Shown here piece after piece: positions 1 to 64,000 of a DNA stretch of 64,000 nt. The first letter of the stretch is position 1. Each line of letters begins with the position of its first letter. The DNA is from Acidobacteria bacterium Mor1 (GTDB taxonomy: Bacteria > Acidobacteriota > Polarisedimenticolia > Polarisedimenticolales > Polarisedimenticolaceae). The translations under genes and the position numbers were made by a program. The DNA lies in contig CP011806.1 of the NCBI GenBank assembly GCA_001664505.1, positions 875,795-939,794 of the forward strand. The letters are read 5' to 3'. Below the pieces are notes generated by a model. The model worked only from the letters and a program-made list of their open reading frames with translations, did not search any database and had not been told where the DNA came from.

Positions 1-1043
1 TCGCCGTGGTCGGCGCCGGAGGTCTGGGCTCCCCGGTGGCCCTGTATCTGGCCGCCGCCGGAATCGGCACCCTGGGACTGATCGACTTCGACGCCGTCGA
101 CGAGGGCAACCTGCAGCGCCAGGTGCTCTTCGACGCCACCGACGTCGGACGCCTCAAGCTGGAAGCGGCCGCCGAGCGGCTGCGCAAGCAGAATCCTCAC
201 ATCCGCATCGAGACCCACAAGGTCCGGCTCGCCGCCGACAACGCCCTCGAGATCCTCGAACCCTACGACCTGGTCATCGACGGAACCGACAACTTCCCGA
301 CCCGCTACCTGGTGAACGACGCCTGTGCGCTGCTGGGCAAGCCCTGCGTCTACGGCAGCATCTTCCGCTTCGAGGGGCAGGTCTCGGTCTTCTGGAAGGG
401 CCACGGGCCCTGCTATCGCTGCCTCTTTCCGGAACCGCCGCCGGCGGGGAGCGTGCCCAACTGTGCCGAGGGAGGTGTGCTGGGCATCTTGCCCGGAGTC
501 ATCGGCACGCTGCAGGCGACCGAGGCGATCAAGCTGGTGCTGGAGCGGGGCACGCCGCTACTGGGACGGCTGCTGCTGTACGACGCCCTCGAGGCCCGAT
601 TCCGCGAACTCCGGATCCACCCCGACCAGGACTGCGCGCTGTGCGGAGAGCGTCCGTCCATCACGAAACTCGCCGACGAGAAGATCCACTGCGCCACCCC
701 GGCTACCGCTACGGAAGAGGAAAGGGATTCGACGATGAATGTGGCCGAACTCAAAGAACGGATGGACAACGAGACCGAAACCCAACTGCTGGATGTGCGG
801 GAACCCTTCGAACGGGAGATCGCCGTGATCCCCGGTGCGGTGGCGATTCCCCTGGGCGAACTCGCCGAACGATTCGGTGAGCTCGATCGGAATCGTGAGC
901 TCGTGGTCCATTGCAAGACCGGCGGGCGCAGCGCCAAGGCGGTGGCGTTCCTGCGGCAGCAGGGCTTCGAGCGGATTCACAATCTCGAAGGGGGCGTGCT
1001 CGCCTGGATCGACGAGATCGATCCGAGCCTGTCCCGCTACTGA
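1..1043 (+). CDS. moeB: ThiF/MoeB-family adenylyltransferase with C-terminal rhodanese domain (5' end missing)
   Basis: E1-like enzyme expected to adenylate the C-terminus of a small sulfur-carrier protein (MoaD/ThiS type); the fused rhodanese domain would supply persulfide sulfur, as in MoeZ/MOCS3. The visible reading frame enters from before the window: the nucleotide-binding VGAGGLGSP motif begins at base 6, whereas family members have about 30 residues ahead of it, so the GTG at 6 is not the true start. Zinc-type CxxC pairs are seen (CYRC and CALC). The candidate ThiF-domain cysteine is in SVPNCAEGG. The C-terminal 100 residues are a rhodanese with active-site loop CKTGGR. An internal ATG at 735 with GAGGAAAGG upstream could start a free rhodanese. 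The carrier protein partner is not in the window, so MoeB versus ThiF versus cysteine/thiocarboxylate pathways cannot be separated. Confidence 0.88.
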   Translation, partial: AVVGAGGLGSPVALYLAAAGIGTLGLIDFDAVDEGNLQRQVLFDATDVGRLKLEAAAERLRKQNPHIRIETHKVRLAADNALEILEPYDLVIDGTDNFPTRYLVNDACALLGKPCVYGSIFRFEGQVSVFWKGHGPCYRCLFPEPPPAGSVPNCAEGGVLGILPGVIGTLQATEAIKLVLERGTPLLGRLLLYDALEARFRELRIHPDQDCALCGERPSITKLADEKIHCATPATATEEERDSTMNVAELKERMDNETETQLLDVREPFEREIAVIPGAVAIPLGELAERFGELDRNRELVVHCKTGGRSAKAVAFLRQQGFERIHNLEGGVLAWIDEIDPSLSRY

Positions 1044-1071
1044 ACCATCCGGACGAGCATCCCGTGGGACA

Positions 1072-1824
1072 CTAGCGGCGAACGGTACGGAACTGATCGG
1101 CGGGGAACCGCCGGCTGCCGACCCCGACCCGCGCCGCAACGAACTCGCCCGCCGTCGCCACGCAGCCGAGGCCGTAGCGGATACTGCGGGCCAGCCCGAT
1201 CGACGAGGCCTCGGCGAAATACTTGGTCGGACAGGTCACCTCGGCGATGTCGTAGCCGAACCACAGCACCTGCAGCAGCATCTGGTTGTCGAAGACGAAG
1301 TCGTCGGAGTTCTCCGACAGCGGCAGCCGCTCCAGCAGGTCCCGGGAGAATGCCCTGTACCCGGTGTGGTACTCGGACAACTTGGCACCGACCATCACGT
1401 TCTCGCCGAAGGTCAGCCCGCGATTGGCCACGTACTTCCACAGCGGCATGCCGCTACTGCGGGCCCTGCCGCCGAGGATGCGCGAACCCAGCACGCAGTG
1501 ATAGAGCCCGTTGCCGATCATCGAGACCATCGCCGGAATCAGCTGCGGGGTGTACTGGTAGTCCGGGTGGACCATGACCACGATGTCGCCGCCATCCTCG
1601 AGGGCCGAGGCGTAGCAGGTCTTCTGGTTGCCGCCGTAGCCCAGGTTCTTCTCGTGAACCACTACCCGGGCCTGTTCCAGCTGGTTGCCGATACGGACGG
1701 TGTCGTCCTTGCTGGCGTCGTCGACGATGATCACCCGGTCCACGTAGTCCTGGGCGATGACCTCGTCGTAGGTTTTGACCAGGGTCTTCGCCGCGTTGTA
1801 CGCCGGCATCACGACCACCACCAT
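1072..1824 (-). CDS. Family 2 glycosyltransferase (dolichyl-phosphate-sugar synthase-like)
   Basis: Cytoplasmic GT-A fold glycosyltransferase, probably moving a sugar from a nucleotide sugar to a polyprenyl-phosphate or envelope acceptor. The protein opens with the beta-strand and nucleotide-sugar motif VVVVMPAYNAAKTL, followed by IIVDDASKDDT, then MVHPDYQYTP where the DxD-type metal site is expected, and LGSRILGG further on. No C-terminal membrane helices are evident. The frame extends upstream to a TTG at 1929, but those 35 residues do not resemble the family; the ATG at 1824 places the first strand at the N-terminus as usual, although its SD is weak (GAG six bases ahead). It converges with the moeB-like gene and diverges from the MFS/spermidine-synthase operon. 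Acceptor unknown. Confidence 0.85.
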   Translation of the reverse strand: MVVVVMPAYNAAKTLVKTYDEVIAQDYVDRVIIVDDASKDDTVRIGNQLEQARVVVHEKNLGYGGNQKTCYASALEDGGDIVVMVHPDYQYTPQLIPAMVSMIGNGLYHCVLGSRILGGRARSSGMPLWKYVANRGLTFGENVMVGAKLSEYHTGYRAFSRDLLERLPLSENSDDFVFDNQMLLQVLWFGYDIAEVTCPTKYFAEASSIGLARSIRYGLGCVATAGEFVAARVGVGSRRFPADQFRTVRR

Positions 1825-1967
1825 CTTGTCTCGATACACAACCCACTCCGGACCGATGCGAACGCCTCGCTGGGCCGTTTCCCCCGGAGCCCGATCGACG
1901 AACCCCGCGACCCCCGCCATGAGCCGCAAATACTAGCAAAAGAAGGGCTTCGCCCGCTTCCGCAGCG

Positions 1968-2008
1968 TGCTACAATTTACGGCTGATTGCGGTTCCCAGT
2001 AAGAAAGG
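1968..2008 (+). promoter_or_regulatory. Extended -10 promoter and RBS for the MFS/spermidine-synthase operon
   Basis: TGC-TACAAT at 1968-1976 is an extended -10 box. No good -35 hexamer is seen, as is usual for extended -10 promoters. AAGAAAGG at 2001-2008 is an SD seven bases before the ATG at 2016. Assignment is by eye. Confidence 0.5.
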
Positions 2009-2015
2009 TCCCTGA

Positions 2016-4376
2016 ATGCGCTCCATGAAGAGCACCCTTCTGCTCGTCATCCTGTTCTTCACCGCCTTCAGCTCGCTGATCTACGAGCTGGTGTGGACGC
2101 GCAAACTGGGCCATGTGTTCGGGACCAGCGCCCTGGCGGGCAGCACCGTCCTGGCGATCTTCATGGCGGGTCTGGCTCTGGGCAGCCTCTACGGCGGCGG
2201 CCTGCTGATGCGGTCGAAGCGGCCCTACCGCTTCCTGGCCATGCTGCAGCTGGCCATCGCCGTCTCCTGCCTGGTCGCCCTGGCCATCTTCAACAACCTA
2301 CCGAACTTCTACCGCACCCTGTTCGAGTCCCTGGGCGGAAGCTCCCCGTTCCTGTTCAACCTGGTGCTGTTCGTCGTCGCCGCCGTGGTGCTGGTCGTCC
2401 CGACCTTCCTGATCGGCGTCGCCTTCCCGGCGATCGTTCACCTCTACCACCAGGAACGGCAGAAGGTCGGCATGACCGTCGGCAGCGCCTACATGGTCGA
2501 CACCATCGGCGGTGCCCTGGGCATCCTGCTGGCCGCGTTCTATCTGGTCAGCACCATCGGATTCTGGCGCGTCTCCCTCACCGCCTCGGCAATCAACCTG
2601 GTCCTGGCGGTCATGGCGTTGACCCTGTTCCGTGAGGAAGACAGCGCGATCCCCGCGCCCCCCGACGCCCCGGAGGACACCGACCAACGCGTGTCGTTGC
2701 CCTCGAAGATCATGCTCTTCCTGTTCTTCCTTTCGGGTATGGGCGCGCTGATCTTCGAAGTCATCTGGATCCGCCACGTCAGCCTGATCTACGGCGGCAG
2801 CATGCACGCCTTCGCCATCGTGGTCGTGAGCTTTCTCGGCGGCCTGGGTATCGGCAGCCTGCTTCACAACATTCTGCTGAAGAACATCAAGAACAAAGTC
2901 GCACTATTCGCCGGCATCGAGATCGCCATCGGCGCCAGCGGACTGCTGCTGACGGCACTGTTCCCCCAGGCGGAGATCCTGTTCCTCAAGATCTACCAGG
3001 CCAACGACACCTATAGCGGCCTGATGTTCTCCCTGGGGGCGGTCTGCGTCCTTGCGCTGCTGATCCCCACGGTGCTGATGGGCATGACCCTGCCGGTTCT
3101 GAGTTCGGTTTTCGCCAAGAGCGAACAGATCGGCAAAGACGTCGGCAAGCTGTTCGCCGTCAACTCCTTCGGCGCCCTGTGCGGCTCGTTCAGCGCCGGC
3201 TTCCTGATCATTCCGTCCCTCGGCGTCTACTACAGCGCCATCGTGGCGGCGGCGATCTATCTCTTCATCGCCATCGCCTTCATCGTCTGCTTCGAGCCCG
3301 GCGCCGAGACCCGACGGGTCTCCCTGGCCGCGCTGATCGCCGTGGGCGTGCTCTCGCTGGCGGGTTTCCGCACCCTCCATGATCCGCAGCACATCTACAA
3401 TGGCGCCTTCTACCTGGCCACCGCTTACGACAGCGACATCGACGGGTTCGTCAAGCGGCGGGAGGTCGCCCGCAAGCTGCTCCGTTTCCTGGAGCACAGC
3501 CCCTACGGTCAGGTTGCCGTCTTCGGCGGCGGGCGTTCCGGCGTGCCGATCACCTTGACCAACAACGGAAAGGTCGAGGCCTCGTCGGACCCGGCCGGCG
3601 TGGCGACGCTGACGATGATCGCCCACATTCCGATCACCCTTCACGACAACCCCAGGGACGTGCTCAACATCGGGATGGGGGGCGGGTGGACCACCGCGGC
3701 GACCCTGAGCCATGACGCGGTCAAGAACGCGGTGACCGTGGAGATCGATCCGGTCGTGGTCAAGGCCAACCTGCAGGCGCTCTACGACTACAACCACAAC
3801 CCGCTGGTGCATCCCAAATCCCGGGTCGTCGTCGCTGACGGACGCAACTACATTCAGAACTCCACAGAGAAGTACGACATCATCATCTCCGAGCCTCCGG
3901 AGATCTGGGTCAGCGGCGTTTCCGGGCTGTTCACCGAGCAGTTCTATCGCTCGGCGCTGGCCACCCTGAAGCCCGGGGGCATGCTCTGCCAGTGGTTCCC
4001 CCGCTACGACCTGACCGACGAGGACTACGGGATCGCGCTCAACACCATCCGTAGCGTCTTCCCCTACGTCTACGAGTTCGACATGACGCCGATCACCAAG
4101 CTGGAGCAGTTCCAGGAGCTGGTCATCATCGCTTCGGCCGAACCCCTCGACGTGCCCGCCCTGCTCGAACGCAACGCCCAGCGCTTCGCCGCGGCCGGCG
4201 AGGAAGGTCAGTTCGAGCTCCAGCTGACCCAGACCGTCAAGGGCTTGATCTCCCGGGACGACGCCCAGATTGCGGCAGATATCGCCTCGGTGGACACGAT
4301 CAACCGAGATGACCTGCCGATCCTCGAGTTCCACACCCTGCGCAACCGCTTCCGAAAGTTCCGTCTCGACCGATGA
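2016..4376 (+). CDS. Fused MFS-like membrane / spermidine-synthase-like protein (1)
   Basis: 786-residue membrane protein. Residues 1-205 and about 230-450 form two blocks of hydrophobic helices, the first containing the SLIYELVWTRKLG and GTSALAGSTVLAIFMAGLALGS motifs typical of spermidine-synthase-fused transporters. The C-terminal 330 residues are a Rossmann methyltransferase-like domain with a glycine-rich loop (LNIGMGGGWTT), the acidic EIDP strand end, ADGRNYI and YDIIISEPPEIW. The catalytic Asp-x-x-Asp-Pro of true spermidine synthases is replaced by SEPPE, so aminopropyl transfer should not be assumed. The start has a good SD. The stop overlaps the next gene (ATGA), so at least four genes are translationally coupled. 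Substrate unknown; transport or export coupled to a nucleoside- or polyamine-like ligand is only a guess. Confidence 0.85.
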   Translation: MRSMKSTLLLVILFFTAFSSLIYELVWTRKLGHVFGTSALAGSTVLAIFMAGLALGSLYGGGLLMRSKRPYRFLAMLQLAIAVSCLVALAIFNNLPNFYRTLFESLGGSSPFLFNLVLFVVAAVVLVVPTFLIGVAFPAIVHLYHQERQKVGMTVGSAYMVDTIGGALGILLAAFYLVSTIGFWRVSLTASAINLVLAVMALTLFREEDSAIPAPPDAPEDTDQRVSLPSKIMLFLFFLSGMGALIFEVIWIRHVSLIYGGSMHAFAIVVVSFLGGLGIGSLLHNILLKNIKNKVALFAGIEIAIGASGLLLTALFPQAEILFLKIYQANDTYSGLMFSLGAVCVLALLIPTVLMGMTLPVLSSVFAKSEQIGKDVGKLFAVNSFGALCGSFSAGFLIIPSLGVYYSAIVAAAIYLFIAIAFIVCFEPGAETRRVSLAALIAVGVLSLAGFRTLHDPQHIYNGAFYLATAYDSDIDGFVKRREVARKLLRFLEHSPYGQVAVFGGGRSGVPITLTNNGKVEASSDPAGVATLTMIAHIPITLHDNPRDVLNIGMGGGWTTAATLSHDAVKNAVTVEIDPVVVKANLQALYDYNHNPLVHPKSRVVVADGRNYIQNSTEKYDIIISEPPEIWVSGVSGLFTEQFYRSALATLKPGGMLCQWFPRYDLTDEDYGIALNTIRSVFPYVYEFDMTPITKLEQFQELVIIASAEPLDVPALLERNAQRFAAAGEEGQFELQLTQTVKGLISRDDAQIAADIASVDTINRDDLPILEFHTLRNRFRKFRLDR

Positions 4377-5143
4377 GCCGTCTGCTGTCATGGGTAGTGC
4401 TGGTGCTCGGGCTGGTGCTGCTCGGGGCGATGTTCCTGTTCATCCGCATGGGCGTGGCCACCGACCACCTGCATCACGCGCTGGTCAAGGACCCGGAACG
4501 CACGCCTCCGCCCGGCAACGTGCTGGTCGCCCCGGCGGACGGCACGATCCTCTACATCCGCCGGGTCGAGGGGGGCATCATTCCCGAAGCGGTCAAACGG
4601 GGCGTTTCGGTTCCGTTGGCCGAGCACCTGCGCCTACCCGACGATCGCGCGCTGGAGGACGGCTGGCTGATCGGCGTGTACATGAACTCCGACAGCGTGC
4701 ATATCAACCGGGTTCCCCTTGGCGGGACCCTGGTGGACCAGCACATCTGGAACGGACCCCACATGGACATGTCGCCGGCCGAATCGACGATCATGCTGAC
4801 CCAGTTGCTGCCCGGTTGGGTCGGGCTCAAGCGCATGATCGGGCTGCCCCCCTACGACATCGAGGACGAGGCGGACTTCGTGCTCAAGAGCGCACGGGAA
4901 ACCCTGGTGTTCGACGACGAGCGCGGGAAGCAGACCTTCGTCACCCGCATCGCGGACTTCTACGTGGGCAAGATCCTGACCTGGATCCCCGTCGAGAGCG
5001 ACGTGGAAACCGGCCAGCGCCTCGGGATGATCACCTGGGGTTCCCAGACCGACGTGTTCTTCGAGGACAGCACCGGCCTCGAAATAAAGGCCTCGGTGGG
5101 CGACTTCGTCTACGGCGGGGAGACGGTCCTTGCGACGTATTAG
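4373..5143 (+). CDS. psd: Phosphatidylserine decarboxylase-family protein
   Basis: Predicted pyruvoyl-dependent decarboxylase converting phosphatidylserine to phosphatidylethanolamine, or a related lipid-processing enzyme. One N-terminal transmembrane helix (residues 5-27) anchors it. The body carries PSD-type features: APADGTI near residue 48, a conserved histidine in SDSVHINRVPLGG, and near the C-terminus GMITWGSQTDVF, where the Gly-Ser pair corresponds to the self-cleavage site that generates the pyruvoyl group. It is 256 residues, closer to the short PSD subfamily than to the classical E. coli enzyme. Its ATG overlaps the previous stop, and its own end overlaps the following TPR gene by 14 bases. 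Its position between two MFS/spermidine-synthase fusions suggests a membrane-lipid link for that operon (inference). Confidence 0.75.
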   Translation: MSRLLSWVVLVLGLVLLGAMFLFIRMGVATDHLHHALVKDPERTPPPGNVLVAPADGTILYIRRVEGGIIPEAVKRGVSVPLAEHLRLPDDRALEDGWLIGVYMNSDSVHINRVPLGGTLVDQHIWNGPHMDMSPAESTIMLTQLLPGWVGLKRMIGLPPYDIEDEADFVLKSARETLVFDDERGKQTFVTRIADFYVGKILTWIPVESDVETGQRLGMITWGSQTDVFFEDSTGLEIKASVGDFVYGGETVLATY

Positions 5144-5735
5144 CCTCTGGCACGTGAACATCGCCTTGTTCGCGTTGATCGCGGTGATCGGGATCCTCTA
5201 CTCCAAGGATCTGGCCTGGGGCGCCCAGGCGATCGCGGAGTATCGCAAGGGCCAGAGTCCGCCGCTGGTCGAATCCCTGCTGCGCTCCGAGGCCTACGAG
5301 TTGATGCTTGCAGACGGCGACCCGAAAACGGTCGAGTCGCTACTGCTGCGCTCGCTGGAGATCGAGCCCAACACCAACGCCCGCTATCTGCTGGGACTGG
5401 TGTATCAGAGCCAGGGACGGCTGGAAGAGGCCTACCGCGCCTACGACCAGTACCGCCGGATCGACGCGCTGCACCTCGACTCCTGGCTGCGGATGGAAGA
5501 ACTCCTGCTTGCCGCCGGACGGCTGGAGGAGCGCGCCGAGCTGCTCGACCAGGGAATCGCCCTGTTCGAACGAGCCGCGGTGCAGTTCGAACCCCGGCCC
5601 GACCCTGACGTGGCGCAGGAGTTCAACGCCAAGGCCCTCGGCGTCGCGGCCAAGCTCAAACGCGGCCTGAACACCCTTCGCGCCCGTCGGCTCACGGAAC
5701 CTGCTGAACTGCCCGAGGGAACCACCGCTCCATGA
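5130..5735 (+). CDS. Membrane-anchored TPR protein
   Basis: 201-residue protein of unknown function. Residues 8-27 form one transmembrane or signal-anchor helix; residues 65-190 contain about three degenerate tetratricopeptide repeats (NARYLLGLVYQSQGRLEEAYRAY is the clearest), a scaffold for protein-protein contact, probably on the outer face of the inner membrane. The start is a TTG at 5130 with GGGGAGA upstream, inside the end of the decarboxylase gene; the end overlaps the next ATG by four bases. The coupling suggests a fixed stoichiometry with the neighbouring membrane proteins. Confidence 0.7.
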   Translation: MRRISLWHVNIALFALIAVIGILYSKDLAWGAQAIAEYRKGQSPPLVESLLRSEAYELMLADGDPKTVESLLLRSLEIEPNTNARYLLGLVYQSQGRLEEAYRAYDQYRRIDALHLDSWLRMEELLLAAGRLEERAELLDQGIALFERAAVQFEPRPDPDVAQEFNAKALGVAAKLKRGLNTLRARRLTEPAELPEGTTAP

Positions 5736-8131
5736 ACACCCGCCGCTGGCTCCTGCTGCTGTCGCTGGTTTCCGGCCTCGGGGGCGTGGTCTACGAGGTG
5801 CTCTACCTCCGCCACCTGACCACCGTGCTCGGGGACATGTACTACGTCCACGCCGCCTTGCTCTGCATGTTCCTGCTGGGCAACGGCATCGGCGCCTGGC
5901 TGGCCCACCGTTTCATCCGCTACCTGTACCTGTTTGAACTGCTGATCGGCGCCTACGCCTTCTCGCTACCGTTCCTGCTGCCGTACTACGAACGCTCGGC
6001 GCTCAGCCGCTTGTTCGAGGGTGAACCGGTCCTGCAGTCGCTGTTCGCGTCGGCGTTGCTGCTGGCGGTGCCCTCGGTGTGCATCGGCTTCAGCATCCCG
6101 TTGTTCAGCGCCTACATCGATCGTCAGCAGCGCAGCCGGGATGCCTTCAAGTTCACTTATCTGCTCTACAACATCGGAGCGGCGACCTCGGTCCTGCTGG
6201 TCGAGTTCTACCTGATCCGCTGGAGTGGATTCACGGTCTCGCTCTACGCCGTAGGGCTGGCCAACACCGCCTGCGGCATCATCCTGTTCCTCAAACGAGA
6301 AGCCTGGACGCCGCCACCGGAACCGGAGGATGCCACCGGCCACGGATTTTCCCCCCGGGAATCCCTGGCCATGTTCCTGGCCAGCGTCGGCGCCTCGGTC
6401 TTCGTCGGTTTCTTCATCAAGACCTGCTACCACCTGTTCCTGCCCCACCGGGAAAACTTCGCCATCTGCACGGCGATCACGCTCCTGGCCATCGCCGCCG
6501 GCACCGAAGTGGTGCGGCGCTTCCGCCCCTCGTTCAGCTTCCTGATCGCCGCGGCCTGCCTGGCTCTGGGGCTCGTCTTCGCCGGTTTCGAGTTGCTGGT
6601 GGGCGCCTTCGAGGTGACCTCGGGGGCGCTGGAGGGCTCCGGCGGCACCGTGCCTCGAGATTTCCTCTTCGGCCTCCTGATCGCCCTGCCCTACTTCTTC
6701 CTCGGCGCGACGATACCGGCCTTGATGGGCCACGAGGAAAACGTCGCCCGGCGGGCCGGGCATCTGTTGCTGCTATCGGGCGTGGGCAATGTGGTCGGGA
6801 TGCTCGGGTTCATGTTTCTGGTGCACCCCAACGTGCCGATATTCAGCTCGGTGCTGGTCATCTGGCTGATCCTGGCCGGGTCTCTGCTGGTGCGGAGCGG
6901 CCTTCGCTTCAAGCCGGCGGTGGCGACCCTGCTGCTGCTGTCGGCGCTGACCCTGCCTTTCGCCTCGGGACACCCGGAAGACCGGATCTACCTGGTGCAC
7001 TCCCAGGATGTGCCCGAGGACGCGCAGATCGTCCACTACAAAAGCACCGCCGACAACGTCACCCACGTCTTCGGCAGCAACCAGACCTTCATCAGCTACA
7101 ACGGCCACCCCAGCATCTACGTCAGCGAGCGCCAACGGGTCAACCGGGCAGAGATCGTCTCCGGCCTGATCCCCGCCCTGGTGGCGCCCCGCCGCGAGAA
7201 GGCGCTGGTCCTGGGCCTCGGCTCGGGAATCACCGGTGGAGCAGCCGCCACGGTCTTCGACCGGACCGAGATCGTCGAGATCAACGCCGCCTTCTTCCCA
7301 TTGCTCAGCGAGATCGAGTTTGCCAACTTCGGCGTTGAGAACAACCCCCGGGCCACGCTAATCCACGACGACGCCCGCAGCTACCTGGCGAACACCCGCG
7401 AGAAGTACGACGTGATCATCAACTCGATTCCGTCGCCGACCTACTTCGCCGCCGGGAAGATCTACACCCTCGAGTTCTTCCAGATGGTCAAGAACGCCCT
7501 GGAACCCGACGGGGTCTACAGCACCTGGTTCGCGCCGCTGGACATGTCCAAGGACGGCCTCTACACCTTCCTCGCCACGCTGCATCAGCAGTTCGAACAC
7601 TGCAATCTGGCCGTGCTGCGGCTGGGGTACTACTTCGCCAGCTGCTCGGACAATCCGCTCCAGGCCCGGCCCTTCGAGATGCCCGCCCCGGTGCGCAAGG
7701 CCCTGGCCGGCGGCGTGGGCAGCGTCTCCCTCGAAGCCTATTTCGACACGATCTTCATTAGCGACGACATCTTCGCCCGGCTGGACCTCGAGGGCTACCA
7801 GTTGAACCGGGACCGTTTTCCGATCATGGAATTCCAGATCATGCGGTTCGACCGCACCGCCAACGAGCTGCAGCGCAGCACCGCCGATCCGGTGCTGCTC
7901 GATCCCGGGAGCCTGAACATCGAGTTCATCCCGCCGTCGGACACTGAACGCTTTCTCGACCAGGCCGCAGTGTTCGCCCAGGTGCACCTCGGCCTCTATC
8001 AGCGATTCTTCGAGCCCCAGATCCAGGCGGCGATCCAGCGCCAGGACCGGACATTGCTCGACGCCCTGACCCGCCGGGCGGCGGAAGAGCGGCAGCGGCT
8101 CAAACGCAAGGACGGGGCATCCACGCCCTGA
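5732..8131 (+). CDS. Fused MFS-like membrane / spermidine-synthase-like protein (2)
   Basis: 799-residue paralogue of the protein at 2016. Two blocks of membrane helices (residues 5-190 and about 210-400) precede a SAM-type Rossmann domain (about 470-690) with VLGLGSGITGGA, EINAAF, a DDARSYL element and YTLEFF. The region equivalent to the synthase catalytic Asp motif reads INSIPSPTYF, so the normal general base is absent. After the Rossmann domain there are about 100 extra residues ending in a charged tail. It starts with ATGA overlapping the TPR gene. The gene runs tail to tail with the third fusion, with 19 bases between stops and no visible terminator. Function unknown beyond membrane location and nucleotide- or SAM-like binding fold. 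Confidence 0.8.
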   Translation: MNTRRWLLLLSLVSGLGGVVYEVLYLRHLTTVLGDMYYVHAALLCMFLLGNGIGAWLAHRFIRYLYLFELLIGAYAFSLPFLLPYYERSALSRLFEGEPVLQSLFASALLLAVPSVCIGFSIPLFSAYIDRQQRSRDAFKFTYLLYNIGAATSVLLVEFYLIRWSGFTVSLYAVGLANTACGIILFLKREAWTPPPEPEDATGHGFSPRESLAMFLASVGASVFVGFFIKTCYHLFLPHRENFAICTAITLLAIAAGTEVVRRFRPSFSFLIAAACLALGLVFAGFELLVGAFEVTSGALEGSGGTVPRDFLFGLLIALPYFFLGATIPALMGHEENVARRAGHLLLLSGVGNVVGMLGFMFLVHPNVPIFSSVLVIWLILAGSLLVRSGLRFKPAVATLLLLSALTLPFASGHPEDRIYLVHSQDVPEDAQIVHYKSTADNVTHVFGSNQTFISYNGHPSIYVSERQRVNRAEIVSGLIPALVAPRREKALVLGLGSGITGGAAATVFDRTEIVEINAAFFPLLSEIEFANFGVENNPRATLIHDDARSYLANTREKYDVIINSIPSPTYFAAGKIYTLEFFQMVKNALEPDGVYSTWFAPLDMSKDGLYTFLATLHQQFEHCNLAVLRLGYYFASCSDNPLQARPFEMPAPVRKALAGGVGSVSLEAYFDTIFISDDIFARLDLEGYQLNRDRFPIMEFQIMRFDRTANELQRSTADPVLLDPGSLNIEFIPPSDTERFLDQAAVFAQVHLGLYQRFFEPQIQAAIQRQDRTLLDALTRRAAEERQRLKRKDGASTP

Positions 8132-8150
8132 CCGGCTCCGTGCGCGAGCG

Positions 8151-11100
8151 CTAGCCTCCCGTCGAGCCGCCGGAAAGGCTGTTGGCCTGCCGCCTGGCAG
8201 AGGCCGCCTCCTCGGAGCGACCGGCCCCCTCGGCCGCCCTCGACAGCACGATCCACGGCGCGGCACCCTCCGGGTAGGCTTCGGTGGCCCGGCGCGCGAT
8301 ATCGAGCGCGGCGTCGTGGTCTCCCAGGGAGATCAACGCCTCGGCGAGACCGATCAGAACCCCCTGGCTGGACTCCCCCAGACGCATGGCGTGGCGGAAG
8401 GCCTCGACGGCGTCGGAGGATCGCCCTTCCCGCAAGAGGGCGCTTCCTAGCAGGGCGTGGGGTCGCGCCAGCCGGGGCTGGGCCTCCACCGCGCGCAGGT
8501 AGAGATCCCGGGCCACGGCAACTTCTCCGCGGGCCTCGTGGACAAGCCCCAGGCGGTACCAGGCGCCGGCGCTATCGGGAAAGCGCTCGGTCGCCGACTT
8601 CAGCACCTGGAACGCATCCTCGACCCGGCCCAGGGTCAGCGACACGATGCCCAGACCGAGCATGGCATCCAACTGATCCGGATCGTTGTGCAGGGCCAGG
8701 GCGAAGGCGTCACGCGCCTCGGCAAAACGACTTTGACCCTGAAGCGCCTTGGCCTGCTCCAGGGTGTAGCCCGCCGCGAGGTAACGGGCGTAGCGCTGGC
8801 CGTCAGCGGCGAGATCCATCAGTTCGGGCAAGCCCGCCGACTCCCCTCGCCGCAGCCGAACCTCGAGATCCCGGGTCCGATCGTTGGCCACGGCCAGCTG
8901 CCGAAAACCCTCGCGCCGGGGCTCGTCGATCCCCAGCTGCGTCATGCGGGTCTCGATATCCCGGCGGAACCCGGCGATCAGCTCGAGGTTCTCTCCCACG
9001 GTTTCGGAGAACAGCCCGTGCGGCGCGTTGAACTCGATGTACGGCAGGTCATCGCTGCTGCGAGGCGCGCCCTCGGCGAAGGCCCGAGCGGCCTCCGTGT
9101 CGAACAGGTACCAGGAAGCGATCTCCAGCGCCGACCGCGCGCCGATCTCGCGCAGGCTGTCGCCCACTGGCTCCCGCGCGAAGCGGCGCGCCAGTTCGTC
9201 GAGATCTACCGCCGGGAAGGGCTCGTCGGCGCGTCCCAGCAGGATCATGCTGTTGCCCGCCAGGAAGACGCGCACATGGGGAAAGACATCGACGAAGGTC
9301 CCGACCACGGCCTGGACGTCTACCGGGCGCATCCGCCAGAGCGGGGCGTAGTGGCACATCACGCCCCCGGGCTTGAGCCGGTCCCGGGCCAGTTCGATGA
9401 ACTCCCGGTTGAACAGCACTCCGGAACCGCTTAACGAGGGGAAGTTCGGGTGGGAGGAGATGACGTCGAAGCGTTCGTCGGTCAGCTTCATGTAGTTGCG
9501 GCCGTCGTCGATCTGCAGGTCGACGACCGGGTTGTCCAGCACCCCGTGGTTCTCTTCGGAGAAGAACTCGGCGCCGGCCCGCACCCCTTCCTCCAGCTCC
9601 ACCGAAACGACTCGATCGACCTCGTGGATCGCCAGGGCGCCGGTGGTGACGCCGGCTCCCAGACCGATCACCGCGGCGGTCTGGACCTTGCCCGGGTGAA
9701 GCAACATCGGGATATGGCCCATCATCCGCTGGGCCAGCATGTCCTGGAACTGGCTCGAGGCGGTGGCGCTGCCGTTGACGGTGATGAAACGCCCCTTGGG
9801 GCTGCGAAACGAGATGATCGTGTCGTTGTAGCCCTCGGTGTAGTTGATCAGGCGGTAGTCGGCGAGGACACGGTCGACGGCCAGCTCACCTTCGTCGGTC
9901 AGGAACCGCTTGGGCTCGAAGTACACGCCGGCGCCCAGCAGGGTGCGATCCCAGCGCGGGCTGAGCACGAGCCCCGCCACCAACCCCAACACCACCAGCG
10001 CCATGGGGGCGGCCCAGGACAATCGTAGCGGTCCCCGCTCGGCCACGATGGTGCCGAAGGCCAGCACCGCGGCGGCCACCACCACCAGATGCATGACCCA
10101 CTCGGCGCCAATGGCGGGCAGCAGCAGGAACCCCGCGCCGAAGGATCCGACGATCGCTCCCAGGGTGTTCCAGGCGTAGACCCGGCCGATGCGGGCCCCG
10201 GCCTGCCCCGGCACCCCGCGATAGAGGCTGACCGCCACCGGGAAGGTCGCGCCGAAGGCCAGCGCGGGAGGCAGCAGGGTGATCAGCGACAGCAACAGCT
10301 TGGTGCGGTTCATCCCCGCCAGGTCAAAGCCGGCGGACTGGATCACCGTCAGAAACAGATGAGGCATGCGGTTGACGGTCATCCCCGCAACGAGGGTCAG
10401 CACCGCCACGGCCAGCTGGATCAACGCAAGCAGACGAACCGGGGAGCGCACCCGGTCGACCACCGCTCCCATCACCAGCGAACCCACGGCGAGGCCGGAG
10501 AGAAACACCGCGAGCATGGCGCTGAAGGAGTAGACGGTGCTGCCGAAGGAGAGCATCAGCACCCGGAACCAGACCACCTCGAATGCCAGGGCGGTCATGC
10601 CGCTTCCACAGGCCACGGCCAGGGGCCACCAGGTGGGGTCGGTGGCCGGTTCGACGGTGCCGCCCGGCTGTTCCGCGAATTTCGTCTTCCCTTCGGAGTC
10701 CCCAGTCAACGCGTCGGGAGTCCGGGCGTCGATGAACCAGGCGACCAGCGCCACCACGCCGTTGAGGGCCGCCGCGAGCCAGGTGGTACGAGACAAACCC
10801 AGGCTGGGAATCAGCTCGAACCCCGCCAGATAGCAACCCAACGCCGCCCCGATGGTGTTGACGAAGTACAGCAGGCCGACCCCCGCCCCCAACCCCTTCC
10901 TGCGGGCGAGCAAACCGCGCCCGAGAGCCGGCAGGGTCCCGCCCATCAACACCGTAGGCACCAGCAGCAGGAGCAAACAGAGCACGAAGCGCAGCAGCGA
11001 TCGCAGCAGCAGTGCCTCGGGGAGAATCGGCACCAGCGCCCCGTAGAGCGCTTCGATCCCGGCCATCAACGCCGGCAACACCAGGGCGTAGAGGCCGATC

Positions 11101-11357
11101 CCCGCCTCGAGCAGGGCGAACATGCGCAGCGGTCTCGGCGACCGGTCGGCCATCGGCCCCAGCAGCGCCGCGCCCAGGGCCATCCCTCCCATGAACGAGA
11201 CCAGCACCGTGCTGACGGCGAAGGCGGTCACCCCGAACACGTCGACCAGATGGCGGCTCCAGACCACCTCGTAGGTCAGGCCGCAGGCTCCGCTCAGGAT
11301 GAACAGCAGGGCGAATGGGAACAGTAGTCCCCCACCGGTGGATGGCAAGCGGCTCAC
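8151..11357 (-). CDS. Fused MFS-like membrane / spermidine-synthase-like protein with C-terminal TPRs (3)
   Basis: 1068 residues in three parts: membrane block 1 (about 10-210) with GLTYEVVWSRHLVDVFG; membrane block 2 (about 240-460); a Rossmann domain (about 490-770) with VIGLGAGVTTGALA, VELEEGV, DDGRNYM and SSHPNFPSLSGSG; then five or so TPR units (about 835-1060, for example GAWYRLGLVHEARGEVAVARDLY). The residues that replace the spermidine synthase catalytic Asp differ from those in both upstream paralogues. It lies three bases after the beta-solenoid gene at 11360, so it is the last gene of the rnc operon. The added TPR domain suggests a partner-recruiting role absent from the other two. 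Confidence 0.82.
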   Translation of the reverse strand: MSRLPSTGGGLLFPFALLFILSGACGLTYEVVWSRHLVDVFGVTAFAVSTVLVSFMGGMALGAALLGPMADRSPRPLRMFALLEAGIGLYALVLPALMAGIEALYGALVPILPEALLLRSLLRFVLCLLLLLVPTVLMGGTLPALGRGLLARRKGLGAGVGLLYFVNTIGAALGCYLAGFELIPSLGLSRTTWLAAALNGVVALVAWFIDARTPDALTGDSEGKTKFAEQPGGTVEPATDPTWWPLAVACGSGMTALAFEVVWFRVLMLSFGSTVYSFSAMLAVFLSGLAVGSLVMGAVVDRVRSPVRLLALIQLAVAVLTLVAGMTVNRMPHLFLTVIQSAGFDLAGMNRTKLLLSLITLLPPALAFGATFPVAVSLYRGVPGQAGARIGRVYAWNTLGAIVGSFGAGFLLLPAIGAEWVMHLVVVAAAVLAFGTIVAERGPLRLSWAAPMALVVLGLVAGLVLSPRWDRTLLGAGVYFEPKRFLTDEGELAVDRVLADYRLINYTEGYNDTIISFRSPKGRFITVNGSATASSQFQDMLAQRMMGHIPMLLHPGKVQTAAVIGLGAGVTTGALAIHEVDRVVSVELEEGVRAGAEFFSEENHGVLDNPVVDLQIDDGRNYMKLTDERFDVISSHPNFPSLSGSGVLFNREFIELARDRLKPGGVMCHYAPLWRMRPVDVQAVVGTFVDVFPHVRVFLAGNSMILLGRADEPFPAVDLDELARRFAREPVGDSLREIGARSALEIASWYLFDTEAARAFAEGAPRSSDDLPYIEFNAPHGLFSETVGENLELIAGFRRDIETRMTQLGIDEPRREGFRQLAVANDRTRDLEVRLRRGESAGLPELMDLAADGQRYARYLAAGYTLEQAKALQGQSRFAEARDAFALALHNDPDQLDAMLGLGIVSLTLGRVEDAFQVLKSATERFPDSAGAWYRLGLVHEARGEVAVARDLYLRAVEAQPRLARPHALLGSALLREGRSSDAVEAFRHAMRLGESSQGVLIGLAEALISLGDHDAALDIARRATEAYPEGAAPWIVLSRAAEGAGRSEEAASARRQANSLSGGSTGG

Positions 11358-11359
11358 GC

Positions 11360-12790
11360 CTAGCCGCCTCCTAGAGTGGAGACGTAGACGGTGGCGTCGG
11401 AGTCGACCTTGACCAACGGACGACTGAAGCGATTGATCGCACCCGACGCCGAGCGGCCGTCGTCACTGACCCGTACGTCGGGATGTTCGCTTTCGACCCG
11501 GCCCCCGGCCGAGATTTCCAGCCGGCAGCCGCCGCTGTCGGGTAGACGCAAGGTGACATCCCCCCCTTCCGCGCGGATGGTGCTGTTCTCCTTGCCCCCC
11601 AGGCTCTCCCAGGCGATATCCACCGCGCCGTTCTCCACCTCGAGAGCCATGGCGGCCGAGGCGTCGGAGATCAACACGTCTCCGTCCCGGTTGGTCACCG
11701 TGGCCATGCCGCGGATCTTGCTCAGCTCCACCGGGCCGAAGTCGTTTTCGATGGTCACTGCGCCGCCGGAATTCTCGACCAACACCTCGGAGTCGGTGAG
11801 GCGCATCTCGAGCGCCTCCTTGAGGTCCCCCATCTCGACCACCAGCCGGTCTCCCTCGACGTCGATGGGTGCCACGGCGGTCTGGACCTCGATGCGGCCA
11901 CCGCTGGTACGGATCTTCACCGGGCCGCGGCTGTCGTTGAGCACCACCTCCGCGCCGAAACCGGTGACTTCGACCTCCGCCTCGTTGCCTTCAACGGTCA
12001 CCGCCGCATCGCTATCGATACTCACCAGGCCGCTGGCCCCACGGATCTCCAGGGGCGAACGGGTCAAGCGCAGCGCCGCCTCGGTGATCGACTCCAGGTC
12101 GAGTCTGGACCCCGACGCCTCAAGTTCGATCTTCCCGCTACTGCCGACGAGCTTGAGCGCGCCATCCTCGACGCTACCCTGAAAATCACCCTCGATCTTC
12201 TGTAACTCGAGTTCCGACTCGCTGATCGCCAGGGAAAGCCCCCCAGCGATAGCGGTAACGCTGCCCCGGACCCCTTCGGCAACTTCGAGTTCGAGGCCCT
12301 GGGCCAGGCCGCTGACCTTCACCGTGCCGCCGTAGAGTTCGAGGCGGGCGAGGCCGCGCAGTTGCCGCACGGAGGTCTCGGCGTCCACCGCAACGGCTTC
12401 CACATCGCCGAACAGCCCCGACAGCACCAGCTCGCCCCCTTCGACGTCGACGACGACCGACATCTCTTCGGGAACGGCGACCTCCAGGGAGCCGCGCTCG
12501 ACCGCCTCAGGATCCGTACGGAACCACAGGGTCGAACCGTCGGTGTACAGCGGAATCGGCAGTTCATCCTTGGGTTTCCCCGCCGGCGTGCTGAGGAAAC
12601 GCAGCTCCCCCGCTTTGCCCGCCCGGACGCGCAAGGAAGCGTAGGCGCCCTCAATCCTCAGGCGGCGCTCCCCCTCCAGCTCGAGGATGCCGGCTGCCTC
12701 CTCGACGAGGATCCTTTCTTCGGCCGACACGGCCCCGGCCAGGCCGAGCGCCGCAAGAACCCACAGCAGTAATGAAGCCTTGAGTTTCAA
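11360..12790 (-). CDS. Exported beta-solenoid-like protein (DUF4097/adhesin-like)
   Basis: 476 residues with a signal peptide (MKLKASLLLWVLAALGLAG, cleavage likely after AVSA). The rest is almost entirely short alternating hydrophobic/polar strands of 18-22 residues with recurring I/V-x-V-x-G-x-x-x-x-I patterns, for instance VTIENDFGPVELSKI and VTNRDGDVLISDA, as expected for a right-handed parallel beta-helix of the DUF4097 putative-adhesin type. No catalytic motif is seen. The ATG overlaps the rnc stop (four bases), and the stop lies three bases before the MFS/spermidine-synthase/TPR gene, so the three are co-transcribed. It is probably periplasmic or surface-located; an envelope sensor or adhesin role is inference. 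Confidence 0.72.
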   Translation of the reverse strand: MKLKASLLLWVLAALGLAGAVSAEERILVEEAAGILELEGERRLRIEGAYASLRVRAGKAGELRFLSTPAGKPKDELPIPLYTDGSTLWFRTDPEAVERGSLEVAVPEEMSVVVDVEGGELVLSGLFGDVEAVAVDAETSVRQLRGLARLELYGGTVKVSGLAQGLELEVAEGVRGSVTAIAGGLSLAISESELELQKIEGDFQGSVEDGALKLVGSSGKIELEASGSRLDLESITEAALRLTRSPLEIRGASGLVSIDSDAAVTVEGNEAEVEVTGFGAEVVLNDSRGPVKIRTSGGRIEVQTAVAPIDVEGDRLVVEMGDLKEALEMRLTDSEVLVENSGGAVTIENDFGPVELSKIRGMATVTNRDGDVLISDASAAMALEVENGAVDIAWESLGGKENSTIRAEGGDVTLRLPDSGGCRLEISAGGRVESEHPDVRVSDDGRSASGAINRFSRPLVKVDSDATVYVSTLGGG

Positions 12791-13536
12791 AGTTCCGCTC
12801 CCTCTTGTTTCAGGCGGCCCAGGGCCTGCAGGGCGGCCTGTTGCTCGGCCTCCTTGCGGCTGGACCCGATGCCCGACGCGAGCCGGCGTTTTCCCACGTA
12901 CACCGCGGCCTCGAACTCCGGGCGATGGGCCGGCCCCCGCTCACCGACAAGCCGATACACTGGGGTGCGTTTCACTCGCGCCTGCACCAATTCCTGCAGA
13001 CGCGTCTTGTTGTCCTCACGAACGAACTGCTCGCCGCGGGTGGCCTGCAGCTCGCCCCGCAACGCGCGATAAGCGAAGCTCCGCGCCTTGCGCAAACCGC
13101 CGTCGAAATAGATCGCGCCCAACACCGCCTCGAAGGCATCGGCCAGCAGAGACGGTTTGCTCCGTCCCCCGGAGCGAAGCTCTCCCGGACCCAGCCGCAG
13201 CAACTCACCGATGCCCAGACGCCGGGCGGCCCGCGCCAGGGTGGGCGTGCGCACCACGGTCTGGCGACGCCGGGTCAAGACCCCCTCGGCGGCCCGGGGA
13301 TCCTCCTTCATCAACCACTCGGCGACCACGAAACCCAACAGCGTGTCGCCCAGGAACTCCAACCGTTCGTAGTTCTCGTCGGCCTCGTCGGCGGTGGCGC
13401 GGTAGGAACCGTGGGTCAAGGCCCGGATCAACAGCGCGCGATCCTGGAACCGGTATCCCAGGCGTTCCTCGAGGGCATCCAGGGTGGCGACGACAGCCTG
13501 CTTCCCGTCCCCGGGCTGCCGGTCCTGGCGAGGCAT
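12787..13536 (-). CDS. rnc: Ribonuclease III
   Basis: Double-strand-specific endoribonuclease for rRNA and mRNA processing. The catalytic domain (about 15-150) has the signature NYERLEFLGDTLLGF, with the metal-binding Glu/Asp, and the second acidic motif DAFEAVLGAIYFDGG. A dsRNA-binding domain follows (about 175-245), including NKTRLQELVQ and SRKEAEQQAALQAL. Length 249 is normal. The start at 13536 is 10 bases after the lipoprotein stop, and the end overlaps the following gene. Placement in an operon with envelope proteins rather than era or lepB is unusual. Confidence 0.95.
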   Translation of the reverse strand: MPRQDRQPGDGKQAVVATLDALEERLGYRFQDRALLIRALTHGSYRATADEADENYERLEFLGDTLLGFVVAEWLMKEDPRAAEGVLTRRRQTVVRTPTLARAARRLGIGELLRLGPGELRSGGRSKPSLLADAFEAVLGAIYFDGGLRKARSFAYRALRGELQATRGEQFVREDNKTRLQELVQARVKRTPVYRLVGERGPAHRPEFEAAVYVGKRRLASGIGSSRKEAEQQAALQALGRLKQEGAEL

Positions 13537-13546
13537 CCGACGATTC

Positions 13547-14095
13547 CTACTCGCCGCTCACCGGCGGATCCTCGACCTCGTCGGAGATCTTGCGGAAACG
13601 ACGGGTCGGAATCGAATCCTCGATGGTCCTGCCGTTGACCTCCAGTTGGTGGGCGATCATCACGTCACCCTCGGGCTCAACCACAAGCTCGTCCATGTAG
13701 CCGATTTCCTCGCCGGTGTTGAGCTGCTTGCCGACGCAGCGCACCCGTAGGTATCCGGTTTCCGCCTCGATCCAGTTCTCGAACTGGTAGGTCGCCCGCA
13801 GCTTGCCGTGGTAGATCTCCTCGCACTTGCCCTTCCAGTCGCACAGCACCGCCAGGGTGTCGTCGCTGGTGGTCTTGGTCCAACGGAAGTAGTAGCGATC
13901 GCCGTCGTGATAGATCGCGAGCTGGGAGGCGGCGACCGGGCCGCGAGCTTCCCAGGTTCCGGTGTACTCGGTCGGCACCAGGGTGATCGGCTCGAGGCTA
14001 CCCCCGCATGCCGCCACGAGCACCGTGAGTGCCGTCAGCGCCAGCACCGACCAGGAAGTTGTTCTCGATCCCATGGATCCTGCCTCATGCCTCAT
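13547..14095 (-). CDS. Small lipoprotein of unknown function
   Basis: 182 residues with a lipoprotein signal (ALTALTVLVAACGG; lipidated Cys near residue 31). The mature part has a compact beta-rich look with four further cysteines (CDW, KCEE, RCVGK) that could pair. I recognise no family. The start chosen is the ATG at 14095, preceded by GAAAGG seven bases upstream; an internal ATG at 14074 would also leave an intact signal. It follows the sulfatase-like gene by 16 bases and precedes rnc by 10, so it belongs to the same operon. Confidence 0.65.
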   Translation of the reverse strand: MRHEAGSMGSRTTSWSVLALTALTVLVAACGGSLEPITLVPTEYTGTWEARGPVAASQLAIYHDGDRYYFRWTKTTSDDTLAVLCDWKGKCEEIYHGKLRATYQFENWIEAETGYLRVRCVGKQLNTGEEIGYMDELVVEPEGDVMIAHQLEVNGRTIEDSIPTRRFRKISDEVEDPPVSGE

Positions 14096-14111
14096 GTCAC
14101 GACCTTTCGCG

Positions 14112-16130
14112 TCAGGACCCCGCGGACTCGGACGCCGCGGGCTCCGCCGGAATCGGCGGAAGATCCTTGATCACCTCGGAGAAACCCGGGAGCGCCCGCA
14201 GTTCCGCAAGGCTCTCCTCTTGTTCGAGAACCTGCCGGCTGACGTATCCCTGGGCGATGGCGCCGGTCAGGTTCTGCAGCGCCTCCTGTTCGAGGCCGAG
14301 CCGCGCCTGGGCCGCCGCGATCAGCACCAGAAAGCCGGGGTCCGACGTCCCATGGCCCACCGCCTGTTCGGCCACCGCCAGCGCTTCCTCGGTCTTGCCA
14401 CCGCCGAAGAGCACTGCCGCAAGGCGATAGGTCAGCCCCTCATCGGCGACCCCCAGCAGCTTCTGTTGCTCCTCGATGCCCTTGCGGTAGAGCTCCGCCG
14501 CTTCGTCGAATCGCTCCATGCGCAGCAACGTCTGCCCGGCCAGCACCCTGGAGGGCGTGTAGTCGGGATAGAGCTCGACCATCTTGAGGGTGTTGCGCAA
14601 CGTGTCGTCCAACCGCCCCAGTTTCGATTGGGACATGGCGACCATGTGCAGCACCAACCGGTTGTCCGGATCGACGGCCAGCACCCGCTCGTAGGTCGCG
14701 ATCGCCAACTCGTGGTAGCCCGCCTCGGCCTGCTCACGCCCCTCGAAGATGCCCGGCTCGAGGTGCAGCATCTCGCGGGGCTGCGGCGCGTTCTCCCGGT
14801 CCAACTCGGTGGTGGCGGTCGCACCGCCCAGGTAGCCGAGACTGGCCAGGTAGTCGAGCTGCTCCTGGCTGATCGGGGTGTCCACCGAGGCCTTGGCGCT
14901 GGCCGAGGAGTCCCAGTCGGCACGCATCTTCGTGAGTTCGGCCCGCAGTTCCTCGGCCCGTTCGATTTCCTGATCGTAGAGGTTGTTCAGCTCGCCGGGA
15001 TCGGTGGCGAGGTCGTAGAGCTCCGGCTGCCCCGAGTCGATCAGCTTCCAGTTGTCCAGCCGCAACCCCTCGAGGGGACTCCAGCCGAAGACCAGAGCAC
15101 CGGAGATCGCCTCCAGGTACAGCGCGCGACGAACGGGATCGGCTCCCTCGACCACCGGACGCAAGCTGTAGCCGTCGATCTCTCCGGGCATCGCCATCCC
15201 GGCGTAGTCCAGGATCGTGGGCCCGACGTCGACCAGCGACACCGGTTCCGGGACCCGGCGTCCCGCGCCGACTCCACCGGGAGCCTTGACGATAAGCGGG
15301 ACGTGAAGGGTCGTCTGGTAGGCAAGATGGGCGTGCCAGCGCTCTCCGTGCTCGTACAGCCCTTCTCCGTGGTCCCCGGCCAGCACGATCAGGGTGTCGT
15401 CCCAGGCGCCTTCGGCCTTGAGTTGGTCAAACAACTTGCCCAGCTCGGCGTCGGCATAGGCGAGTTCTCCGTCATAGGGCCGGCCGGCGAAGCGGCTGGA
15501 GTACGGGAACGGCGGCTCCCAGGGAGCGTGGGGGTCCCAGTAATGGATCCAGAGAAAGAAGGGCTCGCCCTTGTGGCGGCGGACGAAATCCAGCGCCGTC
15601 TTGGTCGAGTCGACCGCCAGCCGGGCATAGCCGTGATCATGATCGCCCTGGTGCCCCTGGCCCCCTCCCCGGACTTCTTTGTCGTCGGGCTTGGGCGGGA
15701 GCTCATACTCCTCGAAACCCTGCCCCACGCCGGTCGGCGGTGCGAGGGGGGGCGCCGCTGGAAAGCCGCCGGTGCGGAATCCGGCCTCGCTCAGCATCTC
15801 GGCAACGGTCACGCTGTCCTCGCCGAGGGTGAACATGCCGTTGTAGCGCACGCCGTGAACCGGCGGGTAGTTGCCGGTGAACATCGAGGAATGAGACGCC
15901 AGAGTCGTGGAGATCGGGCTCTGAGCCTGCTCGAACAGGGTGCCCTCGGCGGCCAGCGCGTCGATCGATGGGGTCTCGGCCTTGTCGTAGCCGTAGCAAC
16001 CGAGCCGGTCCGCGCGGGTCGTGTCCATGGTGATCAGGATCACCGCGCCGGCCGGCGCCGGGTCGTGGCACCCGCCGAACGGAAGCAGCAGCAAACAGGT
16101 CAGCAGCAGAGCCGCTCGGATGAGCCTCAT
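14112..16130 (-). CDS. Sulfatase-like (alkaline phosphatase superfamily) lipoprotein with C-terminal TPRs
   Basis: 672-residue lipoprotein (LPFGGC lipobox near residue 21), so the enzyme acts outside the cytoplasm. The catalytic half has the metal site ILITMDTTRADRLGCYG, a nucleophile loop STTLASHSSMFTG, and the second metal motif LAGDHGEGLYEHG with downstream HVPLIV. There is no Cys/Ser-x-Pro-x-Arg, so a formylglycine sulfatase is unlikely; a Thr nucleophile as in phosphatases or phosphoglycan transferases of this superfamily fits better. Residues about 460-670 hold TPRs. The longer frame to 16223 is not used: the ATG at 16130 overlaps the upstream stop (ATGA) and begins the signal peptide. 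Substrate unknown; envelope glycan or phospholipid head groups are possible. Confidence 0.8.
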   Translation of the reverse strand: MRLIRAALLLTCLLLLPFGGCHDPAPAGAVILITMDTTRADRLGCYGYDKAETPSIDALAAEGTLFEQAQSPISTTLASHSSMFTGNYPPVHGVRYNGMFTLGEDSVTVAEMLSEAGFRTGGFPAAPPLAPPTGVGQGFEEYELPPKPDDKEVRGGGQGHQGDHDHGYARLAVDSTKTALDFVRRHKGEPFFLWIHYWDPHAPWEPPFPYSSRFAGRPYDGELAYADAELGKLFDQLKAEGAWDDTLIVLAGDHGEGLYEHGERWHAHLAYQTTLHVPLIVKAPGGVGAGRRVPEPVSLVDVGPTILDYAGMAMPGEIDGYSLRPVVEGADPVRRALYLEAISGALVFGWSPLEGLRLDNWKLIDSGQPELYDLATDPGELNNLYDQEIERAEELRAELTKMRADWDSSASAKASVDTPISQEQLDYLASLGYLGGATATTELDRENAPQPREMLHLEPGIFEGREQAEAGYHELAIATYERVLAVDPDNRLVLHMVAMSQSKLGRLDDTLRNTLKMVELYPDYTPSRVLAGQTLLRMERFDEAAELYRKGIEEQQKLLGVADEGLTYRLAAVLFGGGKTEEALAVAEQAVGHGTSDPGFLVLIAAAQARLGLEQEALQNLTGAIAQGYVSRQVLEQEESLAELRALPGFSEVIKDLPPIPAEPAASESAGS

Positions 16131-17935
16131 TGGACCTGGGCAGCCATCAGCGCCGCGAAACCGGGATCGGTCCGCACGTTGGCCAGATCGGGATCGCGCT
16201 CCAGGTGGCTCAGGTTGGCCCAACCGGCCGCCAACGCACGCTCCAGGTAACCCAGGGAACGCTGGACCTCGTCCTGCCTGGCCGCGGCGCAGGCGAGATC
16301 GTAGAGCGCGTTGCGGTCCTCCCCTCCGAGCTCGATGGCGGCATTGAGCAGGATCTCCGCCTTGGCGTGATCCCCGCCGAGGATATGCGCGGTGCCGGAC
16401 CAGTGCATCAGGTCGGGACGCAGCGGATAGCGTTTGATTGCCTCTACCGAGTGCCCCCGGGCGGTGCCGTCCCCGGTCGCCTCGTAGACCCAGAAGTAGA
16501 TCCAGTTGAACATGGCGGCCAGGTTCTGCGGGTGATCCTCGATCAGCAGACGAGAACGCCGGGCCTGCCGGATCACCCGGCCGGCCTGATAGTGATGACG
16601 GATGCGCTGCACCTCGCTGAGCACGCCGTTGCGCTCCCCTTCCTCGAGGGCCGGAGACATGCGGGGCTCGAAGTTCGCGGCCAGCCCGGCCTGGGTCAGG
16701 GCCTGCTGGATCTCGGCGCTGAGGGTGCGCTCGCGTCGCTGCGGCGCCCGCTCGGCGGCCAGGGCGCTCGCGGCGGAACCATCACCCGAGGCCAACTGAT
16801 CGGTGGCGAAGGATTGCCAACCGTCGCCGGCGTCGACCGCCGTCAGTGCCGGCCAGGCGAACTCGTCATCGGTGGCCCAGGTCCAGGCACGACGCACCCG
16901 ATCCGGCTCCGGGGACCCAGCCAGAAGGTCCACCCCTTCGACCTGATCTCCCAGGCTCACTCCCGCCAGGGACGCCAGGGTAGCCGTGACATCAGGCAAC
17001 CAGACCCGCGCGCCGGAGCGACCCGCCGGTTGCTCGGGAGCCCTGAGGATCAAGGGCACCTGCAGGGTCTCGGGGACCAGCCAGTAGGACGCCCCACGGC
17101 GACCGGGATCACGCACCCGGTCCTTGGCCTTGGCCGGCGGCGCCAGATCTTCATGGAGGACACCGTTGGTGCCTGCGACCACCACGGCTAGCCTGCCGGA
17201 CATGGGCTCGAGAGTATCGAGCAGCGCCGTGAGCGCCTTGTCGCTGGCCTCGACGCTCTGGGCGTAGGCCTGGGAAGATTCGTCGTAATTGCGGCCCGAG
17301 GTGACCACACCGTGGGGGTCACTCAAATGCACCCAGGCGAAGAACGGCTGGTCCGCCGGCTTGCTCTCGAACCAGAGATTGAACTTGTCCACCACCTCGC
17401 CATCGCTGACCCTGGATCGGATCGGGAAGTAGCGCAGAGGCCCTACATCCAGGTTGGCCGGTGCCTCGTACAACTCGAAGCCTTGATCGAGACCACACCC
17501 GGATTCAACCAGTGCGGTACCGCTGATCGCTACGGTGCTCCATCCTGCCTCGTTGAGCGCACCGGCCAGTGTCTGCTGCCCGCTCAGGGTGTCCCGGACG
17601 TCGTTCCAGACCCCGTGCCGGTCGGGAGCCATGCCGGTCATGAGTGAGGTCAGCGCCGGCCGTGTCATGGGCACCGGGGTTGACGCGTCGTCGAACACCA
17701 CCGACGAGGCAGCGAGCCGGTCCAGGCTCGGCGTCGGATGACTGCCGCCGAAGGTCGCGGACTGAGCCGTCCCCAGGTCCGCCAGGGTCACCAGGACGAT
17801 GCCGTCGACCTTGCGCTGGCTGCTCGCGGTCCCGGCTCCGTTGCCGCCGTCCGAAGCGCCGGTGCAGGCCGCAAACGATAGAAAGGACAGGAGAAGAGTG
17901 GGGATCAGTAGATAACGAAAAGGCATGGAATTCAT
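16127..17935 (-). CDS. Sulfatase-like TPR lipoprotein, probable pseudoenzyme
   Basis: 602-residue lipoprotein (SFLSFAACTG lipobox) with the same layout as the downstream gene: alkaline phosphatase-type domain, then helical repeats (about 400-600). The fold motifs are recognisable (IVLVTLADLG, TPVPMTRPALTSLMTGMAPDRHG, QVPLILRAPE), but the metal ligands are not. The usual Asp-Thr-x-Arg-Ala-Asp start reads VTLADLG, and the usual Asp-His-Gly reads VVVAGTNG. It therefore probably binds rather than hydrolyses, or partners the intact enzyme to which it is translationally coupled (ATGA). The start is the ATG at 17935, which gives a clean signal peptide; the frame extension to 18022 is proline/arginine-rich and unlike a signal. 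Confidence 0.75.
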   Translation of the reverse strand: MNSMPFRYLLIPTLLLSFLSFAACTGASDGGNGAGTASSQRKVDGIVLVTLADLGTAQSATFGGSHPTPSLDRLAASSVVFDDASTPVPMTRPALTSLMTGMAPDRHGVWNDVRDTLSGQQTLAGALNEAGWSTVAISGTALVESGCGLDQGFELYEAPANLDVGPLRYFPIRSRVSDGEVVDKFNLWFESKPADQPFFAWVHLSDPHGVVTSGRNYDESSQAYAQSVEASDKALTALLDTLEPMSGRLAVVVAGTNGVLHEDLAPPAKAKDRVRDPGRRGASYWLVPETLQVPLILRAPEQPAGRSGARVWLPDVTATLASLAGVSLGDQVEGVDLLAGSPEPDRVRRAWTWATDDEFAWPALTAVDAGDGWQSFATDQLASGDGSAASALAAERAPQRRERTLSAEIQQALTQAGLAANFEPRMSPALEEGERNGVLSEVQRIRHHYQAGRVIRQARRSRLLIEDHPQNLAAMFNWIYFWVYEATGDGTARGHSVEAIKRYPLRPDLMHWSGTAHILGGDHAKAEILLNAAIELGGEDRNALYDLACAAARQDEVQRSLGYLERALAAGWANLSHLERDPDLANVRTDPGFAALMAAQVQ

Positions 17936-18037
17936 GATAGTGAACCCGCCAGCAATCCTGCAAGGTGGTGTCTCGGGCCGTGGAACGCGAAGCCGTCGGG
18001 GGCAGCGCCCCGGACCGGCCAACGATGTGGACCGGGC

Positions 18038-18070
18038 AAAAAAAACCGCGGGGCCGAAGCCCCGCGGTTT
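18038..18070 (-). terminator. Rho-independent terminator with UUCG loop
   Basis: On the minus strand CCGCGGGGC, loop TTCG, GCCCCGCGG is followed by eight T residues: a perfect 9-bp stem, extended by three A-T pairs, closed by a C-UUCG-G tetraloop. It sits 28 bases after the stop at 18099 and ends the exported-protein transcription unit before the sulfatase-like operon. Confidence 0.9.
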
Positions 18071-18098
18071 GCTTTTGGTCGTCTATGCGGTGTAGTGA

Positions 18099-18959
18099 CT
18101 AGCGGGAGCGGGCGCGGATGCGGTCGAAGTTACCGGGACGATCGATCGGCTTGATGCGCGGATCGGCCAGGTTCGGATCGCACTCGACCTGCGTGGCCGG
18201 TCCCAGGAAGACCGGATCGCCGCCGTCGCTGATACCGGTGGCAACCCAGACATCCACGTTGGTGTCGGAGCAGTCGGCATCGACGGAGAACGCACCACCA
18301 CCAGCCGGAACGTTACCGGCGAGGGTCCAGCCGGCGGCCGGATCGCTCGAAGGCTCGGTGGCCGACGAGATGGTGTAGACGTTGATGTTCAGCGCCGGAG
18401 CGGAAGCGGTCTCACAGCTGATGTCGCCGGCGGTGGCCGACGGAATGTTGCCGGAGGTGTTCACGGTGCTGCCGGCACGACCGGAGCTGGTCACCTTGTA
18501 GACGGGCGGGACCACGCCGGTCATCGCGCCGCAGTTGGTGAAGTCGAAACGGTTCTGACGCATCGGGTCATCGTCGGTGGTGACACGGACGAAGGAGCCA
18601 CGGCCGTCGGTGCTGGAGGTGGTGGCCCACAGCTCGATGGTCATCGCACCGGAGGCGCAACCGGCGACACCGGCGGAACCCCAGTTACCGCTGGCGTAGA
18701 GACCCGGGTAGCCGGCGTAGTTGAACAGCCACTGCGAGACATCGTAGGTGCCGTTGTTGTTCATGGCCTTGCCGGAACCCGGCTCGTAGAAACCACCGGT
18801 GACGTCAGCCGGGTTGGTGGTGCCCATGTAGAAGTAGTTGTAGGTGCCGCCATCGAAGGTGGCGAAGCTCTTCGGCGGGCTGCAAACCGCAGCAGCCGGG
18901 CTGATGGCGGCGAAGAGAACCGCCGCAGCAATCACGCTAGGAACAATAAAACGTTTCAT
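18099..18959 (-). CDS. Exported protein of unknown function
   Basis: 286 residues. Signal peptide MKRFIVPSVIAAAVLFAA, cleavage probably after SPAAA. The mature part is rich in Gly, Ser, Thr, Asn and aromatic residues with about eight cysteines, looks beta-rich and has no motif I recognise; NNGTYDVSQWLFNYAGYPG and TIELWATTSSTDGRGSF are representative. The ATG at 18959 is preferred because GGGGG lies nine bases upstream; the in-frame ATG at 18968 abuts that SD. It follows the repeat protein at 18980 by 20 bases and is closed by a strong terminator, so the two are probably one transcript. Surface or secreted role presumed. Confidence 0.7.
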   Translation of the reverse strand: MKRFIVPSVIAAAVLFAAISPAAAVCSPPKSFATFDGGTYNYFYMGTTNPADVTGGFYEPGSGKAMNNNGTYDVSQWLFNYAGYPGLYASGNWGSAGVAGCASGAMTIELWATTSSTDGRGSFVRVTTDDDPMRQNRFDFTNCGAMTGVVPPVYKVTSSGRAGSTVNTSGNIPSATAGDISCETASAPALNINVYTISSATEPSSDPAAGWTLAGNVPAGGGAFSVDADCSDTNVDVWVATGISDGGDPVFLGPATQVECDPNLADPRIKPIDRPGNFDRIRARSR

Positions 18960-18979
18960 TACTGACATCCCCCTTAAGA

Positions 18980-19651
18980 CTAGAAGTGCGACGGAACGTG
19001 GTTGACGGTGCTGCTCATGCGGACGAAGACGCCTTCACCCGGGACCAGGGTGAACGGAGTCTGCGACTTCGCGCCCGAGAACGTATCGAAGCTATCGGTA
19101 GCTTCCAGGAACTGCGAAACGTCGAACACCGAACCCGCACCGATCGAGTTGATCAGGTCCTGGGCATCCGCGGCGGTGGTGTGGTACGGAACCGAGAAGA
19201 AGTTGTTCCCCGCGGCAGAACCGGCACCAGTCGCTTCCAGCGGAACCGTCAGGCCAGGATCATGGGAGCCGACCACGATGTAGTCGACGCCGGTGCTCAT
19301 GCGAATGAACACCGCCTCACCCGCAACCAGGTTGAAGTTCGTTTGCGACTTCGCGCCGGAATAGGTGTTGAAGCTGTCGGTGGACTCAACGAACTGCGAG
19401 ACGTCAAAGACGCCGCCGCCGCTCGCGGTCACATCGTCAATCAGGTCCTGAGCCGTGTCGATACCGGCCTGACGGTTGTACGGCAGAGCCAGCGAGTTGT
19501 TGCCGGCAGCCGAGGTACCGCCCGGCACGGCGTCGCCCGTCGCGGCCAGGTTGTAGTTGAGCTTGAAGCCCATGTTCGAAGCAAACAGAGCACCCGCGCC
19601 AACAACGGCCACGGCTACCAGTACTGCAACGACAAACGTCGATTTCCTCAT
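18980..19651 (-). CDS. Exported protein with two tandem about 75-residue repeats
   Basis: 223 residues: N-terminal signal or anchor (RKSTFVVAVLVAVAVVGAGALF) followed by two near-identical modules. Each has N-N-x-x-x-x-P-Y, a helix AQDLI, then FDVSQF-E-TDSF-T-SGAKSQT-F-LV-GE-VF-RMS. The first module ends in VDYIVVGSHDPG and the second at the C-terminus VNHVPSHF. No enzyme motif is visible. The ATG at 19651 has GGAGGAGTAGAGGA upstream; the longer frame to 19681 lacks an SD. It is preceded by a good sigma-70-type promoter and followed by the exported gene at 18099. A structural or appendage-like surface role is plausible but unproven. Confidence 0.72.
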   Translation of the reverse strand: MRKSTFVVAVLVAVAVVGAGALFASNMGFKLNYNLAATGDAVPGGTSAAGNNSLALPYNRQAGIDTAQDLIDDVTASGGGVFDVSQFVESTDSFNTYSGAKSQTNFNLVAGEAVFIRMSTGVDYIVVGSHDPGLTVPLEATGAGSAAGNNFFSVPYHTTAADAQDLINSIGAGSVFDVSQFLEATDSFDTFSGAKSQTPFTLVPGEGVFVRMSSTVNHVPSHF

Positions 19652-19748
19652 TTCCTCTACTCCTCCGATGGTCACACCCACACAGACAACCCGGAGATCC
19701 CCCCGCGGGCACCAAATACGGATGCACTTTCGGCCAAAGACGTCCGAG

Positions 19749-19776
19749 AATGTACCGGCATTCGGGAAGCCGTCAA
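19749..19776 (-). promoter_or_regulatory. Sigma-70-type promoter for the repeat-protein gene
   Basis: Minus strand TTGACG (19776-19771), 16-base spacer, TACATT (19754-19749). The expected transcript leader is about 90 bases. It lies just after the stop of the anti-sigma-like gene, so the exported genes need not depend on read-through from the sigma factor operon. Confidence 0.55.
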
Positions 19777-19838
19777 GGGGATTCTCCGCGCCCTTCTTGC
19801 TGCGGAGGTGACGAGATAGAACTTCATAATTCCAATAA

Positions 19839-20321
19839 CTAATTAATGCGGTAGAAGACCAGATTCGAACCGTTTTCCAGCTTCTCCGCGTACGAGTCGG
19901 TCACCTTGACCGCGGACGCGGGATCGAACCTGGTCGGATCTTCCGACCGGTTGACCGTGTGCTCCTCGGCCCCGTTGTCAATCGTGAACACCACCCGATC
20001 CCCGACCTTCAGGGCATGTACCTGGATGGCATCCGAACCCGGGCCGGGCTGGTTGCCCAGCATCGAACCGGTGGGGCCGAGAGAGACCAACAACGCCACG
20101 CCCAACGCCACCGGAGCGACCGCCGCGCCCAGCACCTGCCAGAACGGACGGAACAACGGTTGCGCCGGGCGAGTCTCCAGCCGCCCCTGAGCGGCCGCCG
20201 CCACGATAGAGGCCCGGGCATCGCCCGAGAGGCGCTCTTCTCGCGGCGCACGGGCAGCCCGGATCGCCTGATCCAGCAGGGCCGCTTTCGCCTTGTGCTC
20301 GCCTTGAGGTTGATGTCTCAT
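19839..20321 (-). CDS. Single-span membrane protein, candidate anti-sigma factor
   Basis: 160 residues: a short charged helical cytoplasmic part (KAKAALLDQAIRAARAPREERLS), one transmembrane helix (about 62-84, WQVLGAAVAPVALGVALLV) and a small outer domain (about 70 residues) containing KVGDRVVFTIDNG and EEHTVNRSE. The layout and position directly after an ECF sigma factor fit a cognate anti-sigma factor, but the zinc HxxxCxxC motif of ZAS-type anti-sigmas is absent, so this is inference from context. The ATG at 20321 has AGGAG seven bases upstream; the frame running on to 20378 overlaps the sigma factor end and lacks an SD. Confidence 0.6.
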   Translation of the reverse strand: MRHQPQGEHKAKAALLDQAIRAARAPREERLSGDARASIVAAAAQGRLETRPAQPLFRPFWQVLGAAVAPVALGVALLVSLGPTGSMLGNQPGPGSDAIQVHALKVGDRVVFTIDNGAEEHTVNRSEDPTRFDPASAVKVTDSYAEKLENGSNLVFYRIN

Positions 20322-20374
20322 CCCACTTCTCCTGTTCCTTACACCGGGGAATACCGGCGCGGAACGGGAAACGA

Positions 20375-21046
20375 TCAATCGCCCCCGACTTTTTTTTGCT
20401 CCGGAGGCGAAATCCCCCGGATCGAGGCCTGCTCCATCAATTCCTGGAGCCGGTTGCGGGCCCGGCCGAGGTGCCGGCGCACGGTGATGGAGGTGATCCC
20501 GAGGGCCCGGGCAACCTCCCGGGTATCGAGATCCTCCAGCTCACGCAGCACGAAGACGGCCCGCTCCCGGTCGGATAGTTGCTCCAGCGCACCCTCCAGG
20601 GCGCTGCGCAGGGCGTGGGCCTCGGCACTCTCCCCCAGACGGGTGTCCGCCGGCTCCCACTCGTCGAAGCCGTCCAGGGACTCCGCACCGGCCCCGCCCC
20701 GACTGCGGGAGCGGTAGTCGTGGGCTGCGTTGACGCTGATCTTGTAGATCCAGGAGTGAAAGGCCCGTCCCCGCCGGAAGCCGCGGAGATGGCGGAAGAC
20801 CCGCACGAAGACCTCCTGAGCGACATCTTCGCGATCCTGATGCGGGACTCCCATCAGCCGCAGCACCCTCAGGACGCGGCTCTCGTGACGCTCAATGAGC
20901 GTTTCAAGCGCGCGCACCTCGCCGTTTTGCGCTCGTTCGACGAGCACCAGATCGGTGGCATCGGGTTCGGGACGCAAGACCACGCGAAGCCCCCGCGACA
21001 CCGGCCAGGTCCCAGGGAGGCGCCGGCCGGGCGCACGATCCGCCAT
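20375..21046 (-). CDS. ECF-type RNA polymerase sigma factor
   Basis: 223-residue group 4 sigma factor directing RNA polymerase to an extracytoplasmic-response regulon. Region 2 (about 38-112) contains LIERHESRVLRVLRLMG, then QDREDVAQEVFVRVFRHL and HSWIYKISVNAAHD. Region 4 (about 150-210) contains LSDRERAVFVLRELEDLDTREVA followed by the helix-turn-helix ALGITSITVRRHLGRARNRL. An N-terminal arginine-rich stretch of about 30 residues is extra. AAGGGG lies six bases before the ATG. An 18-bp perfect palindrome sits immediately upstream of the SD. The gene follows the C25 peptidase by 73 bases on the same strand, so peptide-locus read-through into it is possible. Confidence 0.92.
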   Translation of the reverse strand: MADRAPGRRLPGTWPVSRGLRVVLRPEPDATDLVLVERAQNGEVRALETLIERHESRVLRVLRLMGVPHQDREDVAQEVFVRVFRHLRGFRRGRAFHSWIYKISVNAAHDYRSRSRGGAGAESLDGFDEWEPADTRLGESAEAHALRSALEGALEQLSDRERAVFVLRELEDLDTREVARALGITSITVRRHLGRARNRLQELMEQASIRGISPPEQKKVGGD

Positions 21047-21058
21047 GGTAACCCCTTC

Positions 21059-21076
21059 CGCCGGGGATCCCCGGCG
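21059..21076. repeat. 18-bp perfect palindrome upstream of the ECF sigma gene
   Basis: CGCCGGGGATCCCCGGCG, two perfect 9-base half-sites with no spacer, directly beside the SD of the sigma factor gene. It could be an operator or, in RNA, a hairpin that masks the SD. The high local GC means chance cannot be ruled out. Confidence 0.5.
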
Positions 21077-21119
21077 CGGCGTTACCGGCGCGCCATGGCG
21101 GCGGCCCGGTCCCCGCGAA

Positions 21120-24100
21120 TCAGAACGGGCTGCGGTTCCCCCGCCGGTCGACGCTGATCACCGTGTAGTACACGATGCCGCCCGGAGGCGAAATCTCAAC
21201 CTCCGTCACGGACAGGTTGTCGACCAGCGGCGTCGGGTCGTTACAGGTCGTGTCGAAGGAGTCGCAGAGCGAATCCCGGGAAATCGGACTGGCGCTCGAA
21301 TAGACCTCGTAGTGGTCGATCGTGAGCGGCGTGCCGTCGAAGTCCGCAGTCACCGGCGACCAGTTGAAGCGCAGATTCCCGCCGGACGGCTCACAGCTCT
21401 CGTCCACCGGGCACTCGCTGTCCAGCACGCAGGACTGCCCCGTCGTGACCGAGCAGGTCCCGACCTTGCCCACGATCAGGTCCGACACCGCGGCCGGGAG
21501 CTGATTGCCCAGCCCACCGCCGAACCCATCGTCATCGATCGCCCGCACCAGATAGTGCAGGTCGTCGGGAGAGCTCAGCGCCCCGGGATCGGTGAACGTC
21601 GTTTGCCCTCCGGGCACCGTCGCAATCCGGGTGGCCACCGTCGGAGCGAAATCCGGAGTGCTGCCCCGGTAGATCTCGTAGGAGCTCACCGTTTCGTTCT
21701 TGGCGTAGATGTCCAGGCTGACCGCGGACCAGGAAAGCACGGCGTCATTGCCGGACTTGTCCAGGGTCAGGTCACTGATGAATCCGGGGCTACGCAGGCC
21801 GAGAACCAGGGTCGGGCGACCCGAGACCTCCACCGAGGGCCCCGAGTCGAGATCGGAGCTATTGGTCGCCGTCACCACCACGTAGTAGTCGGCGCCGTTT
21901 TCAAGGCCGACGATGGCGTGACTCGTCTCGCCGAAATCCGCCGGTTCCGCGGTCGGCGTGCAGCCGGCGTTCTGGAAGCAGCCGGGTTCCTGACTGTAGT
22001 AGACGGTGTAGCGATCGACATCCAGCTCCGGGTTGGGATTCCAGGAGACGTCGAGGCGACCGCCGGTTTCGGCATCGGCCACCGCGACACCGGTCGGCTC
22101 GCTCGGCGGGTTGGGGTTGATCGGATTCGCCAGCACGCAATCGGCATCGCCGGGATCGGTATCGCAGGTGGCGTTGAAGTTCGATTGGGCGCTGTCGAAC
22201 CCATCGGCATCGACCGCCACTACGTAGTAGTAGTAGGTGCGGTTGTTATCGACGGTCGTGTCCGAGTAGACACAACGCGCCGGGTCCGGCGCGCCGCAAT
22301 CCACCGGCGAAGGGTTGACCCTGGCGTAGTTCTGGTTCTGCAGCAGGCTGCGATAGATGTCGTACTGCGCCCCGGCGGTGTCGCTGCGATCCCAGGAGAG
22401 ATCGACCACGAGACTGCCGTCAACGGTCTGAACGTCTGAAGCGGGCTCGACGGTGGGGAGCTGCAAACGGGTCGCGGGGTCGCCGAGCAGAACGTAGAAC
22501 TGACAAGCTTCGAAGAAATTCTGCGTACAGAAATCGGTGACGCTCTTCATCACGATCTTACCCAGGGTGCGTTCCTTGTTGCCGCCGAAGGCCTCGCCCC
22601 AGGTAGAGGTCGTCCCCTGCTCGCCGATGAAGCGACGCCCGAGCCCCGAGGGAGCGTAGAGCGCAATCGCGCCCCCATTGGCCGACTTGAGCCAACTCTC
22701 TCCCATGGACTGCAACGCCGTCGTGTGGAATCCACCGGTCAGACAGTTGTGCACCTGCACCCAGGGCAAGCGCAGGCCGTTGGTCAGGCCGCCCACTTCA
22801 TTGCGGCCCGAGCAGAACGGGCTGGAACTGTTGCCGCAAAACACCACGTCATCGGACCACAGATCGAAGTTGCCGTGGCCGATGAACTGCATCATCGCCG
22901 CGCCGTCGAAGCCGTCGTCTCCGTTGACGCCGTCTTCGATCGCCGACGTCATCGCCGAGGCGCCCACGGCGCAGCCGGGCAGGCTGCCGTTACAGAACTG
23001 AGGGTCGCTCCAGTAGCGCAAGCTCCGATCGGTATGCGGCGGACTCTTCATGTACGAGAGGCCCAGGTCGTTGATCCGCTCGAAGTCGGCGGTCTCGTCC
23101 AGGTCGACCACGCCGCCCCGCTCCTTGCCACGATCGGCAACCATCAGAGCATGGCGCTGCCACAGACCACTGACCGCAGACTGCTCGTAGTCCAACACCT
23201 TGTTGAGCTGGGTGTCGAGTTCCGATTCGGTGCGGGCACTGAGGCGCCCGATCATGAACTCGGGTTGATCGTCATCGCCGACCACGGCACCGAGCAGCGT
23301 ATCGCTGGCGTAGTACCCGATCGAGATATCGTCCTTGAACATGATCTTGGTCGGCACGAAGCTGCCGAAGGCCTCCCCGCCGAGGTAGTCCAGGGAGGCG
23401 TCTCCCAGCAACAGCACGTAGGAAGGCCGGGTCGCCCAGTTGTCGTAGGCATAGGCCAGCAGGCTTTGAATGCCCGGCGGCCCGTTAAAGCCGAAGTTGA
23501 AGTCGTCGTCGACATCGTCCATACAGGCAACGACGGACGATAGGCCCTGCTCGGCCGATCGGTAGGCCAGGAGCGCACTCAACTCGGTGTCCGCGCAGTT
23601 GGCCGGATCGTCGAGCAGACTGCGGTGGGCGATGACCAGAATGTCGCCGCCGGCGCTCTGGGCCAGATCGGACACCATATCCGCCTCGAAGTCGGAGCCG
23701 CTCGGCGTGCTCAGAGCTCCGGTGGCGAAGACGGCGAATCGCCGCGGGGCCCCGGACCCGGTGTCGTCGATGCGGAAGCGGACATCGACCGAGCCTGCGC
23801 CGCTGGTCGAGACTCCGGTCAGGCGCACCGGCTCGTCCACGATCCCGAAACCGGTACCGGCCAACGGCTGGGTCAACTCCCAGACCTCGACCTCGGTGGA
23901 AGACAGGCCGCTGACGATGAACTCGGCATCTTCATCGGGCCACTCGAAGACCAGGCTGTCGCCGAGGCTGGCGAAGGTCCGGTCGTACTCGACCTCGATG
24001 AAGTTCAACATCACCTGGTTCTGGGCGCCCACGACGGTCGGGGGCACGATCTCGACGGTCAGAGGGCTCGTGAGCTGCGCCCCGCCGGAGAAGCTCCAGG

Positions 24101-25562
24101 GAATGTCGTGGGTGAACATGACCCGGCCGTCGTAGGTCTGGTCGTCGGTGGCCAGGGTCTGGTCGGTGGTGTTGAGCAGGGTGATCTGGGTCCGATGGTC
24201 CGGGTTGGTCCCCTCTTCCTCGGTCAGACCCCGGATCTGCACCGTCACCTGGGCGGTGCCCGTACCGCCGGCCAGCTCGGGAAGGGTCACGTCTTCTTCG
24301 CGGCTGATCGTCGCGGCCTGGGTCGGGATCCAGGTCCAGGGGTCCTCGTCCTTGAGCGGCCGGAACGCGTCATCCACTTCGGCCCGGACCGTGGCCCGCA
24401 CCGTCGTGGGCGGGGTGCGGGAGAAGGTCGGCGCGGCGTCCAGCTCGGCCAGGCGCGCGCGGCTGCCGACCTCGGAGGTCAGGAAGTAGACCGTGTCCTC
24501 GTTGAAGTCGAGGTAGTCGAAGATTTCCTGTCCGGGGAGATCGATGCGAAGCGCGGTCTTGGCCTCGTCATCCATGGCCTCGCCCCAGAACTGAATCCAG
24601 TCGCCGGCCTCGAGACTGTCGTTGCCGTTCTGGTCGAACACCTGGATCGGCGTCTCGACCCCCTGGGTCTCCAGCTTGTAGCTCGACAGGGGCACCGCCT
24701 CGAAGCCGGTGCCGTTCAGGGTGGCGAAATCCAGGCGAACCGGACCGTTGACCCGGGTGCGGATCCGCTGGCGCGGGCCGCTGCCCGCAGCGAGAGACGC
24801 GGCCTGAACGCCCTCCTCGGTCGCTTCGATCTGCTGCCGAGACGCCCGGAACGTACGCGCTTCGGCGTAGTTCACGAAAGTCTCGCGATAAATGCTCTCG
24901 AAAGGACCCGCGGCGGCCGGTGCGGTGCGGGCCCCGTCGTCGCCGTCGAAGTGGACGGAAACCTGAAGACTCGAAACGACCGAGAGGCCGCCGGTCTCCG
25001 GGTCCCACTGGACGGGGCGAAGGTGAACCTTGACGTACCATTGGTCGCGGAGCCGCTCGACGGCGCCGAGCTCGGCCAGCGGCAAGCGTGGATCGAGATA
25101 CCTCTCGGCGTGTTCCAGGTAGTCTTCGACCTGGGTGAAGCCCAACCGGCCGGCGCTTTCCAGGGGATCGACGCCCAGTAGCGCCGAGGAGACCGGATCC
25201 GGCGGCTCGAGACGCACGGTGGGAACCGGGCGCGGACGCACGTCGGACAGGAAGCTGAGGCTCCCTGCCGAGTACTCCAATCGAGGGGTCACCCCGGGCG
25301 GGATCGCCACGAGGATCGTCTTGAAAGGAAGATCAGGGGCTCCCGGTCGCGAAGCACGCGATCGGAAGCCCTCAATCTCGATTACCGCCCCCGTTGGCTC
25401 TTGATAGGCTCGAACCGGCGGGGTCGTCAGCTCAAAAGAGAACCCCGCGGGCACACCAGACTCCTCGAGGGACCGGACAGCCGGACCAGCCGAAGAGAAT
25501 GATACCCCCCCTGCGGCCAAGCCTATCAAGAGACACAACGCAAACAAGTTGCGTGGTCTCAT
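21120..25562 (-). CDS. Secreted C25 (gingipain-like) cysteine peptidase with C-terminal FN3 domains
   Basis: 1480 residues. Signal peptide (RNLFALCLLIGLAAGGVSF); N-terminal propeptide/beta region to about 635, including ADFGTP-like beta domains typical of C25 propeptides; caspase-like peptidase about 640-1030 with YVLLLGDASLDYLGG, catalytic His in FIGHGNFD (H896) and Cys in VHNCLTGGF (C940); then three or four fibronectin type III modules to the end, interrupted by Cys-pair inserts (CSVTTGQSC, ECPVDESCE). It lacks a recognisable Bacteroidetes type IX sorting domain and ends abruptly in GNRSPF. ATG 25562 is chosen (AGGTG nearby); a GTG lies two codons upstream. It is 61 bases after the candidate precursor-peptide gene on the same strand, separated by a strong hairpin. 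Extracellular proteolysis is likely; a role in peptide maturation is inference. Confidence 0.82.
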   Translation of the reverse strand: MRPRNLFALCLLIGLAAGGVSFSSAGPAVRSLEESGVPAGFSFELTTPPVRAYQEPTGAVIEIEGFRSRASRPGAPDLPFKTILVAIPPGVTPRLEYSAGSLSFLSDVRPRPVPTVRLEPPDPVSSALLGVDPLESAGRLGFTQVEDYLEHAERYLDPRLPLAELGAVERLRDQWYVKVHLRPVQWDPETGGLSVVSSLQVSVHFDGDDGARTAPAAAGPFESIYRETFVNYAEARTFRASRQQIEATEEGVQAASLAAGSGPRQRIRTRVNGPVRLDFATLNGTGFEAVPLSSYKLETQGVETPIQVFDQNGNDSLEAGDWIQFWGEAMDDEAKTALRIDLPGQEIFDYLDFNEDTVYFLTSEVGSRARLAELDAAPTFSRTPPTTVRATVRAEVDDAFRPLKDEDPWTWIPTQAATISREEDVTLPELAGGTGTAQVTVQIRGLTEEEGTNPDHRTQITLLNTTDQTLATDDQTYDGRVMFTHDIPWSFSGGAQLTSPLTVEIVPPTVVGAQNQVMLNFIEVEYDRTFASLGDSLVFEWPDEDAEFIVSGLSSTEVEVWELTQPLAGTGFGIVDEPVRLTGVSTSGAGSVDVRFRIDDTGSGAPRRFAVFATGALSTPSGSDFEADMVSDLAQSAGGDILVIAHRSLLDDPANCADTELSALLAYRSAEQGLSSVVACMDDVDDDFNFGFNGPPGIQSLLAYAYDNWATRPSYVLLLGDASLDYLGGEAFGSFVPTKIMFKDDISIGYYASDTLLGAVVGDDDQPEFMIGRLSARTESELDTQLNKVLDYEQSAVSGLWQRHALMVADRGKERGGVVDLDETADFERINDLGLSYMKSPPHTDRSLRYWSDPQFCNGSLPGCAVGASAMTSAIEDGVNGDDGFDGAAMMQFIGHGNFDLWSDDVVFCGNSSSPFCSGRNEVGGLTNGLRLPWVQVHNCLTGGFHTTALQSMGESWLKSANGGAIALYAPSGLGRRFIGEQGTTSTWGEAFGGNKERTLGKIVMKSVTDFCTQNFFEACQFYVLLGDPATRLQLPTVEPASDVQTVDGSLVVDLSWDRSDTAGAQYDIYRSLLQNQNYARVNPSPVDCGAPDPARCVYSDTTVDNNRTYYYYVVAVDADGFDSAQSNFNATCDTDPGDADCVLANPINPNPPSEPTGVAVADAETGGRLDVSWNPNPELDVDRYTVYYSQEPGCFQNAGCTPTAEPADFGETSHAIVGLENGADYYVVVTATNSSDLDSGPSVEVSGRPTLVLGLRSPGFISDLTLDKSGNDAVLSWSAVSLDIYAKNETVSSYEIYRGSTPDFAPTVATRIATVPGGQTTFTDPGALSSPDDLHYLVRAIDDDGFGGGLGNQLPAAVSDLIVGKVGTCSVTTGQSCVLDSECPVDESCEPSGGNLRFNWSPVTADFDGTPLTIDHYEVYSSASPISRDSLCDSFDTTCNDPTPLVDNLSVTEVEISPPGGIVYYTVISVDRRGNRSPF

Positions 25563-25575
25563 GGTCACCTACCGA

Positions 25576-25606
25576 GGAACCTGGCGCGGTAAACCGCGGA
25601 GGTTCC
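25576..25606 (-). other. Strong hairpin between precursor-like gene and C25 peptidase
   Basis: Arms GGAACCT and AGGTTCC (outer 7 bp) enclose CGCGG-TAAA-CCGCG (inner 5 bp), with a small asymmetric internal loop. No T-tract follows on the minus strand, so it is more likely a partial terminator or mRNA-stabilising structure than a full terminator. Such a hairpin would favour short-peptide mRNA over the 4.4-kb peptidase message. Confidence 0.55.
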
Positions 25607-25623
25607 GGAAACGTCTAGACGGA

Positions 25624-25743
25624 TTAGCTCTGGATCGGGCCGGCGGCGCAATCAGCGTCGGTAGCCTTGGCGCAGGTTACCGCGCGGGCTTCGAGCTTTT
25701 CCGTGTGGACGATCGCAGGACGCTCGTACGTCTTCTTGGTCAT
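25624..25743 (-). CDS. 39-residue candidate RiPP precursor peptide
   Basis: Unrecognised short gene. ATG at 25743 is preceded by GGGGAGG with a 7-base spacer, an ideal SD; it ends at TAA 25624-25626. The peptide begins MTKKTYERPAIVH, has a charged mid-section EKLEARAV, then two cysteines (C24 and C32) in a small-residue, Thr/Asp-rich stretch, and ends AAGPIQS. This split into a charged, proline-containing leader and a Cys-bearing tail is what is expected of a radical-SAM-modified peptide substrate. It lies 132 bases after the radical SAM/SPASM gene, itself behind a PqqD-like gene that would act as leader-binding domain, and 61 bases before a C25 peptidase. There is no signal peptide. Substrate status is inferred from context; no modification is shown by sequence. 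Confidence 0.72.
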   Translation of the reverse strand: MTKKTYERPAIVHTEKLEARAVTCAKATDADCAAGPIQS

Positions 25744-25875
25744 TTATCAGCCTCCCCCTGAAATAGTCGGGTCAGACCCTGTTGTCCAAACTTCAGTCAA
25801 CCGATGGTCACAAAGACCCTGGAGCCTGGAATCATTCCCAGGTCGCAGGATTTATACGGTGCCCCCTCGGGCATT

Positions 25876-26967
25876 TCAAGCAGATTTTCTGCCGTCATTC
25901 TTGTCTTCAATCTGTAACAATTCGTAAGTCTTGCGAACGGCCCCGGCATTGACCTCCGCCTGGGGGTAGATCCCCAGCGGATCACCGGTCTGGACCTCCG
26001 CTACTCCCAGACAGAACTGGAAATATTGGCCATCCTTGTGTTTTCGCAACTCGTCGCTGGCCTGGACCGCCAGATCCCGGACCTCGTTGAGTACCGGCGA
26101 GGTGCGCCAGATCCGCTCCAGGCTGTCGATCTCGAGGATATTGGCCACCTGCCGGCGGAAAGCCACACAGGGCAGGATATTGCCGTACGGATCGATGGTG
26201 AAGCCCGAGCGGGCGGTCCCGCAGTTGGCCTCGGAGCCCTCGGCGGCGCAGTGGTTGGCCCGCGGAGGGAGCTTGCCGTGGTGCAGCTCCTGGTACAGCT
26301 CGCCCCAGTAACGCTCGAAGAAGGCGTCGTCGGGACGCAGGGAGAGCGGATCCTGGTTGCCGTCGTCCTTTGGGGTGATCACCGGGTCGAAAGTCACGAA
26401 AAGGCCGCGCTTCTCACCGATATCCCGTACGCCGATCAGCTCGTCCTGGTTCAACTTGGTGATCGGGCACTTCAGATTGACCTTGATCCCGGCCTCGACC
26501 AGGTTGTCCAGCGCCTGGACCGTCTTGTCGAAGGAGCCCTTGATGTGGGTCAGAGCTTCATGGCTTTCGGGACGGGCGCCGTGGAGCGAGATCTCCACCT
26601 CGTGGGGCCCGAGCTTGGCCAGACGGTTCACGACCTTCTTGTCGCCCAGCAGGAAGCCGTTGGAGTAGACGCGTAGCGCCATGCCCAGGCGGCGGGTCTC
26701 GGCGGCGATGGCCCAGAAATCCTTGTGGCACATCGCTTCGCCACCGGTCAGGGTCAGATACAGGACCCCGAAATCCGCCATCTTTTTAAGAGCTTCAAAA
26801 ATTTGAGGTGTGGTGAGCTCACGTTGACCGGTGGGCGAGTTGTAGCAGAACGTGCAGAGGTGATTGCACCGGTAGGTGATCTCGAACTGCGCGTTCAGCG
26901 GGATGGCGTTGGCGAACGCCTTGCCCATCATGTCGCGATACGGGTTGGTCTGTGGAGTTTCGCTCAA
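25876..26967 (-). CDS. Radical SAM/SPASM-domain peptide-modifying enzyme (candidate)
   Basis: 363 residues. The N-terminal radical SAM core carries the [4Fe-4S] motif CNHLCTFC (C34, C38, C41), followed by LTLTGGEAMCH (SAM contact) and VEISLHGARPESHEALT. The C-terminal third is SPASM-like with cysteines in NHCAAEG, NCGTARSGFTIDPYGNILPC and a late FCLGVAEV, expected to hold auxiliary Fe-S clusters. Enzymes of this build install thioether, C-C or other crosslinks in ribosomal peptides or act on proteins. The start is TTG 26967 with AGGGGGA seven bases upstream. It directly follows the PqqD-like gene (19 bases) and precedes the short Cys-peptide gene, which fits a RiPP maturation role. The exact chemistry cannot be read from sequence. 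Confidence 0.88.
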   Translation of the reverse strand: MSETPQTNPYRDMMGKAFANAIPLNAQFEITYRCNHLCTFCYNSPTGQRELTTPQIFEALKKMADFGVLYLTLTGGEAMCHKDFWAIAAETRRLGMALRVYSNGFLLGDKKVVNRLAKLGPHEVEISLHGARPESHEALTHIKGSFDKTVQALDNLVEAGIKVNLKCPITKLNQDELIGVRDIGEKRGLFVTFDPVITPKDDGNQDPLSLRPDDAFFERYWGELYQELHHGKLPPRANHCAAEGSEANCGTARSGFTIDPYGNILPCVAFRRQVANILEIDSLERIWRTSPVLNEVRDLAVQASDELRKHKDGQYFQFCLGVAEVQTGDPLGIYPQAEVNAGAVRKTYELLQIEDKNDGRKSA

Positions 26968-26986
26968 CGTGGATTCCCCCTCGAGC

Positions 26987-27268
26987 TCACGGAGTGGCGT
27001 TCAGCATGCCGTGCTGCGCCAGATCGTCGATGAAGGCGTTGACATCCTTCAGCGCGTCCTCGGCGCTCACGTCGAACTCACCGGCGATCGCCTCGGCGAT
27101 CTGTTCCCGGGAGTGCTCGCCGTCCAGCATGGTGAAGATCTTGATGGCCGCCGGGTTGAGGACCTTGACCTCTTGCCGGCCGGACATCACGACCAGTCCG
27201 CCTTCGTCCCCGATGGTTCGGAACGCGGTTTCCGGATGACGCAGCGGCTTCTCGGGCGCGGAACTCAT
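26987..27268 (-). CDS. PqqD-like peptide-recognition protein
   Basis: 93-residue protein of the PqqD fold, a winged-helix RiPP recognition element that binds precursor leader peptides and presents them to a radical SAM partner. Visible features: an N-terminal strand region (GGLVVMSGRQEVKVLNPAAIKIFTML), then the conserved helix pair DGEHSREQIAEAIAGEFDVSAEDALKDV and a C-terminal FIDDLAQHGML. The start chosen is ATG 27268 with GGAG six bases upstream; the frame extension to TTG 27280 covers the SD. It is the first gene of the locus, 19 bases before the radical SAM gene. Confidence 0.85.
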   Translation of the reverse strand: MSSAPEKPLRHPETAFRTIGDEGGLVVMSGRQEVKVLNPAAIKIFTMLDGEHSREQIAEAIAGEFDVSAEDALKDVNAFIDDLAQHGMLNATP

Positions 27269-27302
27269 GCCGTACTCCAAAGCGGGCGAAGTGCCCTAAC
27301 AA

Positions 27303-27378
27303 ACTGTAGCAGATACACTTGCGGCGCGAGTCCACCGCGGCCGACCGTAAGTGTACGGTGAACACCGAGGCCCTTCAA
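27303..27378 (-). promoter_or_regulatory. Promoter and inverted repeat upstream of the pqqD-like gene
   Basis: On the minus strand TTGAAG (27378-27373), 17-base spacer, TACACT (27355-27350): a good sigma-70-type promoter. A second, extended -10 candidate TGC-TACAGT lies at 27311-27303. The first -10 is inside one arm of an inverted repeat (TACACTTGCGG at 27314-27324; CCGTAAGTGTA at 27345-27355; 10 of 11 positions pair; 20-base spacer), so a dimeric repressor binding here would block transcription of the whole peptide locus. Confidence 0.6.
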
Positions 27379-27407
27379 GCGACGTTTACGGCGTGTCTTG
27401 ACCCGGA

Positions 27408-28304
27408 TCACATCCGATCGAGCAGGAAATCGGTGATTTGTCGATGATAGGCCTCCATGGCCTCGCCGTAGACCCCGGTGGCGGCCGTGGCGGGCAACTC
27501 GACCAGGCTGGCGTCACTTTCTCGATGTTCGGGAATGTTGCGATACATGGCTTCCGCCTCGGCGGCCAACCTGGCGTCGGAGGCCGGGGTCAGCAGCAGC
27601 ATATGGCGCCCCGCCAGGCTCGGCAGCACCTCGGCAGCCCGGGCCTCCACCGGGCTGCGCCGGGCGCCCCGCAGGATCGCCCTGGGTAGAAAGCCCAGGG
27701 CGCGATCGGCGGGCTCCCATCCCCAGGACGCCCTGCGCTCCAGGGCGAAGGCGGCGTCGGGGTAGAGACCGTCGAGGATCAGCGCCCGCACGTCGGGGCG
27801 GTCGGCGGCGGCCAGAACCGCGGCATGGGCACCCATGCCGATCCCGTAGAGGCCTCCGATGCCGGCGGCATCGGATCGGGCGGCCGCGAAATCGATGGCT
27901 CCGAGAAGATCCCGCTTCTCGTCGACACCCAGGGTCGAGCGCTCTCCCCCGCTCTCCCCGTGAGCGCGGAAATCCACGGCAAGACAGGGAATGCCCCGGT
28001 CGTGGAGCCTCAGCATCAGATTCAGGAGGGAGACCTTGCCCGCCGCCAGGTCATGGCCGAGCACCACGGCCGGCTTCGAAGGGTCGGCGGGCATCCACCA
28101 GCCGGCAATCTCGGTTCCGTCCGCCGCCGGAAAGCGGACAGGCTCCACCGGGAGTTTCATGCTGGCGAAATCGACGGGGGTTTCGATCAGACGCGGCGGG
28201 ACCGTCAGCCGGTGCACGCGGAAGGCGGCGATCCCCGAGAGCAGGGTCGCGGCGAGGACGGACAACACCAACAGGGTGCCGAGCTTGGACTTCCAGAAAA
28301 ACAT
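27408..28304 (-). CDS. Membrane-anchored alpha/beta-hydrolase fold protein lacking the nucleophile
   Basis: 298 residues: one N-terminal transmembrane helix (about 8-29), then an alpha/beta-hydrolase domain with FPAADGTEIAGWWMPA, VVLGHDLAAG, the loop CLAVDFRAHGESGGERSTLG and the nucleophile elbow. The elbow, normally Gly-x-Ser-x-Gly, reads YGIGMGAHAA, with Gly (residue 156) where Ser should be; no neighbouring Ser, Cys or Asp can substitute. A late MLLLTPASDARLAAE would supply the acid. The protein is therefore likely non-hydrolytic or uses a different chemistry. It precedes the pqqD-like gene by about 140 bases, which contain a separate promoter, so co-regulation with the peptide locus is uncertain. 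Confidence 0.75.
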   Translation of the reverse strand: MFFWKSKLGTLLVLSVLAATLLSGIAAFRVHRLTVPPRLIETPVDFASMKLPVEPVRFPAADGTEIAGWWMPADPSKPAVVLGHDLAAGKVSLLNLMLRLHDRGIPCLAVDFRAHGESGGERSTLGVDEKRDLLGAIDFAAARSDAAGIGGLYGIGMGAHAAVLAAADRPDVRALILDGLYPDAAFALERRASWGWEPADRALGFLPRAILRGARRSPVEARAAEVLPSLAGRHMLLLTPASDARLAAEAEAMYRNIPEHRESDASLVELPATAATGVYGEAMEAYHRQITDFLLDRM

Positions 28305-28349
28305 CGTCTCCGGTGCCGGCCCCCGTACCCTGGTGCAATATAGGTCCCC

Positions 28350-29738
28350 GTGAGGCCGGAACCAAGAACAGGGCGCGATCCCCGCACGCCGATCGACTCG
28401 CGCATGGCCCTCGCTTGCGGGTTCGTGATCGCCATGGCTTTTCTCGTCAGCGGCTGCGGCTCATCCGAGGCCCCCGCACCGCCCGAGGACGATCCCGAGG
28501 CCCCCCCTGTCGCCGTGATCGGCTGGGACGGTGCGACCTGGGACGTGATCGAACCGATGCTCCTGGATGGACGCCTGCCCCATCTTGCGGCGCTGATCGA
28601 CGGAGGCACCCGGGCACGACTGCTGGCCGAGCCTCCCCTGCTGAGCCCGGTTGCATGGACCACCCTCGCCACCGGGTTCACCGAGGAGGAACACGGCATC
28701 GCCGGCTTCAACATGCCGGACCCCACGGGCAAGGGGTCCCCGATCCTCGCCGCCTCGTTCCACCGCCGGCGCGCCGCCCTGTGGCAGATGGTTTCGGCCG
28801 CCCCGGAGCGCGAGGTCGGCTTCATCGGATGGTGGACCACCTGGCCGGCGGAACCGGTGCGAGGCTACGTGGTCACCGACCACCTGGCCTTCAACCGCTG
28901 GGATGCATGGGCGCGCAGGCCGGAAAACGAGGCGTTCCATCTGACCTACCCGGCCGAACTGACCGACGAACTGAGTGCGGTCGCGGTGCGGCCCGAGCAA
29001 ACCGGCGCCGAGACCCTGACCCGGTTGGTGGCCTTCAACGAGCGGGAGCAGCAGGAGATGATGGCCGCCACCCGGCCGGTGATCTTCCACGGCCCGAGCG
29101 TCTTCCGTTTCGGATACAGCACCGACGCCAGCAACCTCGCCTTCGCGAGGCACCTGCTCGACACCCGGGAACAACCCGACCTGTTCGCGGTCTCGTTCAT
29201 CCTCACCGACGTCGCGGGGCACGTGTTCTGGCACCACTACCGCCCCGAGGCCTACGCCGACCCGCCGGCGGATGCCGGCCGCCTGGCCGAGGCGATCCCC
29301 GACATCTACGAACAGGTCGACCGCTGGACCGGCGAACTGCTGGCCCGCCTGGAGCCGGACACCCGGGTGTTGCTGATCTCCGATCACGGGATGCGCTCGA
29401 CCGGACAACGTCCGGTTCCCGGCCGAAATCCCGCAGGGGATCACGACCCCGCAGGCATCTTCGTGGCATCGGGGCCGGGATTGCGCCGCGGCGCCGAGCT
29501 CCACTCGCTGAGCAGCCTGGACTTCACGCCGACGGTTCTGGCGCTGCTGGGTTTGCCCGTCGCCGACGACATGCCGGGCCGGGTGGTGCATGAGTTGTTC
29601 GAGGACCCCGGCCTGTGGAACGGCGCCCGGATTCCGAGCTACGGTGACGGCCGGGACGGCAAGGTGGAAATGGTCGAGTCTCCCGCCGACGAGGCGTACC
29701 GGGACCGGCTCAAGGCGCTGGGCTACATCGGCGAGTAG
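28350..29738 (+). CDS. Type I phosphodiesterase-like (alkaline phosphatase superfamily) lipoprotein
   Basis: 462 residues. Lipobox AFLVSGCGSS near residue 36. The catalytic domain of the phosphodiesterase/nucleotide pyrophosphatase type has AVIGWDGATWDVI (metal Asp), the nucleophile Thr in SPVAWTTLATG, SFILTDVAGHVFWHHY (Asp and His), LLISDHGM (Asp, His) and GDHDPAGIF (His). All expected two-metal ligands are present, so an active phosphodiesterase or phosphatase on the outer side is predicted. The GTG at 28350 (AGG five bases ahead) is chosen; the ATG at 28404 also leaves the signal intact but has no SD. It converges with a minus-strand relative, with three bases between their stops. Natural substrate unknown. 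Confidence 0.8.
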   Translation: MRPEPRTGRDPRTPIDSRMALACGFVIAMAFLVSGCGSSEAPAPPEDDPEAPPVAVIGWDGATWDVIEPMLLDGRLPHLAALIDGGTRARLLAEPPLLSPVAWTTLATGFTEEEHGIAGFNMPDPTGKGSPILAASFHRRRAALWQMVSAAPEREVGFIGWWTTWPAEPVRGYVVTDHLAFNRWDAWARRPENEAFHLTYPAELTDELSAVAVRPEQTGAETLTRLVAFNEREQQEMMAATRPVIFHGPSVFRFGYSTDASNLAFARHLLDTREQPDLFAVSFILTDVAGHVFWHHYRPEAYADPPADAGRLAEAIPDIYEQVDRWTGELLARLEPDTRVLLISDHGMRSTGQRPVPGRNPAGDHDPAGIFVASGPGLRRGAELHSLSSLDFTPTVLALLGLPVADDMPGRVVHELFEDPGLWNGARIPSYGDGRDGKVEMVESPADEAYRDRLKALGYIGE

Positions 29739-29741
29739 CGC

Positions 29742-31085
29742 TCACTCCACGTAGCCCAGGTCGCGCAGGATCTGCAGCTCCTCGGGGTCCAGGTCGACGT
29801 CGAGCCGCCCTTGCCCCGGCGCGGGCACCAGGCTCAACACGCCGGCCAGGGACTCCGCCGCGGTCGCATCCCGGTCCAGCACGCTACGCCGCTCATCGGG
29901 ATCGTCCGCTGCGTAGAACAGCCGCCCCGACCCATCCTGCTCCTGGATCAACGTACCCTCGTCACCGCGAATCGAGACCAGATCGCCGCCCCAGAGGCTT
30001 CCCTCGGCGATGGCGAAGGGCGCGTCGACGCTGCCCAGGACGCCGCCCGGCAGCGGCGGCCCATCGATCCCCGCGTAGTCGAGCACCGTGGGCAAGATGT
30101 CGATCTGCCGCACCCGGTCGAAGCGGGACTCCGGGCTCTCACCCGGGCGCTTGACGATCAGCGGCACGTGCAACAGCTCGCGATGATGACTGTGGCCATG
30201 TTCGAAGCCGCCGTGATCCCAGAACTCCTCGCCGTGATCGGCGACGACGATCACCAACGAGTCCTCCCACAGGCCCATGCGCTCCAGGCCAGCGCGCAGC
30301 CGGCCGAACTGCTCGTCGGCAAAAGCCAGCTCCCCGTCGTAGCGGGCGATCAGGCTGCCCTTCTCGCCAGGAGTGAGTTCGATCTCTCCTCGGCGCAGGG
30401 CGAACAGCTCCCGGGCGTGTCCGAAACCGCGAGGCAACGCCGATGCACCGGCCGGCTCGAAGCGGGTATCGAAGGGTGCCGGCGGGTCGTAGACCAGGTG
30501 CGGGTCGAAGTAGTGCACCATCATCAGGAAGTCGCGCTCCCCGACCGACTCCGCCCAGCGCAATGCCGCGTCGGTGGTCGCCCGCGCATCCCGATGCCCC
30601 TGGTTGCTGGCGTCGCTGGTATGGAAGTCGTACACGTCGAAGCCCCGGGAGATCCCGGTGCCCGGATTGCAGAAGACCACGTTGACCCAGGCCGCGGTGG
30701 CGTAGCCGGCCCGGGAGAGCAACTCGGCCATGGTCGGGACCTCGGGGCGTACCCCCTGGAGTTGGCGGGCGCCCGACTCCGAGGGCTTCATCCCGGCTCC
30801 GTGATGCCGCGGCAACACGCCGGTCACGATGCTGGCAAAGGACGGCAGGGTCCAGGGCGCCTGACTCCAGGCGTTGCGGTAGAGCCGGCTCTCGTCGGCC
30901 AGCCGGTCGAAGTTCGGAGTCGTCTCCCGGGGATAGCCCATCGACGAGAAGTGGTCTGCCCGGGTCGTGTCCAGCACCACGAGAACCACGCCCGAACGGG
31001 GTGACGCATCTCCGGCGCAGGAGAGCGCTCCGGTCAGGGCCAGGACGAGGGCCAGGATCCCCGCCAACCGCACGCGGAGATTCAT
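29742..31085 (-). CDS. Sulfatase-like (alkaline phosphatase superfamily) lipoprotein
   Basis: 447 residues. Signal MNLRVRLAGILALVLAL and lipobox ALSC. Catalytic motifs: VLVVLDTTRADHFSSMGYP (metal), nucleophile loop SQAPWTLPSFASIVTG with Thr, VVADHGEEFWDHGGFEHGH (metal) and LLHVPLIVKRPG. As in the neighbours there is no formylglycine Cys/Ser-x-Pro-x-Arg, so sulfatase activity is doubtful; phosphatase or phosphoethanolamine/phosphoglycerol-type transfer is as likely. The frame extends upstream inside uvrC, but the ATG at 31085 begins the signal and lies eight bases past the uvrC stop, so it is the end of the uvrB-to-uvrC run. Substrate unknown. Confidence 0.82.
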   Translation of the reverse strand: MNLRVRLAGILALVLALTGALSCAGDASPRSGVVLVVLDTTRADHFSSMGYPRETTPNFDRLADESRLYRNAWSQAPWTLPSFASIVTGVLPRHHGAGMKPSESGARQLQGVRPEVPTMAELLSRAGYATAAWVNVVFCNPGTGISRGFDVYDFHTSDASNQGHRDARATTDAALRWAESVGERDFLMMVHYFDPHLVYDPPAPFDTRFEPAGASALPRGFGHARELFALRRGEIELTPGEKGSLIARYDGELAFADEQFGRLRAGLERMGLWEDSLVIVVADHGEEFWDHGGFEHGHSHHRELLHVPLIVKRPGESPESRFDRVRQIDILPTVLDYAGIDGPPLPGGVLGSVDAPFAIAEGSLWGGDLVSIRGDEGTLIQEQDGSGRLFYAADDPDERRSVLDRDATAAESLAGVLSLVPAPGQGRLDVDLDPEELQILRDLGYVE

Positions 31086-31093
31086 CGGCGGCT

Positions 31094-32911
31094 TCAAGAC
31101 GCCGCCTCTTCGCCGCCGGCGTAGCGGGCGTGGATCTTCTCGGCGAGCTTGCGGCCGACCACCTGGGCCAACGCCTCGGGGTCCGCCGCCTTGACCGCCG
31201 CCAGACTCCCCAACTCCTCGAGCAGGCGTCGCGCCTTGGCGGGACCGACTCCCGGAATCTCCAGGAGCTCGGTGGTCAGCGTCCGGCGGCTTCGCCGCTT
31301 GCGGTGATGGGTCACGGCAAAGCGGTGGGCCTCGTCGCGAATCTGCTGCACCAGCTTCAGCGCCGGCGAACTGCGGTCCAGCCGGACCGGGTCCGAGCGG
31401 CCCTGGAGGAAGATCTCCTCCTCCCGCTTGGCCAGGGAGATGACCGGCAGCATCGGCAGACCGACGTCGGCCAGCGCCCGTACCGCCGCACCGAGCTGCC
31501 CCTGGCCTCCGTCGATGAGCACCAGATCGGGCAGACGACGGTCCTCGGCGATCAAACGCCTGTAGCGCCGGGTGACCGCCTCGGCCATCGAGGCGAAGTC
31601 GTCGGGGCCTTCCACCGTGCGGATGTTGAAGCTGCGGTAGTCGCTCTTGCGCGGCTTGCCCCCTTCCCAGACCACGAGCGACGCGACGGTGTCGCTCCCC
31701 TGGATGTTGGAGATGTCGAAGCACTCGATGCGGAACGGCGGCTCGTCGAGCCCCAGCGCCTCGGCCAACGCTTCCAGCGCCGCCACCCCGTGGGTGTGGT
31801 GCGCGCGGAAGCGGCTGTCGAATCCGAGTTTGGCGTTCTTGCGCACCAACTCCAGGAAACGCCGTTTGCTGCCGCGCTGGGGAACGTGGAGTCTGACCTT
31901 GGAGCGCCGCAACTCGCCGAGAAGCTCCGCCAGCAGTTCGTGATCTTCAGGCAGGGTGTCGACGTGAATCTCGGGCGGCGGCTCGTTGTCTCCGTAGTAC
32001 TGCATCAACACCGCCTGGTAGAACGAGGCCTCGTCGGTCTCCACGTCGTCGAAGGTGAACTCCCTGCGTCCCTGAATCTTGCCGCCGCGCATCTGGAACA
32101 GCTGGAGCGCGACCTGGGTCCCCTCGCGGTGATGGGCCAGGAAGTCCTGGTCCTCCCGCCCGACGGTGGCCACGTACTGGCGCTCCGCGTACTTGCGGAT
32201 GGTCTTCAGGGTGTCCCGGTGGCGCGCCGCCGACTCGTACTCCTGCTGGTCGCTGGCCGCCTTCATCTTGGTCTCTAGAGACTGCTCCAACTCCTTGTGC
32301 CGCCCCTCGAGAAACAGCCGCGCCGACGCCGTGGCCTCGGCGTACTCCTCCGGGTTGGTCTTGCCGGCGCAGGGAGCCAGGCACTGGTCCAGGTGGTAGT
32401 AGAGACAGGGGCGCCGCTTGCCGTCGAACACCTCGTTGCAGGTCGCGACCCGGAAGAACCGCGGGATCATCTTCATGGTTCGGCGGGCGACCCAGGTCGG
32501 CGTGAAGGGACCGAAGTAGAGGTTCTTGTCAAGCTTGGCCCGGCGCACCAGTGACACCCGCGGATAGGTGTCGGCGGTCGAGAGCTTCAGGTAGGGGAAG
32601 TGCTTGTCGTCCCGCAGAATCACGTTGTAGCGCGGGCGGTGGCGCTTGATCAGGTTCGACTCGAGGATCAGCGCCTCTTTCTCGGTATCGACCACGATCA
32701 GTTCGAGATCGCGCACCTCGTCGACCATCTGGGCGATGCGGGCGGGGTGCTGGGCCGACGGCTGGAAGTAGGAGCGGACCCGGGAACGCAGCGACTTGGC
32801 CTTGCCGACGTAGATCGGCGTGCCCTCGCCGTTGCGATAGACGTAGACACCGGGCCGGTCCGGAAGGCCGTCGAGCTTCACCTTCAGGCTGTCGCGCCAG
32901 TCTCCGCTCAC
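31094..32911 (-). CDS. uvrC: UvrABC excinuclease subunit C
   Basis: 605 residues, normal for the family. UvrC makes both incisions around a UvrB-bound lesion. An N-terminal GIY-YIG nuclease (GVYVYRNGEGTPIYVGKAKSLRSRV, about 17-45) cuts 3'; a UVR UvrB-interaction motif follows (MKAASDQQEYESAARHRDTL); the RNase H-like nuclease domain (IECFDISNIQGSDTVAS and LVLIDGGQGQL) cuts 5'; C-terminal helix-hairpin-helix motifs (LLEIPGVGPAKARRLL) bind DNA. GTG 32911 is chosen because it puts the GIY-YIG domain at the usual distance from the N-terminus; the frame to 32971 overlaps the HprK-like gene. It lies 10 bases after that gene, an unusual setting, because uvrB and uvrC are seldom in one run. Confidence 0.96.
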   Translation of the reverse strand: MSGDWRDSLKVKLDGLPDRPGVYVYRNGEGTPIYVGKAKSLRSRVRSYFQPSAQHPARIAQMVDEVRDLELIVVDTEKEALILESNLIKRHRPRYNVILRDDKHFPYLKLSTADTYPRVSLVRRAKLDKNLYFGPFTPTWVARRTMKMIPRFFRVATCNEVFDGKRRPCLYYHLDQCLAPCAGKTNPEEYAEATASARLFLEGRHKELEQSLETKMKAASDQQEYESAARHRDTLKTIRKYAERQYVATVGREDQDFLAHHREGTQVALQLFQMRGGKIQGRREFTFDDVETDEASFYQAVLMQYYGDNEPPPEIHVDTLPEDHELLAELLGELRRSKVRLHVPQRGSKRRFLELVRKNAKLGFDSRFRAHHTHGVAALEALAEALGLDEPPFRIECFDISNIQGSDTVASLVVWEGGKPRKSDYRSFNIRTVEGPDDFASMAEAVTRRYRRLIAEDRRLPDLVLIDGGQGQLGAAVRALADVGLPMLPVISLAKREEEIFLQGRSDPVRLDRSSPALKLVQQIRDEAHRFAVTHHRKRRSRRTLTTELLEIPGVGPAKARRLLEELGSLAAVKAADPEALAQVVGRKLAEKIHARYAGGEEAAS

Positions 32912-32921
32912 GTGGAGCAGT

Positions 32922-33773
32922 CTACTCGCCCGAGCGGGCCAGCGCGCGCAGGAGCGGCAGGAAGCCGCCATCCCGACGGAAGGTCAGCTGCCGCACCGGA
33001 GCACCCTCGAGCAGGCTGCTGACAACCCCTGCCAGCGGGGATCCGGCCTCACCGATCCGTTCACCGACCCAGGGGAAGTTGGCGCCGAGCCGGGCCTGGG
33101 CCAGCAAGGGGGAGACCTCGGCCAGCTCGTGGGCCTCACCGTGGGCCGAGAACAACAGCGCACCGACGGGCCAGCGCCCGGATCCCGGGCTGCCGAACTC
33201 CCGGATGCGGAAGGGTGAACCGAGCAGCTCGGGCCGTTCCCCGGAGGTATCCAGCAGCAGCAGATCGTCGCTGAGCGGCAGGGCCCCGCCCTCCCGGGCC
33301 AACCGGACCCAGGTGGTCTTCCCCGCCCCCGATTGACCGACCAGCGCAAAGGCCGCGCCGTCGACGACGATGCCGCCGGCGTGCATCAGTGCCGCACCAT
33401 GCACCGGCAGCTCCCAGGCCATCGCCGCCAGCATCAGATTGACCATGCCGAAGAAACGGTGCCCCGAGTCGCCGTCGTGCACCTGGAGCTCGACCCGGCC
33501 GCTCCCCCGTTCGAAGGAGCAGAGCCCCTCGTCCATCTCGATGGCGACCCGCGTCCCACTGAGTCGGGTCTCGAGCTTTTCGCCGCGGAACGGGCCGGGG
33601 TCCATCACCCCGCCACTGGGAGTGACGGTGATGTCGATGATCGGGTCGGCGCCCGGGTTCAGAAAACCTTGCCAGCGCTCCCGGACGAGCTCCTCGCAGT
33701 CGGCGGGAAACCCGCGCAGGTGCACACCGATCCCGGAAAAGTCTGCCCGTAGATCGACCGTCGCGCGGCTCAT
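32922..33773 (-). CDS. HPr kinase-like P-loop protein (2)
   Basis: 283 residues. The C-terminal half has the HprK-type nucleotide site: LMHAGGIVVDGAAFALVGQSGAGKTTWVRL (Walker A GQSGAGKTT, about 145-153) and LPLSDDLLLLD (paired Asp). The N-terminal half lacks the HPr-binding domain and is unrelated. HprK-like proteins of this size are best known from peptide biosynthetic clusters (for example lasso peptide kinases) and not from sugar regulation. It begins ATGA with the dioxygenase gene stop and ends 10 bases before uvrC. ATP-dependent phosphorylation of a peptide or small molecule is a reasonable hypothesis; the substrate is not visible. Confidence 0.75.
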   Translation of the reverse strand: MSRATVDLRADFSGIGVHLRGFPADCEELVRERWQGFLNPGADPIIDITVTPSGGVMDPGPFRGEKLETRLSGTRVAIEMDEGLCSFERGSGRVELQVHDGDSGHRFFGMVNLMLAAMAWELPVHGAALMHAGGIVVDGAAFALVGQSGAGKTTWVRLAREGGALPLSDDLLLLDTSGERPELLGSPFRIREFGSPGSGRWPVGALLFSAHGEAHELAEVSPLLAQARLGANFPWVGERIGEAGSPLAGVVSSLLEGAPVRQLTFRRDGGFLPLLRALARSGE

Positions 33774-34432
33774 TGCCCCCGTGCCATCACGTAGGTACGG
33801 TCGAGCATCGGGCGTGGGCGCTTGGTCAGGTTGGTCGTGGCCCGGTGCACGCAGTTTCCGTCGCGCAACACTCCATCACCCCGCTGCAGGTTCAGGCGGT
33901 GCGGGTAGATGTTGACCAGGTCATCGAAGCTGCCGAAGGAACGCCGCAGACGATGGGTCCCCGGCAAGATCTCCATCGCGCCGTTGGCCCAGGTGAAATC
34001 GACCAGCGGGACGTTGTAGGTCAGCCGGATGGTGCGTTCCTGGCGGTTCGGATCCGGGGTCTCGTCGAGGGTTTGATCGGTGTGCCATTCGGATCCGTCG
34101 AACACGCACTCGAGATTCGAACGAACGTTGCGCCAGTACTCCCCGCCGAAGACCTGCTCCACCAGCTCTTCGACCACCTCGCAACGGCGGAAGTAACGGT
34201 CGTCCCCCAACGGGCCCTCGCTCAGGTCCGGGCGCTCGTCGAGGTCCAGGCTGAGGCGGTCGGGGTGCTCGGCGTCCTCGACGCGAGAGTCGATCATCTC
34301 GCGGATCACCGGCATCAGCTGCTCGTAGGTGTTGCGCACCCAGGTGCGGGGAACGATGCCCCGCAACACGACGAAGCCGTTGAGCTCGAACTCCCGCAGC
34401 CAACGCTGCTTCTGGTCCAGGTCGAGGCTCAC
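33770..34432 (-). CDS. Phytanoyl-CoA dioxygenase-like Fe(II)/2-oxoglutarate oxygenase
   Basis: 220 residues. PhyH-type double-stranded beta-helix with facial triad His and Asp in SEWHTDQTLDE and distal His in GNCVHRATTNL, followed by Arg in RPMLDRTYVM for 2-oxoglutarate. Other landmarks are LREFELNGFVVLRG near the N-terminus and NGAMEILPGTHRLRRSFG. It should hydroxylate or otherwise oxidise a small molecule or peptide side chain using O2. GTG 34432 is chosen because the protein then starts SLDLDQKQRWLREFELNGF, four bases past the HprK-like stop; the frame to 34570 lies antisense-like within that gene. Shorter than most PhyH proteins. Substrate unknown; it sits between two HprK-like genes. Confidence 0.75.
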   Translation of the reverse strand: MSLDLDQKQRWLREFELNGFVVLRGIVPRTWVRNTYEQLMPVIREMIDSRVEDAEHPDRLSLDLDERPDLSEGPLGDDRYFRRCEVVEELVEQVFGGEYWRNVRSNLECVFDGSEWHTDQTLDETPDPNRQERTIRLTYNVPLVDFTWANGAMEILPGTHRLRRSFGSFDDLVNIYPHRLNLQRGDGVLRDGNCVHRATTNLTKRPRPMLDRTYVMARGQ

Positions 34433-34436
34433 CGGC

Positions 34437-35342
34437 TCAGAGTCCGGCCCGGTCGATCGCGTCCCAGTAGCTGTCGTCCTTGCGGAAGTGCAGGTGCGCC
34501 AACGGAACCGGGCGCAACACCTGCTCGACCTGCGCGAAGAGGTCGGGGCGATCGGCGAACCGCTCGGCAACGAAGGGCAGGTTGCCCACGAGCTCTCCCA
34601 GGGCCCTGGCGCGAGGCACGTCGTGCACCGCCGCTTCGGGCGCCTGGATCAGGCGGAAGCCGGCGGCCAGGGGGAAGCGCCCGACGACCGGCTCGCCCCC
34701 CTCGTAGGTTCCACGGAACGGGCTGCCGATCACGTCGAGCCCGCCGTTCTCGCCGGGGAGCAGCACCGAGATGTCGTCGCTGATCACCCGGCCGCGGCGG
34801 TTGCATTCGGAGAGAGTCGACTTGCCGGCACCGGACTCGCCGAAGAACAGATAGCCCCGTTCGTTGCGCACGGCGCTGGCGGCGTGGACCAGCATGCCGC
34901 CGCGGGTCACCGCCATCCAGGCAACGGCGACACGGATATAGTTCTCGAGAGCCCGGTCCGCGGGCTCGTAGGTCCCCTGAGCCAGCAGGACCTGACCCTC
35001 CATCGCGTCGAGATCGAACCAACCGGCCACCCGGTACCCCAGGTAGCGCACCAGGTTTCCCTCGCAGGCGATCAGGATCGGGTTGAGCTCGGGCACCTCG
35101 GGCGGATTGAAGAAGTACTCCCGGGGCTCCCGTCCCAGACGCACCCGCATCGCCGGCTGCCCCTCCGATGACGGGCGGGTGTAGGGCGTGTAGCGTGTTT
35201 CCATCGTGTGGGCCAGCTCGTCGTCGAGACCACCCAGTTCGAACAGGATGCGATCGAGCTGGAGCACCATCGACGCCGAACCTCCGGCCTCGCGGGGCGC
35301 GTCGAAGAAGGATTTCTCGGGGGGTGCAGCGGGTCTCGACAT
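34437..35342 (-). CDS. HPr kinase-like P-loop protein (1)
   Basis: 301 residues. The P-loop half contains MLVHAASAVRNERGYLFFGESGAGKST (Walker A GESGAGKST) and VISDDISVLLPG; about 150 N-terminal residues precede it, including VLQLDRILFELGGLDDELA. It resembles its downstream neighbour in the nucleotide site but not in the N-terminus, so the two are distinct family members and not a recent duplication. ATG 35342 is chosen (19 bases past the methyltransferase stop, weak SD); an ATG at 35270 with GGAGG ten bases ahead is the alternative, and the frame to 35525 overlaps the methyltransferase. Likely ATP-dependent kinase; substrate unknown. Confidence 0.72.
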   Translation of the reverse strand: MSRPAAPPEKSFFDAPREAGGSASMVLQLDRILFELGGLDDELAHTMETRYTPYTRPSSEGQPAMRVRLGREPREYFFNPPEVPELNPILIACEGNLVRYLGYRVAGWFDLDAMEGQVLLAQGTYEPADRALENYIRVAVAWMAVTRGGMLVHAASAVRNERGYLFFGESGAGKSTLSECNRRGRVISDDISVLLPGENGGLDVIGSPFRGTYEGGEPVVGRFPLAAGFRLIQAPEAAVHDVPRARALGELVGNLPFVAERFADRPDLFAQVEQVLRPVPLAHLHFRKDDSYWDAIDRAGL

Positions 35343-35361
35343 GGGGGCGCATGGTAGCGCC

Positions 35362-36450
35362 TCAGCAGCGCTCCAGCAATGCATGACCGGCGGACCACTC
35401 CCCTGCCCGGAAGCCCGCCGCGTCGACCTCCCGGGCCAGTTCCCGCGCCCCGAAAACCCGGACGGCGGAGCGATGCAACGCTCCGTCGGGGCCGACGAAG
35501 CGGGTGTGGCTGTGCCCCCACTCACCCGCCCCGCGCCGGCTCAGCCACTGGATCCAGAGGATGCAGCGTTCGTAAGCTCGCTGCACCCGGCGGGCCGAGA
35601 GCCAGAGCGCCCCGTCGGGCCGCAAACGCTCCCGCAGCGCCTGAAGCGTTGCGATCCGCTCCGCGCGCGTCGGAATGAAACTGTAGACGTCGTAGGTGAA
35701 GTGCACGCAGTCGAGGCTCGCCGGTGCCGGAGCGAGTTCCCGGATGTCCCCGAGCTCGAAGTCCACCGAAAGCTCGCGCCGGCTTGCCTCCTTGCGCGCC
35801 TCGGCGATCATCGGCTCGGAGAAATCGACCCCGGTGACCCGCCAGCCCCTCTCCGCCAGGTCGAAACACTCCCGGCCGGTCCCGCAACCGACGACCAGGA
35901 CGTCCCCCGGCTCGCTGAAGCGACTCGAGAAACGCGCCTCGAGGGACGGATCGATCCCCGCTTCCTGAACCTGGGCGTAGAACGGGGCCTGCATGTCGTA
36001 CTTGAACTTGACGCTGTCGGCGGCGCCCCGTCCGGGGCGCCCGCGCCAGGCCTCGGACAGATCGAGCAGCAGCCGCCGGCGGGCATGGCCTCGGGCGACC
36101 GGGCTCGCGGGCAAGCTCGTGGAGGCCAGCAGCGAGGCGGCGGGGACCCGGCGCGGCGTCGGGTCCGCATCGGCCATCAAGAGGAACGTGTCGCCGTTCA
36201 CCTCACGGACTCGCAGCAGATCGGGGATGCCGTCGATGGTCGCGACGACCAGATCTCCGGCTGCGGGTGGATCACCGGCCGCCCGGGCCTCGAAGCGCGT
36301 CCCGTGGAGCACCGCCGCGCCCATCCGATCCCCGGCGTAGAGCAACTCCATCGGCGCCATCTTCAACATCAGGCGCAACACCCCTTCGGTAGCGAAAGAA
36401 GCGGGGTCGGCGATGAGCAGGGTCGAGATCGGGTGCCAGAACGGGGTCAC
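35362..36450 (-). CDS. S24/S26-like domain fused to a class I SAM methyltransferase
   Basis: 362 residues. About 1-115 looks like the beta-barrel fold of S24/S26 peptidases ([43 protein letters not shown]), but a clear Ser/Lys dyad is not seen. About 130-360 is a class I methyltransferase: motif [20 protein letters not shown], motif [16 protein letters not shown], and an Asp in [14 protein letters not shown]. The two halves are in one frame with no interruption. It starts GTG overlapping the uvrB stop (GTGA), so it depends on uvrB translation. It may methylate the product of the kinases and dioxygenase downstream; no substrate is visible. Fusion of these two domains is uncommon to my knowledge. 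Confidence 0.75.
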
Positions 36451-38438
36451 GCCAGCACGGCCTTCTGCTTGAGGAACCGGATGCGATCCCTGTGAGACGC
36501 CGCCTCCTCGAACTCGAGACGTTCGGCCGCATCCAGCATCAGCTTCTCGAGCCGGCCGATCTCCGCCTCGAGGGCGACGAGATCCTCGAAGACCTCTTCG
36601 TCCTCTTCCTGCTCCAGCGGCACCGTCGAGTAGTCCGCCTCGATGGGGCTGCCCATCAGTTCGTCCATGGCCCGCCGCACGCTCTCGGGGGTGATCCCGT
36701 GCTCGGCGTTGTAGGCCTCCTGGACCCCGCGGCGGCGTTCGGTCTCCTCGATCGCCCTGCGCATCGAGTCGGTGACCTTGTCGGCGTAGAGCACCGCCCG
36801 GCCGGCGACGTGCCGGGCCGCCCGACCGATGGTCTGGATCAGCGAGTTCTCCGAGCGCAGGTAGCCTTCCTTGTCGGCGTCGAGAATCGCCACCATCGAG
36901 ACCTCGGGAAGGTCGAGCCCCTCCCGCAACAGGTTGACGCCTACCAGCACCTCGATCTCACCCCGGCGCAGGTCCCGCAGGATGCGCACCCGGTCGAGGG
37001 TATCGACGTCGGAGTGCAGATACTCGACCTTGATCCCCAGGTCCCGGTAGTACTCGGTCAGATCCTCGGCCATGCGCTTGGTCAGGGTCGTGACCAGCAC
37101 CCGCTCGTCCCGGGCGACCCGCTCGCGGATCTCTCCCAGCAGGTCGTCTACCTGGCCGTCCACCGGGCGGATCACCACCTCGGGATCGAGCAACCCGGTG
37201 GGGCGCACGATCTGCTCGACGATGGTTCCGCCGACCAGATCCAGTTCGAAGTCCCCGGGTGTGGCCGAGACGTAGATCGTCTGCCCACGGCGTTCCTCGA
37301 ACTCCTCGAAGGTCAGCGGGCGGTTGTCCAGCGCCGACGGCAGCCTGAAACCGTGTTCCACGAGAGTCGACTTCCGCGAGCGGTCACCGTGGAACATCCC
37401 CCGCACCTGGGGCAGCATCACGTGGCTCTCGTCGACGATGAACAGCGTGTCCGCCGGGAAGTAGTCGATCAGCGTCGGCGGTGGTTCGCCGGGTTGGCGT
37501 CCGGTCAGATGCCGGGAGTAGTTCTCGATCCCGTGGCAGAACCCTACCTCCTGCATCATCTCGAGGTCGAACATGGTGCGCTGGTGCAGCCGCTGGGCCT
37601 CCAGCAACTTGCCGTTCCCCTCGAGGACCTGCAGGTGTTCCGTCAGCTCGCTGCGGATCGCCGCCACCGCACGCTTGCGTTCGTCCTCGGGGGTCACGTA
37701 ATGGGAGTTCGGATAGACCGGATGCCGCGGCACGGTCTCGACGACCTTGCCTCGCACCGGATCGAGGCGGGCGATCGACTCGATCTCGTCTCCCCAGAAC
37801 TCCACCCGGATCGCCTCGTCCAGATAGGAGGGCCAGATCTCGACGGTATCTCCCCGCACCCGGAACACGCCCCGGCGCAGGTCCATGTTGGTCCGCTCGT
37901 ACTGGATATCGACCAGTTTCCGCAGCACCCGGTCCCGATCGACGCTCATGCCCTGCTCGAGCAGCAGCATCATGCCGTGGTACATCTCCGGCGAACCGAG
38001 ACCGTAGATGCAGGAGACGCTGGCCACGATCAACATGTCGCGACGCTCGAACAGGCCCCGGGTCGCCGCGTGGCGCATCCGGTCGATCTGCTCGTTGATC
38101 GTGGCGTCCTTCTCGATGTAGGTGTCGCTCTGAGGCACGTAGGCCTCGGGCTGGTAGTAGTCGTAGTACGAGACGAAGTACTCGACCCCGTTGTGGGGGA
38201 ACAGCCGGCGGAACTCCTGGTACAGCTGAGCCGCCAGGGTCTTGTTGTGGGCCAGCACCAGCGCCGGCCGGTTCAGCCGGGCGACCACGTTGGCGATGGT
38301 GAAGGTCTTGCCCGAACCGGTCACGCCCAGGAGCACCTGGTCCTGCAGGCCGGCTTCGATGCCGGCGCAGAGCTCCTCGATGGCCTTGGGCTGGTCCCCG
38401 GTAGGCCGGAACTCCGATACGATCTCGAACTCCCGCAT
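36447..38438 (-). CDS. uvrB: UvrABC excinuclease subunit B
   Basis: 663 residues. DNA damage-verification helicase-like ATPase. Features in order: [14 protein letters not shown], Walker [17 protein letters not shown], the beta-hairpin region [29 protein letters not shown] box ([15 protein letters not shown]), helicase domain [17 protein letters not shown] and [20 protein letters not shown], and a C-terminal UVR domain ([20 protein letters not shown]) that binds UvrC. ATG 38438 gives the canonical [16 protein letters not shown] start; the frame to 38498 is unrelated. First gene of the run that continues to uvrC. Divergent from the PBP gene. Confidence 0.97.
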
Positions 38439-38539
38439 GGGGTCGAGCCTAGCACGCAGCCCAGGGGGAATCCGGCCCCGGCGGCAGCCTACTGTCACTC
38501 GACGTCGTGAGGGAGTATTCTAGGGAGGTGCACCCGAAG

Positions 38540-41134
38540 GTGAAGAAGCACTGGCGCGTTCTGCTGCTCGGGACCCTGGTCCTGATCGCGGCGATCGCGG
38601 GCACCTGGCTCGGCCGATCCATGCGGCTGGGCCTGCCCAACGTGAACGCCCTCGAGGACTACGCGCCCCCGGTCACCACCCGGGTGCTCGACCAGGACGG
38701 CAGCGTCGTCGAGACCTTCGCCGAGCAACGGCGCATGCTGGTCCAGCACGACGCCATCGCTCCGGAGTTCCTGCAGGCGCTGGTGGCGGTCGAGGACGCC
38801 GGCTTCTACGACCACCCAGGCGTCGACGTCAAGGGCATCCTGCGGGCCGCGGTGCGCAACGTGGCCGCCGGCGGCATCACCCAGGGCGCCAGCACCCTGA
38901 CCCAGCAGCTGGCTCGCAACCTGTTCCTCACGCCGAAGCGAACCATCCGGCGCAAGGCCCAGGAGGCCCTGCTGGCCCTGGAGATCGAGCGGCTTTACTC
39001 CAAGGAGGAGATCCTCCGCTTCTACTGTAACCAGGTGTACATGGGTCACGGCTACTACGGCGTCGAGGCGGCCTCCCGCTTCTATACCGGCAAGCCCGCC
39101 CGCGAACTGGACCTGCCCGAGGCCGCCATGCTGGCGGGACTGATCCAGCGCCCCGAGGGGATCAGTCCGTTCAAGAATCCCAAACGGGCCGAGAGCCGCC
39201 GCCGTCACGTGCTGAACCGCATGGTCGAGGTCGGCTACCTGACCCGCGAGGAAGCCGACGCGGCCGCCGAGGCCCCTCTCCCCTCCCCGGAGACCCGGCG
39301 GGACGACGAGGGGGGCGCCTACTACGTGGAAGGGGTGCGCCGCTGGCTGCAGGATCAGTTCGGCGACACCTCGATCTATCGCGCCGGCTACGAGGTCGAG
39401 ACCACCCTCGATCCCAGGCTGCAGGCCATCGCCAACCATGCGGTGGAAACCGGACTCCGCGCCCTGGACAAGCGCCAGGGTTGGCGCGGCCCCGCCGGCC
39501 GAGTCCCCGAGGGAGAAGACCCGGCGAGTTTCGAGCCGGACTCCTGGCGCAGCGCCCTGTTCGAGGAGGGAGACATCGCCGACGGCGTGGTGCAGTCCGT
39601 CGAGCGCTCGACCGCCTCGGTGCGGGTCGGGCCCTACACAGCGACCCTCGACGCCAAGGGGGTCGCCTGGACCAAACAGAGAAACCTCGGCAAGCTGTTT
39701 TCCGCCGGGGATCTGATCCACGTCGCCATCGCCACCGTCAATGCCGACGAGGCCTCGATCTCGATCACCCTGGAGCAGGAACCGGAAGTCGAGGCGGCCC
39801 TGGTCGCCCTGGACCCGGCGACCGGTGCGGTCCGTGCCCTGGTGGGAGGCTTCGACTTCGAGCGCAGCGAGTACGACCGCGCGACCCAGGCCAAGCGCCA
39901 GACCGGCTCCGCGTTCAAGCCGTTCGTGCTGGCCGCCGCCCTCAACGAAGGCTGGACCCTGGCCGACACCCTGATCGATGCCCCCACCGTGTTCCTCAAC
40001 CCTCGGCAACCGGATCCCTACATCCCCCGCAACTACACCAACCGGTACTACGGCAAGATGACCCTGCGCGAAGCGATGGAGCGCTCGGCCAACGTCGCCA
40101 CCGTCAAGCTGCTCAACCACATCGGGACCGGCCCGGTGATCGAAACCGCCCGGCGCCTCGGCATCGGCGGGAACCTCGAGCCCTACCCGTCCCTGGCCCT
40201 GGGCGCCTTCGAGCTGACCCTGCTGGAGCTGACCGCGGCCTACGGCACCATGGCCAACCAGGGCGTTCGGGTCGAACCCCATCTGGTCCGCGAGGTGCGG
40301 GATCCGTCGGGCGCGGTGCTCTACCGGGTCGAGCCCGCCATCAGCGAGGCGATGTCCCCCGAGGTCGCCTACCTGATGAACCAGGTCCTCCGAGGCGTGA
40401 TCACCAGCGGCACCGGGCGTTCCGCCGCTTCGATCCCGGTCGCTCTGGCCGGCAAGACCGGCACCACCGACGACAACACCGACGCCTGGTTCATCGGCTA
40501 CTCCCCGGATCTGGCCCTGGGGGTCTGGGTCGGACACGACACCAAACGGACCCTGGGCAAGCGGGAGACCGGCGCCCAGGCTGCGCTGCCGATCTGGCGG
40601 GACTTCATGAAGCTGGCCTACCCCGAGGGCTCCGAACTGGAGTTCCCCGAACCTCCCGGAATCCGCCGGATCGTGATCGATCGCAAGACCGGCAAACGAG
40701 CCAACCCCGCAGCCGGTTGCGACGCCGGATTCACCGAGGTGTTCCTCGAGGGTAGCGAGCCGGCCTCCTACTGCACCGCCGCCGAACAGCGACAGGCTTC
40801 CTGGCCCTACATGTTCCAGCGCTACGAACTGGACGATCGTGGAGCCCTGCGTATCCCGGCGCGGCACGTGCACCAGCTGATGACCAGCGCCGGCGAACTC
40901 TCCCTGGACGGCTACCCCGGCCAGCGGCGATTCCGCTGGTGGGACGACGAGCGGGGTAACCTGACGATCCCCTTCAGCATCGTTCCCGGCGGTGAGCCGG
41001 AACCTCTGCCTGAGTACATCCGTCGCTATCTGGCGCAGAACGGTGAGAGTCCCGGGGACTGGTTCGGCACCGACGGCCGCTTCGCCGACGTTACGCTGTT
41101 CCGTAGCGGCGGCGCGCCTCGCGACGCTCGCTGA
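38540..41134 (+). CDS. mrcA: Class A penicillin-binding protein 1A
   Basis: About 864 residues: short cytoplasmic tail, membrane anchor (VLLLGTLVLIAAIAGTWLG), GT51 glycosyltransferase (about 45-225) with the catalytic glutamate in ALVAVEDAGFYDHPGVD and QGASTLTQQLARNLFL, then a transpeptidase with S-x-x-K (TGSAFKPF), S-x-N (MERSANVATVK) and KTG (GKTGTTDDNTDAWFIGY). It polymerises and crosslinks peptidoglycan. A C-terminal extension of roughly 140 residues includes two cysteines (AGCDAGF, SYCTAAE). Three in-frame GTG codons compete (38507, 38528, 38540); 38540 is chosen because AGGGAGG lies 11 bases upstream. The last 44 bases overlap the convergent lipM-like gene. Confidence 0.93.
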   Translation: MKKHWRVLLLGTLVLIAAIAGTWLGRSMRLGLPNVNALEDYAPPVTTRVLDQDGSVVETFAEQRRMLVQHDAIAPEFLQALVAVEDAGFYDHPGVDVKGILRAAVRNVAAGGITQGASTLTQQLARNLFLTPKRTIRRKAQEALLALEIERLYSKEEILRFYCNQVYMGHGYYGVEAASRFYTGKPARELDLPEAAMLAGLIQRPEGISPFKNPKRAESRRRHVLNRMVEVGYLTREEADAAAEAPLPSPETRRDDEGGAYYVEGVRRWLQDQFGDTSIYRAGYEVETTLDPRLQAIANHAVETGLRALDKRQGWRGPAGRVPEGEDPASFEPDSWRSALFEEGDIADGVVQSVERSTASVRVGPYTATLDAKGVAWTKQRNLGKLFSAGDLIHVAIATVNADEASISITLEQEPEVEAALVALDPATGAVRALVGGFDFERSEYDRATQAKRQTGSAFKPFVLAAALNEGWTLADTLIDAPTVFLNPRQPDPYIPRNYTNRYYGKMTLREAMERSANVATVKLLNHIGTGPVIETARRLGIGGNLEPYPSLALGAFELTLLELTAAYGTMANQGVRVEPHLVREVRDPSGAVLYRVEPAISEAMSPEVAYLMNQVLRGVITSGTGRSAASIPVALAGKTGTTDDNTDAWFIGYSPDLALGVWVGHDTKRTLGKRETGAQAALPIWRDFMKLAYPEGSELEFPEPPGIRRIVIDRKTGKRANPAAGCDAGFTEVFLEGSEPASYCTAAEQRQASWPYMFQRYELDDRGALRIPARHVHQLMTSAGELSLDGYPGQRRFRWWDDERGNLTIPFSIVPGGEPEPLPEYIRRYLAQNGESPGDWFGTDGRFADVTLFRSGGAPRDAR

Positions 41135-41870
41135 ACTCCCGCTCCTCGGGGGTCAGGCATCCGGGCAGTAACCGAATATCCAGAGCCCGGGAAAACCCAC
41201 GGCAGAGCGCGTCGTCGATCTCGTCGTCCGAGACCTCGCGCCCCAGCACCGTCTCGATCCCGACGAAGGCCGCCGGGTCGACCGGCTCACCGGTCCAACG
41301 GCGAAAACCCTCCGCCGACACCACCCGCGGGATGGAACCCTGCTGGAGGAACGCGCCCCGCCGCCGAAGCTGGGCGACTCCGACGAACTTGCGGCGTCCG
41401 GTGGTCAACTCGTGGGGGGCCGCCTGGGCAAAGCATGCCGCCGAACCCGATGGTCTGCAGTGAAGCGGATCGGCGGCCGGCGCCGGGTCCACCTCCAATC
41501 CCAGCAACTCGAAGGTCGTTCGCAGCGCCGCGGTGGATGCGGCGTAGACCTGCTTGACGCTGCCCCCGGAGCGCGGGTCGTCCAACCGCCCGGCCAGAGA
41601 GAAGGTCCGCTCCCCCTCGTGGAGCACCACGCGACCCCCGGTCGGACGCCGCTGCCAATCGACACCCTGCCGCTGCCGAGCCGCCGGCTCGAGCACCTCC
41701 GCCGGATCTTGATGCTTGCCCAGGGTCAGCGCGGGACGGGACCAGCCATAGAGCCGCAGGGTCGGCTCATGAAGCCGGCCACACACGTAGCTCTCGAGAA
41801 TCGCCTCGTCCACCGCCATGTTGCGCGCGGCCGAACCGGGGCCGTCGCGCAGAACCCGCCAGGCGGTCAA
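41091..41870 (-). CDS. lipM: Lipoate-protein ligase A / LipM-type octanoyltransferase family protein
   Basis: 259 residues. Biotin/lipoate transferase fold: RRPTGGRVVLHEGERTFSLAG (substrate loop), SAACFAQAAPHELTT with a Cys where LipM places its acyl-thioester cysteine, and GRRKFVGVAQLRRRGAFLQQGSIP with the conserved Lys. The Cys argues for octanoyl transfer from acyl carrier protein to GcvH or E2 domains rather than ATP-dependent lipoate ligation, but a ligase cannot be excluded. TTG 41870 overlaps the regulator stop (TTGA). The 3' end overlaps the PBP gene on the opposite strand by 44 bases. lipA is not in the window. Confidence 0.78.
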   Translation of the reverse strand: MTAWRVLRDGPGSAARNMAVDEAILESYVCGRLHEPTLRLYGWSRPALTLGKHQDPAEVLEPAARQRQGVDWQRRPTGGRVVLHEGERTFSLAGRLDDPRSGGSVKQVYAASTAALRTTFELLGLEVDPAPAADPLHCRPSGSAACFAQAAPHELTTGRRKFVGVAQLRRRGAFLQQGSIPRVVSAEGFRRWTGEPVDPAAFVGIETVLGREVSDDEIDDALCRGFSRALDIRLLPGCLTPEEREFSERREARRRYGTA

Positions 41871-43201
41871 GCTTCGGGGCGCCTCCGGAACTCGGCGGAC
41901 CGGATCGAGTATTTCCGTAGCAGCCGCTGGAGCGCCGAGCGCAACATCCCTGCCTGTTGGGCGGCAGCGGTGACGTTGCCCCGGTTCCGCTCGAGCAGTC
42001 CGGTCAGGTACTTCTTCTCGAACGCCTCGACCACTGCACGCTTGGCGTCCTTGAAGATCTCGCTCGAGTCGCTGCCCGAGGCCGCCGGCGCAGCGGGCGC
42101 CTCGGCGCTGCGAATCGCGTCCGGCAGGTCCCGCGGGTGGATCATCCCGCCGGAGGCCAGAATCACCGCCTGTTCCACGGCGTTGCGCAACTCACGAGCG
42201 TTGCCCGGCCAGCGGTGGTGTTCGAGCATCGTCAGACTCTCGGGGGTCAAATGGATCGGCGGCAGGGCGTTCAACTCGCGAATCGACTGGATGAAGTGCC
42301 GGGTCAGCAGAGGAATGTCCTCGACCCGCTGACGCAGCGGCGGCACCTCGACCCGGCCCGCCAGTTGCTCGGCGAGACCCGGACGCAAACGGCCCTGTTC
42401 TTCAGCCTCGGCCACAGGCATCGAGGTACTGGCGACCAGCCGCACCGCACCGCCACGGCCGAGCAGATCGGAGAGCTTGTCCTGGATCGCACCGGGGACC
42501 CGATCGATGGCGGAGATGTAGACCGTGCCTCCTCGGGCGCCGTTGAACGCGCCGACATCCCCCGAACCGAACAACTCGTTCTCGAGCCCCTCCGCCGAGA
42601 AAGAAGGGGTATCGATCGCGATGAACGGGGACTCGCTGCGGCCGGACATTCCGTGCAGCACTCGCGCCGCCAGGGTCTTGCCCACACCGGCCTCGCCGGT
42701 GAACACGACGTTGGCGTCGGTGGAAGCAAGCCGTTCGATCCGTTCCCGCAGAGCCTCCATGGCCGCGCTGCGACCGACGAGCCCCTGATAGCCGGCGCGG
42801 GCGCGCAACTCGTCACGAAACCCGTCCCGCTCCGCGACCAGGTCCCGCTGGGCGACGACCCGTGTGCGCAACGTCGCCAGCGCCGTCGGGGAAAGCGGTT
42901 TGATCAGAACGTCGAACGCCCCCGCATCGAGAGCGCGGGCAGCCGCGTCGGTACTCTCCGCGCCGAGCAATCCGACGACCACCAGCCCCGGATGGGCGCC
43001 GGTCATTCCCGCCAGGGTTTCCCCGGCGGTGGGTTCGTCGAGTTCGAGGAACAGCACATCCGGCTTGTGCGCACGGACATGCTCGAGCGCGTCCACCGAG
43101 GACATCGCCTGGGACATCATCCCCTGGGATTCAAGCGCCGCGCGCAACGCGTCGCGCACGGCCGGGTCACGATCAACCACCAGTGCGGTGGGATGCTCCA
43201 T
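41867..43201 (-). CDS. Degenerate NtrC-type response regulator
   Basis: 444 residues: receiver-like domain (1-120), AAA+ sigma-54 activator-like domain (about 140-370), Fis-type helix-turn-helix (GNVTAAAQQAGMLRSALQRLLRKY) at the C-terminus. Several key residues are changed. The phosphoryl-acceptor Asp is Glu (E53, in VLFLELDEP); the sigma-54-contacting GAFTGA loop is GAFNGA; and the Walker B Asp-Glu reads GGTVYISAIDR. Walker A (GEAGVGKT) is retained. It probably cannot be phosphorylated and is unlikely to hydrolyse ATP normally; DNA binding should be intact. ATG 43201 has AGGGGG seven to eight bases upstream; the frame to 43447 is not coding. It is followed, overlapping, by the lipM-like gene. 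Confidence 0.85.
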   Translation of the reverse strand: MEHPTALVVDRDPAVRDALRAALESQGMMSQAMSSVDALEHVRAHKPDVLFLELDEPTAGETLAGMTGAHPGLVVVGLLGAESTDAAARALDAGAFDVLIKPLSPTALATLRTRVVAQRDLVAERDGFRDELRARAGYQGLVGRSAAMEALRERIERLASTDANVVFTGEAGVGKTLAARVLHGMSGRSESPFIAIDTPSFSAEGLENELFGSGDVGAFNGARGGTVYISAIDRVPGAIQDKLSDLLGRGGAVRLVASTSMPVAEAEEQGRLRPGLAEQLAGRVEVPPLRQRVEDIPLLTRHFIQSIRELNALPPIHLTPESLTMLEHHRWPGNARELRNAVEQAVILASGGMIHPRDLPDAIRSAEAPAAPAASGSDSSEIFKDAKRAVVEAFEKKYLTGLLERNRGNVTAAAQQAGMLRSALQRLLRKYSIRSAEFRRRPEA

Positions 43202-43305
43202 CCGAATGCCCCCTATGCGAGGTTTCATGCTCCCGGCTCGGGCGAATACTTCGCATCCGCTATTTCTGCCGGGCACTCTGATGACCATCGGTCGCTTGCG
43301 AGCCA

Positions 43306-43311
43306 AGTATA
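43306..43311 (-). promoter_or_regulatory. -10 box for the NtrC-type regulator gene
   Basis: TATACT on the minus strand, about 105 bases before the ATG at 43201, in the 205-base gap following the large TPR gene. The upstream -35 region is not convincing. Nothing else is visible in the gap. Confidence 0.4.
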
Positions 43312-43406
43312 CCGAGGTCCACATCCGGATTGGAACCGAATTGGTGGGAAGTTCTGCGGTTGTTTCGCCCGTGCCCCGAATGTGCCGCGGGTGCAACAGG
43401 AAGGCG

Positions 43407-46229
43407 TCAGGCGCTGCCTTCCAGGGCGCGGACCTTGTCCTGCACATCCCGGTAGTCCGGATCCATCGCCAGGACCGCCCGGAACAGATCCAGGGCGCCG
43501 CCGGCCTCGCCGGACATCTCCAGCACCTCGCCCAGATCGTAGTTCAGGCTGCGCGTCGCCTCGGCATCCCCTTCCGCCGCCCGCAGCGCGTCGCGATACC
43601 AACGAACCGCACCTTCGAGGTCCTGCTTCTCCCGATGGCACAGGGCCAACATGCTGCAGGCCTCGCGCAGCAGGTCCGGGGAATTGACCGCGATCTGGAA
43701 CTCGTCGATGGCCTCGTTGATCAGGCCCATCTCCTTGTAGGCGATGCCCAGATCGTAGTGGGTCCGGTGATCGTCCTCGCCGACCTCTTCCTGCACGTGC
43801 TGACGGAAGGCCGCGAAGACCTCTTCGATGCTCTCGTCGGACTCGGACTGGGGCGTGACCGTCGGCTCCTCGAACAGATCCTCCTCGAGAGCCTCGGTGA
43901 TCGCGGTCAGATCCTCGTCGTCGTCGAGACCCGGCTCGGGGACGCCGGGGGGCATGGCCGGTTCGGGAACCGAGGCGGCCACAGGCGCCTGCGCCGCGGG
44001 AGCCGGCGCCGCCGGTTCGACCGGGGCCTCGGCGGCCGGGGCGGCCGGCTGCGCGGGGGCGGCCTCGACGGGCTGCTCGACCGGCTGCACCGGCTCGGCT
44101 GCCGGTTGAGGAGCCGCCGGCTCGGGGGCCGGAGGCAGGGCCGCCAATGCGGCGTCGAGTCCGGCCTGGATCTCGTCCAGTTCGGGGCCTTCGAATCCCA
44201 GGGTGCGCAGGGCGTCGATCTGGACCTTCGCCGGCTCGAGCTGCCCCTGCATCAACATCGAACGAATGCCCTTGAGCAGTTCGGCATCGGGACGCCGGAT
44301 TCCTGAATCCTCGCTCGTATCTTCCCGGGCGGCCGGCTCGGCAGCCTCGGCAGCGGGCTCGGCGACAACCGCCGGCTCCGGGGCCTCTGCCGGCTCGGGC
44401 GCCGCGACTTCGGCGGCGGGCTCCGCCTCCGCGCCGATCTCCGGCTCGTCCTCTTCGAAGCTGGCGAAGTCGATGATGAGTTCGTCGGCGTCCGCCTTGG
44501 CCTTGGCCTTGGCCTTGGCCTTGGGCGACTTCGCGGCCGCCTTCTTCGACGCCTTTCCTGCCTTGGCTGCGGCAGGCGCGGGCTTCGGTTCCGCCGACAG
44601 CAGGCCCAACAGCTCGAGTTTGGCCCGCTCGGCGTCGGGGATCGTCCCGTGGCCGCGAGCCTCCTCGACGGCCGCTTTGGCAGCCGCGGAATCTCCCGCG
44701 GCTTTCTGGGCGATCGCGTACTCGGTGAGCACCGGGATCAGCTCGGCGCCGGCACCCTGCAGCCGCATCAACTTGACCAGCCGGTCCTGGGCCTCGACGT
44801 AGCCGGGGAAGCGGGTAGTGACCTGCAGCAGCTGGTCTCGCGCCTGGTCGATCAGTCCGTATTTCTCCAGAATCTCCGCCTGGGTCATCCGCCCGCTGGC
44901 GAACTCCTCATCGCTGCGGCTCAACGGCACCGCCGGAGCAGCCAGACTCGGATCGAGCCCGTCGGTGGCAACGGCGGCTGCCGGAGCGTCTGCTGCCGCC
45001 TCGCCGTCGGCCATCTCCTCGGGGACCTCGCCCGCTTCAGACGCCGCCTCGTCTTCCGCCGGAGCCTCGGGGAGCATCTCTTCGGCCTCGGAGGCGGCCA
45101 GCAGCGGCGACTCCGGACGGATCTCCCGCAACTGGTCCAGCATCAACGAGGCTTCGTCGTGCATCGAGCGGCTGCGGTAGGCCTGGACCAGGCTCTCCAG
45201 GGCTCCGCCGCTTCCCTCGCGGTCGCCGATCGCCTTCAGCACATGGTAGAGGCGCTGCAGGGCCGGGATGTGTCCGGGATCTTCGAGGTTGACCAGCCGT
45301 TCGAGCGCCGCCACGAGTTCCGCCGCGCTCCCGTCATCGGTCCAGCGCTTGATCGCCGGGTCGAAGGCCTGCCAGACCGGTTCTTCTTCACCGGCATCGA
45401 TCTTGGCGCGAAAGACCGCCATGAACACGTCGGCATCGGCCGGGCGTGCCGACTCCAGCAGCACCTCGACCGCCTTGTCCAGTTTGCCCGCTTCGTGGTG
45501 ACAGAGCGCGAGCTCACCGGTCAGTGAGGGATCGTCGGCCCCGGCATGAATCCGGGTGGAGAGCAGGCCGATGGCGGCATCCAGCCGGCCGGCGGTTCGC
45601 ATGCAGGAAGCCGCGCCGATGACGGCGTCGACGCTGTTCGGATCGACGTCGATGGCCCGTTTGAAATGCAGATCGGCCTGGGCCTGGTTGCCCTGCTCCT
45701 GATACAGGCGGGCGACGTTCCCGAAGTTCTGGGCGGCGCGTTCGGTGTCCCCGGCGGCAGCCAGGGCCTCGGCCAACTGGAGACGGTGTGAAGGTTCCTC
45801 GGGCTGTGCGGCGATCAGCTTCTCGTAGACCGCCTGAGCCTCGTCGAACTTCTCTTCCGCGATGAGCTTGTCCGCGGCGCGGACGAGGTTCGCCCGGGCA
45901 TCCCCCAGCAGGTTCTGGCGGAGATAGAGCTCCCCGAGCCGGATGTTGGACTCGGTATGGTCCGGGACCAGGCGCAGGACCTTCTTGTAGATCGCAATGG
46001 CCTTGGGGATGAACCCGCCCTCGGAAAAGGACGCCGCGATCTTCTCGTAATAATCGACCGCCTCTTCGTTGCGGCCTTGGCGCGCCAACAGGTCGCCCAC
46101 TCGATTGAGCGCAGGCATATCACCCGGATTGGCCGCAACGAACTGTTGCAGCTTACCGAGCGCAGCCTGGACACGACCCTGCTTGAGAAGCCTCTCGGCC
46201 TCTTTGAGCGCCTTCTCCCTTTGCTCCAT
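43407..46229 (-). CDS. Large cytoplasmic TPR protein with low-complexity linkers
   Basis: 940 residues with no signal peptide or membrane helix. About ten TPR units lie at 5-330, 460-545 and 830-935 (clearest: PALNRVGDLLARQGRNEEAVDYYEKIA and THYDLGIAYKEMGLINEAIDEF). They are separated by acidic Ala/Glu/Pro-rich stretches and, near 560-585, by an Ala-Lys repeat. The repetitive Ala-Pro-Glu linkers look intrinsically disordered. No enzyme motif. It directly follows rplS on the same strand, so it could be co-transcribed with the translation genes. A scaffold role (compare TPR-rich proteins in gliding or pilus systems) is conjecture. Confidence 0.75.
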   Translation of the reverse strand: MEQREKALKEAERLLKQGRVQAALGKLQQFVAANPGDMPALNRVGDLLARQGRNEEAVDYYEKIAASFSEGGFIPKAIAIYKKVLRLVPDHTESNIRLGELYLRQNLLGDARANLVRAADKLIAEEKFDEAQAVYEKLIAAQPEEPSHRLQLAEALAAAGDTERAAQNFGNVARLYQEQGNQAQADLHFKRAIDVDPNSVDAVIGAASCMRTAGRLDAAIGLLSTRIHAGADDPSLTGELALCHHEAGKLDKAVEVLLESARPADADVFMAVFRAKIDAGEEEPVWQAFDPAIKRWTDDGSAAELVAALERLVNLEDPGHIPALQRLYHVLKAIGDREGSGGALESLVQAYRSRSMHDEASLMLDQLREIRPESPLLAASEAEEMLPEAPAEDEAASEAGEVPEEMADGEAAADAPAAAVATDGLDPSLAAPAVPLSRSDEEFASGRMTQAEILEKYGLIDQARDQLLQVTTRFPGYVEAQDRLVKLMRLQGAGAELIPVLTEYAIAQKAAGDSAAAKAAVEEARGHGTIPDAERAKLELLGLLSAEPKPAPAAAKAGKASKKAAAKSPKAKAKAKAKADADELIIDFASFEEDEPEIGAEAEPAAEVAAPEPAEAPEPAVVAEPAAEAAEPAAREDTSEDSGIRRPDAELLKGIRSMLMQGQLEPAKVQIDALRTLGFEGPELDEIQAGLDAALAALPPAPEPAAPQPAAEPVQPVEQPVEAAPAQPAAPAAEAPVEPAAPAPAAQAPVAASVPEPAMPPGVPEPGLDDDEDLTAITEALEEDLFEEPTVTPQSESDESIEEVFAAFRQHVQEEVGEDDHRTHYDLGIAYKEMGLINEAIDEFQIAVNSPDLLREACSMLALCHREKQDLEGAVRWYRDALRAAEGDAEATRSLNYDLGEVLEMSGEAGGALDLFRAVLAMDPDYRDVQDKVRALEGSA

Positions 46230-46240
46230 CCAAGCTCACC

Positions 46241-46270
46241 CGCGACCGGAATCCCACTCCTCCGGCCGCG
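46241..46270 (-). other. Hairpin between rplS and the TPR gene
   Basis: Inverted repeat CGCGACCGGA / TCCGGCCGCG (nine of ten pairs, 10-base loop) 20 bases after the rplS stop. There is no T-tract, so at most a pause or attenuation site. Confidence 0.35.
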
Positions 46271-46290
46271 ACCACGGTCCCGTACTGCGT

Positions 46291-46641
46291 TTAGCGAACC
46301 CGGCGTTCCGGGATTCTCGCCTTTTTCCCCCGCAGTTTCCGCAGGTAGTACAGCTTGGCCCGGCGAACCTGGCCGAAGCGCACCACGTCAATCTTTTCGA
46401 CGTTGGGCGAGTGGATCGGGAACGTGCGTTCCACACCCACGCCGCTCGACGTCTTTCGCACGGTGAACGTCGCCGTCAGAGCCTCTTTGCCGCGGCGGGC
46501 GATCACGTCCCCCTCGAACATCTGGATCCGGGACTTGTCCCCTTCCACGACCCGCACGGATACCCGCACCCGGTCCCCGGCGCGGAACTGCGGCAGGGAC
46601 TTCTTCAGCCCTTCCGCGTCGATCGTCTCGATGACGTTCAT
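46291..46641 (-). CDS. rplS: Ribosomal protein L19
   Basis: 116 residues. Large-subunit protein at the 30S-50S interface. Recognised from [33 protein letters not shown], the SVGVERTFP-like element [21 protein letters not shown] and the basic tail [21 protein letters not shown] 46641 is used (GAGG eight bases upstream); the frame starts one GTG codon earlier. It follows trmD by 11 bases, the standard rpsP-rimM-trmD-rplS order. Confidence 0.97.
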
Positions 46642-46652
46642 CACCTTGTCCT

Positions 46653-47384
46653 CTAGTCGGTCCCCGTGTTCCCCCCGCCCTCGCGGGAAGCGCCACGGGA
46701 TTCCCCCTGCAAAAGATCGGGTCGCTTGCGCCGGGTGGCCTCTTCAGCCCGTTCCCGCCGCCAGCGCTCGATCGCGCCATGATCTCCGGACTGCAGGACC
46801 TCCGGCACCTCGTACCCGCGATAGCGCGCGGGACGGGTATAGTGCGGATGCTCCAGCAACCCGTCGGAAAACGTATCGTCCTCTGCGGTCCCCTCCCGGC
46901 CGAGCACCCCCGGCACGAAACGCGAGACCACATCCATCAAAACCAGCGCCGGGAGCTCACCACCGGTGAGCACCATGTCGCCGATACTCAATTCCTCGTC
47001 GACCAGGGCCTCCCGGACCCTTTCGTCGACCCCTTCGTACCGTCCGCTCAGCAGCAGCACCCGGTCGAAATCGGCCAACTCTCGGGCAAACCCATGGTTC
47101 AGCTTGCGTCCCTGAGGCGAAAGAAGCAAGACCCGCTCGTTTTTGGCCGGATATTGCGTCCGAATCCACTCGATGGCGTCGAAAAAGGGCTCGGGCCTGA
47201 GCACCATGCCCCCACCGCCGCCGTAGGGAGTATCGTCCACCTGCCGGTGGGGGCCCACCCCGAAGCGCCGGAGATCGTGGACCCGGAGGGCCACCTTTCC
47301 GTCGCGCCGGGCCCGGGCCAGAACCCCTCCCTCGAGGGCCCCGAAGAACATCGAGGGGAACAGAGTGACCACATCGAAGACCAT
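46653..47384 (-). CDS. trmD: tRNA (guanine-N1)-methyltransferase TrmD
   Basis: 243 residues. SPOUT-fold methyltransferase making m1G37 in tRNAs that read CNN/GGN codons. Family motifs: [11 protein letters not shown] at the N-terminus, [32 protein letters not shown], and the trefoil-knot SAM site [32 protein letters not shown]-terminal tail of about 30 Arg/Gly-rich residues follows the normal domain. It starts one base into the rimM stop (TGATG). In the usual place between rimM and rplS. Confidence 0.97.
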
Positions 47385-47935
47385 CAGCCCTCCGAGGTGC
47401 CCGGCCGGTTCAACTCCCTCAGCCCTTCAGGCAATCTGACGCGGATCCTCCGCTGCTCCCGATCCACCTCCTCGACGATCTGATCCACCAGCGGAATCAT
47501 CGTCTCGTCATCTCCGTCCATCACCACCAGCAGGTCGGCGCCGGCGGTCTCCACGACCCGCTCGACCCTGCCGACCGGACCGCTGGCGGCGTCCACCACC
47601 TCCATCCCCTCGAGGAGACCATGGAAGTACTCCCCTTCAGGCAACGGCGGCAGCTCTGCCTCGGGAACCGACACCGTCGAGCCTCGCATCCGCGCGGCCC
47701 GGTCCGGGTCGTCGACCCCCTTGAGCTTCAGCACCAGCCGATCCTTGTAGGCGCGGCTGGCCTCGATCTCGTATCGCGTCCCGCCGTCGCGGGATCCCGC
47801 CGAGACCCAGATCGCTTCGAGCTCGACCCAGCGCTCCGCAGGCGGCTCGCTCACTCGAACGGTGATCTCGCCGGTGTTGCCGCGGTGCCCCGCGACTCGG
47901 CCGACGTCGTAGCGCTCCGCGGAGTCGCTATTCAA
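47384..47935 (-). CDS. rimM: Ribosome maturation factor RimM
   Basis: 183 residues. 16S rRNA/30S maturation factor binding ribosomal protein S19. The N-terminal RimM beta-barrel (YDVGRVAGHRGNTGEITVRV, then KLKGVDDPDRAARMRGSTVSV) is followed by a PRC-barrel (about 95-170: GEYFHGLLEGMEVVDAASGPVGRV and MIPLVDQIVEEVD). It overlaps the khpA end by eight bases and the trmD start by one, so the genes are translationally coupled. Confidence 0.93.
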   Translation of the reverse strand: MNSDSAERYDVGRVAGHRGNTGEITVRVSEPPAERWVELEAIWVSAGSRDGGTRYEIEASRAYKDRLVLKLKGVDDPDRAARMRGSTVSVPEAELPPLPEGEYFHGLLEGMEVVDAASGPVGRVERVVETAGADLLVVMDGDDETMIPLVDQIVEEVDREQRRIRVRLPEGLRELNRPGTSEG

Positions 47936-48158
47936 TGATCTCGAGCACGAAGCTCTTGTTCAGCCGGGCACCGGCGGTGGCCACGATCGTACGGATCGAG
48001 CGCGCCGTGCGTCCCTGCTTGCCGATCACCTTCCCGAGATCTTCCTCGGCCACCCGCAATTCGAGACGGGTCGAGTCGTCCTCCTCGGTCTCGGTCACCT
48101 CGACATCGTCGGGGTGATCGACCAGGGATTTCGCGATCAACTCGACCAGTTCCCTCAT
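47928..48158 (-). CDS. khpA: KH-domain RNA-binding protein KhpA
   Basis: 76 residues. A single KH domain with the GKVIGKQGRTARSIRTIV (GxxG loop) element. Small RNA chaperone usually paired with KhpB/Jag; placed between rpsP and rimM as in many bacteria. ATG 48158 overlaps the rpsP stop (TGATG); the upstream extension to 48233 lies in rpsP. The end overlaps rimM by eight bases. Confidence 0.92.
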   Translation of the reverse strand: MRELVELIAKSLVDHPDDVEVTETEEDDSTRLELRVAEEDLGKVIGKQGRTARSIRTIVATAGARLNKSFVLEIIE

Positions 48159-48403
48159 CAGGCGGTCTTCGGAGCGGCCTTGCCGATCAGGCTCTTGACC
48201 GTATCCGAGGGATGCGCACCCTTGCGGATCCACTCGTTGATCCGATCGACATCGAGCTCGACCCGCGCCGGTTCGGTCCCCGGGTCGTAGCAGCCGACAG
48301 TGTCCACGAAGCGACCGCGAGGGGTGCGCTGCGAGTCGGACACGACCACGCGGTAGAAGGGGGCCTTCTTGGAACCCATCCTTCTGAGACGAATCTTCAA
48401 CAC
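48158..48403 (-). CDS. rpsP: Ribosomal protein S16
   Basis: 81 residues. Small-subunit assembly protein. [39 protein letters not shown] is diagnostic. GTG 48403 is preferred: it gives the canonical MLKIRLRR start and lies nine bases from GGAGG; the ATG at 48412 abuts the same SD and adds three residues. The 65-base gap back to ffh contains a short GC-rich inverted repeat but no T-tract, so ffh-rpsP read-through is likely. Confidence 0.96.
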
Positions 48404-48477
48404 CTCAGTCATCCTCCGGGCATCACGCCCAAGCCGGTGCTCCCCCGGGGAACACCTCCGAAACGCGGAAATATAGC

Positions 48478-49821
48478 CTATTTGCGGAAAAACGGCAGCT
48501 TCCCACCGCCGCGGCGCCCCCCGCCCCGCTTTTTCTGGGTCTGGAGGGTCTTCATCATCTTCTTGATCTGGGCAAATTGCTTGAGCAAACGGTTGATTTC
48601 CTGGACCGATTGCCCGGATCCACGGGCCACCCGCTTCTTGCGCTTCCCGTTGAGAATCTGGGGGTACTGGCGCTCCTTGGGGGTCATCGAGTCGACGATG
48701 GCGATGACCCGGACCAGGGCGCCGGTGTCCAGATCGGCCTCCTTGACCGCCCCCATCCCCGGCAACATGCCCACCACGCTTGAGAGCGGCCCCATCTTGC
48801 GGACCATCTTGAGCTGGTCCCGGAAGTCCTCGAGGTCGAAGGTGTTCTTGCGGAGCTTCTGCTCGAGTTTGACCGCCTCTTTCTCGTCGATGGTCTCCTC
48901 GGCCTTTTCGATCAGGGAGATCACGTCTCCCATGCCGAGGATGCGGCTGACCAGACGGTCGGGGTGGAAGGTCTCGAAATCGTCGGGACGCTCGCCGGTA
49001 CCGACGAACTTGATCGGCACGCCGGTCACGTGGCGGATCGAGAGCGCCGCACCACCCCGGGAGTCACCGTCGAGCTTGGTCAACACCGCGCCGGTCAGAC
49101 CGAGCGCCTTGTGGAATTCGCCGGCGGAGCGCACGGCGTCCTGACCGGTCATCGAGTCGGCGACGAACAGGATCTCCTGAGGACCGAACTCCGCCTTGAG
49201 CCCGTCGAGCTCGGCCATCAACGTGTCGTCGATATGCAGGCGGCCGGCGGTATCGATCAACACCGTATCGAACCCGGACTTGCGCGCGGCGACCACCCCG
49301 TCCCTGGCGATCTCGAGGGGCGTGCGGCTGCCGTCGTGTTCGTACGCCTTGAGCCCGGCGGTCTCGGCCAGGCGCACCAACTGTTCGATCGCCGCCGGAC
49401 GATAGATGTCGGCGGGGATCAGGTAGGGGTAGCGCCCCTGCTTCTTCAGCAGCTTGCCGAGCTTGACGGTGCTGGTGGTCTTGCCCGAGCCCTGAAGGCC
49501 GACCATCATCACCACCGTCGGCGGCTTCGAAGCGAAGTCGAGCTTGGCGGCGCCTTCTCCACCGAGCAGCGTCAGCAATTCGTCGCGGACGATCTTGATG
49601 ACCTGCTGCCCCGGGCTCAGACTCTGCAGCACCTCCTGGCCGAGAGCCTGCTCGCGCACCTTGGAGAGCAGCTCCTTGACCACGGCGATGTTGACGTCCG
49701 CCTCGAGGAGCGCCATGCGGATCTCACGCAGGCTCTCCTTGAGCACGGCCTCGCTGACCCGGCCCTGGCCGCGGAGCTTCTTGAATACGCCCTGGAGGCG
49801 TTCCGAGAGATTGTCGAGCAA
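48478..49821 (-). CDS. ffh: Signal recognition particle protein Ffh
   Basis: 447 residues. SRP54 GTPase delivering nascent membrane and secreted proteins to FtsY. N domain [22 protein letters not shown]1 [24 protein letters not shown] (G3); [14 protein letters not shown] (G4 region); Met-rich M domain ([15 protein letters not shown], then [13 protein letters not shown] and [16 protein letters not shown]) that binds 4.5S RNA and signal sequences. TTG 49821 gives the standard N-terminus and has GGAG seven bases ahead; the longer frame to 49878 is not family-like. First gene of the ribosomal block. Confidence 0.97.
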
Positions 49822-49889
49822 GGTTGCGCTCCGCGAGGGATCATCGGGCACGGGGGCTACAGCGGCGTAGCTCCGCAAACAAAGTCGCG

Positions 49890-49895
49890 ATTATA
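49890..49895 (-). promoter_or_regulatory. -10 box of the ffh-rpsP operon
   Basis: Perfect TATAAT on the minus strand, 69 bases before the ffh start, in the 137-base gap after ribBA. The -35 (CTGGAC, 18-base spacer) is weak. Confidence 0.5.
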
Positions 49896-49958
49896 CAAAG
49901 GGTTAGAGGGAGCGTCCAGGGGCGCTCGTGAGACCGTGGGTAACCGCCGGACCGGGCC

Positions 49959-51188
49959 TCAGACCTCCTTGAGGAGGTGCCCCATCTTGTCCTTCTTGGT
50001 CTTCAGGTAGTCCCGGTTTTCGTCCACCGCCGGAAGCTCCAGGGGCACCCGCTCGACCAGTTCCAGCCCGTAGCCGTCCAGGGCCACGTACTTGAGCATG
50101 TTGTTGGTCAGGAGGCGCAGCCGGCGAATCCCCAGATCGTAGAGGATCTGCGCCCCGACGCCGTAGTCCCGGTGATCCGCCTTGAAGCCGAGGCTGAGGT
50201 TGGCCTCCACCGTATCCTGATTCTCGTCATCCTGGAGTTCGTAGGCCCGCAGCTTGTTGGCCAGCCCGATCCCCCGCCCCTCTTGCCTGAGGTAGAGAAT
50301 CACGCCCTTGCCTTCGGCGGAGATCAGTTCCATCGCCCGCTGGAGTTGTGGGCCGCAATCGCAGCGCAGGGAGCCGAACACGTCGCCGGTCAGGCATTCG
50401 GAGTGCACCCGCACCAGGGTCGGTTCATCCGCCGTGGGTTCCCCCTTCACCAGGGCGACGTGGGTGCGGTTCTCGAGTTCGGTGTGGAACGCGTGGATCT
50501 TCCACTCCCCGACCGCGGTGGGAAGGTCCGGCGAGGCGACCCGTTCCACCAGCCGCTCGGTGCCCATGCGATAGCGGATCAGGTCGGCGATGGCGAGCAT
50601 GCGCAGACCGTGGGCCTTGGCGAATTCGATCAGGTCGGGAACCCGCGCCATGGTGCCGTCGGGGTTCATGATCTCGCAGACCACGGCCGCAGGCTTCAGA
50701 CCCGCCATGCGGCAGAGGTCGACCGACGCCTCGGTGTGACCGGCCCGCTTCAGCACACCGCCCGGCGTTGCCCGCAACGGGAAGATGTGTCCGGGACGGG
50801 CCAGGTCGTCGGGGCGCGTGTTCTCGTCGACCGCCATGCGAATCGTCTGGGCGCGGTCCGCTGCGGAGATCCCGGTGGTGATGTCGTTGCGCGCCTCGAT
50901 GGAAACACAGAAAGCGGTGCCGCGGCGGGCGGTGTTGTCCTGGACCATGAGAGGGATCTGCAGCGCATCGAGACGCTCGGGGGTCAACGGCATGCAGATC
51001 AGTCCGCGGCAGTGGGTCGCCATGAAGTTGACCATGTCGGCGGTGACGTGCTCGGCGGCGAAGACGACATCCCCTTCGTTCTCCCGATCCTCGTCGTCGA
51101 CGACGATCACCATCTTGCCCGCAGCAAGGTCGGCGAGGGCGTCCTCCACCTTGTCGAAGGCGGCTTCCGAAGGCTTGTTCTCGCTCAT
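49959..51188 (-). CDS. ribBA: Bifunctional DHBP synthase / GTP cyclohydrolase II
   Basis: 409 residues. RibB (about 1-205) makes 3,4-dihydroxy-2-butanone 4-phosphate (DDEDRENEGDVVFAAEHV, THCRGLICMPL, HTEASVDLCRMAG); RibA (about 210-405) opens GTP (RVHSECLTGDVFGSLRCDCGPQL with zinc cysteines, LRQEGRGIGLANKL, LLTNN, GYGLELVERVPL). Both early branches of riboflavin synthesis in one chain, as in many bacteria. TGATG overlap with ribE. No RFN riboswitch is apparent upstream of the rib genes. Confidence 0.97.
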   Translation of the reverse strand: MSENKPSEAAFDKVEDALADLAAGKMVIVVDDEDRENEGDVVFAAEHVTADMVNFMATHCRGLICMPLTPERLDALQIPLMVQDNTARRGTAFCVSIEARNDITTGISAADRAQTIRMAVDENTRPDDLARPGHIFPLRATPGGVLKRAGHTEASVDLCRMAGLKPAAVVCEIMNPDGTMARVPDLIEFAKAHGLRMLAIADLIRYRMGTERLVERVASPDLPTAVGEWKIHAFHTELENRTHVALVKGEPTADEPTLVRVHSECLTGDVFGSLRCDCGPQLQRAMELISAEGKGVILYLRQEGRGIGLANKLRAYELQDDENQDTVEANLSLGFKADHRDYGVGAQILYDLGIRRLRLLTNNMLKYVALDGYGLELVERVPLELPAVDENRDYLKTKKDKMGHLLKEV

Positions 51189-51784
51189 CAGCGTCCCCTC
51201 TCGGACAGCAGGTTTTCCATGTAGCGCGCCAGCAAGTCGACCTCGACGTTGACCGGGTTTCCCGGCTTGAGGTCGCCGAGGGTGGTCCGGGCCAGGGTCT
51301 CCGGAATCAGCGCCACCTCGAATCCGTAGGGACCGACCGCCGAGACCGTCAGCGAAACGCCCTGGAGCGTGACCGAACCCTTTGGAGCCAGATAGGGGCG
51401 CAACTCACGACTCGATCTTACCCGGAGACGCCAATCGTCTCCACGGCTGCGCACCTCCGCCACCGGGCAGGTACCGTCGACGTGACCCTGGACAAGGTGC
51501 CCGCCGAGACGATCTCCCAGGCGCAGGGAGCGCTCGAGATTGACCCGGGACCCGGCCCGCAGGCCGCCGAGAGTCGTCTTGTCCAGCGTCTCCTGGACGG
51601 CGTCCGCGGAAAAAGAATCCTCACCGATCGCCGTCACCGTCAGACACGCGCCGTCGACCGCGATGCTCTCGCCGAGCACCAGTTCGGCCACCGGCAGGTC
51701 CGAAACCACCGTCAGGCGTTTCGACCCACGGCCGGGACGCACCTCGCGAACCTTGCCCACGGTCTCGATCAATCCGGTGAACAT
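51188..51784 (-). CDS. ribE: Riboflavin synthase (alpha chain)
   Basis: 198 residues. Converts two 6,7-dimethyl-8-ribityllumazine molecules to riboflavin. Two tandem beta-barrel lumazine-binding domains: MFTGLIETVG opening, GACLTVTAIGEDSF and HLVQGHVDGTCPV in the first, and GVSLTVSAVGPYGFEVALIPETLARTTL in the second. Lies three bases after ribD and overlaps ribBA. Lumazine synthase (ribH) is not in this window. Confidence 0.96.
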   Translation of the reverse strand: MFTGLIETVGKVREVRPGRGSKRLTVVSDLPVAELVLGESIAVDGACLTVTAIGEDSFSADAVQETLDKTTLGGLRAGSRVNLERSLRLGDRLGGHLVQGHVDGTCPVAEVRSRGDDWRLRVRSSRELRPYLAPKGSVTLQGVSLTVSAVGPYGFEVALIPETLARTTLGDLKPGNPVNVEVDLLARYMENLLSERGR

Positions 51785-51786
51785 CG

Positions 51787-52911
51787 CTACTCCTCGCCCT
51801 GGACCAACCGCCCGAGGGTCAAGAGATCCGGCCCCAGTGCAATGCGCCGGGTATCGGTCATGCGCCAGCCCGCGGCCGGACGGGAAACGGCCTGGCCGTC
51901 AACCAGCGGAGTCCCCCCGTCGCTGCCGATCAGAAGCGGCGCCTGGAACAGCGCCATCCGATCGGCCAGCCCCGCCTCGAGAAACCGCGCGACGGTCGCG
52001 CCGCCGCCCTCGACGAGCACCGACATCACCTGACGGGACAGCAGGTCCTCGAGCAGGCGGCGCAGATCCAACCCGTCTCCCGCTGCGGGCAACCCGATGA
52101 CCGTGGCCAGGCCCTCGAAACGCTCCCGCCCGGTCTCCACTTCGGACTCCCGGGTGTAGAGCAAGACGGGGGCCGCCGATTCTCCCTGAAACAACTTCGC
52201 CCGGGGATCGAGATCCAGACGCGGCGCGATCACGGCGCGCAGGCGATGCGCTTCGACCCCGGGAAGGCGGACGGTCAAACTCGGGTCGTCGGCGCGCACC
52301 GTACCGGCGCCGACCAGCACGGCGTCGTGGCGCATGCGAAGACGATGGGCGAACGCCCGGGCCAACGGGCCGGTGATCCACTGGGAAACACCGGCTTGCG
52401 CGGAAAGCATGCCGTCGAGCGATGCCCCCGCTTTGAGCGTGACCAACGGCCGGCCCTTCTCATGGGCCAGGCAGAACGCCTCGTTCAAGCGGCGGGCTTC
52501 CTCCTCGAGCAGTCCGACCTCGACCTCGATCCCGGCGTCGCGCAACCGCTGAAAACCACGGCCGTCGACCCGGGGATTCGGATCGACCATCGAGGCGACG
52601 ACCCGGCGCACTCCGCTCTCGATCAGATGATCGGCGCAGGGAGGAGTGCGGCCGTGGTGCGCGCAGGGTTCGAGGTTGACGTAGGCGGTCGCGCCCCGGG
52701 CCCGCTCCCCCGCCTGGGCCAATGCGGCCGCCTCGGCGTGGGGCGAACCGGGCGCCCGATGAAATCCGGCGCCGACCACCTCGCCTGCGGCGTTTACGAT
52801 CACGCAACCGACCCGCGGATTGGGACTGGTGGTTCCCTCGGCGATGGCGGCGAGGGCATGGGCTTGCTCCATGAAGCCCAGGTCGTCACCGGCGGAGCGA
52901 GGATCGGCCAA
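51787..52911 (-). CDS. ribD: Bifunctional riboflavin deaminase/reductase RibD
   Basis: 374 residues. The N-terminal cytidine-deaminase-like zinc domain (SPNPRVGCVIV, GSPHAEAAAL, EPCAHHGRTPPCADHLI) and C-terminal NADPH-dependent reductase (about 145-370; TLKAGASLDGMLS, VGAGTVRADDPSLTVR, LVEGGGATVARFLEAGLAD) perform the second and third steps of riboflavin synthesis. The start is taken as TTG 52911, six bases past the ftsY stop; an ATG at 52872 would trim 13 residues. First rib gene of the cluster. Confidence 0.95.
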   Translation of the reverse strand: MADPRSAGDDLGFMEQAHALAAIAEGTTSPNPRVGCVIVNAAGEVVGAGFHRAPGSPHAEAAALAQAGERARGATAYVNLEPCAHHGRTPPCADHLIESGVRRVVASMVDPNPRVDGRGFQRLRDAGIEVEVGLLEEEARRLNEAFCLAHEKGRPLVTLKAGASLDGMLSAQAGVSQWITGPLARAFAHRLRMRHDAVLVGAGTVRADDPSLTVRLPGVEAHRLRAVIAPRLDLDPRAKLFQGESAAPVLLYTRESEVETGRERFEGLATVIGLPAAGDGLDLRRLLEDLLSRQVMSVLVEGGGATVARFLEAGLADRMALFQAPLLIGSDGGTPLVDGQAVSRPAAGWRMTDTRRIALGPDLLTLGRLVQGEE

Positions 52912-52917
52912 TGCGCG

Positions 52918-53829
52918 CTACCCCAGAAGACTGTCGACGAAACCGGGACGATCGAACTCCAACAGATCGTCCACCTGCTCGCCGACTCCGACGTAGCGAA
53001 TCGGCACGCCGAGCTCCCGGTGGATGCTCAGCGCCACCCCGCCCTTGGCGGTCCCGTCGAGCTTGGTCAGCACCACGCCGGTCAACGCCGCGGCGCGGCT
53101 GAACTCCTTGGCCTGGGTCAACCCGTTCTGCCCTGTAGTCGCGTCGACGACCAGCAGCACATCGTGGGGGGCGTCGGGAATGACCCGCGCCGCCACCCGG
53201 GCGAGCTTCCCCAGCTCGTTCATCAGGTTGCTCTTGGTGTGCAGCCGCCCCGCGGTATCGACCAGCACCAGATCGTTACCCCGGGCCTTGGCCGCCTCCA
53301 GCGCATCGAACACCACCGACGAAGGGTCGGCGCCATGGTCCCGTTTGACCAGATCGACATCCGCCCGGGTGGCCCAGGTTTCGAGTTGCTCGATGGCGGC
53401 GGTACGGAAGGTATCGGCGGCGACGACCATCACCTTGCGCCCCGCCGCGCGATGACGGGCGGCGAGCTTGCCCACCGAGGTGGTCTTGCCTCCGCCGTTG
53501 ATCCCGACGACGAAACAGACCCGCGGCCCCGAAGGCGGGCCGGCGGGCTCCGGCACATCGGGAAGGCCGTTCATCAGCACGTCCTTGATGATCGAACGCA
53601 GGCCCTCGCCGTCGACCGCTTCCTTGCGGGCACGAGTACGCACCTCGTCGAGAACCTGCTCGGTCAGCAGCGGGCCGATATCTGCGGAGAGCATCGCCGC
53701 TTCGAGATCTTCGAGAGACTCCTCGTCGATCTTCTTGCGGCCGAGCATCGACTGGAACCCGGTGGAGATGCTCTCACGGGTTCGGCTGAGGCCCTGGGCC
53801 AGTTTCTTGCGGAGAGATGCGAAAGCCAT
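52918..53829 (-). CDS. ftsY: SRP receptor FtsY
   Basis: 303 residues. SRP receptor GTPase, membrane partner of Ffh. No acidic A domain: it starts directly in the NG domain (FASLRKKLAQGLSRTRESIS), so membrane association would rely on the amphipathic start. G1 VGINGGGKTTSVGKLA, DTAGRLHTKSNLMNEL, VLTKLDGTAKGGVALS and PIRYVGVGEQVDDLLEF. Separated from the ffh gene by the rib genes; it follows a TPR lipoprotein by 40 bases. Confidence 0.96.
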   Translation of the reverse strand: MAFASLRKKLAQGLSRTRESISTGFQSMLGRKKIDEESLEDLEAAMLSADIGPLLTEQVLDEVRTRARKEAVDGEGLRSIIKDVLMNGLPDVPEPAGPPSGPRVCFVVGINGGGKTTSVGKLAARHRAAGRKVMVVAADTFRTAAIEQLETWATRADVDLVKRDHGADPSSVVFDALEAAKARGNDLVLVDTAGRLHTKSNLMNELGKLARVAARVIPDAPHDVLLVVDATTGQNGLTQAKEFSRAAALTGVVLTKLDGTAKGGVALSIHRELGVPIRYVGVGEQVDDLLEFDRPGFVDSLLG

Positions 53830-53869
53830 GGTGCTCGTCGTCCGTTCGTGCGGCGTGGCCGCGGGGGTC

Positions 53870-54679
53870 CTAGTGAAGTCCCTCGATCAAGGTATCCGAC
53901 TGGGCGCAGGCGGGGCTGCCCGGGGCGATATCGCAAACCCGGCGCAGCTCTTCGCGCGCCTGCGACTGGCGGGACAACCGCAGCAACGCCGTCCCGAAAC
54001 GGAGATGGTACTCGGCTCGCATCGCCGCTGCCTTCAAGCCCTCGGCGTAGCCGGGACGGGCCACCTCGTACTCACGGGCCGCCTCTTCCAGCCGGTTGGT
54101 CCGATCGAGAACCGAGGCCAGCTCGTAGTGGGCGTCGTAGTACTTGGGATCGATCTCCACCGCCTTACGGAACGCCTCCACCGCCTCCTGGGCCCGGCCC
54201 TGGGAGGAGTAGACGATCCCCAGATTGAGATAGACCTTCTCGGGCGTCGGGTATGCGCGGTCGGCCAACGCCTTCTGGAATGCTTCGATGGCCTGATCGT
54301 TCTTGCCCTGCTCGTGGTGCACGAGCCCGAGGGTGTTGTACGCATCGGTCAGGTAGGGATCGGCCTCCAGGGCCTTGCCCAGAGCTGCCTCGGCCTCGGC
54401 ATGGCGGCCCGCGATCAACGCGACCTGTCCGTAGTAGCTGTAGACGCTGGCGTTCTGCGGATCGATCTCCGCCGCCTTGTCCAGCACGGTCAACGCGTCA
54501 GGCAACCTGCCTGCGTTGACCAGGGACTGGGCTTCCCGCACCAGATTGCCGACCCGGGTCGCCAGATCCAGTTGCGGCTCCGATTTCTTGGCGGCCCGAC
54601 CACCACCACAGGCGGCAGCGGTCAGAACCAGACAGATCAAAAGGGCCAGTGCCGCGGCGCGACGGATCCCGTAGCTCAC
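53870..54679 (-). CDS. TPR lipoprotein (PilF/PilW-like)
   Basis: 269 residues. Lipobox CLVLTAAACGG. Six TPR units (about 45-225; VYSYYGQVALIAGRHAEAEAAL, AYNTLGLVHHEQGKNDQAIEAF, VYLNLGIVYSSQGRAQEAVEAF and others), with the Cys pair VCDIAPGSPAC near the C-terminus. Layout matches type IV pilus lipoproteins PilF/PilW, but no other pilus gene is nearby, so this is only fold-level. GTG 54679 is chosen with GGGGAGG six bases upstream; the TTG at 54685 abuts the SD. Confidence 0.75.
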   Translation of the reverse strand: MSYGIRRAAALALLICLVLTAAACGGGRAAKKSEPQLDLATRVGNLVREAQSLVNAGRLPDALTVLDKAAEIDPQNASVYSYYGQVALIAGRHAEAEAALGKALEADPYLTDAYNTLGLVHHEQGKNDQAIEAFQKALADRAYPTPEKVYLNLGIVYSSQGRAQEAVEAFRKAVEIDPKYYDAHYELASVLDRTNRLEEAAREYEVARPGYAEGLKAAAMRAEYHLRFGTALLRLSRQSQAREELRRVCDIAPGSPACAQSDTLIEGLH

Positions 54680-54759
54680 GTCCAACCTCCCCGGCCGCGG
54701 GAGGGTGTCCGGGATGGAGCGCCCCTCGCGACCGATTTCAGACTAACAGATGACCGGCC

Positions 54760-55545
54760 TCAGCCGCGGCCGAACAACCGCGAGAACAGAGAGGGCTTGG
54801 ACCGGGCGCGCTTCAACTCGGGAAGGTCCGGTTCGTTGCCCTCTACGAAGGCCTTGGGCGCCGAGGTCACCATCGCCTGGGCGTATTCCTCGCCGACGAT
54901 CTCGGCTGCGGTCAGCATCGCCTCCCGCATCAACGGCGGGCGCCCCCGGATATTGTGGGCGTCGGAAGCGATCACGTGTACCAGGCCCTTTTCCAGCAGC
55001 TCCCGGGAGTACTCGGCCGCCTCGCGACCGAAGGTCCCGAGGATGCTGCCGGTGGTGATCTGCCCCCAGGAACCCAGCCGCACCACCTCTTCGTAGCGCT
55101 TCGGATCGTCCTGGAAATATCGGATCCGCTCCGGATGAGCAAACAGCGGAATGATGCCGGCAAGCTTGAGCTGGAAGATCACGTTCTCCAGGTCGACGGG
55201 GTACTGGCTGAGGGACAGCTCGAGCAGCAACGTCTTGCCGTTGTTGGCCAGGGTCGTCGCCCTGCCGTCTGCGATCCGGTCGACCAGGTCGGGACAGAGA
55301 TGGACCTCGGCACCCGGAAGCAGATCGATGCCCACCTCCTCGGCCTTGAACCGCTCCCGCACCTTCTCCACCAGTTCGAGGATCCCCGGCCGCTCGTTGA
55401 CGTAGAACCCTTCGCGGTAGTGCGGCGTGGCGACGATGGTCTTGACGCCGTCTCGTTCCGCCATCCGGCCGAACTCGACGCACTCCTCCATGTCGTTCAC
55501 CCCGTCGTCGATGCCCGGGAGGATGTGGGTGTGCAGGTCGATCAT
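54760..55545 (-). CDS. PHP-domain tyrosine phosphatase (CpsB/YwqE-like)
   Basis: 261 residues. PHP metal-dependent fold with four histidine motifs: IDLHTHILPGIDDG, IVATPHYREGFY, PLFAHPERIRYF and VHVIASDAHNIRG. In known members it dephosphorylates the capsule/exopolysaccharide tyrosine kinase. No kinase or capsule gene is in the window, so the partner is unknown. Tail (residues 240-261) is basic. ATG overlaps the gpsA stop (ATGA). Confidence 0.85.
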   Translation of the reverse strand: MIDLHTHILPGIDDGVNDMEECVEFGRMAERDGVKTIVATPHYREGFYVNERPGILELVEKVRERFKAEEVGIDLLPGAEVHLCPDLVDRIADGRATTLANNGKTLLLELSLSQYPVDLENVIFQLKLAGIIPLFAHPERIRYFQDDPKRYEEVVRLGSWGQITTGSILGTFGREAAEYSRELLEKGLVHVIASDAHNIRGRPPLMREAMLTAAEIVGEEYAQAMVTSAPKAFVEGNEPDLPELKRARSKPSLFSRLFGRG

Positions 55546-56558
55546 GAACGTTCGCCCTCTTCCCGCCGCAGGGGACGGGTCATCAACCGGTGGATCGCCT
55601 CGCGGGGTGAACCGTCCTCGTAGAGAAGCCGGTAGACCTCTTCCACGATCGGCATGTCGACACCCGACCTGTGGGCCAGAGCGCGAGCGGACTGGGTGGT
55701 CGCCACCCCTTCGGCCACCGAGCGGCTGGCGGCCACGATATCCTGGAGCCGTTCGCCGCCGGCGAGCCGCTGGCCCAGCTTGCGGTTGCGCGACAACTCC
55801 CCGGTGCAGGTCAGCACCAGATCGCCGAGTCCCGCGAGGCCGCTGAAGGTCGCCGCCTTGCCGCCGAGCGCCTCTCCGAGCCGCCCCATCTCGACCAGGC
55901 CCCGGGTGATCAACGCCGCCAGACTATTGTGCCCCATGCCCAGCCCGTCGATCACGCCGGCGGCGATCGCCATCACGTTCTTGAGCGAGGCGGCCACCTG
56001 GACGCCGGTGGGGTCGTCGTTGGTGTAGAGCCGAAAGGTATCCGACGAGAGCATGCCCTGAATCTGGGTCGCCAACGGCTCGTCGGTCGAGGCCACTACC
56101 AGGGCGGTCGGATGCCCCGCCACGACCTCGGCGGCGAAGGTCGGCCCCGAGATCACGGCCAGCGGATGCTGCTCCCCGAGCGCCTCGCGGGCGACGGTCA
56201 GCGGGAGCGCACCGCTCCCCTCCTCGATGCCCTTGGCCGCGACCGCGACCGGTACGCCGGAGGCCAGCGCCGGAGCCGCCTGTTCAAGGGTCCGGCGGGC
56301 AAATTGAGCGGGAATCGCCGAGATGGCCAACGCCGCGTCCTCGAGACACTGGGCCAGGTCACCGCTCGGGGTCACCTCCGGAGGAATCTCGTTGCCGGGC
56401 AGATAGACCGGATTGTCCCGGCGCTCCAGCATGCGCTGTACGAGTTCCGGTTCCCGCATCCACAGATGGACACCGAACCCGGCCCGCGCGGCCTGGACCG
56501 CCAGGGCGGTCCCCCACGCACCTCCCCCGACCACTGCGACTTTCTGGCCCAAGAACAC
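55542..56558 (-). CDS. gpsA: NAD(P)-dependent glycerol-3-phosphate dehydrogenase
   Basis: 338 residues. Makes sn-glycerol-3-phosphate for phospholipid synthesis. Dinucleotide motif VAVVGGGAWGTALAVQAA; LWMREPELV; AAKGIEEGS; ISGPTFAAEVVAGHPTALVVAS; SLKNVMAIAAGVIDGLGMGHNSLAALITRGLVEM with catalytic Lys; GLGDLVLTCTGELSRNRKLG. GTG 56558 begins just before the nucleotide-binding strand. Follows thpR by 39 bases and is coupled to the PHP phosphatase. Confidence 0.96.
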   Translation of the reverse strand: MFLGQKVAVVGGGAWGTALAVQAARAGFGVHLWMREPELVQRMLERRDNPVYLPGNEIPPEVTPSGDLAQCLEDAALAISAIPAQFARRTLEQAAPALASGVPVAVAAKGIEEGSGALPLTVAREALGEQHPLAVISGPTFAAEVVAGHPTALVVASTDEPLATQIQGMLSSDTFRLYTNDDPTGVQVAASLKNVMAIAAGVIDGLGMGHNSLAALITRGLVEMGRLGEALGGKAATFSGLAGLGDLVLTCTGELSRNRKLGQRLAGGERLQDIVAASRSVAEGVATTQSARALAHRSGVDMPIVEEVYRLLYEDGSPREAIHRLMTRPLRREEGERS

Positions 56559-56597
56559 TCCAGCGGCCCACGGGTTCCGAGCGGGCCGGACGGCATG

Positions 56598-57185
56598 TTA
56601 TCCCGCCTGAGGCCCGGGGGCATCCATCCCCGCCAGCGGCCATTGCTCCAGAGCCTCGTATCGGGCCCCGGCCGCTCCCAGGTGGCTGCGGAACAGCACC
56701 ACCCGGGACACCCGGAAACGCTCTCTACCTTCAGCACCGGCCCCACCGGCGGCATCGGGTGGCACCGCGGGCCGCTGCCCCCGAACCGCCCGCGCCAGGG
56801 TCACGTGGGGGCGGAAGGGCCGATCCTCGGCGGGAAATCCGGCCGATCGTACGGCTCGCTCCACCTCCCGGGCCAGCGGAAGGAGCCAGTCAGCCGGTTC
56901 CTGGCGTAGCCCGCACCAGAGCACCCGGGGGCGGCGCGGCCCGGGAAATACCCCCAGATCCGACAGCCCGAGGCGTCCGCCCGGAAGCGAGGAGACGGCC
57001 GCTGCGCAGGCGGAAAAAAGCGGCCGACGCTGCGCGGCCGAGACCTCGCCGAGGAACCTCAAGGTGAGATGGAGATTGCGCGACGGAACGAAGCGCCAGC
57101 CACGCCGGCCCCGCAGTTCCGCCACCCGGCGTTCGAGCTCCCGCCGAGCGGAAGCGGGCAACTCGATGGCGATGAACAGCCGCAC
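56598..57185 (-). CDS. thpR: RNA 2',3'-cyclic phosphodiesterase
   Basis: 195 residues. 2H phosphoesterase of the LigT/ThpR group with both catalytic HxTL motifs: NLHLTLRFLGEV and FRPHVTLARAV. The start MRLFIAIELP is typical. Six bases after the cinA stop. The biological role of this enzyme is generally unclear (RNA end processing). Confidence 0.93.
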   Translation of the reverse strand: MRLFIAIELPASARRELERRVAELRGRRGWRFVPSRNLHLTLRFLGEVSAAQRRPLFSACAAAVSSLPGGRLGLSDLGVFPGPRRPRVLWCGLRQEPADWLLPLAREVERAVRSAGFPAEDRPFRPHVTLARAVRGQRPAVPPDAAGGAGAEGRERFRVSRVVLFRSHLGAAGARYEALEQWPLAGMDAPGPQAG

Positions 57186-57191
57186 CGCCGT

Positions 57192-58451
57192 TCAGCGCTG
57201 GAGCAGCCGGCGGCGCAGACGGTCCAGGGCCGAGAACACCGCCCGGCGCCGCACCGCATCACGGTCCCCGGGCAGGTTGAGGTGCCAGGCCTCCTCCTCC
57301 CCGCCCCCCGAAAGCGCCAGATGCACGAGCCCCACCGGCTTCTCGGCCGTGCCGCCTCCCGGCCCGGCGACCCCGGTAATGCCGATCCCGAGATCCGCGC
57401 CGGCCCGGGCGCGGACGCCGGAGGCCAACCCTCGGGCGACCTCCTCGCTAACGGCCCCGTGGGCCGCGAGCAGGTCGGGATCCACCCCGGCGAGCAGGAC
57501 CTTGAGCTCGTTGCTGTAGGCGATCACGCCCCCCTTGAACCACGCCGAGGAACCGGGAACCGCGGTCAGGGCGCCGCCGAGCAGCCCACCGGTGCAGGAC
57601 TCCGCCACGGCGAGATCCAAGCCGCTCTCGGCGAGCAGCCGGCCGGCCGCACCGGCCAGGCTCGCGTCGTCCTCGCCGAACAGATCCGCTCCCAGACGTT
57701 GCGTCAACCGCTGCTTCGCCGATGCGAGACGCTGCGCGGCCACCTCGTCTGCAGCGCCGCGGGCGATCAGATGAACGGTCAGCTCACCGGCTCCCGCCAG
57801 CAGCGTGATCTCGAGCCCCTCAGCCTCGTAGAGATCGCCGATCTCCCGATCGACCGAAGACTCGGTCCGGCCGGCGACCCGCAGTGTTGCGGTGCGCCGG
57901 GCCACGCCTGCCAGTCCGGTCAGGCGAGGCGCGAGTTCTTCCTCCCAGATCGACTTCATCTCCGCCGGCACGCCGGGGAGCAGCGCGATGCGGGTCGCTT
58001 CGTGCTCCAGGTAGACGCCGGGTGCTACGCCGACTCGATTGCGCAACCACTCCGCCGAAGCGGGCTTGTCCGCCTGGCGTGCCTGCTCGTCGTGAAACGG
58101 GTAGCCACGCTCCGCGAAGCGGCCCCGCAGGCGTTCGACCAGAGCTTCGTCACGGGTCAACTCCAGACCGAATGCCGCGGCCAGCGACTCCCGGGTGCGA
58201 TCGTCGTCGGTCGGTCCCAGACCACCGGTGACGACCAGCACATCGGCGTGCTCGACACCTGCGCGCAACGCCTGAGCGATCCGCACCTCGTCGTCATCGA
58301 CGATGGTACGCATGCGCACGTCGATGCCGAGACGCTGCAGTCGCTCGGTGATCCAGACGCCGTTGGTGTCGACCCGGCCGAGGCTGAGCAGCTCCGACCC
58401 CACCGCGATCAAGGCCGCGCGGTTGCCGGACGGGTTGTGACGGGAATTCAT
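57192..58451 (-). CDS. cinA: CinA family nicotinamide mononucleotide deamidase / competence-damage protein
   Basis: 419 residues. N-terminal MoCF domain (AALIAVGSELLSLGRVDTNGVWITERL, VLVVTGGLGPTDDDRTRESLA) and C-terminal PncC-type NMN amidohydrolase (about 265-415; LAVAESCTGGLLGGALTAVPGSSAWFKGGVIAYSN and DLGIGITGVAGPGGGTAEKPVGLV). Recycles NMN in the NAD pathway. ATG 58451 is selected; the upstream frame to 58502 runs through an 11-bp inverted repeat. Confidence 0.95.
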   Translation of the reverse strand: MNSRHNPSGNRAALIAVGSELLSLGRVDTNGVWITERLQRLGIDVRMRTIVDDDEVRIAQALRAGVEHADVLVVTGGLGPTDDDRTRESLAAAFGLELTRDEALVERLRGRFAERGYPFHDEQARQADKPASAEWLRNRVGVAPGVYLEHEATRIALLPGVPAEMKSIWEEELAPRLTGLAGVARRTATLRVAGRTESSVDREIGDLYEAEGLEITLLAGAGELTVHLIARGAADEVAAQRLASAKQRLTQRLGADLFGEDDASLAGAAGRLLAESGLDLAVAESCTGGLLGGALTAVPGSSAWFKGGVIAYSNELKVLLAGVDPDLLAAHGAVSEEVARGLASGVRARAGADLGIGITGVAGPGGGTAEKPVGLVHLALSGGGEEEAWHLNLPGDRDAVRRRAVFSALDRLRRRLLQR

Positions 58452-58476
58452 CGGGCTCTGTTTGCCGCCGAACATG

Positions 58477-58503
58477 CGTGCGGCGCCTAGACGGCGCCGC
58501 ACG
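58477..58503 (-). other. 11-bp perfect inverted repeat downstream of an exported protein gene
   Basis: CGTGCGGCGCC-TAGAC-GGCGCCGCACG: arms 58477-58487 and 58493-58503, 5-base loop. It lies 24 bases after the stop at 58528 and before cinA. No T-run follows, so a complete intrinsic terminator is doubtful; it may limit read-through into cinA. Confidence 0.5.
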
Positions 58504-58527
58504 TGAAATCCGAAATGGAATGATGGA

Positions 58528-59262
58528 CTACTTCTGGCCGTCCAGGTTGGTCGGCTGGTAGTCCTCGACGGTCAGGTTCTCGACCGGATCCAGCGCATCG
58601 TTGATCGAAGCGCCCCCTTCGACGGCCACGATCTTCGATTCCGAACCCTGGGCGGTCTCGTAGGTCACGATGACACTGCCGTCGGGATTGATCGCCAGCG
58701 ACGGGAAGCGGCTGTCGATGCCTTCGTCGGAAACGAGACGGCGGCCCATCCAACGGCTGTCCAGGTAGATGCTCAGGTAGACCCGGCCCATACCGCCTTC
58801 ATCGGTCCACCAGACGACGTAGGGGCGGCTGTCGTCGATGTCGATCTGGGGATCCAGATCATCGCCCAGTTGGGACTGGGTCTCCAGCCACTCGACCTGA
58901 TTCCAGCTCTGTCCAATCCAGCGGGACCAGCCCAGATCGTAGTCGCGGCCGTTGAAGCGGCTCCAGACGATCCAGGGGTAGTTGTTCATGTTGGGATCCT
59001 GGACCATCGCCGGCCACATGTCGCCGTTGAGATCGCCCATGGGGTTGAGGGTCCGCCAGGGTCCGTCTTCCATTCCCGGGAGATCGCTCCAGATCGCCAT
59101 GTCCGAGACCGAAGCCCGGGCGATGATGACGGTGCGAACGTAGTTCCCCAGCGGGTCGACCTCTGCCGTGACAGCGGCGTGGGCGGCAAAGCCTCCCAGC
59201 AAGGTGACGAGCAGGGCGAGAACGGTGAAGGCCCGACGGCAATTACAAAGATGTACCGACAT
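58528..59262 (-). CDS. Exported beta-propeller-like protein
   Basis: 244 residues. Signal peptide (AFTVLALLVTLLGGFAAHA). The mature chain repeats a strand pattern with Pro/Asp and aromatic residues: WPAMVQDPNMNNYPWIVWSR, DPQIDIDDSRPYVVWWTDE and FPSLAINPDGSVIVTYE. These resemble blades of a BNR/sialidase-type propeller, although three or four blades are too few for a closed ring. Unknown function. ATG 59262 has GGAGG and overlaps the regulator gene end by 20 bases, so it is translationally coupled to it. Confidence 0.7.
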   Translation of the reverse strand: MSVHLCNCRRAFTVLALLVTLLGGFAAHAAVTAEVDPLGNYVRTVIIARASVSDMAIWSDLPGMEDGPWRTLNPMGDLNGDMWPAMVQDPNMNNYPWIVWSRFNGRDYDLGWSRWIGQSWNQVEWLETQSQLGDDLDPQIDIDDSRPYVVWWTDEGGMGRVYLSIYLDSRWMGRRLVSDEGIDSRFPSLAINPDGSVIVTYETAQGSESKIVAVEGGASINDALDPVENLTVEDYQPTNLDGQK

Positions 59263-60508
59263 GTTTCCTCCGGACGCTTTCCACGTATTCGTCGAACTCG
59301 ATGACCTCGGGGAATTTGCGTTCCAGCATCGAACGTAGGTGCCGGAGCCTCCCGAAGGCAATCTTTTCGCGGACCCCGCTCTCTTCGTCCCGGGCCATCC
59401 GCCAGCGTAGGTACTCGTTACAGAACAAAATGTCGTAGTAGGACTCGCCGGACCGCGAGGCGAGGGTGTCGGCCTCGGACAGCGAGGTGCGGGCCCGCTC
59501 GAAGTCCCGCTTGATGAAGTAGGCCTCTCCGAGGCGGTTCATCGCCAGGGAGGCGGCGCGCCGATAGCCGCGGGTCCGGGCCGCCGTGGCGGCCTGCCGC
59601 AACCGGGCGATGCCCTCGTCGGCCTTGCCCGAGGTAGCCAGGCAGCCGCCCAGGTTGATGAGCACGCTGATCTGGAATTTCTCGGCTCCCGAGATCTCCT
59701 CGAGAATCTTGTGGGCGCGGGAGAAGCAATCCAGCGCCTGATCCAGCAACTGCTGGTTCTGACCCCGGAGCCCCTCGTCGTGGTAGGTGCTGCCCAGAAT
59801 GTTGAGCACCCGCGCCTCGGCGAAGGGATCGCCCGAGCCCTCGGCCAGCGCCAGCGCTTCCTTGCAGATGACGGAGGCCAGGTAGAAGTCACCGAACTGG
59901 CGATAGACGTCGCACAGGTCGTGCAGGCAGCGAAGACGGGTGCGCGGGTCGAGCAGCTCGCCCTCTTTGAAGATCGAGCGAAGCTCCGCTTCGGTCATGC
60001 TGAGCTTGCCCAGGGAGCGGAGGGATGCCGCCATCCGCCAACGGGCGTCGGCGACCTGTTCGGTGGCGTGCTCCCGCTGAGGCGAGGCCATCGCCACCTC
60101 CAGCGCGCGCTCGTAGTACATGAAGGCAACGCCGTGCTCGCCCCGTTTGATCAGGTCGTTGCCCTGATCGATCAGCGAGTCGTAGTCGTTACCCTTGGGC
60201 TTGAATTCTGCGAATTCCTCAAGATCGAGGACATCGGAGAAGTTCTGCACCGAGACATTGAAGACCTTGGCCAGGGCCCGGAGCTTGTCGAAGGAGGGCA
60301 CGGCCTTGCCCTTCTCGAAACGGCTCAGCTGGGAGTTGTCGATCGACTCTCCCATCGCCAGCGCTCGCTCTTCGACCTTTCTCAACGTGTAGCCATAGCC
60401 TTCGCGTAGCTGCCGCAGGTACTGACCGAGTCGCCGCGGTGCCCTTGCGGCGTCCCCCCGTGTTCCCTCGCTCGCTGCTGCGCCTCTACCGGGACTGAGT
60501 TGGCCCAT
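59243..60508 (-). CDS. XRE-type HTH regulator with C-terminal TPR domain
   Basis: 421 residues. Residues about 25-95 are an XRE helix-turn-helix (LGQYLRQLREGYGYTLRKVEERALAMGE, then SQLSRFEKGKAVPSFDKLRALAKVF). About 105-410 is helical TPR-like repeats (FMYYERALEVAMAS, RVLNILGSTYHDEGL, VLINLGGCLATSGKADEGIARL and others). HTH plus TPR is the layout of Rgg/PlcR-type peptide sensors (RRNPP), but those are described mainly in Firmicutes, so ligand sensing here is inference. ATG 60508 has GGGGGG about four bases upstream. Diverges from the AraC-type gene and overlaps the exported gene downstream. Confidence 0.85.
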   Translation of the reverse strand: MGQLSPGRGAAASEGTRGDAARAPRRLGQYLRQLREGYGYTLRKVEERALAMGESIDNSQLSRFEKGKAVPSFDKLRALAKVFNVSVQNFSDVLDLEEFAEFKPKGNDYDSLIDQGNDLIKRGEHGVAFMYYERALEVAMASPQREHATEQVADARWRMAASLRSLGKLSMTEAELRSIFKEGELLDPRTRLRCLHDLCDVYRQFGDFYLASVICKEALALAEGSGDPFAEARVLNILGSTYHDEGLRGQNQQLLDQALDCFSRAHKILEEISGAEKFQISVLINLGGCLATSGKADEGIARLRQAATAARTRGYRRAASLAMNRLGEAYFIKRDFERARTSLSEADTLASRSGESYYDILFCNEYLRWRMARDEESGVREKIAFGRLRHLRSMLERKFPEVIEFDEYVESVRRKHVGTSL

Positions 60509-60558
60509 GTGCCCCCCCTTGAGCTTGAGCCGGAGTGAAATAGGTTCTAATCGCACTG

Positions 60559-60564
60559 ATTGTA
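60559..60564 (-). promoter_or_regulatory. -10 box for the XRE-TPR regulator
   Basis: TACAAT on the minus strand 51 bases upstream of the ATG. The -35 is weak. It shares a 242-base divergent region with the AraC promoter. Confidence 0.35.
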
Positions 60565-60633
60565 CGTCGATTTCCCGAATGGCGACACGAATCTAGGGCG
60601 ACCCGCCGATTCTGCGGTCGTTTTATCCGCAGC

Positions 60634-60662
60634 TTGACCCACACCCCGCCTCTGCGTAGACT
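60634..60662 (+). promoter_or_regulatory. Sigma-70-type promoter for the AraC-family gene
   Basis: TTGACC (60634-60639), 17-base spacer, TAGACT (60657-60662). Leader about 80 bases, ending with GAGGG five bases before TTG 60751. Confidence 0.6.
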
Positions 60663-60750
60663 TGTGCATTACGGGCCACCACATGACCGATTTTGCGCGG
60701 GACCGTCCCGGGATTCGGGAATCCGCGTTCTTTGATTTGCGAGGGTTTCC

Positions 60751-61482
60751 TTGTCCCAGGCACGTCTCGCCGGCCAGACCGAAACTCCGGACTTTTACCG
60801 CCGGATCGGTTATGACCCCGCTCGGGAGACCCAGGCCTTCCGCCGCCTGGCCGAGGCCGATTTCACCGGAAGCAAGGCGGCTTTCCGCAAGCTGGTCTCC
60901 GGACTGAAGCTCGACGTGCCCGGTGTGGCCCACGGGCCGGTCATCCTGCTACTCCTGGACGTCCTGCAGCGGGTCAACCGCAAGGTCCACCGGCCCGAGA
61001 CCGACGAATCGGCCTATCACGACATTCGGGCCTCCCTGGCCGAGCAATTCAGCCGCTACTCCGGCGCCGAGGAGGCCCGCAAGGGCTTCCTGACCACCCT
61101 GGGCCAACTGCTGACCCCCCTGACCGTCCGGGAGCGCAAGCAGCACCCACTGGTCGACCGCGCCCGCTCCTACATCGACGAGCACTACAACCGGAGGCTA
61201 TCCCTCTCTTCGGTGGCCAATCGGCTCCACGTCTCCCCCAACTACCTGTCCCGTTTGTTCCGCCGAGAAACGGGGGGTACCATTACTTCGCATATCCAGC
61301 GCGTCCGGCTGGAACACGCGATGCTGCTGCTGGCTGAGGGGAAGCGCAGTATCTCGGAAATCGCATACCTCGTCGGATACCAGAATTACCGCGATTTCTA
61401 CCGCAATTTCGTCAAGTACGAGAACGCGTCGCCGCGGGAGGTGCAACGCCGCCTCCAACCCGGCGCCGACTCTGAATCCTGA
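60751..61482 (+). CDS. AraC-family transcriptional regulator
   Basis: 243 residues. The C-terminal about 110 residues carry the two helix-turn-helix units of AraC/XylS proteins: RRLSLSSVANRLHVSPNYLSRLFRRETG and GKRSISEIAYLVGYQNYRDFYRNFVKYENASPREVQRR. The N-terminal 120 residues are helical and unfamiliar. The cofactor or ligand is unknown. TTG 60751 with GAGGG upstream is the only well-supported start. It precedes the HEAT-repeat gene by 27 bases, so both may be one transcript. Divergent from the XRE-TPR gene. Confidence 0.85.
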   Translation: MSQARLAGQTETPDFYRRIGYDPARETQAFRRLAEADFTGSKAAFRKLVSGLKLDVPGVAHGPVILLLLDVLQRVNRKVHRPETDESAYHDIRASLAEQFSRYSGAEEARKGFLTTLGQLLTPLTVRERKQHPLVDRARSYIDEHYNRRLSLSSVANRLHVSPNYLSRLFRRETGGTITSHIQRVRLEHAMLLLAEGKRSISEIAYLVGYQNYRDFYRNFVKYENASPREVQRRLQPGADSES

Positions 61483-61509
61483 GTTTCGACTCGATCTAAG
61501 GGAGAGGTC

Positions 61510-62955
61510 ATGATCAAGAGCCCGTCGAAAGCGGCGGCCGCGGTCGTCGTGTCGCTGCTGCTCGCCCTGCCCGCCGCGGCGCAGCAGAAGGCCGGCGCCG
61601 CCGGGAAGGCGCTGATTCAGCAGATGGTCGCCATGAAGGGCCAGGGGGCCCCGGCCATCAAGGCCTACAAGGAGGCGCTGTCCAACGGCGACGCCCAGGT
61701 TCGCCGCGCGGCCATCCAGCTGTTGGTCAAGGAAGCCGGCAAGCCCGCCATCCCCGACCTGAAAACGATGCTGGCCGACTCCGATGAATGGGTCGTGATC
61801 GCCGCCGGGATCGGCCTGCTCGATCTTGGCGAGCACCCGATGCCCGAGATTCAGCAAGCACTCAAGCACGACCATATGGACGTGCGGATGGAACTCGCCG
61901 AACACATCGGCGAGTTCGACCACACGGCGTACCTGACTCACGTCGGCTCGATGATCTCGGACCCGGAACCGAAAGTCCGGCTCGCCTCGGTACGGGCGAT
62001 GCAGGCCATCTCCTCCAAGGATTCTCTGCAGCCGCTGATGGCCGCCACTGCCGACGCCGAGCGGGGTGTCGCGACCCTGGCCATCCAGGCGCTCGAGTCC
62101 CTGGGCGATCCCCGGGCGCTCCAGCGTCTGACCCGCATGGCAAACACCGAGGACCTGGCGCTCAAGCGCGCCGTCGCTCACGCCGTCGTCGTACTCGGCG
62201 GGGCGAGCTCCCACGCCGAACTGACCACGAAGCTGCTGGCCGACGAGGACGTGGGCGTGCGGCGGTCGATCTTGAACGGCATGCGGGAACAGCCCGACGA
62301 AGCGGCGCTCTCGATCCTGAGCGGTCGGCTGGACAAGCTCCCGACCACCGGCGACCGGCACGCTGCGGTCCTGGTCTACAAGGCGACGGAGTCCGAGAAT
62401 TCCCACGGGCCCCTGGTCAAGCTGATCGCTGACCCCGAGGCACGGGTGCGGTCCAGCGCGGTGCTCGCTGCCGGCCAGAAGAACGTGGACGCGCTGATGG
62501 ATGCCGTGGTGACCCGGGTGGAAGACAAGGAAGCGCAGGTGCGCTCCAGTGTCGCCTACGCCCTGGGGCACGAGGGCCGCGAGGCATCCGTCCCCCACCT
62601 GACCAAGCTGAGCAAGGACCCCAGCGGAGATGTCCGGGCTTCCGCCGTCCAGTCCGCCGCTACCGTCGGCACCGAGGGTGCTCTGAAGATCGTCCTCGCG
62701 GCGCTCGGCGACTCCGAGTCGTACGTCGCGATCCAGGCGGTTCGTTCTCTCGGCAAGTTCGAACAGGAGGCGGCGCTCGAAAAGCTGCGGGAGCTGGCCA
62801 AGCACTCCGACTTGCAGGTTCGCCTCTCCGCAATCTCCGGACTGGGGATGCGCAAGGACAAGGGTTCGGTTCCGATGCTGAAGGAACTGGCCAAGGAGCC
62901 GGTCGAGGTCGTGCGCCGCGCCGCCCGCTCGGCGCTGGATCAGATCGGAGAATAG
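61510..62955 (+). CDS. Exported HEAT-repeat protein
   Basis: 481 residues. Signal peptide AAAAVVVSLLLALPAAAQQ, then about thirteen HEAT-like helix pairs of about 31 residues from 45 to the end, for example AQVRRAAIQLLVKEAGKPAIPDLKTML and AQVRSSVAYALGHEGREASVPHLTKL. They form a curved solenoid for protein contact, without catalytic residues. ATG 61510 with GGAGAGG. Immediately after it is a strong bidirectional terminator. It may serve as an envelope scaffold. Confidence 0.85.
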   Translation: MIKSPSKAAAAVVVSLLLALPAAAQQKAGAAGKALIQQMVAMKGQGAPAIKAYKEALSNGDAQVRRAAIQLLVKEAGKPAIPDLKTMLADSDEWVVIAAGIGLLDLGEHPMPEIQQALKHDHMDVRMELAEHIGEFDHTAYLTHVGSMISDPEPKVRLASVRAMQAISSKDSLQPLMAATADAERGVATLAIQALESLGDPRALQRLTRMANTEDLALKRAVAHAVVVLGGASSHAELTTKLLADEDVGVRRSILNGMREQPDEAALSILSGRLDKLPTTGDRHAAVLVYKATESENSHGPLVKLIADPEARVRSSAVLAAGQKNVDALMDAVVTRVEDKEAQVRSSVAYALGHEGREASVPHLTKLSKDPSGDVRASAVQSAATVGTEGALKIVLAALGDSESYVAIQAVRSLGKFEQEAALEKLRELAKHSDLQVRLSAISGLGMRKDKGSVPMLKELAKEPVEVVRRAARSALDQIGE

Positions 62956-62984
62956 CCTCCGGGCGTCGACGCCGAATCGAGAAC

Positions 62985-63027
62985 ACGAAGAAGAAAGGCG
63001 GGGCCGAGGCCCCGCCTTTTTCGTGTT
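62985..63027. terminator. Bidirectional intrinsic terminator
   Basis: GGCGGGGCC / GGCCCCGCC stem (62997-63005 with 63008-63016) flanked by AAA on the left and TTTTT (63017-63021) on the right; the flanking CACGAA and TTCGTG extend the stem. It separates the convergent HEAT-repeat gene and the thrombospondin-repeat gene and should stop both transcripts. Confidence 0.85.
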
Positions 63028-63075
63028 CGGTCCTTGGTGCCGCCCTCGGCGACACCCCGTTCGGTCAGCCCCCGA

Positions 63076-64000
63076 TCAGGGGCAGGTGTCCGGATCCGGC
63101 AGCGAGGCCGATCCGTCTTCCAAGCCGTCGCGGGCGTCCGGCATGTCCGTTCCCATGCCGTAGGTGCTGCTGCCGCACTCGTTGATGCCCCGCACCAGGA
63201 AGTACTCGACGGTGCCCGGCGCCGGGTTGCCCGACACGTCGGTGTAGGGCGAACCGCCGCCACTGTTCACGGCGCAGGAGGCGTTCCGGAAGTCGCCGTC
63301 GGCCCGGCGGTCCCCGATCAGTCCCTGCACCACGTCCCAGCTGGTGTTGACGCCGGCCGAGGGGCTGCTCCAGGTCAGGGTCACGTCGGATCCGGCTCCC
63401 TTGTCCAGGGCCAGGTCGTCGATGACCATCAGCTGCAGCCAGACCTGATCGTTGAACGGATCGCAGTCACCGGTATCCGCCGTGCCGTCGTTGTCGTCAT
63501 CGGCGTCGCAGGCATCCCCTTCGCTATCCATGTCGAAGTTTTCCTGCCCCGGGTTGGCGGCCAGGTCGCAGTTGTCGCACTCGTTGCCCAGCCCGTCGCC
63601 GTCCGGATCGGACTGCCCGGGGTTGGAGATCGAGATGCAGTTGTCGCAGGCGTCGCCGACACCGTCGCCGTCGCCGTCCGCCTGATCGTTGTTGTCCACG
63701 AACGGACAGTTGTCGTCGCAGCCGACGTTGTTGCCGCCGGTGCAGGGGTTGTCGCCGGGCGTCCCGTTGCCGTCCCCGTCATCGAGGATGGAGTCGGTGT
63801 CGTCGTTGGTGTCGCAGACGTCACCCTGGCCGTCGCCGTCGGCGTTGGCCTGATCCGGGTTGGCGTCCACGTCACAGTTATCGCAGAGATCGCCGACGGT
63901 GTCGCTGTCGATGTCCGCCTGCTCGGGGTTGAAGGTCGCCGGGCAGTTGTCGCAGACGTCGCCGGTCAGGTCACCGTCGCTATCGAGCTGACTGGCGTTG
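63076..64000 (-). CDS. Thrombospondin type 3 repeat protein (N-terminus outside window)
   Basis: C-terminal portion (308 codons visible) of a secreted protein entering from beyond 64000. The region to about 63460 consists of Asp-rich calcium-binding repeats of the type D-x-D-x-D-G-x-G-D-x-C-D-N-C (for instance DGDGVGDACDNC, DSDGDLTGDVCDNC). It ends in a cysteine-containing beta module (VTLTWSSPSAGVNTSWDVVQG through GTVEYFLVRGINECG). Such repeats usually link or stiffen surface proteins. The frame continues to the window edge; the GTG at 63870 is not the true start. Confidence 0.8.
   Translation of the reverse strand, partial: NASQLDSDGDLTGDVCDNCPATFNPEQADIDSDTVGDLCDNCDVDANPDQANADGDGQGDVCDTNDDTDSILDDGDGNGTPGDNPCTGGNNVGCDDNCPFVDNNDQADGDGDGVGDACDNCISISNPGQSDPDGDGLGNECDNCDLAANPGQENFDMDSEGDACDADDDNDGTADTGDCDPFNDQVWLQLMVIDDLALDKGAGSDVTLTWSSPSAGVNTSWDVVQGLIGDRRADGDFRNASCAVNSGGGSPYTDVSGNPAPGTVEYFLVRGINECGSSTYGMGTDMPDARDGLEDGSASLPDPDTCP

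Follow-up and report, generated by a model that had tools for sequence, protein, structure and literature searches.

What is the product of a 39-codon open reading frame lying between the genes of a radical SAM enzyme and of a C25 peptidase, and with which of its neighbors does it work? The frame is found in the window, i.e., the 64,000-nucleotide stretch of the Acidobacteria bacterium Mor1 genome (a single contig of 5.985 Mb) analyzed here, and belongs to a minus-strand cassette whose order of transcription is PqqD-like → radical SAM → 39-codon gene → C25 peptidase → ECF sigma. The reading that we consider likely, with a probability of roughly 0.72, is that the locus represents a RiPP pathway in which the peptide would be captured by the PqqD protein, endowed with a Cys thioether by the radical SAM enzyme and phosphorylated on Ser by an HprK-like kinase, the resulting product being partnered with the C25 peptidase; both chemistry and role are inferred.

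The 39-codon gene and its family

Presence, coordinates and minus-strand orientation of the first four genes of the cassette were verified in the window, and the one-strand gene order that a previous sequence-only reading had proposed for them held. The four genes encode a PqqD-type recognition protein or RRE (26987..27280; Pfam PqqD, 2.1e-14), a radical SAM maturase with a twitch-like auxiliary domain (25876..26967; Pfam Radical_SAM, 7.6e-25), the 39-residue putative precursor MTKKTYERPAIVHTEKLEARAVTCAKATDADCAAGPIQS (25624..25743), consisting of a YxxP leader and of a core with C24, K26, C32 and the C-terminal Ser39, and an exported C25 (gingipain-family) cysteine peptidase with an Fn3 domain (21120..25568; Pfam Peptidase_C25, 2.1e-58). 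The "ideal" Shine–Dalgarno element claimed for the 39-codon gene held as well, an SD-like GGGGGAGG (25751..25758 in plus-strand numbering, minus strand) being readable in the sequence 7 nt upstream of the ATG. Directly downstream of the C25 gene lies that of the ECF sigma factor (20375..21046, minus strand), overlapping by 4 nt a minus-strand frame (19839..20378) whose product has one hydrophobic stretch and, as inferred from its position, may be an anti-sigma factor; a Pfam search with this protein gave no match. The order PqqD–radical SAM–peptide–C25 is maintained between families and classes and is identical in Candidatus Polarisedimenticola svalbardensis (class Polarisedimenticolia), whose radical SAM protein is 69% identical to that of the window. 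Sulfatase-family genes are present on both sides of the cassette (window 16127-18022 and 29742-31100).

The 39-codon frame is a genuine gene, a member of a conserved peptide family and not a chance frame, because three observations concur. Comparison of seven close relatives yields a pooled pN of 0.12 and a pS of 0.68 (pN/pS 0.18), the synonymous sites being nearly saturated; the peptide has matches in 44 of 297 Acidobacteriota genomes, the best E outside the window's own genome being 6e-17; and the decoys, consisting of reversed ORFs, reach at best E = 0.05, far weaker than the real peptides, nearly all of which fall between 1e-7 and 1e-20 with the weakest listed at 2e-5. A profile built from the first peptide set detected 107 copies in 96 loci of Acidobacteriota, Myxococcota, Gammaproteobacteria (e.g., Sedimenticola, Competibacteraceae, Chromatiaceae) and Desulfobacterota, Deltaproteobacteria/Desulfobulbus-type MAGs being among these loci.

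The overall signature of the family is YxxP...ExxE..A..C...K...C...S-end, the recognition motif having the fuller form YxxPxI. Within 93 unique peptides, one of which is truncated so that 92 are complete, the YxxP motif begins with Y or W in all 93 and ends with P in 92, whereas the alignment columns E13, E16 and A19 of the leader are conserved in 92, 91 and 92 peptides, respectively. The first core Cys (C24 of the window peptide) is present in 92 of the 93, and exactly two core Cys are found in 92/92 complete peptides; both the two tail cysteines seen in the window peptide by the sequence-only reading and the conservation of C24 and C32 among relatives are therefore borne out. A Lys or Arg lies between the two Cys in 91 of the 92 complete peptides (Lys in 86), the Lys being at a variable spacing from the first Cys (1 to 9) and mostly 4 or 5 residues before the second. 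The C-terminal residue is Ser in 88 of 92 and is, after the Cys, among the most constant of the core.

In deeper relatives of the cassette (radical SAM E about 1e-60) HprK, PqqD, radical SAM and C25 are found together with another peptide between them. This second type, KxYxKP...EEAVLGxCK...C...C...S, has three Cys and a terminal Ser and occurs in eight loci of other Acidobacteriota, on the minus strand in L154 (3132-3308), L155 (4365-4544), L156 (4568-4750), L157 (4712-4888), L160 (10140-10319) and L161 (8784-8963) and on the plus strand in L159 (4944-5204) and L163 (5174-5386). Its presence within the same gene set indicates that gene set, YxxP, Cys–Lys pair and terminal Ser outlast the particular core. 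A distant relative on plasmid pTs417 of Candidatus Thiodictyon syntrophicum (L176), annotated as PqqD family chaperone, follows an IS66 transposase together with radical SAM, YcaO and TfuA genes.

No Pfam or NCBIfam family covers either the two-Cys or the three-Cys type, both of which were searched; a DUF5972 match (E 0.05) was rejected, being weak and confined to the start of the leader. The open-access literature searched contains no description of this peptide/enzyme system, an account in closed journals not being excluded. Within the limits of this literature and of the Pfam/NCBIfam models searched, the family is apparently undescribed, and the earlier statement that the product is not a described one held to the same extent.

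Proposed recognition and modification, and the probable tail kinase

That the 39-residue peptide is the RiPP precursor of the neighboring radical SAM enzyme is very likely, no modification having been observed. The related loci were retrieved using the radical SAM alignment as query against genome contigs, and all 30 genomes (of 297 Acidobacteriota) having a radical SAM match with E ≤ 5.3e-128 also encode the peptide; in addition, 80 peptides are located ≤2 kb from the radical SAM gene. These counts span related genomes, do not represent independent events and were not corrected for kinship. The assignment of the peptide as substrate of the PqqD/radical SAM pair, put forward in the sequence-only reading, is supported by this co-occurrence and by conservation, its crosslink remaining unproven and inferred.

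The expectation that homologues always sit beside radical SAM/PqqD genes is met in most loci, not in all. In one group of Acidobacteriota families (G019, G145, G161, G082, G128) peptide and radical SAM gene are about 12–16 kb apart on the same contig; the peptide-carrying genomes without a close radical SAM match include draft MAGs and G071, in which the gene is cut by the contig end. Four loci (L043, L044, L045 and L046) are solitary extra copies far from the enzymes, beside unrelated genes (gidA/parB, histidine kinase, MerR); such distant copies suggest that one enzyme set may serve several precursors in trans. As to radical SAM homologues lacking a nearby peptide, the exceptions are L111 and L112, where, despite full flanks, neither a peptide detectable by profile nor a divergent one by motif search was found. 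The outer homologues L137-L139, L141-L147 and L149, whose radical SAM proteins are 25–30% identical, were placed outside the system because they are without this peptide and, with the exception of L141, also without PqqD/HprK genes.

With regard to recognition, YxxP is known as the motif by which RREs recognize the leaders of lasso peptides (PMC12710340), and the window PqqD matches lasso PqqD models with 33.8 bits. Two further PqqD genes of the window genome (G000:C1:3021945-3023900, L181; 4623905-4633865, L182) are found near NTP_transf_5 genes, one of them also adjoining an HprK-like match; these are probably other RiPP-type loci.

Within the radical SAM family, SPASM and twitch domains are defined by their Cys motifs, SPASM domains having two auxiliary clusters and the twitch domain, a shortened SPASM-like C-terminal domain, only one. 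The 74 aligned radical SAM proteins have in common, without exception, CX3CX2C (C34, C38, C41) and three auxiliary Cys (C249, C267, C319), arranged as a conserved hairpin motif C249-X12-G-X4-C267 followed by one distant Cys. The SPASM block CX2CX5CX3C is not conserved among these 74 proteins, and the Pfam SPASM score of the window enzyme (21.3 bits) remains just under the cut-off of 21.5. Since only three auxiliary Cys are common to the aligned proteins, the previous label "radical SAM/SPASM" holds in its first part and has to be corrected to "twitch-like" in its second; that the maturase is twitch-like and not a full SPASM enzyme is shown as far as the motifs are concerned, cluster occupancy being inferred.

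The closest solved relative by sequence is the sactipeptide maturase SkfB (1.6e-31), which is also the best Foldseek match (1.1e-15) of the AF2 model of the enzyme (pLDDT 93.9); the epimerase EpeE and SuiB are likewise among the fold matches, and the mycofactocin and heme enzyme models score similarly. An open site is left in the auxiliary clusters of SkfB and of CteB, a thioether enzyme in which the substrate Cys fills it (PMC6231123). Because three Cys ligands would leave an auxiliary-cluster site for a substrate Cys thiolate, and because SkfB is the closest solved relative, one or two Cys thioether crosslinks are proposed as the most likely product, a choice that the evidence favors by a narrow margin, the chemistry being inferred and no product having been observed. 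With SkfB/SKF (and CteB) the window system shares the radical SAM core with twitch-type auxiliary domain, the RRE guidance and the Cys-bearing core. However, SkfB has a fused RRE and five C-terminal Cys (PMC6231123), whereas here PqqD is separate and the auxiliary Cys are three; furthermore, unlike SKF, the window system adds an HprK-like kinase and a C25 protease.

An HprK-like gene is located directly upstream of PqqD in most Gammaproteobacteria and Myxococcota loci and in part of those of Acidobacteriota. In the lineage of the window the kinases are found 5.6–8 kb upstream of the cassette, not adjoining PqqD. Here, kinase B (32922..33773, minus strand; H, GxSGAGKT, DD motif) and kinase A (34437..35366, minus strand; HprK/PEPCK fold, with an ORF start possibly further upstream, up to 35525) flank a gene for a PhyH-type dioxygenase (33770..34570, minus strand) to which no pathway role is assigned, the three genes (window 32922-35366) overlapping like an operon. 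Kinases A and B are the two best of the four HprK-like genes of the genome, and A is its top scorer against the cassette kinase profile. The His, the Walker Gly, Lys and Thr and the Asp (H, G-G-K-[ST], D motif) are invariant in the aligned HprK-like proteins and constitute a set that is close to, nearly that of, the lasso kinases (PMC10368454). The kinase model (pLDDT 89.7) has an HprK/PEPCK fold according to a fold search that returned PEPCK entries. The kinase is a component of the cassette, its phosphorylating activity being inferred.

Lasso kinases phosphorylate a C-terminal Ser, and that of pseudomycoidin is decorated by a kinase/nucleotidyltransferase pair (PMC8498205); by analogy with the lasso kinases, the HprK-like kinase would probably phosphorylate the C-terminal Ser of the peptide, the chemistry again being inferred. 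An NTP_transf_5 gene adjoins the peptide in seven myxococcal/deltaproteobacterial loci (L109, L114-L117, L122, L148), in the available stretches of which, except L117, C25 was not found; this arrangement recalls the kinase/nucleotidyltransferase pair of pseudomycoidin.

The linkage to the C25 peptidase

A C25 ORF is present ≤1.2 kb from 53 of the 80 radical SAM-adjacent peptides, several of the other 27 being at contig ends, and in 52 of the 53 close cases it is on the strand of the peptide. This includes all 13 cases with an oppositely oriented radical SAM gene. About half of the C25 genes lie upstream and the other half downstream of the peptide, which indicates that the pairing survived rearrangements or was re-formed in their course. 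At the level of whole genomes, C25 genes occur in 31 of 35 peptide carriers vs 73 of 262 others (Fisher p = 4e-12; relatedness uncorrected), so that 73 Acidobacteriota genomes have C25 without the peptide. One of the four carriers without C25 is G255, where a contig end truncates the C25 gene, and the only C25 gene of the window genome is that of the cassette. In most myxococcal loci C25 is not seen near the peptide.

The C25 proteins mostly start with a signal-like hydrophobic stretch and mostly comprise 1,000–1,900 amino acids, with Fn3 and other domains. That of the window resembles the PorU/gingipain C25 of type IX secretion in its Peptidase_C25 domain and in the presence of catalytic His (FIGHG) and Cys (NCLTG) but differs in being tied to a RiPP cassette, and its scores with the models for the T9SS sortase PorU, NF033707 and NF052324, stay far below the cut-offs (123.8/420 and 148.7/450 bits, score/cut-off). 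Many acidobacterial relatives likewise have the ECF sigma gene directly behind C25. The strand-linked C25, like the ECF sigma gene, the HprK-like kinase, the near-invariant C-terminal Ser and the twitch architecture, was absent from the sequence-only reading.

Since the peptide, three modifying enzymes and the exported C25 travel together in several phyla, the function of the peptide is probably tied to C25, and a functional pairing beyond chance linkage, inferred from strand linkage and co-occurrence, is likely. Within this pairing, that the peptide is a ligand or regulator of C25 may be true or false with nearly equal odds, and that C25 is its leader protease is slightly disfavored. No dedicated exporter was recognized among the cassette neighbors, and therefore how the peptide meets the exported protease is unexplained.

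The proposed pathway and its rivals

The pathway would consist of four steps. The leader would be bound by the PqqD protein via YxxPxI; the Cys-bearing core would be modified by the radical SAM enzyme, most likely with one or two thioether crosslinks; the C-terminal Ser would be phosphorylated by the HprK-like kinase; finally, the product would act with the exported C25 as a ligand or regulator, or as a substrate trimmed by it. The ECF sigma gene may connect the operon to an envelope signal. Each chemical step and the biological role are inferred, what is directly shown being conservation, co-occurrence, motifs, strand linkage and predicted folds; no product, modification or cleavage of the window peptide has been observed. 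The general hallmark of a radical SAM-modified RiPP at the gene level, namely a short and conserved precursor gene accompanied by those of PqqD/RRE and of a radical SAM enzyme, is present.

Gene sets with PqqD and radical SAM (and HprK-like) components are also known as GeoRSP, SynChlorMet and HPr-rel-A (NCBIfam). The cut-offs of their models were missed by far: GeoRSP TIGR04303 and TIGR04302 gave 103.3/400 and 25.6/100 bits (score/cut-off), SynChlorMet ScmD 39.8/100 and, for HPr-rel-A (TIGR04353/TIGR04352), PqqD scored 20/35 while kinase B had no TIGR04352 match, kinase A being outside the scan. Neither was that of mycofactocin MftC (93.2/265).

Among the rival explanations, a possible one is that C25 is simply the RiPP leader peptidase, removing the leader after export and freeing an ordinary secreted bioactive or signaling peptide. 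The peptidase does adjoin a RiPP precursor to which it is linked by strand, and leader proteases that act outside the cell and carry a signal peptide themselves, such as CylA, are known (PMC10885120). However, the size and the Fn3 and other domains of the C25 proteins are unlike those of usual leader proteases, a review of RiPP leader proteases makes no mention of C25 or gingipain (PMC10885120), and the absence of a recognized exporter also weighs against it. Furthermore, most Acidobacteriota peptides have R directly after the conserved EA, those from elsewhere V, M or F, and there is therefore no shared Arg-type cleavage site.

A second rival holds that the radical SAM enzyme catalyzes another reaction (epimerization, a Lys-involving C–C, C–N or ether link, or decarboxylation) and that the Cys pair forms a disulfide or binds metal. 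The nearly invariant Lys/Arg between the Cys, the presence of EpeE and SuiB among the fold matches and the similar scores of the mycofactocin and heme enzyme profiles speak in its favor; against it are SkfB as best match by both sequence and fold and the constant retention of exactly two Cys while many other positions vary, so that we would not bet on it, without dismissing it.

Very unlikely is that the frame encodes not a modified substrate but a short protein serving the radical SAM/C25 operon as regulator or chaperone: its shortness, its place between two large genes and the solitary copies away from the enzymes are compatible with this view, but an RRE motif and a Cys–Lys–Cys–Ser core of variable spacing suit a substrate far better, as do the several copies per enzyme set and the strict co-occurrence with PqqD and radical SAM. 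A variant lasso-peptide pathway, suggested by the YxxPxI leader, the B1-like PqqD with its lasso match and the tail kinase with nearly the lasso-kinase residues, is all but excluded because the lasso B2 transglutaminase-fold leader peptidase PF13471 has no match in the whole window genome; in addition, the penultimate Thr of lasso leaders is not conserved here, the leader ending ExxExxAxxC, the modifying position is occupied by the radical SAM enzyme, and no asparagine-synthetase-like cyclase was recognized among the neighbors, the only genes scanned for it.

The RiPP pathway proposed above nonetheless shares with the phosphorylated lasso systems (paeninodin, BsfK; pseudomycoidin) the YxxPx[IL] leader, the PqqD-type RRE, the HprK-like kinase with its nearly identical motif, the C-terminal Ser and, sometimes, an NTP_transf_5 gene, and differs from them in the lack of a lasso peptidase and in having a radical SAM protein as modifying enzyme. 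It may thus be described as a combination of phosphorylated-lasso parts (leader, RRE and tail kinase) with a twitch-type sactipeptide maturase. A bolder reading, possible but rather less likely than not, is that of an undescribed multi-phylum RiPP class, with two-Cys and three-Cys types, whose radical-made Cys crosslink and phosphorylated C-terminal Ser would characterize a ligand, regulator or attachment tag reserved for the co-encoded exported C25 and not a free antibiotic.

What the locus offers is a RiPP precursor family with a sharp signature outside the Pfam/NCBIfam models searched, in which parts of two separate RiPP worlds, a lasso-type leader with tail kinase and a sactipeptide-type radical SAM enzyme, appear joined. 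With its strand-locked pairing to C25, it lends itself to testing whether a modified peptide may be the property of a protease and not a natural product released on its own, and the family as a whole provides a handle on the largely uncultured Acidobacteriota and Myxococcota.
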